This document shows, piece after piece, positions 1-64,000 of a DNA stretch of 64,000 nucleotides. Each line of letters opens with the position of its first letter. The stretch's first letter is position 1. The DNA comes from Pempheris klunzingeri (lineage: Eukaryota > Chordata > Actinopteri > Acropomatiformes > Pempheridae), in NCBI RefSeq assembly GCF_042242105.1, contig NC_092027.1, positions 4,803,006 to 4,867,005 on the forward strand. The letters run 5' to 3'. Made by a program: the position numbers and the translations under genes. Below the pieces are notes generated by a model that saw only the letters and a list, made by a program, of their open reading frames with translations, was not told the DNA's origin and did no database searches.

Positions 1-836
1 TTACGGCCCACAGATGTGCCCATGCAGACCTGATGCACAACTGAGTTCTTTTTCGACTTGTTGACGTAATAATCGTCGAGGTCGTCCTTCAGATGTGGGT
101 AGTAGTCCAGGATGCCCTTCTTCAGCTTCTTGAACCCCAGGTGCATGATCTCTAGGAGGCTGAGGAAGAGGGAGATGCACGCAATCGCTTGCATGAACAC
201 CATGAAGACAGATTTCTCCGTGGGCCTGGAGACGAAGCAGTCAACCACATTGGGGCACGGCTCCCTGTCGCACTTGTAAAGGGTGCTCAGGTGGTGTCCG
301 TACAGGATGTACTGACCCATCATGAAGCTGACCTCGACCACCGAGCGGGTGACGATGTGGGCCACATAAGTACACAGCAGAGAGCCCCTCAGCGGCGCTT
401 TGTTGAGCTTCCCCTGCTCCAGCTGCCTCATCTCCTTCTCGATCCTCCTCCTCACCTCCACCAGCTCCACGTCCACCGCCTCCAGCTCGCGACGGAGAGC
501 CACCTTCTTGCAGTGGCGCTCCTTCTCCAGAGCTCGCAGCTGGTAGATGGCATGGCCCATGTACACCAGGGAGGGCGAGGACACAAAGATCACCTGGAGC
601 ACCCAGTAGCGGATGAGGGAGATGGGGAAGGCCTGGTCGTAGCAGACGTTGCGGCAGCCGGGCTGCTCGGTGTTGCAGATGAAGTCGGACTGCTCGTCGT
701 TCCACACGTCCTCTGCAGCGACGCCCAGCACCAACATCCGGAATATGAACAGGATGGTCAGCCAGATCTTTCCGACCATGGTGGAGTGGATGTGCACCTC
801 CTCCAAGATCCCCCCGAGGAAGTTCCAGTCTCCCAT
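1..836 (-). CDS. gja9: Connexin (gap junction alpha-9-like), 5' part, cut by window edge
   Basis: The frame starts at an ATG at 836 ([18 protein letters not shown]) and stays open for 278 codons to the window edge. The protein is a four-pass gap-junction subunit. Extracellular loop 1 has the CX6CX3C signature ([12 protein letters not shown]) and loop 2 has CX4CX5C ([12 protein letters not shown]) followed by FVSRPTEK. The charged intracellular loop (residues about 100-150) and the N-terminus resemble GJA9 (human Cx59, zebrafish cx55.5) more than GJA3, GJA4 or GJA8. The coding region is uninterrupted, as usual for connexins. The C-terminal tail lies outside the window, so the paralogue assignment is less certain than the family. 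Connexins form hexameric hemichannels in the plasma membrane. Confidence 0.93.
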
Positions 837-3800
837 GTTTTACTTTAGCAGTGCTGTAACGAAAGTGGGAAACAAGTCAACGAAGAGCTTTTGAGGCTCA
901 AACTGATAATATTTATAGAAAGACACAAAACTGCAACAGACCCCTCGATTTGTTTTTTTAAATTGTGATCAAGCTACAGACTGAGGGAGACATTTCACTG
1001 CTCTCTGGTGGACAAACTGAGTCACTGTGACACTTTCTAACTAACCTCAACTTTTACTTTTCTGTAATTCAGGTGTTTTTGTTACTTATGGGTTGATAAA
1101 CCACACACACTGATACTGATACATTTGTCTGAACTAGCAGAGGAAACAGGTGAAACAAACCTAGAAAGTGAAAGAGTGCATTCACTCACTTTTCAGCTGC
1201 TTTTTCTTAAGTAGTTCTACTTCATGCCACTTTCACCTGGATTATATTTCACAGGTAAATGCTGGACTTTTTACTCTGCTACATTAGTTGATAGCTGGAG
1301 TTATCAGCTATCAGATTAAGATTTCACATCATAAAACTAGTTTTATGAGATGAAATGAATGATCATCGACCACCCAACCGTATAAAAACTACATCATGAC
1401 AGCCTCACATGTTAATACATCACTACACCATTTACACCATAATGAGTACTTTTGGTATTTCAAGTACATTTTTCTGATACGTCTGTATTTTTTAAGTCAA
1501 CGTTTGAACTTGTATTTTTTTTACATTGTGGTATTGCTAATTTTATTGAGTAAAAGATCCAAATACCTGTCCCGCCACTGCTTTTATTTATACAACCGGT
1601 TTATCCAGTTACAGCAGAGGCCTATCCCAATAGACAATCAAATTAAATCCATGATGTTATTCACGAGAGTTACTAAAAACGGAGTGTTTTTTCACATCAA
1701 ATAAGACAAATATTGCTCTAAAATAAAGCTGAAATACACTCACTCACTGTAATGTTCTTACAAAGTGACCTAACTTACTAAACAATGTCAGATATTTCTT
1801 TTAAAATAAGTTAACTTACCTTTCATCTTGGATATGAACTGTAACATTAAAGGCCCTTTGCAAGAAAGCTGCTGATGCCGTTGAACACAATCCTACAAAC
1901 ACATCTTTCTTCTGCTTTATCTTCTCATATAAACATGTAAAAAGAGAGATTTTAGTCTCGGCTGGTGGTGAAAACTGGACAAAAACAAACAATCCCTGCC
2001 GGCTCTGCCTGTTCACAACTTATATCCTGTGAAAGACAAACACAATCAATGCCTCTGCACTGTTCTGTTGCCATTTACCTTGCAGCAGTGCGAGCGGACT
2101 GGCTGCCAGTTCCTGCGAGTCATTAGGGCTGAAATGTGCCGTCAAATATTCAATTGTTTGACGTCTATTACTGGTTGAACCCAGAGGACCCTGAACTTGT
2201 TTGATCCTCTATGTTCACACAGGACAAACGTGATCTGATCTGATCTGATCCTCAAAGGTGGTTTATTGTCCAAACCATCAGCCGCTCCTCCAGCAGATCA
2301 ATATCCTCATTTAATCTTACGTCCTAGATGTGTTTTGTTGAAAAACTGCCCAAATTCTGTAGATATTCAGTTTTCCATCACGGCCAACTCAAGAAAACCA
2401 GCACATTGTCGCACATGAACAGTAAAACCAGTGAATTTTTATCACTGTAGCGGGCTCCAAAAGTCTGAAAGTCTGACATTATGGCATGTATGAAAAGAAG
2501 AATTATTTAAGATTATGCTCTATTTTTAGCAAATTTGTGTAATTGATCAGCTTTAAATCCGATCAGGTGGGTTTGATCTACTGAAGCTGGTCAGTGCCAC
2601 AAATTTGCTTAAATCTGGTTGTCAGAATAAATATTCTTGATTTTCAGAGTGTTCTCTCAGGCCTGAGGTCCCCACTGTACAATAGACTGTATCCATGCTG
2701 CCATTGTACTAATCAATGTCATTTTTTCACTACGGTGATCAATGGGGCACGTCCGATTTCATACATGGTTGCATCTTCGCTGTGAATCTAATTTACGTTG
2801 TTCCACCCAGCTACTGATCCATTAAAAGGAAATCAATGGCCGCGGCTGGACCGTCTGTTTTCCACGCAGATGACGGCAGACTGGATGGACGATGGAGGAT
2901 CCACCTCTCGTCGGACTGAAGCTCCCAGCGGACGTCAGGACAAACATCATGTTCAATTCCATCATAATGTCAAGTTTGGGGTTTTTATACAAAACGTCAA
3001 AGATTTTTATGTCTAATATTTAGATTATAGTGAGAGTTTATATACACCATTTAAAAAAAGTTTTTTAAAATCAAGCATTTTTCAAAGAGTGTTTGAATCC
3101 AAATTCTAACCTTTAAAACATAATGGGTTAAACTGAGCATTTTTCAAACTTAACATTTTGTAAAATAATTTAACATCAGTTTTTTCCTTGTTGAACTGCG
3201 CTGCTTGGATTCATTATTAGTAGGTGTGTTTAACAATGATATCTGTTATTTGTTTCTTCAAGGTTATAAAAATGTTCCTCAGACTTTTAGGTTTCTTGAC
3301 TATTGCTGGCCTGTAAATACCTTTGAGACGGTTTATTAAAGGTAAGTTCACAAACTGAAGTCACAGACTGTTTCCTTATACTGAATGTTATCCATTTATT
3401 ACTGAAAATAACAGTTTCTTCCTACTAAAGATAGAAGATTAGGAGAATAAAACATGCAGTGACAAGATTCTTTCTGAAAAACCATCAACACGGCCGCAGA
3501 CACACCAACGAGGAACCTTTGTTTCTCCTCTCAGAACCGAAATTAGAATAAATGTTCCAAAAATAAAACACCCTCTGAGAAAAAAAAAAAAAAAAAAAAG
3601 GTCAGATCTTAGAGGAAACAGCACAAAATTAAAACAGACTCACATACATGTTTAAACAGTTTGTTGTTAAAGTCGCGGGTCGACAGAATTTTAACACTTT
3701 TAAGGACCACAGCAGCGTTTCTGTGCATTTTAGCCGCCACACTCAGGTACTCAAGACTTCTACGATCACTTAACGCAGACGTATTCTTTAGTTTTAAATG

Positions 3801-3984
3801 TTTCTGTCACCACAGACTCATCTTCTCAGTATGAAAATTGACTCGTAGGGACGTCGAGGCTGCTTGTATGTATTGTCGCGGTCTCGCTCCTCGTCTGCGG
3901 CTCTGACAGTGTGAGCCGACGATTATCTCAATCATGTTCACTGTGACAGATTATCGAGCAGGTTTTAAGTTTCTGAAGATGAGT
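837..3984. other. Intergenic region between gja9-like and srsf10
   Basis: No supported coding exon is seen in about 3.1 kb. It should hold the gja9 promoter and any untranslated 5' exon, which I cannot place. It contains a dispersed fish repeat near 1190-1590, a short GATCT tandem at about 2232-2250 and an A-tract at about 3580-3599. The few short open frames here show no domain or splice logic. Confidence 0.6.
1190..1590 (+). repeat. Dispersed teleost repeat (AGTAC/TTTTACTC family)
   Basis: Phrases such as CTTTTTACTCTGCTACATTA, ACATTGTGGTATTG and the end phrase AAGATCCAAATACCTGTCC are those of a very common fish repeat. Related copies are at 17900-18480 and 52150-52560 in this window. The family name is not assigned. 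Confidence 0.55.
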
Positions 3985-3990
3985 TTTATT
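3985..3990 (-). terminator. Poly(A) signal for srsf10
   Basis: AATAAA on the minus strand, about 0.5 kb downstream of the srsf10 stop codon. A 3' UTR of this size is reasonable, but no cleavage-site evidence is available. Confidence 0.5.
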
Positions 3991-4482
3991 AAAGTAAAAT
4001 AAATGAAACTGTGGCTGTAAGAAAAGAAGAAGAAAACAGACAAATCAGCAGTGAAGTACGAAGCATGCGTTTGGTTATTAGTGTGATAAAACGCACAGAA
4101 ACGCTGGTTTGGTTCGTCAAGACTGGATTCTTCTTAAAATACTGAATGTCTGCAAAAACGGGTGCATAGGGTTTAGAAAACAAAATCATCAGTAACAGTA
4201 TATAAAAAAGACAATTATTCCTGGCTGACTACCACTGAACACAGAGACCGGTGACTGCTTCATGTTCCTATTGGGAAATCTTACCAAAACAACTTTATAA
4301 AACCAAGCAAAAGGACCAGCATCGATCTTAAAATGGAGCCGCAAAGACAAGCTTTCTACAAATGGTTCAGTGGACGTTACATTCATGTCAAAACAAACAA
4401 ATCTTTTCTCGACAAACGACCAAATCTGGTCAATCTGACAGAATGACGGATAAGAGGGAGGGGAGGGGGGCAGAGAACTTTT

Positions 4483-10092
<5,610 letters not shown>

Positions 10093-10162
10093 ATATTTAC
10101 ACTCACACCGCAGAAGAATTTTTTTTTTCGTAAACGAAAATCTGCAGGGAAAAAAATTTGTA

Positions 10163-10172
10163 GCGCATGCGC
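10163..10172. promoter_or_regulatory. NRF1-like site in srsf10 promoter
   Basis: GCGCATGCGC is a perfect palindromic NRF1 core. It lies about 70 bp upstream of the srsf10 start codon, in a TATA-less region. It also sits between the fabp10 poly(A) signal and srsf10 exon 1. Confidence 0.6.
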
Positions 10173-10325
10173 ACTTACAAGGCGCCTGCTGGTTCTTCTT
10201 CGCTGAGCAAAATTCAGGCGCTAAAAGCCCACAGTGGCCCCTGCTGTCTGTCCTCCACATCCATCATCTGTGGCAGAAACTGGACTGAATAAAGACAAAC
10301 AACCTGGTTTGTTCAGTCATTCACA

Positions 10326-10331
10326 TTTATT
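10326..10331 (-). terminator. Poly(A) signal for fabp10
   Basis: AATAAA on the minus strand lies about 100 nt after the fabp10 stop codon and about 230 nt before the srsf10 ATG. Confidence 0.6.
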
Positions 10332-10432
10332 CTTAAATGCATAAAGTTTTTTTTTTTTTTTAATTGTGTTGTTTCCAGTTGGTTCCATGCTTGAAGCTGA
10401 GAAGCTCTAAGAGGCAGCCGTTCGCTGTTTGA

Positions 10433-11557
10433 TCAGACTCGTTTACTTCTGCTGATGAAAGTCACAGATCCAGCAGTGATAGTCTGGAAAAGTCAGGAGG
10501 CAGAAACAGAGAGAAAACAGCTCTTTTACATTAAAAAAAAACTCACACTGAATCCATCGTCATCATTGCATGTGTGTTTTTTTTAAAGACTTAAAACCAC
10601 TGACCTCAACCAGGTCGTCCCCTTGCTTCTCTCGGACGGAGGTGAACTTGTCAGTCTCCGAAATCAGCTTCCCATTCTCCTCTCTGACGGTGCACTGGTC
10701 AAGAACAGAAACACTGCATGGGGCAAACATTTCCACCATAATCTCCTTTGTTATTGAAAGAAATCAGGCACCCTGTGCATAAATCAAGCTATTATTTTGC
10801 AACCAATAACAAATTAATGTACGGAGGAAAAATGTGAGTTTAATTGCCTAAAATTGACATACTATATTTGCCTACTATATCTATAATGAACTCAAGAGCA
10901 AGATGGGTCTTGCCGTATTTCAGATACATTATTTGTCTTAATGAGCATCATAAATTCATCCACCCTTCCCAAAGATGTCCACATCTCACTGTGTCTTAAT
11001 ACATTTAGTCTTGCAATCACCAAAGGAAACTTGTTTGGTTGTTGTTTTTTGATAAGTAAGACTATTAAATCTTTATATGCATGGGGCGACACTCTGGAGA
11101 TCTCAGCACTGCCTTAAAAATGCACAAAAACACCATCTTAGACACTTTTCATGGTAAAATGTTGGCATCATGAGCTCACACACAACTATCACGTCTTCAC
11201 TTCTGTGCTTGTGACATGCACGAAGAGTTTGAGGCTTGAATTACCTTAAACTTCCTGCCATCCAGAGTCGTTATCTCAGACTCCTTTCCGATGCTGAATG
11301 AGTGGACTTTGGTGCAGATGGGGGTCTTCATCGTGTAGGTGAAGTCTTTGCCGTTCTGCTCAATCACTATCACCGGTTTAACACCCTTTCGCATTTTGAC
11401 AACCACTTCAGGTGCACCTAGAGGGCATCATTCTTTTAAAAATACATGTTAATGTCTGCACACATGGGCAAATAAATGCTTGAAACTTACCAATTTCTTT
11501 TAAGAACTCCTCGAGGTTTTCCTCAGAATAAACCTGCCAAGTGCCGCTGAAGTCCAT
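10433..11557 (-). CDS. fabp10: Liver basic-type fatty acid-binding protein
   Basis: Four exons (11491-11557, 11245-11417, 10605-10694, 10433-10483) give 381 nt and 126 aa, the exact family length and the canonical four-exon iLBP structure. The protein begins MDFSGTWQVYSEENLEEF and ends ISRSKRV. It shows the family features KPVIVIEQNGKDFTYT and SFSIGKESEITTLDGRKFK in the ten-strand beta-barrel that binds bile acids or fatty acids in the cytosol. It resembles FABP10, a gene kept in fish, amphibians and birds but lost in placental mammals. Fish have a and b copies, and I cannot tell which this is. Upstream in-frame codons exist, but the family start is the MDFSGTW methionine at 11557. Confidence 0.93.
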
Positions 11558-12935
11558 GCCTGCAGGTCGTGCTGCTTGCCGGAGGATGTTTGTTGTTCTT
11601 GTTGTCATAATCCCATCACACACTGTGCTGGTTGGCATGTTGGGGACTTCAAACTCCCTGTTATTTTAACTGGAGTTTCCAGCAGGTGCCATGATGGACT
11701 GAACTTTCTGGTAGTGCTCATTCCCAGCGGGCTGTGGTGTAACATCTTCCCAGTCTGCAGCAACAGATGTTACTGTGAGTGTAGATGAAATATGGCACCA
11801 GATACCAGGAGGCAGATGCTTGCATGCATCCATGAGATCCAACAAAAACACTGCAGATAGACACTGAATTTAGGCAACGACATACCTTTATTTCAGACAG
11901 GAATTAAAGCTTTCCTTTGTTTGAGAAATGTTCATGACTTTCTTTTCAAAATATAAAAATACTTCAGCTGGCAAACACACAGAAAGCAGAAAACATTTTA
12001 AGGCAAACGTGTGCAGGCAGCAGGAAGCTCAGGCAGTTCAGTGCAGGTATGAAAAGGTGATTCACGTCTTTCACCTCCCAACAAAAATCTGGCAGCAACC
12101 AGGAGCACAGATACACAGAACTTCTGTACAAGAAAAGCCCACAAACTCGATCACTGCTGGAATGTTACTGAAGCTCATAGCGGTCGAACACTGAAGCTTA
12201 CACAACAGGCACATCATGAACAGGGACAGGACTGAGACACTTCTTTTCTTTCTGCAGAGGGCTCTCTGTTAATACTGCGCCATGCTGCAGTCCCTGAGAA
12301 AACACGGATCAGTCATGCAGCGATGTTACTAATACAGTGCTCGGCTTGTTCACAGGCCTCCAACAATACTGGCTGTTTATTCTTGGATCACCAACTACAT
12401 GCTTTTTTATTTCACCAGGACACTTCTAACACGTATTAAAGTTAAATCCCTTTTTTATGTTTTAGCCTGATTGATAAGGATTTCTGGGGTGTATACTCAT
12501 ATTGAAATCTCAGAGATGTAAAAAGTTTGATAACGATATGGAAACAAACATTTCTGATAAGCGCATCATCTGCTCAAATTTGCTTTTCAATGATTTTGAC
12601 AGTTTAAAAAAAAGAACAAAGGCACCAGTGCACTTCATCAGAGCTGCCTGTGAGAGGTTTAAAGAGCTCCTTCTGACGTCAGATCGTGAGGTGCTGCTGT
12701 GGCCGACATTTTCTGTTACTTTCCGAAAAGATTTGACATTTAAACCCACTTCAGGCTGTGCAGAAGTGGGAAAGGAAGTTGGGTTGAATTTCTCAGCTCT
12801 CTTCTTTCATTCTTTACCACAACAGTTTCTGTCACCTTTAAATGACTGACTACATTGACGTGCTGTGAATTACGAAGTTATCCCCGTATTTAAACATCAA
12901 ATCTTCTCTATCCTCTCTATGCTAACGCTAACTAA

Positions 12936-13165
12936 GGCTGCAACAAATGAATTATCTTCATTATCGATTTCCCGATTGATCGATTATTTGTTGGGTCTAT
13001 AAAATGTCTATCTCAGTTTCCAAGAGCTCAAGGTAACGTCTCTAAATCCTCACATTTTAGGAGCTGGAACCAGAATATTTTTGGCATTTCTGCTTGAAAA
13101 ATAAAACAAACAATTATTTGATCTTCAACTCGATTGATCTACTAATTGTTTCAGCTCTAATGTGA
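12936..13165 (+). repeat. Dispersed teleost repeat (GGCTGCAAC...GTTTCAGCTCTA type)
   Basis: It opens with AAGGCTGCAACAAATGAATT and ends with AATTGTTTCAGCTCTAATG. Inside are GATTGATCGATTATTTGTTG and GGTCTATAAAATGTC. This inverted-end, non-coding sequence is very frequent in fish genomes. Related pieces are at 21575-21930 and 57100-57260. Confidence 0.6.
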
Positions 13166-13184
13166 ACACGTTAACAGATTAACA

Positions 13185-13640
13185 CATTAACAGGGTGTAA
13201 TGTTTACTGAGCTCACCACTTTAGCTCACATAGCTAACATTTGCTTATGAGCACTGAACAAAAAGAATTTATGTAGGTAATTGGTCATATTGGAAAAATA
13301 AAAACTGTTACCTGGTGGTGGAGTTTAGTGGTTGTCTGACTTTTCATTTGATTCATTAAAACTCATCCTGGAGGGGATGTGAATGTTTGTGCTAAAATCC
13401 ATAGCAATCCACCCAATGGTTGAGATATTTCGCCCAAAACCCCCAAAAATTTCAACCTCATGGTGGCGCTAGAGAAAAAGTCAGAGGATCACCGAAGTCA
13501 TTGGGATTCATCCTCTCTCCACCATGAATGTTTGTGTGAAATTTCATGAAAATTCACAGATGATTTGCTGAGATTGTTTGGACCAAAGCGTTGGACAGAC
13601 GGACACTAGCATGGCTGAAAACAAACCTGTGCGCTCTCTG
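13185..13640 (+). repeat. Dispersed teleost repeat (GTTTGGACCAAAG type)
   Basis: Phrases such as CAACCTCATGGTGGCGCTAG, GAAATTTCATGAAAATTCA and TTGGACCAAAGCGTTGGACA are those of a high-copy fish interspersed repeat, usually noncoding. Boundaries are approximate. Confidence 0.55.
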
Positions 13641-14237
13641 GAGAACTGAGGACGCTGTTTCTAAACCACCTCAAACATTTCTTTGGTATTTCTGTACAGA
13701 AATGTCCTGCTACTCATCTTCATATATAAACTATACGCCAACACTGATATGTCTGTCAGTATCGATCATAATATCATAATAAGCTTTATCATTGACCTCT
13801 TCCTCATAGATTCCTCATACTGTGCTTTGAGGGAGTGAACTGAAGCTTTTTTAAACAAGTGCTTTGTCTTTTTGGCACTATTTGATGAAAGTCTGCTTCT
13901 TAAGACACAAAATGGCGTCACTTGGCTTCCTTCAGGCTGTAGTCAAATCCTGAAATAGCAAATGACCCGTGGTGCATGTGTTACGGGATAAAAATCCTCA
14001 TGAAGTCATGAAAACACAAACAAAAAAACAAGTTTCCAAAATGCTGGAAAAAAGAACACGGTGCATCTCATATCACAAAATAACAGAACATGGTAAAGAA
14101 TAATACTCCCAACAGTTCAAATTCATAAATATCAAGCTTTGCTACGACTCCCGTTTAAATGTGTGCTTTATGGTTAGAGGAGGGAGCTGCTCCCGTCCTG
14201 CTTATTCTTTGGCCCGGGGTCACTGAGGCAGCGGTGG

Positions 14238-17200
14238 TCACTGTTGGTCTTGCTCCTCCTGCTCGTCGGGTGCTTTGGCTCTCCGCTCTGCGCCGCCTTT
14301 GGGCCTCTGCGCGCTGCTCTGATTGGGCCTCTGGGGGGATTCGTTCAGCAGGTTGACGGCGTCCGGAGGGCCGGGGTGAGGCTGAGCGGCCCGGCCTCGG
14401 GGGCTCTCGGCGTCATCGTACGTGTAAACCTGGTGTTCTGGGATACAGACGCAGGGCAGCGACGGATTAGCGCTCAATAATTGTCCACGAGCAGCTGAGA
14501 AATTATAAACAAGCGGTCTGCAGTTCACTGAGGGTCGTTTCTGAAACGCACACCTTTTATCATATGAGAGGATAAATCATGGGTTGTATGTTCAACTGAC
14601 CTGATTCGAAACAGACTTTTCTCACTGGCGGTGTTTCCTGCCGGTTTGCAGGAACTGTGAGGTAGTGACTCATCTGTGAACGAGACGCAAACGTTTGTCA
14701 GGAAGGACTTGACTTCATCACAATCAATAATCAAAACCCTGAAATTCAGGAGACATAAAGCAGCATCTTAATTAGACTCAACCACCCTTTAGTTTCCCTT
14801 CATTCGTACTGACTGAATTGAAACTGGACGTGTGGGTACGTCTGCTGTAAATAAAAAAATAACAATCCACACAACTGAAACAACACAAACAAACAAATTG
14901 AATCCATCAAGATCCAACAAACAAATACCATCATTTAACTTGGCAAAGGAAGGATTCTTAATTACTAAAGTTTGCTCTTCTGGTGTTTTTTTTTAAATAA
15001 CGTATATATGTAACTGTAACTGTACGTTAAACTGATATGGTTTTAGAATAAGTGATGTGACGTAGCTTATAGTAGAAATAGAGCAGCTCAAACGTTCACA
15101 GACAGAATCACAGTCCTCATTAAACTCACCCTCCTCTCCATCTCCACCCTCTGCTTCCTGAAGCGAACCTCGCTCACGTTGTCCTCAAACGGGTCCATGA
15201 ACAGGTCGTGTCTGCTGTACGACCGAAGCTGTGGACACGCAGGAGAAAGGGTGTCAGAAACACCTTCATGGGCAGAGTTCTTACAATCAAAAACCTGGAT
15301 GGAAGCTGGACTCCGCAGATCCATCATCCCTCATCGTGTCACCCACCCTCTGTCTGGTCTTCTGCAGGTTTCCTCGCAGAATCTTCCTGATTTCCTCCTC
15401 ACGGCTTTTCGAGATGCTCGGGATCGCCCGTCGTCTGGCCGGCCCTTTTGGCTGAATGTTTCTACAGAGACACACGTTAACATACTGTCACCGTTTAAAA
15501 CAAAAAAAAAATATTCTATCAAAAGGTTTATTAGAATCAAAAGCACAAAACGAGCATTAGAGGGGTTGATCTATACCAACGGATGGTTTACAGTCTTATT
15601 GTCTGGGATATTTATTATTACTATATTTAAAGGACACTTCAAGTAGCCTCTTCTCAAAAGACGATATAACTTATGTCTTTCAATTCAGTTGAACAATCGC
15701 TCCTCTGTGTTGTGATTTCTTGTTTACACTGTTCTCTCTTGTAGTACCATCTAAACTGTCCTTTCACTTCCTGCCCCACATCTGGATGTCATCAGTCATT
15801 TGTTATCACGTGATTGGAAATAATGTATTGGGTCTATTTCTTCCTCTAGAACGAACAGGACACCTCTTGTGTTCAACCTGTGAAAAACATGACTGATACT
15901 TACTGCATGGAGACTGAGGACACGATGGAGGGCAGCTTGGCGGCACTCCCGCTCTCCACCAGCATCATGGCCTGTTTCATCTCCAGCTTGTTGTAGAAGG
16001 AGATGAGCTGAGGCTCGGTGGAGCGGTCGCCTGCGATCAGCCACCTCTTCACGTAGGTCTTATTGAAGCGGTTCAGCCTGAGCGCAGCACAGAAATCGAT
16101 CAGTTGTCGTTAATACTGTCCCTTATACTCTTCCTCTGTCCCAGCTGCCTTCACGCAGGAGCTCCAACCGAACAGAAAGTGTTAAAAGATGCCCGACACA
16201 CCACCAACAAACACCACAAATCAAGGTGGAAGTCCTACGACAGGGAACTGAACCCTGACAGTGTTGAGGCGCTGGACCAACGTCACTACAACATTTAAAC
16301 ATGAGAGCATAGAGGATCCATAGTGACCGGAGTTAATGTAAGTTAAGACACTGCGCTCTTAACCACAACAACCACAGCAGCATTTTAATGAGACAAAATG
16401 ACTTCCTGATGATCTGCAGCACCACCAGCAGCAGCAGCAGCAGCAGCAGCATCATGGGAGAAACAGTTCAGGATCATATTCTCACAGAAGAAAATCTCTT
16501 TCATCTTGGAGTCACAGTTTTCATCCCTTTAGTGAATTCCCTCCTACTCTAATTTATTGATTTTACAATATATAATCTTAGCAGGTATCCTGATAACGAC
16601 CTCGCACATGTTTGAACCCTCACTCATCATATAAAACTTGCTTATATATGGACACGAGTGACTCAAAACCAAACTCCAGATGCCACTGAGAGGTTGTTTC
16701 GTCGTGACAAAGAGGAAAAGGCAGACGTGTTAAGAAAAGGTCGTACTTGTCTTTCCAGTGATGATGTCCGTAATGACCGCAGATGTCTTCGATTCCCGTG
16801 AGGAGATGATCCAAGAACTGAAGACAGAGTTTTTAAGCCTTTATTATTTCAGCGTACAGAATCTTAAGGATGAACAACAAAACAAAAAACAGGACTTTTC
16901 TTTTCTGTTATTTTATGTCTTGTATTGTAACTCTGATCATCTCATTATGTTCTTGTTGTCCATCCGATGTTTGGTTGTAAAAACTGAACTTACGATGTCA
17001 AACAGATCTGTGCTGCTCTCACCTGTGTGTGAATCTCCTCGTTAATTGATCCTTTGCTCTCCTTCTTCTTCTTCACTGCCAGGAGCTCCACCAGAGGCCT
17101 GATAGTCATTCCCTGAGGACAGAAACAGGAGTGTAAACACTGAATGCATTGTAATCTTTTAAGTGTAGACTGTATAACCTCATTTACACATAACTCTTAA

Positions 17201-20200
17201 AAAGGAAGCTGCATTGTCCACAGATTTGTTCAAGTTCCAGTTAGTTGCCATCAGAGGTCAACACAGGTTACTGATTAATTATATGAAGGAACTGACTTAT
17301 CCCAAAAAACACAAATGAAAGAATACATTAAATTGCTGGGTGCTTATTTCTACTTTTTCTTTTAAGTAATTTAGTTCTTGTTCCGATTTATGCTTTCATT
17401 GATTCATTTATTTCCTGGAAATGTTTTTCATATGAACTGCTGGACCCCTCCCACCTGCACAAAGACCGTGAAGAAGATGACGGTGATGATGGCGGTGAGG
17501 AACATGTTCTTCATCCCGCTGTTGGTCAGCAGGAACCCCAGTGAGAAGGCTATGGCACCTCGCAGGCCACCGTAGGCCACGATGAACTGGTCCTTTTTGG
17601 TCAACTTGACAATGCGGAATTTATTGATGATGTATGTGAGGCCAATGACCCCTGAAACACACCGAGAACAACACAACTAGAGATTAGAAAAGGATGAAAA
17701 TATCTTCAAATCACACAACCAGGACCCTTAAGTGTGATGATGTATGTATGTGCTTATGCACACACACCACAGACGGGGGAGTGGGGGACAATTATTTTAG
17801 CACACCGACTGTTTGCTGCTTTCAACACCATAGGTACCCTGAACGCAGCATTTTGATTGATGAACACCACAGACTCAAACTGTACAAATATGATGTACTT
17901 GTACTTTACTTGAGAGTTTCATACTTCAGCTCCACTACATCTCAGAGGTTGCAGATTTAGACATTGTACTTTTAACTGTCTTCTTCTCCATAGCAAGTTA
18001 GCAACAGCAGCTGAGGATCATGGGTATTGTTGTATTTAGAGCCATCATGCCGAACAGACAGAAAAAACATGATTTGTCAGAAACGAAGGGAGGAGGATTT
18101 CTATGTGGACACACTTTTCCTCCACACTTTGAACTGTAAACTGTAAAATATGTCATTTATATGTTATGTACGCTCCACAATTATTTAAGAATATTATGTT
18201 TACGCAGTAGCCTTTCTGCTTTGTTTCTGACAAATCATGTTTTATCTGTCTGTTCAGCATGATGGCTCTAAATACTACAATACCCATAATCCTCAGCTGC
18301 TGTTGCTTATTTGCTATGGAGAAGAAGGCAGTCAAATGTTAATGTCAATGTAGTCAAATGTCAAAGTACAATATCTGCCTCTGATATGTAGAGGAGTAGC
18401 TGCATAAAATGTTGACAATGAAGTATTTCAAATGAAATGTTCTAAAATGTTAACAGTATAAGTACCTCATATTTGTAGTTAGCTACAGCCCTGAGTCTGT
18501 GTTGTTTGTTAACGCAGACAAAAAGTCACCACTGGACCACGCTGTGTCGTACTGACCCATCACTCTAGACACCAGACAGATGATCACGGTGGAAACGACG
18601 AAGGTCCAGTTCCAGGCGTGAGGACCGGCCACCGTGGAAACACCGAGGAAGATGAAGATGAGGGTCTCGCTCACACTGCTCCACATCTTCATGAAATATT
18701 TGATGGTGGTATACGACTTGTGGGAGATGTTGGCCTCCACGTACGGCCGCATCATCACGCCACACGCTATTAACCTGGTCGGGAAGGACACAGAGAGAGA
18801 AAGATGAGTGAGACGTGACTCAGACTGTTAGTTTCTGCAGTTTAAAGCTGGAGGAAACAAAACTTTTACACAAAAGTACAACTGTAGCTACTCAAAAATC
18901 TGTCCGGTGTAACCACGTCTCCACCTACAGGAGGTGAAAAGTTTAACTGTATGAGAAAAACGCTTTTTCATTTCCTGAAATGATGCAGACGAGAAGATTA
19001 TTTTCACGTGTGTTTGCTAAACATGAAGCTAGAGCTGGCAGGTGGCTAGCTTAGCTTAGCATAAAGACTCAAAACAGCACGGATGTTTTATAAGAACTGG
19101 ATAGTATTAATCCCATCATGCCTCTCGCTCAGCCGCGCTGATCAATGGCTTGTACCATAGTGGTGACATCATTTAGATTAAAAAAAAAAAAAAAAAAAAA
19201 ACTTTCTGGGTAACTATTCCCTTAAAAGAAAAAGAAAAACGGCTGGTATGTGGAATTTCTGCAGCAAAGAAAATCTAAAAACTTGCTGCATATATTTTTT
19301 ATATCACAAACTTGGGTAAAGTGAGGCCGAGTGACTCACGACATGATCCCAGAAAGATGGAAGACCTCAGCAGAGAGATACGCCATGTAGCTGTAGAGGA
19401 AGACGAACAGCGGCTCGATGACCCGAGTGTGAGAGGTGAAGCGGGACGTGAAAGCTCCCAGGATGCCGTAGATGGTTCCCACCATGACGCCCCCCAGAGA
19501 AACCACGAAGAAGCAGACGACACCGAGGACGGCGTCGACCACGGACACAGATCCTGCTTCAGAAAACTCCTCGAACAGGTGATACAGAACCTGCAGGGAA
19601 AACAGTCCGTTACTGTTCGTGTTGTGTTTTATTCAAGATGAAATGTTTCAGAGCTTTATGATGATTAATGGATAAGGAAAGAAGAAACACACATTACACA
19701 CATTTTTTGGTAAATATATTGTGTAATTTGACCTCTTTTGGCCTCAAATACATGTAGTTCTCTACATGAAACGGTCTGAAATGTTTGGAGGAAAAATGTG
19801 TTTTGACGAGCTAAGAAAGGTTGTGATGCATAGTTTTAATCTAAGATGATAAGCAATATTCTCTGAGATTATCTGATCTCAATTTCCGCTGCAGCTGTGA
19901 GATTAATGTAGTGAAGCAGAATTGTAAAGAAGCAGAAGATGGAAATCCTTCACTCACCACAGTGACGGCGTCGTTGAGGAGCGACTCCCCGAACACGAGG
20001 ATGTGCAGCAGCTCGTTGATGTGGATCTCCTCGAACACGGCCAGCACGGCCACGGGGTCCACGGCCGAGATGATGGAGCCGAACAGCAGGCAGGACAGCA
20101 GGTCCACGCCGGCCAGCTTGGCACCTTCGAGCTGACACACTCCGTACATCATCCCGCCGATGAAGAAGGCGTTCCACAGAGTCCCCACCACCGCGAACAC

Positions 20201-23200
20201 CAGGATGGTGCCCATGTTCTCGGTGAAGGCCCGGATGGGCAGGAAGTAGCCGGCATCGAGGATGATGGGAGGCAGCAGGTAGAAGAAGAAGAGCTTTGAG
20301 TCGAGGACGGGCGCTGCCTCTCCGATGGCCTCGATGATGCCGCCCACCAGCAGACCGACGACGATCAGCAGGCAGCTCTCTGGGACCACGTTCGACACTC
20401 TGGGAATAATATGAAAACCTGCAGAGAGAAAAAGATTTCTACTCATCAAACTGTTCATGTTGAGGGAAGAAGATCCTGCATACTGTTCTCACTCAGCATC
20501 ACTACTCACAGATAATAAAACATTTAGACCTTTATCACATGTATTTTAAACAATTCTCACAACAATGACCCTTAATAGCTCTACCCATTCTCTCTCTCTC
20601 TCTCTTTTTAATACATTTTGTTACTCATTGTTTTTATCTTATTTACTTCCCTTTGAGACTTGTGACATTGGGCTTTAATAATCTTTGATGTCATGTGCAG
20701 ACAGTAATGTGTCAGACTGAACCCACGTAATGGTTAATTATTGGGAGGCACTCAAACAGCAGAATAACAGTTTTTTTTTGAGAGACTCATTTTGTTGTAT
20801 GTGATTATGCAATGACAATAAAGGGATTCATTCATACACACATTCGTTCATTCATAACCGTCACACACCACAATGCAACAGAATGGGTGAAGCCTTATCT
20901 AGATCTGAAATCACTGTAAGAATAACAAAGGTCCACGGGGACCGACGTGTTCATATTCAGTGTGTGGGATCTTCTTTCCTACACGACTGTATCGGAGATA
21001 GTTGCATGTACAAAAATCTTGAGAATAAAAAGGAACATTTTGGACTTGAAGATTTAAAAAATCATTCACTTTTACTCCTTCTCACAACCTTAAAAATAAA
21101 ACCTTCTAAAATCCCATTTATTTTAAGTTAAAATGTTCTCAAATTTGATTAATATTCTGTTTTCTGAAGCATTTTGTAATGTTATTCAGAACAGAGGAGC
21201 CTTAGTCTAATGTTTGATTCCAGCCAGCGACCTTTGCTGCATGTCATTCCCCTCTTTCTCCTCCAGGCATTAAAAAACTGTCAGGTAAATACAACAGGAC
21301 CAAACATCCAGGTGAAAAACGACACTGCATCTAAAGGATAATTACTTTGTAATGAGTTTACATTTGGTGCATTAGAGCAGCAGTTTGACAGGACATAAAC
21401 AACGATCCACTCAGTCATTTGTACGCTGCAACATCCTCATGAAATATAAAACACGTTGCAGCAGCTGCTGCAGGACAGCAAGCAGTTTGTGGGAACTGAA
21501 GTCTGTCTGAAAATATCTGTGCGGTTTGAATTTTATCTATTTAATCTGCAGTGTAGTGGATGTTAGTGACATGAAAAACTGAGGCCTGCAACCACTATTC
21601 ATTATCCTTCTTTCTAGATCAACAGAAAATAGTGAAAAATGACCATCACAAGTCCCCAGAGCTCAAAGTAACATCTTCATGTTTAAACATCAGTCCAGAA
21701 CAGAGAAAAGCAGCAAATCATCACATTTGAAAACAAGAAACCAATGAATGTTTGATATTTCTTTTACAAAAACACATGTTTTCTGGCTTTTATCAATTTT
21801 TTTTTTTCTTTCTTCCTGATGTTGAACTGAATTTTTACCTCTTTGGTAACAATCAGAAATCACTCTTTACTTCATTGAGACAACAAAAACTACTAACAAA
21901 GTAAAATGATTGATTGTTTCAGTGCTGTCTATTAGCACCCAGGACAGCTAGATGGCTGCTATTTGGCCATTTACACCCGGCCGGGGACTTGTAATATAAA
22001 CAGAGACAAAGTTCACAAGAGGAAGAGGGAGTGATGAAGAAACAGGACTCTTATTCACTGAAACCAAATGTTTTCATTTTTCTCAGTTTTCAGTTGCAGT
22101 CGGTTCGGTTAAGGCACCAAAACTAATTGCTTAGGTTTAGGAAAAGATCAGCCACATTAGGGAATTACATCCCAGGTACAAATAGCATCTGCCTTAATTT
22201 AAAGTCATGTTTGTGTTGTAAGCCCAATATTCACTCTCCTTTTAGCTCTGCTTTTGGCCTCCACCAACTCCTGAAGGAAATATCTGGCTGTGCAGCAGCT
22301 AAATGCTCCACTATGTTTCCTACCTGGTCTCTGACTGTGTCAGTCTGCTGTTTGATGCTGAGCAGGTTGTATTATGTGGGGCTTTTAAAGCATCTTTGCT
22401 GAAAACAGCTGCAACCAAAAGCGACAATATAAGAGCAGTGATGTGAAGTAAAACAGCTAAACAATGAGCTGACAGTCAGTGTAACGCACTGTAGAGCCAC
22501 AACACTGTTACTGCTCTTTTAGTCTCATTTCTGGCCTGTTTGTATCTCAGCAGAACGAGGTCTTGACATTCAGCCTCACTCCGTCATGTGACGTGGGGTC
22601 CAGGCTGCTGTGACAATCGTTTTCTGCCATGTTTTATGCCGTCAGTGGTCTTGTGTGCGGCCGTCCTCGCCCCCTCCTCTCCTCTCTGACTCTGCACACT
22701 GGGATCTTTGTTATCGAGCAGTGCATTAGGACAGGAAGTAGGACCAGCCCTCGGAGACAACAGCTGGACCAGCAGATAAGATGCCAGAGAGTTTCGTTCA
22801 GCTCACTGAGCCAACTACAAACCGCAAGCCAGATTCCTACAGCCAATCAGAATCACCGCTGCCCAGAGTTCTGATCCAAAATGGTGGATAATACATTAAG
22901 AAAAAGTCTAAATCCATCATTATTTACACGTAAACTGTCCTGCAGAAGACACAAACCTCACTGTCACATGCTCTGTAATATTGCATGTTTCTGAAAATAT
23001 CTAAAAATAGTTTGAGTTTATTTGTACAGTGACTGTTCAAAGAGTTTTATGGGCTTCTACTTTAAGACTAAATGTCTTAGAAACTGATTGTTTATTTGCA
23101 AAAAAATAAAACAATTAAAATAAAATAGATTTTAGTAGTACTTAGTACTGAGAGCCCAGACGAAATACCAAAATTTGAACCGAAATGTTGGCCAATATTC

Positions 23201-25085
23201 TTTTTAAAGGGATCCTTTAAATTTGGTTTTTAAAAGATTTTGGCTAAAATATGACCATAATGTGACAAAATGCACACAAAATATACTTGGACAATTTAAA
23301 GAGTAAATAAAACGTGGTATTTTGTTATTTTCTTAAATGCTCTGAGAATTAAACAGAGTTTGGTTGGAGGCTGGTCTCTTGTGTGAGTGGGATAAAATAA
23401 ACTCTACCATGTTCAGGAAAAGATTTAAATAAATAACCGACTTCTTATTTAACTTCTGTGTAGCTGGATGTATCCTGTACTGTGCAGAGTCAATCTCACA
23501 TCATATGAGGAGCGTCGTTGTGTCAAAGCTAAAAGGTCACAGGTGAGAGATGACTAATTATAACAGCAACTGAACAAATGCTTTCAGAGCCCTCGCTCGC
23601 CAAGGCTGAATTCAAACTCTAATCCCTCCACACTTGCTTTGACGCTCACATCCTGAAATAAGTCTGCGGAACATAACAGAAGCAGTCTGTGGAAACACTG
23701 TTGGCTCTGCAGGCAGCTGCTGCATCCCACAAGAGGAATATCCAGTGTGTCCGCAGCACTTAATATTAAAAATAAAATAACAAAAACTGCCTGTTATTCA
23801 TATTAAAAATGTATCCAAAGTAGAAAAGAAGCTTATTGTCTAAGGCTGATGTAAAAAAATCATAATTTATCTGTTGTTGGTGGACTATTGCAGTGTCACT
23901 GATCTGCATTAAACAACTGTCGGCTCAATAAGCACAATACAGAAACCAGAAACCAGATTTTATATTATACCAGTTTTACTTTTTATCTGTAAAGCTCTAA
24001 GTCTTCAGCCCCTCTGGTTGTTTTGTGGATTGAATATTAAGTTGCTGAAGTGGCTCCTCCTAATTCCTGGAATCTCTCTGCCAGACAGCGTTAAAAATGC
24101 GAGTGCAGACTAAAAACACTTATTCCACCAAGTACATTTAATCCACTTTGAGCGTAAACTGCATCTAATTGTTGCAGCTTTTATCATTGCAGTTACTGGC
24201 TCTTTTACAACGTCTGCATGGGTTTGGTGATCTGACATTTTTTGATTTTGTTAACATATGGATAAAGACTGAGTTGGCGGTTCATAGGTGAAACTTTTAA
24301 ATTAACTAGTTAGTTAAAAGAAGCCTGAGAGATCAGACAAAGAAATACCTTTATCTGGATAACCTGTAGAGACTGGAGGATGCATGTCACACCTTTTTTC
24401 CATGTTTGTCATGGCTCAGAAATAAAATGCTTGGCTGCTTGTTATTTATTGCTTGCTGTTCATGTTCATAGAGTTATAATGGTTATGGTTATTTGTAGTG
24501 GTGGAACCTGTTTCATCAAGTCCACCTAAGGGCGTTAATGAAGCTGCATAACACCAAGTGTGTTGAACCAAATAAGTTCTGTTCAACTCCATGACATTAT
24601 TCTACACAAATAAATCTGAACTTATTAACAAATTTATACAACCTAGTCTGAGCTGTAAACCAACTGGAGAAGCCCATAAAAGCACAGTTTGGAGACCCCT
24701 CCCTTCAGTCCAGATCATCACCCCCCTCCAGTACATGATGAGCCAGCACCTCCATAAGAGGTATTGATTCCTCTGTGATCTGAGTTATTCTGCGCCACTC
24801 ACCAAGTTTCATGAGCAGAGCCAGGAGGATCCACAGGGAGATCTCAAAGGGCTTCTTGACGTCGTCGAAGTTGAGGGAGAGGACGGGGAAAGCCTTCTTG
24901 TGAGTGGTGGAGTTAGTGTGGTGACCGGAGTCCTCTGGTGTGGCTCCGGCCGGGTTTCTGCGCGACTCGTTGCTTCCCGAAACAACAACATCACGACTCG
25001 CGGAGGCGAAAGCGAGCAACAGGACGCACATTAACGCCACCAGACGCGGACTGGGGCTCCTCGGGGCGGGTCGGAGCTCAGCCAT
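14238..25085 (-). CDS. slc9a1: Sodium/hydrogen exchanger 1 (NHE1)
   Basis: Twelve coding exons (24803-25085, 19958-20418, 19340-19590, 18557-18774, 17455-17651, 17023-17112, 16747-16817, 15904-16077, 15347-15461, 15130-15228, 14601-14673, 14238-14437) give 743 aa (human 815). The N-terminus ([14 protein letters not shown]) has a hydrophobic signal-like segment and an NST glycosylation site. The transport domain carries [16 protein letters not shown] (inhibitor-binding region), [12 protein letters not shown] with Asp 244 (human D267) and [13 protein letters not shown]. The cytosolic part keeps the CHP1-binding helix and [11 protein letters not shown]. The tail (YTYDDAESP...VNLLNESPQ) is shorter than in human. 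The protein is a plasma-membrane electroneutral exchanger that raises cytosolic pH. Intron 1 is about 4.4 kb. slc9a1a versus slc9a1b cannot be decided here. Confidence 0.95.
16426..16450 (+). repeat. CAG microsatellite in slc9a1 intron 7
   Basis: There are about eight perfect CAG units between coding exons 7 and 8 of slc9a1. Confidence 0.9.
17900..18480. repeat. Palindromic inverted-repeat element in slc9a1 intron 4
   Basis: The arms at about 17975-18087 and 18219-18331 are inverted copies of each other with few mismatches; both contain AACAGCAGCTGAGGAT and ACATGATTTGTCAGAAAC. About 130 nt separate them. The flanks (GTACTTTACTTGAG, CTCCACTACATCTCAGAGG) belong to the same fish family as 1190-1590. 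The structure suggests a non-autonomous foldback/MITE-like element able to form a hairpin in the pre-mRNA. Confidence 0.7.
21575..21930 (+). repeat. Degenerate dispersed repeat in slc9a1 intron 1
   Basis: It starts CCTGCAACCACTATTCATTA and ends ATTGATTGTTTCAGTGCTGT, with the same order of internal phrases as the copy at 12936-13165. It is more diverged. The rest of the 4.4-kb intron (20419-24802) shows nothing else I can name. Confidence 0.5.
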
Positions 25086-26569
25086 TTTCAGATGCCTGAG
25101 CTGCGGCTGCTGCTCAGCTCTAGATCCGATGAAGATGAAGATGAAGATAGTACGGGAGGCGAGCGTGGTGCGCCACAGAGAAGCGCGCACTTTTACGCAC
25201 GAACTCCAAAGGCATCTTCAAATTACGCACAGTTGTTAAAAGAACAAACGGGGGTTCATGCTGCAAACAAACCAGCCGCCGCCATCAGTGGGAGGTGATT
25301 TAACATCCACGCTTCTCTCTCCCCTCCTGAGATGATCTGACCTGGTTGATCCACACCTGTTGTTTCCTCCCTAAAACTAACCTGCGTCAAATAGCGACAC
25401 CCATCACACTGAAATCTCTCACGCTGCTCTCTGTTTCTCTTCACACTCACATGCAGCTCATCCAAAGGTGAACCGGAGGGAAGGTGACATCTGCTGGACA
25501 GGAGGACCGCGGCGACCACCAGGCACCTGTGGCGGAGGCCCGAATACTGCAATGAAATACAATTTTTAGGGATTTTTACGTGAGTATGTTGATGTATGTT
25601 GAACTCTCAGATGTTTCCCAAAAAAGAAAGTTGATGTTTGGATTGCGTTTATTTATTTCAGTGGCTGATTTCATGAACAAGAAGTCAGAGGCAGCTACTG
25701 GCTTCTCTGTGTCTCTGTTTTATGAGTTTTAAACTGTGGCCCCGGTGACCTGACATTTAAACAAGATAAATTGTTATTTGAAGTAGCTTCCAGCTTTCAG
25801 ATTAGTTCAGACTAAACAGATGATTCTGGGCTTACATGTCCTCTTCAGCCCCCAGCAGAGGAGAATTAGTAAAACCAACATCAGAGGCTGGTTCCCACAG
25901 TGTCGGACCTCCTCCTCTGGCTGCTGGAGGCCGATGGAAACATAAATCCAAAGGCTGTTTGTGTTTGACAGGAATATGTGAAGGGCTGTAAAAGACTAGA
26001 AAATATACAAGACCAACCAAATGCCAGTTTGTCAAGTTTTCAGACTCTTTAGCTGCTAAATGATAATGATGATGATACTACTACTACTACTAATAATAAT
26101 AATCAAGCTAAACACATCATAATAAATCACAATAATAAATAACACAACATGCTCAACACAAACAACAGCAGAAACTTTTCTGGTGTGAATGATGTTTATG
26201 AGTTCTTGCATTTGGTATAAAAGACTTTTTGTAAATTTTGTAAAAACTCTTTTAAAAAGTGGACGTGCAGGATCAGACACAGTTTGTGGGGCTGATTTAC
26301 TGGTCATTGTGGACAGTCTATTTTGGTGCCCGTATCATGTCCTGTACACATGCTAACAATTAAAGCACTTTTGTAAACTATTCAGTCCATTCCTGCTTTT
26401 AACCTTTGAATCCAACTTCCCGGATTCTTGGATTTTGGCCTTTTGGATTAACCCAAAAATGAACAACCCAAACAATGATTTTTTTCCTAAACCTAACCAA
26501 ACTGTGACTTAAAACTGATAATGATAAAAGTCAAATAACAGTCATATGGCTATTAGTACCTGGTGCTGA

Positions 26570-26668
26570 CTCTTCACACTCAGCTGCTAACCGCCCCAGC
26601 ACATACTGGAGGTCACGGTCTGAGGGAGCCAACAGAACCACGTTGTCTGCAAAAAGCGGAGATGCCCT
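26570..26668 (-). pseudogene. Relic of a LINE reverse transcriptase
   Basis: A minus-strand translation reads RASPLFADNVVLLAPSDRD followed by LQYVLGRLAAECEE. This matches the core palm motif of fish non-LTR reverse transcriptases, normally FADDVVLL. The second catalytic Asp is replaced by Asn and there is no intact flanking domain, so it is a dead fragment. Confidence 0.7.
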
Positions 26669-27463
26669 GGTAGGGTATCCCCCAGCAAACAGGTTCCAGG
26701 GGAGAAGCCCGACAAAGAGCAAACTCATCCTGGTATTTTTGCCATACTGAATTCCAACGTACCTCGAATTCAGTCTCCCCCTGACCTCTTTAGTTTGTTG
26801 TTTGCCTGCCTGGATTTTTGTGTCCTCGACTCTTTCACCTCTGCCACCTAAGTCGTCCTGTTGGTTTCTTCTGGTTTTCCTGAACTCTGACTCGTTCCTC
26901 CTCCCTCTGATACTAAACCTAAAACACCTTGGAAACATGAAAAACTACACAGAAGTCTGCACACAGATGTCCAAAGTGTGAACATATTTATTTGAGATTT
27001 ACATCAATTGATCAAATGTGTTATTTTACAAAGTGAATCATTTGAATGTCTTTTTGTAGCATTTTTACATTGACAGACATTTATGAAATTCTGGTACAAA
27101 CACGAAGGTTTTGATTTAGCAAGTCACCTTTTTATATTCATAGCTGGCTGTTAGTTAAACTTCGTAAATAATAAATACTCAAAACAGTGATGCTGCATTA
27201 GCATTTACAGTCTAAATTCACACATTAAGGTGCTGAAGAACAACAGACTAATGACTCAACTGAAATATTTTGAAGGAGGCGTGGATCTTTGTGAGGAATA
27301 TCAATAAATACAATACCCTTGTATGTCTGAATAATTAATTAGTTTTACAGTGGTCAGTAAAAAAACATGTTTTCTTTGTGTTTTGTTATATTATTAAAAT
27401 GCAGGAAATGATCATGACTGCAGGTCGAACTATAAAGCTGAGATCCTACAGATGACATGCTCC

Positions 27464-27469
27464 TTTATT
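27464..27469 (-). terminator. Poly(A) signal for the small 66-aa gene
   Basis: AATAAA on the minus strand, about 310 nt after the stop codon at 27777. Confidence 0.45.
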
Positions 27470-27776
27470 GTATTAAACTACAATCTTGATTAAAGTGGTC
27501 CAACTACAGGCTCACTTTTATTTTTGTTTATAAATGTTGTGATTCTTAAGAAAGTGTAAACTGTTTTACCAAATTATCTCAAATCATCCTGCTGGGACTC
27601 AGCAGTGACTCACATTTTCCCTCCTGGGACACTTAGATTTTCCTTCAGGCAACTCAACACAAACACATTAACTCCCTCAGTCTCCTCCGTCACAAACCTT
27701 CTACCGACGTACACAAACAAACAAACAGTCACACAAACCGCCTGCAGAGCTGCTGCGACAGCATCGCTCACTGATC

Positions 27777-29078
27777 TCAGGCTCCGGGATGCTTCAGATG
27801 GACCCTGTCTGCCATCCGCCTGGTGCTGTACAGAGACACTCCCATCCCCACTGTGGCCATCGTCATGGCGATGGGGTCGATGAGACTGCTCTGTGGCTGC
27901 ATCCGGACCTCACCTGAGACCTGCCTCTGTGGAGAGAAGTTAAAGCTGTGTGACGCTTTTTTCACATTAAAAGCACAAACTGTACATTTTTATGTGACTG
28001 TGGCAGCTTTCAAAGTATTCTAAAGTATTCTAAGGGTTTTAGTTTGTTTAGTCTATACAGTCATTCAATGACCAATGTTTTTTTGGTTAGTAAGATATGG
28101 TTAATAGTGGTTTGTTGGCCCACCACTTTGGTCCTTTGGGCCGCAAAATTATAGACAGAGATTCATGTCCCTCTCAGTGTTCCATGTGGTAACTTTTGTT
28201 AAATTTAGTTCATGTGTTTTTCTGTTACTTCCTGTTTTATTGTGGTGTCTCTTGACTCCCTGCCCTTGTGTGTTTCCTGCTCCTGTGATTGCCCCCCCCC
28301 TTGTTTCCACCTGTGCTCCTTCACTGGTGTATATATTGTCTGTGTTTTCTCCTGTCCTGTGCCAGGTCGTCCTGTACCCTTGTGCTGAGTGATCCAGCGT
28401 CCTTAGTCAGTGTTAGTGAGAGAATCTTCCTGTGAGTGTGCTTCTGGTCGTAATAGCATTTGAGGAAAAACCATGTTCAGTGTGTTATTGGTTTGAGCTG
28501 TTTAACCACAGAGTTATTGCCTCGTGACATTTCTGTTGCTTTTGTGATCTTTCAGCAAGACTTTAAAGACTTTAAATCAAAAAATGTCAGACTTTGGCAC
28601 CCCCCAATGGCAGCATCAGAACAGACCCTGTTACAGACAGCACTGTGTGCCGACACTCTCCTCCTCCACTATATTCACATCTCTCCACCATGCAGCCTCT
28701 TTCGTGCTGAACAGGTTATATAACGTAACCTCCTGAGATGAGCTGCATCAGCTCTCTGTAAAATATTAATTCACATCTTGTTGGTGTCCCTCCTCAATTT
28801 AAAGCATTTCCATAGAAATGTGTGAAAAGACTACCAAGTATTAACATCAAATACTGATCCAGTTACTTTCATTGAGTGGATTTATTTGTGATCTCTAGAT
28901 TAGAATGAGATATAATGTCTCTATTGCTGAGATAATTTCTCTGTTTGTGGTTTAAATTTGGGAGATGGGTGAAATAAAACATAAATACAGAGGTAATACT
29001 TGTGTACTCTGAGTGGCTGTGACCCACCTGGAGGAGACGGAAGTATCCTGGCGTCAGTCTTCCCAGTCTGATGATCAT
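27777..29078 (-). CDS. Small two-exon gene, predicted single-pass protein of unknown function
   Basis: An exon 29028-29115 has a strong acceptor (TTTTTCCCTCCTCTGCAG) and donor (CAG/GTGGGT). It contains the first ATG (29078) after an in-frame stop, coding MIIRLGRLTPGYFRLLQ. A second exon 27777-27926, behind another strong acceptor (TTAACTTCTCTCCACAG), continues in the same phase: RQVSGEVRMQPQ, then a hydrophobic stretch (SSLIDPIAMTMATVGMGVSL) and the tail STRRMADRVHLKHPGA. The total is 66 aa. The arginine-rich, acid-free N-terminus and one membrane span look like small mitochondrial inner-membrane proteins, but I recognise no family. The splice logic supports a real gene; the function is inference. 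Confidence 0.6.
28180..28420 (+). repeat. Possible LTR or other transposon end
   Basis: This pyrimidine-rich stretch has TGACTCCCTGCCCTTGTGTG, CACCTGTGCTCCTTCACTGG, a TATATA box and a CTGTGCCAGGTCGTCCTGTA ending, a composition often seen in fish LTRs. It lies in the intron of the small gene. I saw no partner copy or target-site duplication. Confidence 0.25.
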
Positions 29079-29115
29079 TTCTGCTGCTGCAGCCACTCAG
29101 ACGACAACAACCTTC

Positions 29116-31197
29116 CTGCAGAGGAGGGAAAAACATCAGCTCTCCTCCACCTGATCATGTTTACCTCAGAGGAAGTCAAAGATTTCAGCTCTGAAAGCTT
29201 TTAGCCTGCTCTGAAAAATGTTTTTGAAGGAGTGTTACATCAGTTTGGCCTGTCAGTTCTGTCGCAGAACAAAGCTGTTCCTACATGTCATATTTTTATT
29301 AGCTGTCAGCACTTCAACCAAAGAGTGAATTTCTGTTCTCACGTTGTCTTATTTGAATATTTTGAGGAGTCTAAAAAGGTAAAACTACCTATGTTTTGTT
29401 GAGATAAAGTCAGATAAAATGTACTACGACCCGTCTCATTTTTCTCTTGAATCTCGTGATCCCTGAAATTCATCTTCAGATTCATCTTGAGAGGAAATTG
29501 TCCCCTAAAACTGCTGGTAATTACTGTCTATTTTGGACATTTTGCTCTCTAGTTTATCTGCAGATAATGTGGAGACAGTTAAAAGAACTTCTTTGTCTGG
29601 AATTAAATTTTACTTTTAGAAAAGCAGAAATTACAGATGTGCCCGCAGCCTACAGAGCGTCACAGAGTGCAAACCTGTCAGATGACAAATACAATTATGA
29701 ACTTTTGTATTTCAGAGTGCTTTTCTTCACAAGTCTTCTCTCTTATTTTACAAGTGATTTTCTAATCAGCTCTGTCAAATATAATACAGTTCTTATCGCC
29801 CTGTGTTTAGTTGTATTACTGTTTATCATGTGTTGGCTCACACAGAAGCCAAATGATTATTTATAACACAATTATTTAAATTCTTAAAGTTGTTACAGCT
29901 CCACTCAACCAAAAGCTATTGGAAAAACTTTAAAATCTTAAAATGATCAATTATTTTAATTGGTAGAAATTACTTTTATGTTGACCAAATGACCAAAAAC
30001 TTTTTAAAATAGCAGTAATCTTTAGGTAAAACAAAGTCTTTTCTCACAGTTTGAAGTGAACGGGTCTTCAGGGAGTTGATGAGCACCCAGCAGGGATCCA
30101 ACAGCAGCACCCACCCTCACCTTCATCAGCGACTCAGCACCCGCACACAGACAGACAGGCAGCATGTGAAGCCCCTCCGCAGCCCGAACAAACAGTGACA
30201 GCCTGTCGATCTGAAGAGGCTCCTGTGTGTCCCTGCTCTTTTGTGCAGTGTGGACGTCCCGGTCCGACGGGCTCAACACACACTCACAGTCACACGCTCA
30301 CAAAGCTGCATGAAAAGCTCCGGCCTGTCAGACATGATTTGGTCATCCATCCAGTAAAATGGGTGAGAGCAGGGAGAGAAGAAGAAGTGGCTCTATGCTG
30401 CATGTTGCACGCTTGATTGAACATGTGTGTTAATGCGCTGCAGTGACTTATGTAACCCAAAAACACTAAAGAGGAAATACTTTTTAACAAACGCCCTAAA
30501 TGGACCTTCTGGCTGTCACAGCTGTCGAACACAACAAGCTGTAGCTTTGACACGAGGATTAACCTTTAATGGACAAAATTAGACTTCAGATTTTTTTTTA
30601 TTGTAAAAGGATATTTAGCGATTGTTATTTTGACGTTACATAAGGCCTCAGTTTCCATGATGCCACATTGATTGTTCAGGGCCTCACTGTTAATGTTGGT
30701 TATATAAATGAAGCACGCTGTAGAATTAAAGCATTAAAACATATCTCAACATTGTATTTACATGTTTAATCATCTGAACGTGGTCAAATTCATGTTGGCT
30801 ACATTTTCCATCTGAAAAACACATTGTGATGCGCATGTTGTTTTATTTATTCAATGTACATGAATTTCAGCAGTTGTACTTTGCATCAGAGTGTGTGAGA
30901 GACATGTTAGGGCCACAGAGGCCGGCCAGTTTACCACACTGAGTGTGTCTGTATGTATAAGGGTGGCCGGGACTACAAGGTGCTGATTGTGATCAAGTGA
31001 CCTCATGTCTGCATTCGCTGCCAAAGTCAAATAAAACACTTCAGCCTCTACAGACTCTGGGGATGAATTAAAAGCTATTAGAAATAAACAACTGTTCATG
31101 ATAAACATGTGAAGGGCTGTAAAATGTGCTTTTTGTACTGTAAAATCTCTAATATAAAATAAAGGTGCAGAGTGTTAAACCAGAGTGTTTGCTGACA
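29116..31197. other. Intergenic region between small gene and cfap69
   Basis: It holds the upstream part of the small gene (a GC-richer patch at about 30050-30320 could be its promoter or first exon) and the cfap69 3' UTR. No coding exon is supported. A plus-strand open frame at 29447-29866 is discussed under rejected items. Confidence 0.5.
30846..30851 (-). terminator. Poly(A) signal for cfap69
   Basis: Overlapping AATAAATAAA on the minus strand, about 350 nt after the cfap69 stop. Confidence 0.5.
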
Positions 31198-34100
31198 TCA
31201 GTCTTTCACGGTGCTGAAGTATTCTGGGTCCTGTGTTGTGGGTCCCACTTCGTTCTGACCTGCAGTCTTGATGGCAGCTCTGGCCAGTCTCAGCTTCACT
31301 CCCGCAGGCCCCTGAGCATCAGTGCTCTCTACAGACATGACCCGCCCAATGAAATGCTGAAACACACAACGAAACCAGCATCAGTGCAACCATCACTTAG
31401 CAGGTCTCCTTGTTGTTCGGCACAGCTCTGTGTCAGAGCACTTAGCAGAGACATTTGAAATAATTTCACTTGCCGCTGTAAGAGGATTTAAGGTGAGAAG
31501 TTTTTACAGTTTTTACAGCTTCGGTGCAGAAGATTTTGTCTGTTGAAGGTCAGTAAAACTTCTTATCAGAAAATCAGATTAAACCACGCTGCTGAACATA
31601 TTGCAGGTTTTATCTCCTGCAGTCAAATTGCTGACAGACAGCAGCAGGACGACACTCTTAAAATCTGTGAAGTCATATAAATGTTGTGTGTCAGTGAGAG
31701 ACCTCTGTAGGACGAACTGCAGCATCCTCAGGGTTTGGTTTGGGTCTGGATGATTCAATGTATTTCTCCCTCTGTGCTTTTACTTCCTGTACAAAACAAA
31801 AGCAGGAGAAAAACCACAGCTGCTGATTCTTTGTGACATCAATGATAAGTTGGGGGTTATATCTGCACATGCTGATGATAAAAACCTTCAGGATCTCATG
31901 GTTTGAAGTCCTGGAAACGTAACTGTCCCATGACTTGGCTGCAAGCTCCCGCTGCTTCCAATGGGACTTAATCTGCAACATAAAGAAAATATACATCAAT
32001 TGAAATTACACTCTGTTAAAGCTCTTCAACCCTCATAAGAAAAGAAAATTTCTACATTCACGCCAAAACTAATTCAGAGAAAAGTACATCTTCGGCTAAC
32101 TTTGTCGAGGCTTTCTTCTCGTATTGGCTCGTATTGTTCCAGTCGTCTACTCTTCATGATTTCTGAATGAAACTCTTAGCACCTCTGTGTACATGAGCTC
32201 CTCCTCGCCGATGTCCTCCTTCTCCTGTTGCTCCAGGATGCTGTTTTGCTCTGCGGCGACCCTCCTCGCTGTGTCCTCGGCAATCTTACAGATGGTACTC
32301 AGAGCCTCTTCATCAGGGCTGATCGGCCTAACGCCCTCCAGACTCAGCTCCCTGCTGATCTCCTCCCACACCTCGCCCACCTACAGCGCCGTGACAGATG
32401 TGTCTTAATTTACTGCATTAAAATTTCACCTTATCATGTCCTTTTCAGCCCCTTGAACAAAAATTGAAAATTGTAACGTGATAAAATCATTCTTAAAATC
32501 ATTCTGAGGGTGTAAGATGGACACAGTCCTGATGAAAATTGTTGAGTTATTATCCTTTTGTGTGTTTTAATATTTTTCTTTTTTCTTTTGGTTTTAAATA
32601 TTTGTTTTCAGTTCAGTTAGTTTCCAGAGTGGGTTTGCTTGTTTAAGCTTAGTTCTAATTGTTTAGATGTCATGTAGACGTGTCAGACATCTCAATAAAC
32701 ATCTGCACCAGCGCCTCCTCAGGCTGGTTGTATGTATGTTTTGATTTTGTTTTAGTTAGTTAAGTACACACAATATAATTTCAGTTTTCTTTTTTTTAGT
32801 TAACTAAACACACCTAGTTTTAGTTTTTACTTTTGTTTTACTTAACTATAATCACCTCAGCAGTTTCATACCCAGCACTGGCATTTTCTTTGCTTAATAA
32901 ACAGCAGGTCTACCTTGAAGTCCAAATATCTCCTGACGATGCTCAAGGTCACATAATTTTCTGTGGTCAATCCTGGAAGGTCTTGAAAACCTGCAAAGTA
33001 TAAAAAGATGATTTTTTCACAGCATAGTTAAAAAAATTCAATATATATTTCTTTTTGCAAATTTACAACAGTGCTATTTGTAACTAGGCTGCCATGTTTT
33101 CCTATATACAACAATGCTTTGCACCGAATTTGGTCTAATTCTTTACTAACTGCTTTACCAAGTTTGCAGAAGATGGAGTAAATCTTCGACCGCAGGTTCT
33201 CTGATAATTCCAGCACTGCTGCACTCGGCACGTTAGCAGGACATGACGGCTGGGTGTCCTCCTGTTGGTGGAGACTGAGGAGGGGTCTCTGGGGATCTTA
33301 AAGTCAGATGTGAAAAGGCAGAAAATAAGACGAAAAAAAGATGCAGAAATGTGAGATATACTGTGCAGAAAACAGTGACCTTGGAGCTTCCTGGTCTTTA
33401 TAAAATGGGATTACTTCCACGTAGGGAAAGTTAAGTTAACCCCTACGAGACTCGTCATGGACTCATTGTTGTCTGAAGTCTTGTCTCAGACGGACCTGCG
33501 ATTCCTCCGTGTTGAGTTCGGCTGACTTTCAGCTCCTCCTCCTCCTCCCTCCACAGCTGCAGCAGGAGTCTGGGAGCCGTCTGACCGCCGCCGTCCCTCC
33601 AGTTCAGGATGTAAGACAGAGTGTTCAGGTTGTCACATAACTCCAGCAGGGTGGCGAGAATGTTGCAGCGCATGCATCTGGGGCCTGACTGTTAGAGAGA
33701 GATACCCAAACAGTTCCATATCAGCACTTTACATTTAGGTGAAAATGGGCATTAACTTCAGTTAAACCTTCAGTTAAAGCCATCGGCAATCAGCTACTCA
33801 CACTGAGTAAGTCCAACAGAAGAAACGGACCCTCTTTAGCCAAAAAGTAATCTTCTGTGGTGTAGCAGCCCACAATGCAGGACCTGATGGGACACATGCA
33901 AACTCTCTCAACCTGCTTTCCATCTGATTTGTTTCTATACCAAATACTCCAAAACCCACAAGTCAGAAAGCTATAAAACAACATAAAAGCCAATTATAAA
34001 TACGTATTGATGACCAGATCAAGACGGTCTGTAATTTGAGTGAAGAGAGAGTTTGGTATATGCTTTTCCTTAAATTGGTTATTTATATAACCATAATTAA

Positions 34101-37100
34101 GGTCCCATATTGTGCAAAATGCACTTTTTAATATTTTTTTTCAGCATAAATATTTGTCCCTGGTGGACCTAGAGACCAAAAAACTATGAAATAAACACCA
34201 TCCTCTCTCATTTTCTCCTGCTCCACCTTTCAGTAAGTGCGTGTGAAAATGTGCCAGTAGATTATGTTCAAATTTAAGAAAATAATCAACAACATTCATT
34301 CCTCTCTTCAATGATTTGCACCTTTGTGTGAAAAATTAAAAAGGACAAACTCATCGATACATCTTTGGCTACAGAGGCCACACTGATGAGACCAGATTTA
34401 AGGTGATCCTTCATATGACAAGTGTAAATGGAGCATTTGATGGTTTGTTTCATGATAATAAATAACATAAATCAAATCAGTTGGCCAGTTAATCTGTTGA
34501 TGAGGTTTAGCTGGACTGACCACACACAGTCCACTGTGGAAAGAATGAGCTTGTTGTGTCCCAGGCCGCTGTAGAACTTGTCAGCGCCTTTCCTCAGAAA
34601 GTGGACCGTCATCTCAACTCCCTCTGATCCAAACAGGTCCTGTGGTGCAACATAACAGGACATAACAGGTCAAATATAAACATTTAGAAATTTAATGTCA
34701 GTATTTAAAGTTGAAGGCAGATGAAATAATAGCACTTGATAAATTAAAAACAATACTTTTTTCCACCTGTAGCACTAATGCAAACATCTTATATTTATTA
34801 ATCTACTGATCAACAGGATAGTGAGTGCTTTCATCACAGTCTTTACTTTTCTGTGCATGTCGCTCTGACACAGTGCTGAAAGTATCAGCTGAATATCTGT
34901 CTTTATCTCCAGGGTAATGACATCCTCCTCATCAGGACTTGCTTCCATCTGCATCAAAATACCTGAGAAAATACCGCAGGTATGTCTGTGAGTAATTAAA
35001 ATGTCTCAGCTGATATTATGCACTTTGTGATGAGTCAGTAAAGTTTTTATTTGATTTACCCAAAAGCTGGTTGATGGTTCCTTGATCACAAAGGTCCTGA
35101 TTGACTGAGTCTTCACCTGAAGACGTCACAGATCTCAGCACCCTGATACAAAGCCGCATCTGAGCCTTCTTACTGCCTCCTCCTCCTGTGCCATGGAAGC
35201 TGTGACCCTGACCAAAGTAAGCATCTAGGAGAAAAGAGGAAAGATAATAATAACAATAATCTTGAAAAAAAAATCTACAATACCCAAATTCTGACATTTT
35301 TGAAAACTAGAAAAGGATAAATCAGCTGTTGACACGTTAACTGGTCACATTAGTTGTTTGTTTTCTGAGAACCTGTTTGTTTGTGCTTCCGTAGAGTGAG
35401 AGAGCTAAGATTCATTGCTAAAGGGCACTCTGGGGAGACACCTGGCTGTTGGTGTTTGACCTTTGACCTTTCAGATAACGAACAATCGCTCTTTAGTCTC
35501 TTGTTTGTCTCTCACCATGTTTTACCATACCCTCACCTTCCCTGACGCACCAGTCCAGCAGCAGCAGCATACATGTATTTCCCTGACAGGACATGTACTG
35601 ATCCGGCATGAGTGGAGCGATAGTGGCCAGGGTGGCCAGAGCCTGCAGCTGGAGCTCCTCCTGCTGGACGGAGGACCAGTGACGTGAAGCTGAGCGGTGC
35701 TCAGACAAATCAGCAGGTGGCTTCACGAGCGTCAGCAAAGCCAGAGTCACTCTTTCTTCTTTATAAAGCTAAGAGAGGAAAAACATGCGAGGAAAATAGT
35801 TACAGTAGTAATATATATATATATATATATATATGTTACAGAAATACGAAGTGAGTGTGTGACTGACCTGCAGGGCAGCTAAGTCCTTTGACATCAAAAC
35901 CAACAGATTCAACAGCAACTTCTTCATTTTAAAGTCTTCGTTACTGAACTTGAGCTTGAGGTTGCGGACCAAAGTGTTGTGACTTTTCACTAAAACATAA
36001 ATTAAGCCATTTTGTTATCATAAAAGGTGCTACTGTACTCAGAAATAATTCAAATGTAAAAACAAACAAAGAGTGGCCTCACGCTCTGGAAATGTGGCGA
36101 GAACAACAAGATGTCTGGCAAATAAACTCTCCTACAAATTAGAAACACGTCAACTAGAAACATGTCAAACAAGCTGGAGTGGCACATTTTACACAGCTTC
36201 TCAATATACTGAACAGTTATGCGACTAATAATATCAGCAGTGCAGTGTGCTCTAATGATCCCGTACTCACAATGAGCAGAGAGTTGGGATTTTCAGCCAG
36301 GAGCGTTGTGATAACCAGCAGATCATTTCTGAGTTGGAGGTCAGAACGTTGGACACTGCTCATCAGCTGGTGAGTAAAGGCTTCTTTCAGAGATCTAAGA
36401 TACAAATGACCAAAAGGAAAATATCTAAGATATAATATGATATAAGAGAGCACGAAAAGTATTCAAACTCGAAACGTTTTTTAGAGGATGGAAGGCAAAA
36501 TTCATAACTCACAAACCTTCCTATATAGCATGCAGTTAATATATCAGAGATACTGGTTCATTTTACATTTTAGAACTCTATAAGTGAATAAAAAGCTTTT
36601 TCACAGAAATGAACTATAAAAGGTTGCTGTCCTCATCAGCCACATACTGTATGGAAACATCTTAACCCCACAGGAGACACGTACAGGACACACTCCATGC
36701 TGTTGAGCTGAGCAGTGACCTCCTCATTGCTGCCTCTCTCCAGCAGGTTCCAGAGGATTTCGGAGGAGCGGAACAGGATCTGGCCGGACGGGTCAGGTTC
36801 GTTCATGTGGAGACAGATCGTCTCTGCTCCTCGTGCATTCAGCATTAAAGCACAGTTCGTGTCTGTGGTTAAATGAAAGTGAAATAAAGGTTAAAGAGAT
36901 GTGATTAATGATAAAACAACCCATTGACCTGCTGACTTTGACACAAGGACACTTAAAATCACTGTTTTGATTGTTCATCTGATTATTGTTTGGTAATGAG
37001 ATGATTTATGGTCTTGAGAGCCGGCTACTTTATCTAATGAAGGAGGATTGGATTGACATGTCTGACAGATCCCCTCCTCCACCTATCTCAGTAGATCCTA

Positions 37101-40100
37101 AACAAAATCAGTGGCTGACCAGAGTAGCTGGAGAGTATCTGGAGTGTCTGCAGGAGCTGCAGCTTGATGGCAGGCTGGTTCTCCACAGCGGCCATAGAGA
37201 GGAGCAGCGTCTGAGCCAGGTCACTACGCTCCAGCAGCTGCAGCCTGTAGCCTGGAGAGGTTGGCTGGGGTCCTGCAGAAACACATTCAAAGAACGAATG
37301 AAAGATGATCATCCTCTCTTTCGCCCTCTGTCTTTGTGTTTTGATAAAGCAACTTAGAAGCAGGTTCTGCAACTAAGTCTAGAAACACTTTTTGTTATAT
37401 TGATTGAAAGTCTTATAATAGCCAAACAGCAATCAATAAATGAAATTTGACAAAAAAAAAGAAAAACAGTGTCTGCGGCAGTCACATGCCTTAAACTTGT
37501 CTAATCATCCAATCTACCTATGTACCTGCCTAACTGTGTGCATGCTACAAGTACACCCACTGCACGCGACCACAGTCTTCCACAAGACTGAAGCTACAGA
37601 GCTAGTCGTGCTAGAACAGCAGACACAGTGCGGCCAAAATTTTAATTACAGCCGAGTGACAGACTGTCATGAGTAACCAGCATGAAGCTCATTTGAAGGA
37701 AAGCCTTAAGGAAGGGGGTGGGATATTTTAATTTGAATACTTCTCACTATTCCTGCTGGTTGCTCCAGCGTTGCAGACTTTGCCTTCAAGACATTCTACA
37801 GACATTTATGAAAGTTGTCAGTTTGGGTCTCACGTCCCTGGTTGTGTTAATTTGTTTATTTATTTATTCCCTGTTCCTTTTAATTCCTTGCCTCATCTGT
37901 CTTCACTCCCCTCATTAGTCTGTCTCTGCTAATAACCTGGCAAATCAAATCGTCTGTGTGTGGTTGGTTTCACTCCTGTGGGTTTTTTTTGTACCTGAGT
38001 CTTGGATTCTTCACCTGCGCCTGCTTTCCTATGTTTTGGCTGTAGATTTGTTTTGTTATTAAGCTCTTTAAAGATGCGTGACTACATGCATTTGGGTCCC
38101 TTCCCTGTTCTTTGTTACCAGCCAGTGCTTCGTAATAGGAAACCGCCAGACACCAATAACAAAAACCAACACAATACTGACAAACCATTGAGAAAAGGTT
38201 GATTTGAAATGTTGAATGAAAATTAGGATAGAAAAAAACTGCAGATTTAGTGAAAAACAATGAAAACATTTGAGAAAGATGGATTCAAAGTAACATGAAA
38301 AGTACTTGGTGGGTTTCTGGAAGCAGTCCAAGTATCTGTATTTGTTAAAAATATATTAAAAATGTATTAGACAATATTTGTTTTGTATGTATGCAAAACT
38401 ATGTCAGGAAAAAGTTTTTACATTTGCACCGATTGATGATATCAGTCTTGTGTTCTATGTTTGTTGTCTGAAAAAGGTAAACGATGGAAAAGAGGAAAGA
38501 AAAAGAAAGAAAAGACACAAGCATGCCACCACAGAAGCCATGAGAGAGCCTCACTTAGTGACAGTCTAGAAAATCGGTAGTCAGAGGGGAAAGTCCGAGG
38601 CTTTGGCTTGACCAGCCGGATCGTACCATCGAGCAGCTGTTTAGGAGCCACACAGCTGTAGAATGATTTCACAGACTCAACTATCTGCTGCCTCACGTCA
38701 GTATCTGACACCCTCATCAGACACCCTGCCAACAGAGACACATCTGTCAGAGTCACTCATCATCATCACTACTGTCTGAAGAAGCTGTTTCTGCTTTAAA
38801 CCAAAGTAAAACCTATAAACAGGATAATATGGATTTGCCCTTTGACTTTGACACAAAATGCGTTGAACAACATGTTCACTGTGAGTCACTGAATATGTAT
38901 GTATGGGTAAGAAATAACCTAAAAGCCTATGTTAAGCTGTCAAAAATTGTCAGTTTCAATTTAATGCAAATATTATTGGTAAAATTGAAAAGTCTTTTAA
39001 TAAATGATGCGTGTACCCATGTTAGAGAGGAACTCTATGACGTCCCGAGCGTAGCTCAGCTCGTCAGATGCTTTCTCCTTCAGGAAGGGAAGTCTGAGAT
39101 AAAGCAAAGCAACATGTTGATGTTCAGGCGATGTCACCCAAAAAATAAAAATCACTCTTTTGCATGTAGCTTTGAAATATTTAAGCTTCTTACCTACAAA
39201 TTTGAATCGCCTCACACAAAGTGGGCAAATATTCAGGGTGATCTTTCACTTTCTCAGCACAGATGTTGAGTACTTTGGTGATTCCTGTCAGGTCCTTCAA
39301 AAGCTTGAAATAGTTTAGGAAGTTTTAACAATTTGGCAAAGCGTTTGCTTATACAAGAGGTAAATCCCAGTGAGGGAGGGGAAGTGACGGGGCAAAGAGG
39401 CATCGTGTTAACTGAGGTTATTCTTGAACAGGGAAAATGTTGACGGACAGCCATGCAGCTGTAAATTAGAGCCTTGGGAATGACGTGTGTTCAGGATGCA
39501 TGAAAGCACATCTATTTCCATCACTGTACCGAGGGATAGTAATTAGGTACATGTGCCACAGTGAGATTTACTTTGGAAAAGATAGATGCTTCTTGGAAAA
39601 AAGAAATCTGCGTAATCATAAGAGTATGTCAGAGAACTAAATTCAGAACAAAGGATACAAAGCCAGTTTGGCTTCTCTTCAGTAGTTTTTTCAGTACAAA
39701 AAGGTGCCTTTCCTTCAAGTTAGCCTTTAGTGAAAACAGAAGACATATCATGATGACATAGAACACAACTTAAAACAGAAAAACACTCAATAACACTTTA
39801 ATAACTTACTGTCAAAGGATCTTCAAGAAGACGAATAACCTTACTGAGGTCAAGACTTTTAGCACCGACCTGTTGAGAAATCACAGTTTAGGTCGTTTAC
39901 GCTGTCTGTAAAGCTATTAATGGAATTATAATGACTCTTCGTCATCAAAATCTGCAGATCAATCAATGCATCTGCATCAGATGCAATATCTAGTTATGTG
40001 CGTCTGAGACTTTTTTGAGTCATTGGCTCCTTTTGAACAGCATCCACAAGCTTCTGGCCACTCTGAATGGTGCTTGGTGGTCGAGGTAAACTAAGGATTT

Positions 40101-40866
40101 TTCAGCAAAGGTTTGTTTAGTTGAGGTCAGTGTATTTTATTTCAGACCATATAGTCCATAATAAAAGTAAGAGACAGAATATTGTCCATAGATATGTATG
40201 GTCCACATGGATATGTATGAATATGAATATTCAACATTGTGTCTTTGTGGTTTCTGAGATCATAATAACCCAATTCTGAGCTTTTATTTGAGTTTTGACA
40301 GTAGAAAATAAAGTAACTACACATTTTTAAAGGATAAACGCTGTGTGAGCAGAAACTGAAATAATAAAGGTAATAAAATCAGATTTGGACTGGAGACATG
40401 ATAAAATCCATCTTGCACCAACATTAGTCTCTTTGCTATGGACTTTGCGATTTATTGGTGCATATTCTCAAACAAATTAGCATTTAATCAAACTATTAAA
40501 AGGATTAAGAACCACTGGAACGACTGAGTAGTTTTTCTAGTTTGTAATTCAGCCTTTGGATAAAGTATTTTTGAAAACATATGATGTGTTTCTCAATCAA
40601 TAAACAGTAATGGCTGTATTATACTCAGAGTTTACAGGTATATAGGACTTTCTGTTCCCAGTGTTTAGGGATTATCGTTAACATTATATAATGGGTGGTT
40701 ACTATCTAAGGAGCCTCTGCATCACTATAGTGAGTATATAAACCCTCCAAGGAAAGACAGTAACTCTTTATTTTACCTCTTGAATTTGCTGGTTCCCATC
40801 TGATACTCTCGGTCTGATCGCAGGGATGTCCGGTTTTCTTCTGTGCACAACTTTACCTGAATCCAT
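31198..40866 (-). CDS. cfap69: Cilia- and flagella-associated protein 69
   Basis: Twenty-two coding exons give 2703 nt and 900 aa (human 941). Exons are 40777-40866, 39810-39869, 39194-39294, 39017-39093, 38627-38725, 37120-37272, 36685-36862, 36271-36394, 36083-36131, 35868-35989, 35537-35768, 35060-35224, 34847-34962, 34521-34639, 33802-33883, 33496-33688, 33159-33296, 32914-32990, 32183-32380, 31886-31972, 31703-31786 and 31198-31356. Diagnostic stretches are DPSGQILFRSSEILWNLLER, YMSCQGN, HSFHGTGGGG, EDYFLAKEGPFLLLDLLS and HWKQRELAAKSW. It is an armadillo-like helical-repeat protein of the axoneme, needed in mammals for sperm flagella and olfactory cilia. A human segment between exons 2 and 3 has no clear counterpart. 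The AAG acceptor of exon 3 is weak, so an exon may be missing there. Confidence 0.94.
35811..35834. repeat. AT microsatellite in cfap69 intron 10
   Basis: Twelve perfect AT units between coding exons 10 and 11. Confidence 0.9.
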
Positions 40867-41147
40867 TTGCAAATTTCGACGAACTTCTCGCTTCAACTCC
40901 TTACTTTAGCCGCAAAGCTAACTCAAACTTAGTCGGCTCGTTTGAATTTAGCGTTATAGCTAGCATTACGGTTAATAAAACGAAAAGTCACATATAGTGT
41001 TTTTTAAACAGTTTTAAATATTGAACTTGGGTTTCATGTTTAGCTTTTCTAGTAAAAAAAAATCCGATAAGAACATTTATAAAACAACGTAATTCGTCCA
41101 ACTCCCTCTTCGCTCTTTTTATACCCCCAGTCTGACAGCGTACTACA

Positions 41148-41161
41148 GTTGCTACGGTTAC
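41148..41161. promoter_or_regulatory. RFX X-box-like site
   Basis: GTTGCTACGGTTAC is an imperfect palindrome close to the X-box consensus GTTRCCATGGYAAC. It lies 282 bp upstream of the cfap69 ATG. RFX factors drive ciliary genes through such sites, which fits the identity of cfap69. Confidence 0.65.
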
Positions 41162-41228
41162 CGTCTAGTACGGCGAGCAGCTGGGTTCAAAACAAACCAT
41201 AAACGAAACGCCCATTTCCTCTTTAAAG

Positions 41229-41236
41229 CCGGAAGT
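41229..41236 (+). promoter_or_regulatory. ETS/GABPA-like site
   Basis: CCGGAAGT matches the ETS core common in TATA-less housekeeping and bidirectional promoters. It lies about 130 bp upstream of the kdm1b ATG. Confidence 0.5.
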
Positions 41237-41361
41237 GGTATTCTGGCTATAACAGCGCATTGATTCCCCCCCACAACAATAAGAGGGAGACGAATGCAAA
41301 ATTTAAACGCCCATAAACGTCAATAAATCCTTGGTTTTGGGAGAAATACTGTCAGTCTGTC

Positions 41362-44300
41362 ATGCTGTCGGATGCAGGTCAGTGTCCGTAACGCGCTGCT
41401 TATGCTAACATGCTAAACGCGACAGGCTTACAGTGTTTGGCTGGTTTAAAGAGCTTGCTAATGTGCACATCTGTCGCCACCTTTGCTGTCTTTTCATAAT
41501 ACCGAATCTTGTGTTTCATTCACTTTAGTCAATTCATAATTACCTCCTTTGATATGATACATTTGAACATCATGTTACCTGTCATAGAGTCACAACAAAG
41601 GCCCCATTTGAGCTGAGTTCCTCTGCATTGGCAGCTGTTGAATATGTATTGTTGTGGCTCATTTTAAGATTATTCTGGGAATGCCTCTGGTGCTCGGCGA
41701 GCCAAGAAGAGGAGCTCCGGGGAGTCACCGGGGGACGGCCAGACCCTGCGCTCCTCTGGGAGGCAGATCAATGTCCGGGTGAAGCGCACCAACAACCCTC
41801 CACCTGGACAGGTGAACTGCACCCTCCACCTGTCTCACATGTGTTTACCCCTCTTTATCCCCAGCACTCACTTGTTCAGTTTCAGTTGCAGTTTAGTTTA
41901 TTTGAAAGGGGACAATACAGTCACAGACAATACATAGTTCCTACCTTGTTGATGAGGCTGATTCTGATATTTGACATTTTAGAAAATCCAATATATCACG
42001 CATAATTTATTTCTTGCAAAGATTATTTAGGGTGCTTCTTCAGCTTTTTAGTCAGACAGGACATCAGGAAATGTGGGGAGAGAAAGGGCGATGCCTGTGG
42101 ATTACATGGTACACATTTTAGCCCTCAAACCACATAAGAAAGCATTTTTGATAATAGAAGAAGTTCAAAACTGAAACTGGTCATTAACTACAGCAACTCT
42201 AGTCTGGACTCTCTGTTGCATGTAATTTCCCATTTCTTGCCCCCCCCCTTCCTCTCGTTTCCTGTTATCTCTCTACTTGTTATTCAATGTAGGCATATAA
42301 TGGTCTCCTAGGACAAAGAGAGATGGGTGAGCAAAGTAGGCACTGTTTCTGAATGACTTCAAACGTATCTGTGGCATTTCTTTCCTGTTATTTCTTCTTA
42401 TTTGCGTGCTGACTTATTCCACCACTATACTGAGATCAGATGATGTATCGGTCTAGCTCTAATTTATATGCTCTCTTCAGGTCACATCATCCAAAAACAC
42501 AACATCTCTTTCCACTGCTTTGCTGTAAACTCCCATATTTACCTAACTTAGGAGCCTCTTAGTTTCCCTAAACTAACAGACTTCAGTGTTCGTGTCCAGG
42601 ACAAGCCTGAAAACCTTCTTCAGTCTAAAAGAACAAACTAAACTTGCTCCTGTATTTATTCATAAGCCTGAAGTTGTTTGCTGTGTCCCTGCTGGAATTT
42701 CAGCCCTGTCTACTGTGTTGGATTAACGGATAAGTTGTGTTTAAAGTAGGCATGCACCAATCCAACTTTCTCTCACCCAGATCCAGTTCCTACCCACCAG
42801 TGGTCATTTTCTTTCCCACATTTAGTCAAGTCAAGCCAAGTCAAATTGTATTTATACAGCCCAAAATAGCAAATAACAGTTTGCCTCAGAAGGCTTTAGA
42901 ATCTGTAGTTCAGAAAAACTCCAAACTCCAAAATCCCTTTCAATGCTACCATGTTGCAGACCAGACAATGACAATAATTAAGTCCGGATGAAACAAAGAT
43001 GTGAATTAGGATCTCTACATCAGCCGTGAAATGGTAAACTGAGGACAGGAGTGGTTGTGCCCCCAAAACCGAGACAGAATCTTTATATTGACATTAACAA
43101 AGAAACTGTATTTACTATGTATCCATGACAACAGTGCTGATACCTGATCTGCTTAATAAGGTCAGCAGATACTCCTCCAGCGTATCAAATCTGTGCCTCC
43201 TCAGCTTAAAGTAGCTGTAACTGTCTCTGTTGGGCTGAGTTTCATGATGATTTTCTCCACACGGTCTTCTAGAGCAAAAGAAAAGCCACAGACACAGAGG
43301 AGGAAGACGACCAGTCAGAGAAGAAGTACAGAAAGTGTGAGAAGGCCGGATGCTCTGCCACATACCCAGTTTGTTTTGCAAGTGCATCTGAAAGGTACAC
43401 AAGTCTTGGTAAAATCTTCACTAAGTCATTCTTTTTTTTAGACACAGATTCTTCTGAGTGGACGTGATTGTTATTGTCTCTTCTCAGGTGTGCTAAAAAT
43501 GGATACACATCTCGCTGGTATCATCTGTCATGTGGTGAGCATTTTTGCAACGAATGTTTTGATCACTACTACAGAAGGTAATGTTGACAGAACAACTACT
43601 CACATAACATTAATGAAGAACTGTTTTTTCCACTATATTATCAACATACATATTTCAGTATGTTTTCCGTGCTGTTGCATCACAGCCACAGGATGAACTT
43701 TTTTCTTTTTTTCCATTTGCAGTCACAAGGACGGCTATGAGACCTTTGCTGCGTGGAAGAAGGTGTGGACTAGTAACGGGAAAAGTGAGCCCAGTCTCAA
43801 AGCTTTCATGGCAGATCAGCAGCTGCCGTTCTGGGTAAGAGCAGGCAGCTTTCCTGGTTCCTGTTAAACAGCTGAATGTGCTTATTCTAAGTTCTCCATG
43901 CCATCAGTACAGTTGTATTCACTGTGATATGTTCCCTTCAGGTTCAGTGCACTAAATCAGACTGTAGGAAGTGGCGTCAGCTGACCAAGGAGATCCAGCT
44001 CACTACTTCCCTCGCAGCAACGTACCGCTGTGGGATGAAGTTTAACAACATCAAGGTAAACAAGAAATAGAGAAAGATATAACCAGCCCTTCCCTTTTTT
44101 TGGTGATGATTATTTTGTGTCTTTGCCTGCAGAGTGAGGGACCGGACCAGTGCTCCCAGCCAGAGGACTTGGTAGGCTTGTCATGTGTGTTATATGATCT
44201 GCTTTGGTATCAGGCAAAGACACCATGATCACTTGCATCCTCTTTGCTCCCCACAGAGAGTGGCCGAGGTGACTGACAGCTGGTGGCATTCGATGCTGAT

Positions 44301-47300
44301 TTTGCCACCGTTGTTCAAAGACAGTCCAGCCAGCCCTTTCCTTAGTGCCTACTACCCCGACTGTGTGGGGATGAGCCCATCGGGCTCTCCCAGCAACATG
44401 TCTCTGTCTGAGCTGAGGGCAGATCACTGCAGAGCCGTCCCTCCACAAAGTAAGTCTGTGAGTGCGAGAGGAAGGGAATATTTCAACAGCCGTTGTTTAC
44501 TGTGTTATGATATACAGATAATTACTCGACATACAGAGAGGTGTGGGACTAAATGGGAGTGATGCACCAGGGAGACCTCCCATTTAGAGATCTCAGTCTA
44601 AAGTAGATGATGATGTGGACTAATACAGATTGTATCCCTCAGTTGCAGGCCTGTGTCCATACTTCCAGCCCTTCTATCAGCCTAATGAGTGTGGCAAGGC
44701 TCTGTGTGTGCGGCCGGATATGATGGAGCTGGATGAGTTGTATGAGTTTCCAGAATTTTCCCGTGATCCCACCATGTATTTGGCTTTACGAAACCTTATT
44801 CTGGCTTCCTGGCACAAGAATTGTAAGGTAGACTGCAGATATCCTCCAACTGTGACTTACAAGCATTGCATGTTTTTACCTTTTAGGCTCTGGACTTGAA
44901 ACATAGATTGCTGATTTATGTACCGTTCAATACACCTTCTTCTCTTGGATTAAAGAACATTTAAGACTCTAGGAAACGACAAACAGACAAAGCAATTAAC
45001 AACTTTTTCTGTTTTTCTAAAGGAGGTGCTGACTTCCCAGAAATGTGCTCTGCACATCATCGTCCGGGGGTTGGTGCGTGTGCGCTGCGTGCAGGAGATG
45101 GACCGGGTGCTCCACTTCATGACCAGGAAGGGCCTCATCAACACTGGTGTGCTGGCAGTGAAACGGCCCCTGCTCCCTGAAAGATACTGCTCTGTGAGTG
45201 TCCTGATCTTCACCTGATCGCGATACAACCGCACACATCTCATGTAAACGTTTATTTTTATCATTTATGTGGTTAATGCGCACATTATCTCCCACGTTTG
45301 GTCATTTTTGCAGAGGAATGTGATCATCATCGGTGCCGGGGCTTCAGGTCTGGCTGCGGCACGGCAGCTGCAAAACTTTGGCACTCAGGTAACTGTCCTC
45401 GGCTCAACTTATTTCCTGTCACACATAGATTTTACCCTGTTTGGTGATCACAGCCCTGTCCCTTTACGCTCTTTATTTTCATTGGTTCACAGGCGGTGGT
45501 GCTTGAGGCAAGGGAGAGAATTGGCGGTCGAGTGTGGGATGATACTTCTCTGGGCGTCGCTGTAGGGCACGGAGCTCAGATTGTCAATGGCTGCGTAAAC
45601 AACCCCATCGCCCTGATGTGTGAGCAGGTAAGAAAGTCTGAAAGGAAAGAATTCTTTATATTTGTGCTGGACATTAAACCTGATCTCAAGTTTATGTTTT
45701 TCTCTCTAAATGGAAACATGCACTGTCTTGTTGCATCTTTGTATGTGACTCAAGGGTTTGCTCGTAGCCCGATGTGACTCTTCTCTCTCCTGTTGCAGAT
45801 GGGGATCAAGATGCACAAGCTGGGAGAGCGGTGTGACCTCTTCCAGGAGGGAGGGCAGGTTACTGACAAGGCCATCGACAAGCGCATGGACTTCCATTTC
45901 AACGCCATCCTGGACGTGGTGTCAGAGTGGAGGAAGGACAAGTCGCAGAGCCAGGACACACCGCTGAGAGGTGCTGAACTGTCAACCCCAAACACAGCAT
46001 GGCTGCTTTAATGTAAAGTGAGAGCCACTAACAAATGGAAACAAGAGCATTGATCGCTTTCATCATCAGACTAGAGTAGTGTTTTTGTGTTCACTTTTCA
46101 ATTCTTTCTTTTTTCATATTCATAACAAAAATTCCACATCAGTGGAAATTATTTTTAACAGTTGAAGTTGGTCAAGAACATCTCCATTGCTTAAGAAAAC
46201 TTTTTTTTTTTCTTGCATGACCTTTGCCGTCTTCTTCAGCGACGATGGCAGCCGTTCTCATGTTTGGCCTGACCTGCTAATTATTACTAATGGCAGGTTA
46301 CAACTGTGAATATGTTCAGTGCAGGATTGTAAAAGTAAAAGAGTAGTTCTGAGAAAAGGTCGGCTACGGAGTAAAACATTTTCCTAGATAAAAAAACACA
46401 TATAAACAGAATTTAGTTTGGTGGTTTGTGTTTAGAGATATTTGCCCTCTTGAGTTGTGCATTTGATCTGTGCAGAAAAAGTCCAGGAGGTGAAGAAGAA
46501 CTTTCTTCAGGAGTCTGGAATCCAGTTCAGTGACTTGGAGGAGAAAGTGCTCCAGTTTCATCTCAGTAACCTGGAGTACGCCTGTGGAAGCACATTAGAC
46601 CAGGTCTGAAAAACTCAAACCGAACGGCTGCAAGATTTTTCTGTTGTGTTTGTGTCCATTTTGAAAAGTTTGTGTGGGTTTTGATATTGAGCCTTTAAGG
46701 GAATTCTGTTGAAAATGTTGTTAAGTGTGTTTGTTTTTTATGTTTTTTGTAGGTATCAGCGAGATCCTGGGACCACAATGAGTTTTTTGCCCAGTTCTCA
46801 GGCGACCACACTTTACTCACTAAGGGCTTCTCTGTGTTACTCCACAAACTAGGCGAGGGCCTCGACATCCGAACAAAGTGCCCGGTTTGTAACTCAATCT
46901 TTTAATTTCACTTGCTACGTTCACCTTTCATTACACAATGTTGTATACCACAGAGATGAATCCCATTGTTAAAAATTAGCTGCACATTTTGTTTTTTTAT
47001 TCCAGGTTCAGGCCATCGATTACTCAGGTGATGTTGTCAAAGTTACCTCCTCTAATGGGTCGCAGTGGACGGCACAGAAGGTAAAAATATGTTAATAAAT
47101 GTTACACAGAGCATATAATATGTCTTTTATCATTTTAAGGCTTTATCCTAGATTATGTATCATGTTAGAGAATGCTGGATGTAATCAGTGTGGATTTTCA
47201 TGGTGTAAAGTTATTCGACTTCTCTCTCTGTTAGGTTCTTGTTACAGTCCCATTGACTTTACTTCAGAAGAACTTGATTCAGTTCAACCCTCCACTTCCT

Positions 47301-49647
47301 GAAAGAAAACTGAAAGCAATCCACAGCCTGGGAGCTGGTATCATAGAAAAGGTAATAAGGATAAAGATAAGGGTGTTTTATTGTCATTCCATGACATGTT
47401 GTACATGGCGGGGAACAAAGTGAGGCACTCAGGTCCTCATTCAGGTCACAGCAATAATAAAATCAGGAGGGGGCACACAATAAGACACCATTACAAATAT
47501 CAATAAGTAATCATGTAACCGTAGATATCAAGTGAACAGAATGTGATGATGAAAATAAAACTAGCCTTCTGGCCTTGGTGGTTCTGGTGGAGTCCCTCGT
47601 GATGAAGGAAGCCTTTTTCCTGCTCCTACTGTTGTAAACATTACTGATGGTGGTGGTAGGCTGCTGCCAGTGATCCTCTGTGCAGACATTACCACCTACT
47701 GCAGAGCCTCAACTCAGCTGCGTAAAAGATGAGCTCAGTTCTAGAAGCGTCAGATTTCAGGGTTCGTGCGGTGACTGTGTTGAAGGTGGAACTGAAATGA
47801 GGGCCAGCCGAAGCACAGATGAGATCGTTTCTGCAACTGGGTAATGTGAAGTGTAAATTAGTGCAGGCCTCCAGATACAAGTGTATCTAAGTGCTGATTT
47901 CTCTGCTCTATCAGATACAGATTCTCCATTTACTCAGAGTATTTAATTTAAATACACAGTGAATAGAGAGACAATATTTGCAATTTTTCTTCCTTGTAGA
48001 TGCTAAAATATTATTTCAAAACTTCTTGCAGATTGCTCTTCAGTTCCCGTACCGATTCTGGGACAGCAGGATCCAAGGGGCAGACTACTTCGGCCACATA
48101 CCGCCAAGCCCTGACAAGAGAGGCATGTTCAGTGTCTTCTATGACATGGATCCACAGGTTTGTTTCTTCTCGTTTCTGTTCACACGCCAAGACAATATCT
48201 TACCGATATATTACTTACAATATCTTATCTTATAATACTGAATAACACAAGTGTGCTGTTGTACTCACGTACAAATACACACAAACTCACACACAGATGC
48301 AAATACACAAACACACACACACTAAATAAATACACAACATGCTCTCTTGTCACAAACGCCACTTAAGATGCATATTTTCCAGCTACAAGACGGATCCTAT
48401 TTATGTTTTGATAAATAAGAGGACGTTTGAATGCTGTCAGCAGCAACAAGAATACAGAAAATACAGAATATAAAAGTCAGAGGAGGAACATTTGTTAAAC
48501 TTACACACTTTGTGTGTGTGTGTAGGGGAAGCAGGCTGTCCTCATGTCTGTTATCACTGGGGATGCTGTACCTGCTGTCCGGGACCTGGAGGACAAGGAG
48601 GTGGTGGATGAGTGCATGAAGGTCCTGCGTGAACTTTTCAAAGAACAGGTGACGCTTTCATGGTTTAATCCTCAACCCTGTCGCATCCTGATGAAACCCA
48701 AGTTACCCTTTGGACTGACACGTGTTTGAGTGAGAGAGTTTTGTGTATGTGTGTGTTTTTCATCACTGTCTGTCATCGCTGACAGGAAGTCCCAGAGCCG
48801 CTGAATTTCTTTGTCACACATTGGAGCAAAGACATGTGGTCCCAGATGTCCTACAGCTTTGTGAAGACGGGAGGAAGCGGAGAGGCCTACGACATCCTCG
48901 CTGAAGACGTGCAGGGAAAAGTGTTCTTTGCTGGAGAGGTAACACTTGGCGAACCAACCAGTTTTATTTATTTATCATTTATCTTTTAAATTCATTTTCC
49001 ACAAAAACATGCAGGAATTGTATTATTTTCACTGCACCACAGATTTGTTTTCCTGAAAAAGGCCTCCTGGATCCATTTAATACAGAACGTATCAACCTGC
49101 CGTAGGCTGAGTGTGAATGTTATGTCGTGATTAATGAATAAAATAACATATTAATTAAATAACCTTAACTCAAGGCCAACTTACAGTACTGGCTGTCTCC
49201 TGAGCTTTCAACCACACACTAAGGATGAGATCCTAATAAAAAAACAGAAACCTATTAAGTAGACCTTGGGTTAAGATTACATTTAATGATTATTTCTTTA
49301 TATTAGGCAAGACATGGCAAATTTATTTGTATATCACCTTTCAGACACAAGGCAATTCAAAGTGTTCAACAGGGACATAAAACACAATAAAAACAAACAC
49401 AGAAACATTAAATTGCAGGTAAAAGATAATAAAATAAAGCTTAATATTAGTTGGTCATAGCAGATTTATGAAGTCAGATATTTGGTTTCCTGTGTAACTG
49501 TCACATTGCAGGCTTTTAAAAGAGATTTTTCATCGATTTATTGTTCTTGGTTTTCGTTCCCAGGCCACCAACAGACATTTCCCTCAAACTGTGACAGGAG
49601 CCTACCTGAGTGGGGTCAGAGAGGCCAGTAAGATGTCTGCCATGTAA
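41362..49647 (+). CDS. kdm1b: Lysine-specific histone demethylase 1B (LSD2/AOF1)
   Basis: Twenty-one exons give 834 aa (human 822). Exons are 41362-41377, 41669-41811, 43273-43394, 43488-43577, 43723-43834, 43942-44055, 44133-44171, 44257-44449, 44643-44827, 45023-45193, 45314-45388, 45493-45627, 45799-45970, 46476-46603, 46753-46884, 47006-47080, 47235-47351, 48032-48157, 48526-48648, 48786-48938 and 49564-49647. Order: zinc finger ([15 protein letters not shown]...), CW finger ([12 protein letters not shown]), SWIRM domain (from about residue 213), FAD-binding [13 protein letters not shown] (about 400) and amine oxidase core. The core includes the FAD-contacting Lys at 673 (GAGIIEK) and [13 protein letters not shown]. 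It is a nuclear enzyme that removes H3K4me1/2 with FAD, important for oocyte imprinting in mammals. The tiny first exon (MLSDA) is the least certain part. Confidence 0.95.
41880..42000. repeat. Dispersed repeat fragment in kdm1b intron 2
   Basis: GTTTAGTTTATTTGAAAGGG followed by GACAATACAGTCACAGACAA matches a common fish interspersed sequence. Boundaries are approximate. Confidence 0.4.
42830..42965. repeat. Dispersed repeat fragment in kdm1b intron 2
   Basis: AAGTCAAATTGTATTTATAC followed by AGCCCAAAATAGCAAATAAC and GCCTCAGAAGGCTTTA is a recurrent fish repeat signature. No coding capacity is seen. Confidence 0.45.
47352..47890. repeat. Probable dispersed repeat in kdm1b intron 17
   Basis: The phrase GGTGTTTTATTGTCATTCCA, then a GTGAGGCACTC... 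stretch and GTGATCCTCTGTGCAGACAT, resembles fish retroelement-derived sequence. Identity and ends are unsure. Confidence 0.35.
49310..49440. repeat. Dispersed repeat fragment in kdm1b intron 20
   Basis: AATTTATTTGTATATCACCT then ACAAGGCAATTCAAAGTG is a diverged copy of a frequent fish repeat tail (TTTATATAGCACCTTTCA type). Confidence 0.45.
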
Positions 49648-51850
49648 ACTCTGTCGGTCCCAGAGCACTCAAAAACACCAGCATGGACACACGAGTGGCA
49701 CCGAAACAACTCAGACTGTGTTATCTGAATCGCTCCACTTGGAATGATATTTCACTGTTATTATGATGTGTCATATAGGGCTTTCCAGGGCCTGACTCTA
49801 CATATTTAACACACAAGAAGCTAAAAAATCCAGCTGGTTAATCATTTGTCAGCGACAAGATGCAAAAATGAAAGAATAGTGCGGCATGATTAACAGATAA
49901 TCCCTGTGCAGCTCTGTCTGGGTCCGCTGTGCTGGAAAGGAGGATGATGTTATCTTAAATTTGAGTTTAACGAGTGATGTTTGTAGCACTTCTGTGATGA
50001 AATGATCAGAAAATGTAAAATGTTTTGAAAGATGAGGTTGCAGGAAACACTGGTAAACTCTCAGTCATGTAATCATGAATCCACCTGAGTTACATTTAAT
50101 CTCTAAGGATCAAGTTTTAAGAGATTATGTTGTTGTAACGTAGTAATGAGAGTTACCTACCAATGTTTTATGCAGCTGTAATGAATTTGCATTGTCTTAT
50201 ATGTGATTCATGTGTTGGTATAAGTGGTGAGAAATGGATGAAAAAGTTAGATATACAGTAGGAGTACTTCTGTGATAGCACTTTTGATTTAAAATATTTG
50301 ATTTAAAAACAGTGACAAAATAATGAATATTTCACATGTCTGACGAGCTGAATTCTCCGTATGGCTGATTATGATCAGAAAAAACACCTCATTGTCCCCT
50401 TACTGTCTCAGGGATATGATCAAGACAACAACACCTAGCAGAAAATTATGAAGATGGTTGGGAAATACATTAACATAATATAATATAACCCAACCAAAGG
50501 AGGAGAAAAGGTCTATTTGTCCATATTGAAGTTCCTGAGGTTTGGGGTCGGGGAACAGCACAACAATGTCCTCACTTGTCGTCATTAATGTTGATTAATG
50601 AAGCTTTACATGTAGGTCCTCGTATCTTTGTCTGGATCCGTTCATCTAGGTGACCGTGTCCCGTTTGTCCAACATTTCAGTGCTGTGGTATTTATCTTGT
50701 ATGTGTAATAAACTGAGCTATCAACTGCCATACTGATCATATTCACCTGTGAATGAAAGATTGGCTCCTTTTTTCCCCTCCGTAACTCCAATCAGCATGA
50801 TATTTATCATAATATATTTATGCCAACATAGTCTGTAGACTTTTTGACACTCTACTACAATAATACTGTACTGACTGAATATGGAAGCAGGGCTGAAATA
50901 AGTACAGTAATTAGTTGAAATGTATCCAGAAACAATTTGGATTAATTATGAATATTGCAAAAAGGCAAAAAAAAAAAAAAGACAAATCAAATAAAATCAC
51001 TAGTTTCACCATGTCAAATGTGAATACAGACAAATTGTCTCTTTTAGTCTTCCATCATAGTAAATTGAACATTTTATAGTAATAAATTTAGTAGCTGTTC
51101 TGGGGCTTTTGATCGTGTCACCACAATCCTCCTTAGCAGATGGAGTTTACCTGAAATTGCATATATTTTATTGAATTTCTCCTTTACGTCTATATTTCCA
51201 TAAAAGTTGAGTTTTAAAGCTTGTGAGTTTAGAAACAGCAGTTAACCAAACAATCCACACTCACGGTCCATGTAGCATCCCCCTTGATGTTGTGATACAG
51301 TCGAAAGCTCCGGATCAACTACTAAATGGCCCTGTTAGGTGAGAGTGTTTAGTAAATAGCTTGAGACAAGAATGAACTTTAAAACTTTGGGGCAAAACCG
51401 TGAAATGCCCTGATATTTCACTCTGAGTTTAGTTAAACTGAGCTTAGTTTATCTTATCTTAGCTTGTTTTTATCTTAGTTTATCTTCAGTTCAGTTGCTA
51501 GGATATTTGCCGTAGTTTGGTTGCTAGGCAATTCCAGGGGTCCAGTGACGTCGAGCAGGCGTCATCAACCCTCGCCTCTGCGCCCCCCAGAAACGAAACT
51601 GAAGAACCAAACCAAACGTAAGATGGGGCCGTATTACTGTCATGACTGGACAAACTGATTTGTAAACTTGTCAGCGGATGTAGCTGTAGGTTGGCGGACC
51701 ACGAGCTTAGTAGCTGGTGGCGACAACCAGCTGAAATTAAAGCGCGAACTTAGCTAGGCTAGCTAACAGTAAGTGAAAAAGAAGAACAACGTTAGACCAA
51801 GTTGTCGCGGTTTGGATGAAGAGCTTAATTAACTTGTACTGAGCAACATA
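49648..51850. other. kdm1b 3' UTR and intergenic region
   Basis: No coding exon is seen. The kdm1b 3' UTR probably runs to about 50.7 kb. A short repeat remnant starting GGGCTGAAATAAGTACAG is near 50890. The promoter of the next gene lies before 51851, in a moderately GC-rich stretch. Confidence 0.55.
50707..50712 (+). terminator. Poly(A) signal for kdm1b
   Basis: AATAAA about 1.06 kb after the kdm1b stop. It is followed within about 40 nt by a GT-rich stretch (CACCTGTGAATG). Confidence 0.5.
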
Positions 51851-54800
51851 ATGGACTTCAGCACAGCTGACGTGCCCGCTAATGTGGTACACGACTCTCC
51901 AGGTAGTTACATTAACGATGCTATTTAAGTTTGAGCTGAGGAGGCAGACATTTTATTGGACTGCGTTGTTGCTAAAAGCTAAGTTAGCTTAACGTTACCA
52001 CTTGTAAATAATGCCTTTGCATCACTGCTGCTGTCTTTTTCAGACAGTTAAGAGGAGAGAGTTCACAGATCAAATTCAAGAATAATTTAAGGTGGATACG
52101 AGTTTTTAGGAGTTTGTTAGCACTGCAGCAACATGAGCTGTAGAAACACAAATACTGGTAATAGTGTTGCCTGTAATAACAGTGGTGGTACTGTACTGTA
52201 ACTACTCACCAGTGGTACTTTTTGACTTGATGCTACTTTATACCAACAACATTTCAGAAGGAAAAAGTTTACTTTTTACTACACCACATTCACCTGACGG
52301 GTAGTTACTTATGGCTTTGCACATGAACATTTTACACACAAAACACCTTATAGATTACCTCAGTATACAAAAGCAGTTAAAGTTAGCTGCACCAGCTGTA
52401 ACATAACAATGCTGCTCCATTGTTAGTGCATCAGTAGTAATATAATAACAACTCTCTGAAAGGTGCCAATTTACATAATGAACACTACTGTTATACTGCT
52501 GTATCCCCACTTTTATGCCAATAAAGTATTTGAATACTTCTTCCACATCTGGCAATAAACAGTCCTAATGTTATAATTCACTGTTCTGCAAAAGCAGATG
52601 AAGTTTGGAGTTTTAAAGCTGCGCCCTTATACACTGAAAATAGATGAACTTTTATGGTCTTTAATGGTCTGTCAAAGGAGGTTAATGATTACTGGAGAAC
52701 AATAGTCACATCTCTAGTTGCCCAATAATAATATATTGATACTGTGTATAAGCAAGATATCTGGTTTGACTCTGGCTGGGAACCTTCTTAGTTATAATCA
52801 GTATAGCCATCCTACTTTCTCTTCAGCCCCATTTCCCTATGAAACTGTACTCTCAAATAAATAAATGCCATGAAAACATAATGATCTTATTAACAATAAT
52901 CTTTATTCACAAATATTCACAACATACACAAATCTGCGTTGGCCTTTAAAGAGGACTGGTTTTTAAGTAAACCCTTTCAATGACTGCATTCCTTTGGAGG
53001 GATTTGACATAATTAATTACTTATAATAATAATATAATTAAACAAACTTTGATCAGTCAAACACATCCTGAAGATACCTTCCATACCTGACCTAGACAGT
53101 GCCTCGGATGGCTGTGATCACATTCAGCAGATAGAAACTTGTCAACTTTCAACTATCCACTGGACAAACTTTTCCACCGTTTGTCATCAAAAAATGGTGA
53201 AACAGGACAAATACGTCAATGGATGTTGCAGTCACCATGGGACAATACTACATCCTGCAACACCTCGACTCCTGAGAAACATGAGGAAGCTGTTTGTGGA
53301 CTTCAGCTTGGCATTCAACGCACTAATCACAGAAGTCCTCCGGTACACGCTCACCCAGCTCACTGTGCTAGCCTCCACCTGTCTGTGGATCACAAACTGG
53401 AAGACCAGAGGCAGCAGCTGAGTTTAGGGAGCATCACAAACTGTGGAGATGACGTTGGACTTCAGGAGGCCCCCAACACCGCCTCCCTCCTCCCCCAATG
53501 TGCTTAACAGCACACATCCAGGATCCACAATCACCCAGGACCTAAAGTGGATGCTCAACATGGACTCCATCATCAGAAATGCCCAGCAGAGGATGTATTT
53601 ACTGTGCCAGCTCAAGAAGCTCAACCTTCCTCAGGGGGTGCTCTGTTCTCTGCACTTCCCTCACTGTCTGGTTTGGATTGGAACTGTTAGGACTGAAGAG
53701 AATATCATCAGTGCCAACCTGCCCTACATCCAGGAGTTGTACATTTCCAAAGTCAGGAAACGGGCTGGAAACATCAATCTGCTGACCCATCACACCCTGG
53801 ACACAGCCTGTTCAAACTCCTGCCCTCTGGCAGAGCGCTGTACGCTAAAACAATCTGACAGAATGATTTTTATTGACAGGCCGTCACTCTTCACTTAAAC
53901 CTGTCATACAGTGTGAGAAACAAGTCTATATTTACAGTTGTATATAGCAGTTACATGTTTATGTTTTGTTGTCTTTGTTTCACTGTATGTCTCTTTCTGT
54001 GTAAGTATTTGGTGAATAAAGCTAATTTTGGTTCTGATACATGGTTTTCAGAGCACTATTTTGCACAATATCTGTACATTAGTGTAATGTGTTTGTGTTG
54101 TGGGCTCCAAATACTGGAAAATAAAATAAGAAGATTACCATATTCTGACTATTCAAAGAGTAGTTTGTTGGAAATGCATGTTGCAAATTTATTGAACTTT
54201 TAAGACCCTTTAACCAGACCAGACTTGAGGTGTATTTACTGGTGTTTATCCCATTGTGTCTGACTGATCAGGGAAGGACAGCTCCAGCTCTGATGACGTA
54301 CCTCTCTCAAAGCTCCTGACGAGGCCACGCAGTGAGGAGAAACGTGAACACACACACAGCTTAACCGTCAGCTCCGACACTAAATCAAAACAGGACAAAA
54401 GCGGTGAGGACAACAAACTACACAGGCAACTTGATGTTTTGTGACCCCTGAAAGTAAAAGCTAGTACATTTTCTGTTTATATCTCCCATTGTAGCTTTGG
54501 ATGACTCCTCAGATGATGAGCCTTTGATAAAGATTAAATCTGCACAAACTAAGAAACCAGTGAAAAAAGACAATGTTTCTCCCAGATCTAATGGCACAAA
54601 TAACAAGAAAGCAGGTGGTTACACTACCTTATATTATCATCTGTATTTCAGCTGCATTTTCTCATTTCTTTTTGTCTGGAATGGATTGCTTTAATTTGAT
54701 GTGTATGTAACTCTTTCAGATTTGAATGCAGATGATAGCTCTGATGACGAGCCTCTCATAAAAATTGCTAAAATGTCCTCCAAACCCTCAAAGAAGCCTT

Positions 54801-56266
54801 TGTCAGCGCCTCCAAAAAAATCTGATGGTATGAAGAAGAAAGGTAAGAATGTGGATTTGCACCATCATCAGAAAGTTGCTGTTCTCTGTAGCAGATACTC
54901 ATTTTTGACCTTCCTTTTCTTTACACAGAATCACTGGATAGCGATGATGATTCAGATGATGCACCTTTGAGCAAACTTGCAGGGAAACTTCACTCCAAAC
55001 GTCAGAGAAAAGCGCCTGCCGTGCTATCTAGAAAAACAACCCCAGTTATAAAATCCAAAAGGAACGCAGCGAGGAAAAAGGGTAGGTGTTAAAATGTGGG
55101 AATCAGCATATAAAATGCTTTTTCCATAGCACTTACAACAAAAATAAATATGTTTTTTTCGTTCTAGTTAAATATGCAGAGTCTTCCAGTGAGAGCTCAG
55201 ACCATGAAACCCTGGCAGCAATGAAGAAGAGGCTGACAAAGGCTCCTAAAGAGCAAAAGACTTCAGCAAACAGCAGGAAAACAAAAGCAAAGCGTAAAGA
55301 TAAATCACTAAAAGGTAGGCTGCACATTCATTAGACTGGCCACCAGGAATGAATTGAATTAAAGATTATGGCAAGTAGTTTAAGTACTAACCTTTTGTGT
55401 TTTAAAAGACCCTTCAACCTCAGACAGCAGCTCAGATGATGACGTGCCGTTGGTGAACCTCGTTGCTAAGAAAAAGAAACCAGTGAAGAAAAACACAAAG
55501 ACGACGAGTGAATCGAAAGGCAGAGCAAGAAAGAGACGAGGTACTTCAGAAGTGACGTGTACAAAACATCATATGATATATAATTATACATGATTGAAAT
55601 CCTTGCTGCTGCTGCTCGTTTGGCAGGAGACTCGCATGAAAGCTCCGACGATGAACCCTTGATTGATGTTGTGAAAAAGAAACGCACAGACAAGCAAATG
55701 GAAACCAAAACGATGGCTCCTGCTCTGGAGAAGAGGGACACAGCTGCCAAAAAGCCAAGAAAGACGCTTGTGTCAGGTAAAGGCTCCGGCCCCATCAGCC
55801 TCAGCTGGAGGTGACAGAATGAAAATGTTATCGTAACGTCAGAAGTGTGACCAGTAGACTTGTGGTTCTAGAGGCCAGATAATGTGAAGCAAAAATTCAA
55901 GAAGTTATGGTATTGTCAAGAATTATTCCCTGTTTAAAATCAGTCATTCATTTATGGTCCATTCTTGTTTTTCCAGGGTCCTCAAGCAACAGTTCAGACG
56001 ATGAACCCTTAATCAAGGCAGCCAAACACCCACAAGTGACCAAAATCTTGAGAATAATACTAGAGAGGTGTGATTGTGAAGAAGCCGGGGCAACAAGAAG
56101 CCTGGAAAAAACTAGTACAGGTACTGACTGCATAACTAAAAGTCTTTACTGATGCTGCAGCAGAACCTCAAAATGAAGAGTAACATTATTCTCTGTCTTC
56201 ACAGACACACCGACTGCTGAAAAGACCTCAAGTGAGGAGTTAGAGGACTCACCGGAAGAAGAATAA
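51851..56266 (+). CDS. Unrecognised acidic/basic repeat protein (SSDDEPL-repeat), 404 aa
   Basis: Ten exons (51851-51902, 54272-54403, 54495-54614, 54720-54842, 54929-55081, 55168-55314, 55409-55540, 55627-55776, 55977-56120, 56205-56266) give 1215 nt and 404 aa. Every intron is phase 1, so all eight internal exons are symmetric. Each internal exon codes an acidic unit, then a Lys/Arg-rich linker. The units are SSSSDDVPLSKLL, DDSSDDEPLIKI twice, DDDSDDAPLSKL, SSSESSDHETL, DSSSDDDVPLVNL, ESSDDEPLIDV and NSSDDEPLIKA. The first exon is MDFSTADVPANVVHDSP and the tail is acidic (ELEDSPEEE). The Ser-Asp clusters look like CK2 sites and the linkers like nuclear/nucleolar signals, a layout like treacle or NOLC1 but with a different motif. 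A nuclear role is inference. Confidence 0.8.
52150..52560 (+). repeat. Dispersed teleost repeat in intron 1
   Basis: It has GATGCTACTTTATACCAACA, AAGTTTACTTTTTACTACAC and the ending TATTTGAATACTTCTTCCAC. It is the same family as the copies at 1190-1590 and 17900-18480. Confidence 0.6.
53095..54040 (+). pseudogene. Degenerate 5'-truncated non-LTR (LINE) retrotransposon
   Basis: Frames on the plus strand show RT-like LFVDFSLAFNALI and then a C-terminal pol-like region: STITQDLKWMLNMDSIIRNA, QQRMYLLCQLKKLNLPQG, ENIISANLPYIQELYISKV and RKRAGNI. The pieces are in different frames with stops, and the YxDD region is lost. The 3' end (GGTGAATAAAGCTAATTTTG) has the usual LINE tail look. It sits in sense orientation in intron 1 of the SSDDEPL-repeat gene. 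Confidence 0.75.
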
Positions 56267-56801
56267 GCAGATGAAACAAATCTGTAATGTTTATAATTAT
56301 CTTTCACCTTCTGGACCGGGAAGTTCAAACCACCTAGAAGCTCCAAGTTTGAAGGACTTCCTACAAGTGATGTAAATCCCCTCGGAGAGACAACTCCCAA
56401 ACAACACAGTTAGAGTTTATGTGAACAGTGCGTTTTATATGCGATACATACATGTTAATTTAAGGTGTTAATATTTTTACTTCTGTTTTTAAGTTTGGGA
56501 TCAGATTTTGTAGGTTCCTGAAAGATTTTATGCAGTCCTTGATGTTATTTGACTATTTGTGCCTGTTGTTTGCATTGGCTGTTTTCTCTGGTTTTATTTT
56601 TTAAGAGACTAATTTAACTCTCAATGAAGTTACATTTCTGTTTTCATATTAACTGCACACATAGCATGCACCAGTGAAAATACACTGTGTTTCATTAAAC
56701 TGCTTTCAGTATAAAACTCATGAATCAGATGAATCAGTCTCTGTTTCCCACAGTTGCTTTTCTTTATTAAAGTCTGTCATTTTCGTTCCAGTCACATTGT
56801 A

Positions 56802-56807
56802 AATAAA
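56802..56807 (+). terminator. Poly(A) signal for the SSDDEPL-repeat gene
   Basis: AATAAA about 535 nt after the stop codon. Weaker variants (CATTAAAC, near 56693) occur earlier. Confidence 0.45.
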
Positions 56808-57099
56808 TTCAAGTTGAATCAATTATATTCATACTACCATATAAATATAATTTATCCATGAACTGGTATACAATTTATGGTATTTTTATAAAACCATCTG
56901 ACTCACTCTACTTTGGGCCCATTCGGGGTGTCAGCAGGGCCCAAATCTGGCTTTTAACTTGACACTTTATCCAATTATGATTTTAGTGTAGTGTGTAGAG
57001 TGTAGAACTAACACTTATAGTCATTATTAACCAGTTATATAATATTTCTATTCGATTTAAGCATTAAAAATACACATATGTTCAATTTACAATCATGTT

Positions 57100-57260
57100 T
57101 TGGGCTGCAACTAATGTTTTTCATTATTATAAATCTAAATAACGAATTAACCATTTGGTCTAAAAAATGTGCAAATATTAAAATACCCCTGTCACAATTT
57201 ACATTTAAGCTCAGTGTGACATTCAAACTGCAAAAAAAAACCGGATTTATTAATTACAGC
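57100..57260 (+). repeat. Dispersed repeat fragment (GGGCTGCAACTAATG type)
   Basis: It begins GGGCTGCAACTAATG, has AACCATTTGGTCTAAAAAAT inside and ends near AGCTGTTTCAGTTCTAAAT. It is a diverged member of the family at 12936-13165. Confidence 0.55.
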
Positions 57261-57689
57261 TGTTTCAGTTCTAAATTATACAAAAGTGAGAGGCAGATTC
57301 TTTCTTTTGCAAAGAACAATTAAATGAGTTATTTGAGCACTAAAACCCAATTTTCCTAAAACAATTAAAAGCGTGAGCAGGATTAGATCATTGGAGAAAA
57401 TAGCACCTTAAAATAAATGCAAACATTCATGTGATATAAACATGACACCGAAAAGGGAAGTGAGCATTAGACATGTTTGTAGTTTTCTTAAATTACATGA
57501 AGTTTGGTGTGCACTCTTCTTCACTGCTCTCTGAAGACATCTGCTACTTCCGCCATGACCCGGCCACATCCCAGCTAACTTCAGTCCTCCACACACTCCT
57601 CTTCACAAACACTACAACTCCACAAGTTGTTCCACCATAACACTGGTGCTCTGAGCCTTACAGTACTTTTATTTTTGCAATCCAAACAA

Positions 57690-58010
57690 AAGCATCCACC
57701 CAAAGTCTAAAAACATCTTTCTTTATCTTGGTTGGCATGTATCCAATGACAGCAATGAGGACAAGAGCAACAACAACCGCTGCAGCAGTGATGAGGTTGG
57801 TCATGCAAACGGGCCTCTCGAGTAGAAAAGAGCAAAAACTGTACAGATTAAACAGGTAAGAAAAGAATAACATCCAATTCCCAACCAGACACAATCCTGC
57901 ATGCAGATACTGTTAGTTTATCCTGCTGTTGCTGTTCATTTAAATATGAATCCCTATTTATCTGTAGATAATAACTGTCTATGCTTGTTTATCCTTGTCT
58001 AGCTTTATTG
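57690..58010 (-). pseudogene. Relic of an MHC class I transmembrane exon and adjoining intron
   Basis: The minus strand reads ERPVCMTNLITAAAVVVALV followed by LIAVIGYM, alignable with the intact transmembrane exon at 63052-63156 (EKPLDKTTIIIIIVAVAVLV...). The upstream intron also matches: CCAATTCCCAACCAGACACA here against CCATTTCCCAACCAGACCCA at 63225-63244, and both have a GATAATAACTG/GTAATAACTG phrase further on. The acceptor AG is one base out of phase with the intact exon and the donor is lost, so the copy looks dead. No alpha domains are seen nearby. Confidence 0.7.
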
Positions 58011-58142
58011 TAAATACAATGTCTATACATTCAATCATCATTCAACTATCTTTATACTAATTTATTCACATTCTCTCTCCCCCTCTTCTCCCTCTTGCAC
58101 TTTATTCTTTATCAGCTGACTATGGGTGCTCACTCTCACTTA

Positions 58143-59699
58143 CACTGTGTGCACAATTATTAGGCAAGTGATTATTTTGACCATATCATCATTTTATCCA
58201 TAATTTCCAACTCCAAGCTGTATAAACTTGAATGCTTATTGGATTTAATGCATATCAGGTGATGTGTATTTGTGTAACGAGGGAGGGTGTGGCCTAAGGA
58301 GATCAACACCCTATATCAAGGTGTGCATAATTATTAGGCAGATTCTTCTCCTCAGGAAAAATGGGCCAAAAAAGAGATTTAACTGACTCTGAAAAGTCAA
58401 ATATTGTAAAAAGTCTTTCAGAGGGATGCAGCACTCTTGAAATATCTAAGATATTGGGGCGTGATCACAGAACCATCAAACGTTTTGTTGCAAATAGTCA
58501 GCAAGGTCGCAAGAAACGTGTCGAGAAGAAAAGACGCAAATTAACCACCAAAGATTTGAGAAGAATCAAACATGAAGCTACCAGGAACCCATTATCCTCC
58601 AGTGCTGCCATATTCCACAACTCCAACCTACCTGGAGTGTCAAGAAGTACGAGGTGTTCAGTTCTCAGAGACATGGCCAAGATAAGAAAGGCTGAAACCA
58701 GACCACCTCTGAACAAGACACATAAGTTGAAACGTCAAGAATGGGCCAAGAAATATCTGAAGACAGATTTTTCAAAGGTTTTGTGGACTGATGAGATGAG
58801 AGTGACTCTTGACGGACCAGATGGATGGGCCCGTGGTTGGACCAGTAACGGACACAGAGCTCCACTTTGACTCAGACGCCAGCAAGGTGGAGGTGGGGTA
58901 CTGGTATGGGCAGGTATTATTAAAGATGAGCTAGTTGGACCTTTTCGGGTTGAAAATGGACTCAAAATCAACTCTCAGACCTACTGCCAATTTCTAGAAG
59001 ACACTTTCTTCAAGCAGTGGTACAGGAAAAAGTCTGCATCTTTCAAGAAGACTTTGATTTTTATGCAAGACAACGCTCCATCACACGCATCAAAGTACTC
59101 CACTGCGTGGCTAGCCAGTAAAGGCCTTAAAGATGAAAAACTAATGACATGGCCCCCTTCTTCACCTGACTTAAACCCTATTGAGAACTTTTGGGCCCTT
59201 CTTAAGCAGGAAATTTACAGTGAAGGTAACCAGTACACCTCTCTGAACAGTGTCTGGGAGGCTGTGGTTGCGGCTGCACAAAAAGTTGATTCTGACCAGA
59301 TCAAGAAACTGACTGACTCCGTGAATGGAAGGCTTGTTATTGAAAAGAAGGGTGGCTATATTGGTCACTGAGGGTTTTTTTTTTTTAAATTTCAGAAATG
59401 TTTATTTGTAAATTTTGAGTTTGTTTATTATTCTCACTTTAACAGGTGAAAATAAACAAGTGAGATGGGAAAATCTTTGTTTTTCATTTAGTTGCATAAT
59501 AATTCTGCACACTAATAGTTGCCTAATAATGGTGTACGTATAGATATTCTCTTAAGAAAGCCAAAACTTCACTTTTACTACTTAAATGTTCAGGTTTGAG
59601 GGTTTGTTAACATTTTGGATTGACCAAGAGCACTGTAGTTGTACAATAACAAAATGTATCCTCAAAAATACAACTTGCCTAATAATTGTGCACGCAGTG
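58143..59699 (+). mobile_element. Tc1/mariner-type DD37E transposon, nearly complete
   Basis: The element is 1557 bp and flanked by TA at 58141-58142 and 59700-59701. Its ends are inverted repeats: CACTGTGTGCACAATTATTA at the left and the complement (TAATAATTGTGCACGCAGTG) at the right, about 27 bp with one mismatch. Inner copies of the same motif lie at about 58321-58340 (GTGTGCATAATTATTAGGCA) and, inverted, at about 59497-59540, giving an IR/DR-like end structure. It carries one transposase frame (58361-59371). It inserted near the MHC class I relic. Confidence 0.95.
58361..59371 (+). pseudogene. Tc1/mariner transposase with one in-frame stop
   Basis: The frame from ATG 58361 to stop 59371 spans 337 codons. 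It is interrupted only by TGA at 58868-58870 (after HRAPL). The N-terminus has a helix-turn-helix region (LSEGCSTLEISKILGRDHRT) and a basic stretch. Catalytic signatures are VLWTDEMR, FMQDNAPSH and SPDLNPIENFW, with 37 residues between the second Asp and the Glu (DD37E). A single nonsense change and no frameshift point to a fairly young copy. It cannot make full-length transposase as read. Confidence 0.93.
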
Positions 59700-59989
59700 T
59701 AAACCAACCAGATTTTACTACGATCTCTGTAAACCAAACACATCGTTGCTGTCACACTTTGAATCTGTTCTCTCCCTCTGCTGCTGTCGTCTGTCAGTTC
59801 AACCAGTGTGAACCTCGTCCATCCCATTCATCTACAGTTTCATCTTTGAGCTCATCAAGAGTTACATGTCACTTCCTGTGTCCTCCATGTGGCGCTAGAG
59901 AACAGCCACTAATCACGCCTTATGTTCCAGTATGTGAAGTGTTGACTTCGCTATGAAAATGTCACGTAAATCAAATGATTGCCACAGAA

Positions 59990-60600
59990 GGTTTATTTCC
60001 AAAGTTGAGGTGGGTTGGATCAAGCCCCTCGGACTATTTACCACCCCTGAAAATAGCTGAAAATTGACCAAATTTTGACACTTAATTCAAAATGGCCGAC
60101 TTCCTGTTGGCTTTAGGTCATGGCACCAAGAGACTTTTTTGTAGGACTCATCATGGCCCATAAGCCTAATGAATTTCTTATATGTAGGTGAAATGCAGCG
60201 CGGGTCTAGTTTGTTGAATATTGTAGGGGGTGCCATAGAGCCCTTTTGCCCCACATAAACCATAAACCCATAAATCCCTTAACTCATTTCAGGCCTCCTG
60301 ATATGTTTGCTAAATTTGGTGACATTTTGACCATGCTTAGTGCTTAAAAATTAACTTCCTGTTTCATGGCGAACAAGGTGTCGCCACGGTGACAGTGTTT
60401 GACAAAACCTCTAGAGCTTCATCAGTAGCATCATCCACGACTTGGGAAACAAATTTGTTTTGACCAAAATAGTTTTGACGAAAACTGAATATTGACATTG
60501 ACAATTGTAGACATCTTCAGGGTGGGACTCTTATCAAACATGTTACATTTGGTCCTGATTGGACTGCGTAGAGTCTAATGATCATTAACCAGTTCATTCA
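59990..60600 (+). repeat. High-copy teleost interspersed repeat
   Basis: Phrases such as AATGGCCGACTTCCTGTTGG, CACCAAGAGACTTTTTTGTA, GGGGGTGCCATAGAGCCC and CATGGCGAACAAGGTGTCGC are familiar from a very abundant noncoding fish repeat. The range is approximate. Confidence 0.6.
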
Positions 60601-61228
60601 TGTCTTTTAATGAACACTGCCCAACAAAATATCGCTTCCCTAATGAGCTTTGTTGCGGATCATTCCCCGTCTCACTCTCTCTCCTGTCATTTCCTGTCAT
60701 GTCTGTTCTGTTATCTATCAAATAAAAGCTTAACATCGCCAAAAGAAAACCGAGCAAAGACTGATTGTTGTTTAGCCCTGGGATGTGTAAAGCTGAGGTC
60801 TGTGAGCGCAGCAAAGTGTCACATTTGTCAGAAAGTATATTTGTGGGACTTAAACAATTGTCATCCATTAGCTTTTAAAATGATGTAAAATGTAATGATT
60901 AACCTGGACTAATGCATTATGTTGCTTTATGATATTAAGTGTCAGAAACAAAGCTAATAAGAGTGAGGCAGAATATCACTAAAAAATAGAATATTTGATT
61001 TATTGTTATTGGGGAAGCCCAAATGCCTCCAATGATAAACTTGTCCCCATCTGTCCAATCACAGGTTTGCCTTAATAACTTTGTTCTTCCTGCTCTTCAT
61101 TTGGCTTCTGTGATAATAGTTAACAGTCATAATATTGTAATAATATTCATATAGTTATCGCTACTGTTACAGATGTGTAAGCATTTATATGTGAAATCAC
61201 AAAAAGACACAACTTGGAACATGGGGAC

Positions 61229-61234
61229 TTTATT
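61229..61234 (-). terminator. Possible poly(A) signal of the MHC class I gene
   Basis: AATAAA on the minus strand, about 1.46 kb after the stop. A nearer AATAAA also exists near 61938, so usage is unsure. Confidence 0.35.
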
Positions 61235-61429
61235 GAAAAGCACAAATTACAGTAAAATGAATGAAATAATAATAATAATTTGGAATTGATCCACTCAATC
61301 CAGCACAAGAAGTGATTTTAAGCATCGCTGTTCACTTTCTAAGAGAAAAGAAAATGTTCCTTGTCCATAAAGAGTAGCAGGAAAGTGCACTACTTAAAAA
61401 AAAGGGACTGACAACCCTTTCAAATCCAA

Positions 61430-61656
<227 letters not shown>

Positions 61657-62693
61657 CATGATTCAAAACAAGCAAACTATTTACACATTTTATTTACATA
61701 AGAAATTGTGTGTTTACAGATCACCCTGGGAGAAAATGGGAATGTGTGAACGTGTGTGTGAATATATGTATTTAGATTTCTTTTAGATCAAAAAACATAT
61801 TTAACTTATCATACAATTATTTATGCATTCATAATGTGATTATTTCATTGTTTTGAATGTCCTGTTTTACTTCTCTCCAGGTAAGAAAAAAATATAAATG
61901 ATGCTCATTTGGTTTACAAACTTAGACTTTTTTCTTTATTTGATCCCCCATAGGGGGAAATTCTCAAGTATTTAAGTAAACATTTTATCAGAGCAAATTC
62001 CACTTTTTTATTTGGAACTAAATGATCAAAATAATTTAATGTCACCATTTATGTCATTTTTCAACAAACAAACTAATATAAGATTCCCAACACTGATTCA
62101 GTGTATGATAGGAATGAAGAATAACCAATGAATTCCCAGTTTACGGAGCAGAATGTGGTGCCACCGCTCCTCCCTTCAGTGCACAACTTAGTCACAAACC
62201 TAAAAGCAAAAAGAAAAATACTGAAAATAGAAAACAAATTAATTTTCCATAAACATTTGGAGGGTTCAAAGTTAAGTTAAAGAATCATTTAGACTGTGAA
62301 TGAATATCAATCAAATATCATTAAAGTGTCAACTTTGTAAAATATAGATTGACCCACTATGCATATGAAATACAACATATAATATATAATAAATTGCTTT
62401 TTTTCTGAGGCCTAATATTTGAGTTTTTAATTATACTTAATATTTATACTATTATGCTTCTACTCTACTGATCCCTCTCTCTTAATAATCTCACTTCAGC
62501 TCATATAAAACAGATTTAACTTTGTTGTGGAAAATCAATGAAAGTCAAACATTTTCTTTACAGTGTGTCAGAAGTTTCACAGCAGATTAAGTTCTTTTGC
62601 ACATAGTTGATGGTGTTTGTTCCACAGCAGCTGTGAAGTCTATGTCCCACATGAAGAAACTTACTGTGTGCAGGGTGGTGTTTTTGTCATCAT

Positions 62694-64000
62694 TTAGGCT
62701 CCTGGATTCAGCTCCTCCAGGACCTCAGGGTTGCTCACGGCTGTAAGATCAGAAGCCCGTTATTATTTCACACCCTGCTCTGAAGTGACACTGTGTTTTT
62801 GCAAACACCTGACAGTGCAAAGTTCTGCAGCACAACATCCAGAAATCCTTCTTAATCTACAGACTACATGTCCGCTCAGTGAAAATAGAATAAAAAGATA
62901 AAATGATATATAATATCATTTGGTTCGATCTTACAATAGTTATTTTCCTGTCATCTCTCCCTGACATCATCATGCTATAGTCATGTTATAATGACTGTGG
63001 CCCTGAGAGCTTATTATTGTTTGGATTGAAGATGAGTAAAAAAAAACTCACCGTTCTTCTTTTTATAGATGAAGAATCCAGCCAAAGCAATGATGACAAC
63101 CAGAACAGCCACTGCAACAATGATGATGATGATGGTGGTCTTGTCAAGGGGCTTCTCTGTTGAGCAGAAAACAACAAACAAATCACAGCCTGTACAGATG
63201 AAGCAGGTTAGGAGAGAAAAACATCCATTTCCCAACCAGACCCAAATCTTGTTTACAGACACCATATGTGTTTCCTGCTGCTGTTCTTATTCTTGATCTA
63301 AATCTTTATCCCTTCTTGTTTCTGTGTAATAACTGTATCTATGCTGGTTTGCAGTGTAGTTTGTAGTTTGTAGTGTGTAGTTTTGTTGTCTTTGTTTCTG
63401 TTTATGATGGTTTCTGTCCCATATGTTGGTTTTTGGCACAAGAAGAGCTTTTAACACTGATACTTTATGACTATCAGCACGATCGACCAACTTTATTCTG
63501 ACTGATAAATACATACATTCAGATTATTAAACAGGCAAAGACAATTATAACTCCTTAAATGCACTTTAAAAACTAGAGTTTAAATTTTTTAAAAATGTAA
63601 AACTAAGTTTTTAGGGATTTGCTGATGGTGGGCAGGTTCATTGGCTTAATACTGATCTTGGCCTTAAAATTATATATAAAAAACTAGATGAATGAAACTG
63701 TCAACAAAACAAGGGAAAGGAAAACAAAATTTCTCATCCAACAGACAAAAAACATGACCTGCAGGGTTGTTACAATAAAATAATGGCTGTTTCCCACCTC
63801 CATCACTTCTGATTCCTGTCTTAACTTCGTTGGTCCTGATCACTGCTTTGTCCAGTTTGGTGACGATGTCCTCGACACCAGAGAGCTGAAACACACATTC
63901 GTAGCTCCCCCAGTCTTCAGATGCTCCTGGTGCTTTCAGGTCAACGCTCGTCTGGAAGGATCCATCGTTGTTGGGGAGGATCTCTCCGAGGGTCACGTCC
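62694..64000 (-). CDS. MHC class I heavy chain, 3' half, cut by window edge
   Basis: Three exons are visible. The alpha-3 immunoglobulin-type domain (63798 to the window end) has VTLGEILPNNDGSFQTSVDL and the second cysteine in WGSYECVFQLSG, plus VTKLDKAVIRTN and a linker. The connecting/transmembrane exon 63052-63156 has EKPLDKTT, about 23 hydrophobic residues and FFIYKKKN. The last coding exon 62694-62740 is AVSNPEVLEELNPGA and stop. All junctions are phase 1, normal for MHC genes. The product presents peptide, with beta-2-microglobulin, at the cell surface. The peptide-binding domains lie outside, so classical or non-classical status and lineage cannot be told. The short acidic tail is typical of fish class I. 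Confidence 0.9.

Follow-up and report, generated by a model that had tools for sequence, protein, structure and literature searches.

A one-exon-per-repeat fish gene beside kdm1b whose repeated motif matches the C-terminal phospho-motif of DEK

Next to kdm1b in the genome of the fish Pempheris klunzingeri lies a gene in which a short Ser/Asp-rich motif recurs exon after exon, and the question that it raises is where this motif comes from and what a protein made largely of its copies would do. The window analysed here is the whole stretch of 64,000 nucleotides from contig NC_092027.1 (positions 4,803,006 to 4,867,005), and all coordinates below are those of the window. The gene model rebuilt from the raw sequence (51851-56266, + strand) comprises ten exons that form one open frame of 404 amino acids, with no stop or frameshift. 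All nine introns are predicted from the sequence to be GT-AG and of phase 1, and each of the eight internal exons is of phase 1-1, a multiple of three in length and 120-153 bases long. An earlier note on this DNA had described ten exons joining without a break, phase-1 introns throughout, frame-neutral internal exons and one exon per repeat, and the rebuilt model bears out this layout. The identical phases do not represent eight independent coincidences, since copying of a single 1-1 exon produces them automatically.

According to the exon model, exon 1 (51851..51902, + strand, as are all further features of this gene) holds the start codon and a short leader, MDFSTADVPANVVHDSP, and ends in phase 1. 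The 5' end is relatively rich in CpG, with an observed/expected ratio of 0.80 over 51300-51900; three stretches taken for comparison gave 0.33, 0.22 and 0.44. Intron 1 is 2.4 kb long and contains a reverse-transcriptase-type remnant. The internal exons, all of phase 1-1, then carry one unit each: SSDDVPLSK in exon 2 (54272..54403), SSDDEPLIK in exons 3 (54495..54614) and 4 (54720..54842), DSDDAPLSK in exon 5 (54929..55081), a degenerate SSDHETLAA in exon 6 (55168..55314), SDDDVPLVN in exon 7 (55409..55540), SSDDEPLID in exon 8 (55627..55776), and again SSDDEPLIK in exon 9 (55977..56120), there followed by a hydrophobic tail. The units of exons 3, 4 and 9 were also recovered by a search for DDEPLIK. 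Exon 10 (56205..56266) supplies the acidic C-terminus and the stop codon. A candidate polyadenylation signal, AATAAA at 56802..56807, is recognized by consensus only and is one of eight A[AT]TAAA sequences within 56261-57700.

The pattern [SD][SD]D[DH]xPL has seven occurrences within the gene and a single further one in the rest of the window (minus strand, 45331), whereas 20 triplet-block shuffles contained 0 on average, and DDEPLIK occurs three times in the window compared to 0 in 100 shuffles. A repeated short motif, as had been proposed, is likely. Its description needs several corrections. An SSDDEPL-like unit, claimed for every internal exon, is clear in seven of the eight, the exception being exon 6, from which the PL part is gone. 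Similarly, the Lys/Arg linker ascribed to every unit is present in seven of them and is replaced in exon 9 by the hydrophobic stretch VTKILRIILERC. The rule of a cluster followed by PLIK or PLSK holds for five units (three with PLIK and two with PLSK) and fails for PLVN, PLID and TLAA.

Judged by sequence, this motif is the C-terminal phospho-motif of DEK, an identification based on the match itself, near-exclusivity in the genome, the phase of the adjoining intron and, less firmly, the neighbourhood of the gene. Human DEK, for which the reference sequence used is a letter-for-letter match to PDB 9l1x_K, carries SSDDEPLIKK at residues 306-315, with ESEDSSDDEPLIKKLKKPPTDEELKET at the start of its C-terminal domain, and the units of exons 3, 4 and 9 are identical to it over nine residues (SSDDEPLIK). 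The earlier note could assign the motif to no named family, a view not supported by a profile built solely from the eight units of the window: searched against 177,635 distinct PDB sequences, it placed two DEK sequences first (E 0.0074 and 0.0075), ahead of an alphaRep protein (E 0.15). The whole 404-residue protein, used as a phmmer query against the PDB, matched nothing but a pair of ribosomal S6 chains (E 0.95 and 3.1), and exon 9 retrieved a designed protein (E 0.19) before two DEK sequences (E 1.2). A possible likeness of exon 9 to HIRIP3 was also considered.

The PDB is poor in disordered proteins, and a search of the 646-Mb host genome is therefore the stronger test. DDEPLIK, in any codons, was found at 11 places, compared to two for the reversed-pattern control. 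Eight of these are on contig C8, comprising the motif exon of dek and seven segmental copies, and the remaining three are in the array gene. DDEPL followed by the codons WSN-AAR, of which the first covers Ser together with some other residues and the second Lys, gave 0 matches, compared to three for its reversed control; it is on these two exact patterns that the near-exclusivity of the motif rests. In the open-access PMC literature, the string DDEPLIK appeared nowhere except in connection with human DEK, SSDDEPL was not found, and among the matches listed none had DEK evolution as its topic by title. It is possible that the array gene has not been described so far.

The two proteins differ greatly outside the motif. 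DEK combines a single motif with a pseudo-SAP/SAP region and a folded DEK_C domain, whereas in the array gene, with its eight units, the searches revealed neither domain. Pfam gave no family at E values up to 10 for the 404-residue protein, for its first 61 residues or for exons 9 and 10 together, a range in which HMMER filters drop most matches above E 0.1; as a positive control, DEK_C (PF08766) was detected in human DEK at E 1.6e-19. For the pseudo-SAP/SAP region, a tblastn search of the whole window with human DEK residues 52-208 gave a best E of 0.24, outside the array gene. Ten exons of fish dek were compared with 48-60 kb of the window, and among them exons 2-5 and 10 gave a best E of 0.035 within these 12 kb. 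No hidden SAP exons were seen anywhere in the window, intron 1 included. The tail of exon 9 was also considered as a decayed DEK_C domain, a candidate that found no support (shuffle p 0.13-0.84, local p 0.23 and 0.77, no Pfam DEK_C). Strictly speaking, the array gene does not belong to the DEK family, since both of the domains that define the family, SAP and DEK_C, were searched for and neither was detected.

Descent from DEK is nevertheless likely. The host genome has one complete-looking dek, on the minus strand of contig C8 at about 1.633-1.640 Mb. From its predicted splice sites, a Lys-rich exon ending in phase 1 precedes the motif exon, which opens at a phase-1 intron two or three residues ahead of SDDDEPLIK (two adjacent AGs are possible), continues into DEK_C and ends in phase 0; it is thus not itself a 1-1 exon. 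In the array gene, the predicted phase-1 intron lies three to eight residues ahead of the motif, compared to two or three in fish dek. DEK and the array gene have in common the SSDDEPLIK core, a phase-1 intron shortly upstream, basic residues downstream and possibly the kdm1b neighbourhood discussed below.

Similarity also extends past the motif, most clearly in two of the eight units, those of exons 8 and 2. In exon 8, the next 14 residues, VVKKKRTDKQMETK, align without gaps to MIKKAPTDEQLKET of fish DEK. Anchored shuffling gave p 0.00035 for exon 8 against fish DEK and 0.0057 against human DEK, and for the weaker likeness of exon 2 p 0.009 (fish) and 0.003 (human), values that belong to a set of 16 tests with a register chosen after an earlier alignment result had been seen. 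When the unit tails were aligned locally with gaps allowed, p 0.018 was the best of 16 values. Additionally, when human DEK residues 309-375 were compared to the whole window, the two best matches were exons 8 (E 0.039) and 9 (E 0.19).

The map position of the gene points in the same direction, if loosely. Its upstream neighbour is kdm1b, the tested coding frames of which (44624..46011, + strand) match PDB KDM1B structures at E 1.4e-95; one 68-residue stretch of it has a single match in the host genome. A further frame at 47963-48235 resembles kdm1b as well. CFAP69 is found further upstream of kdm1b, and a tpmt-like gene on the contig of the array gene, at 6.81 Mb, is separated from kdm1b by 2 Mb. 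The dek gene of this fish is not beside kdm1b: it lies on C8, as does the best RNF144B match, 4 Mb from dek, and a second RNF144-like gene is found on C13. We take these genes to make up a single block at 6p22.3 in human, in the order TPMT-KDM1B-DEK-RNF144B, with KDM1B directly adjacent to DEK. The relevant part of a case report places DEK, KDM1B and other genes within one 13-gene deletion at 6p22.3 (PMC8310580). The division of this block between two chromosomes is the pattern expected from duplication with reciprocal loss, and plain translocation gives it too. Human KDM1B and DEK are tail to tail, whereas kdm1b and the array gene of the fish are on one strand. This reversed orientation implies a local inversion or else speaks against a second dek at this place. 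The loose synteny and the spread of three to eight residues in intron position slightly lower the odds of descent from DEK.

These data have to be weighed against convergence, in which a lineage-specific nuclear repeat gene would have acquired the same short linear motif through a common partner or CK2, without common descent. Such an origin agrees with the core of only about nine residues common to DEK and the array units, with the lack of a common folded domain (the SAP and DEK_C searches were negative), with the failure of the exon 9 tail to align with DEK_C, and with the 1-0 rather than 1-1 phase of the fish dek motif exon. It does not predict, however, that both sources of DDEPLIK matched in the genome have a phase-1 intron close upstream of the motif, that the array gene adjoins kdm1b, or that the similarity of exon 8 reaches past the motif, and we consider it unlikely, though it is the alternative to be taken most seriously.

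The account that we favour, with modest confidence for all of its parts taken together, is that the array arose from DEK. The repeated exon would derive from the DEK exon bearing the phospho-motif SDDEPLIK, and the gene would probably stand in place of the second, teleost-duplication copy of dek (its ohnologue) beside kdm1b. The pseudo-SAP/SAP region and the folded DEK_C may have been lost while the short motif was retained, and tandem duplication inside phase-1 introns would then have multiplied the motif exon. In other words, one dek would have remained intact after duplication, and the other, next to kdm1b, would have become a separation-of-function DEK, devoid of folded domains and carrying an eightfold array of CK2 phospho-motifs; this more specific proposal is tentative, possible though falling a little short of probable.

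The literature on DEK indicates what such a protein might do. In lung cancer cells, the peptide KESESEDSSDDEPLIKK of human DEK was phosphorylated at S301, S303, S306 and S307, as the pertinent part of PMC5643318 reports. Residues 270-350 multimerize in a CK2-dependent manner and have a second DNA-binding activity, according to the section of a review concerned with them (PMC12468270). In the relevant passages, the element around S301-S307 is described in terms of this broad region alone. In the DEK-nucleosome structure, according to the relevant passages of PMC12263440, histones and DNA are contacted by residues 52-68 and the SAP domain, and the C-terminal domain is not visible and has an auxiliary role. 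Neither nucleosome-contact region (52-68, SAP) was detected in the array protein, in which the phospho-switch element is kept repeatedly. From this combination a multivalent, CK2-tuned nuclear scaffold is expected, repeating in one chain the single action of DEK 270-350.

The predicted product is a disordered nuclear protein with CK2-phosphorylatable Ser/Asp clusters, most of which lead into PL and a basic linker. Contrary to the earlier description of an acidic protein, the whole chain is basic (90 K+R, 70 D+E, pI 9.5), with acidic clusters set within it, and it contains six basic NLS-like runs. The CK2-like clusters noted at the same time are well founded, since there are 26 [ST]xx[DE] sites, whereas shuffled sequences average 15.5 (p 0.001). 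Phosphorylation could move the protein from net basic towards net acidic. By analogy, we infer that it works like the DEK C-terminal phospho-region, multiplied, and its expected partners would be the partner of the motif element in DEK, DEK itself, or nucleic acid bound through the basic linkers. If this is true, a separation-of-function DEK could bridge DEK multimers or compete with them, and units could be gained or dropped by exon duplication or skipping. Were a vertebrate gene to keep and multiply the motif while lacking SAP and DEK_C, this would point to a motif that can act as a module on its own, and the array gene would be a natural construct for finding its partner. The gene would also illustrate clearly how a duplicate can be remade through exon amplification of a short motif.

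Serine/acidic clusters alternating with basic linkers, as in seven of the eight array units, are also the layout of treacle (TCOF1) and NOLC1/Nopp140, to which the gene had been likened. Treacle has one exon per repeat, and an N-terminal LisH is a defining feature of TCOF1/NOLC1. A nucleolar scaffold of this type, acting in polymerase I transcription or rRNA processing, would account for the layout and the CK2-type clusters, and to this extent the comparison stands. It fails in that no LisH or other Pfam domain was detected at E up to 10, the first 61 residues included, and in that the motif profile points to DEK, though the few disordered proteins in the PDB could hide a treacle match. The motif of these proteins is a different one, and the resemblance lies in the layout alone. 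A nucleolar scaffold is accordingly rated as improbable.

A locus that has decayed or is not expressed but has kept its exons, to which the degenerate motif of exon 6 and the remnant-bearing intron 1 might be ascribed, is highly improbable in view of the ten exons free of stops and frameshifts, the GT-AG splice sites throughout, the CpG-richer 5' end and an excess of synonymous over nonsynonymous differences between units. Over the nine codons of the motif, units 3, 4, 8 and 9 have pS 1.11 and pN 0.11, with synonymous sites saturated and the protein sequence kept, and all eight units have pS 0.93 and pN 0.27; with few codons, pairs that are not independent and units picked by their motif, these values are a sign rather than a test. 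Such a contrast fits old duplications in which selection on the protein has preserved the motif. In keeping with such an age, Tandem Repeats Finder reported 0 repeats over 50000-58500.

On C8, another contig of the host genome, the motif exon of dek and parts of its 3′ end are present as seven extra copies between 1.62 and 2.20 Mb, as found by tblastn and a genome search with the DDEPLIK pattern. All seven give a tblastn score identical to that of dek, the 21-base motif DNA is identical between them and dek, and longer segments match at ~91–99%. The copies are arranged in three clusters, with a spacing of ~9–13.5 kb inside them, and two lie on the opposite strand. Since dek is adjoined on C8 by a presumably NLR-like gene, with likeness to NACHT and leucine-rich repeats, its 3′ end seems to have been co-amplified as a passenger of a cluster amplification; alternatively, the extra 3′-end copies may represent a fault of assembly.

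Intron 1 of the DEK-like array gene holds a reverse-transcriptase-type LINE remnant (53428–53898, plus strand) matching Pfam ALKBH8_N (PF09004; E 6.3e-9), a model that we take to mark LINE tails. Directly downstream of the gene, a reading frame broken by a stop (58331–59371, plus strand) is presumably that of a Tc1/mariner-like transposase.

The kdm1b block is interspersed with CFAP69 (35493–36462, minus strand; two fragments, Pfam E 4.9e-27 and 8.7e-12) and with what we take to be fatty-acid-binding-protein-like (11197–11665, minus strand) and sodium/proton-exchanger-like (17428–20488, minus strand) genes, for each of which Pfam gave no match with the one fragment searched. A long TA/TG-type simple repeat (61378–61701) creates several open frames that read IYIYIY.
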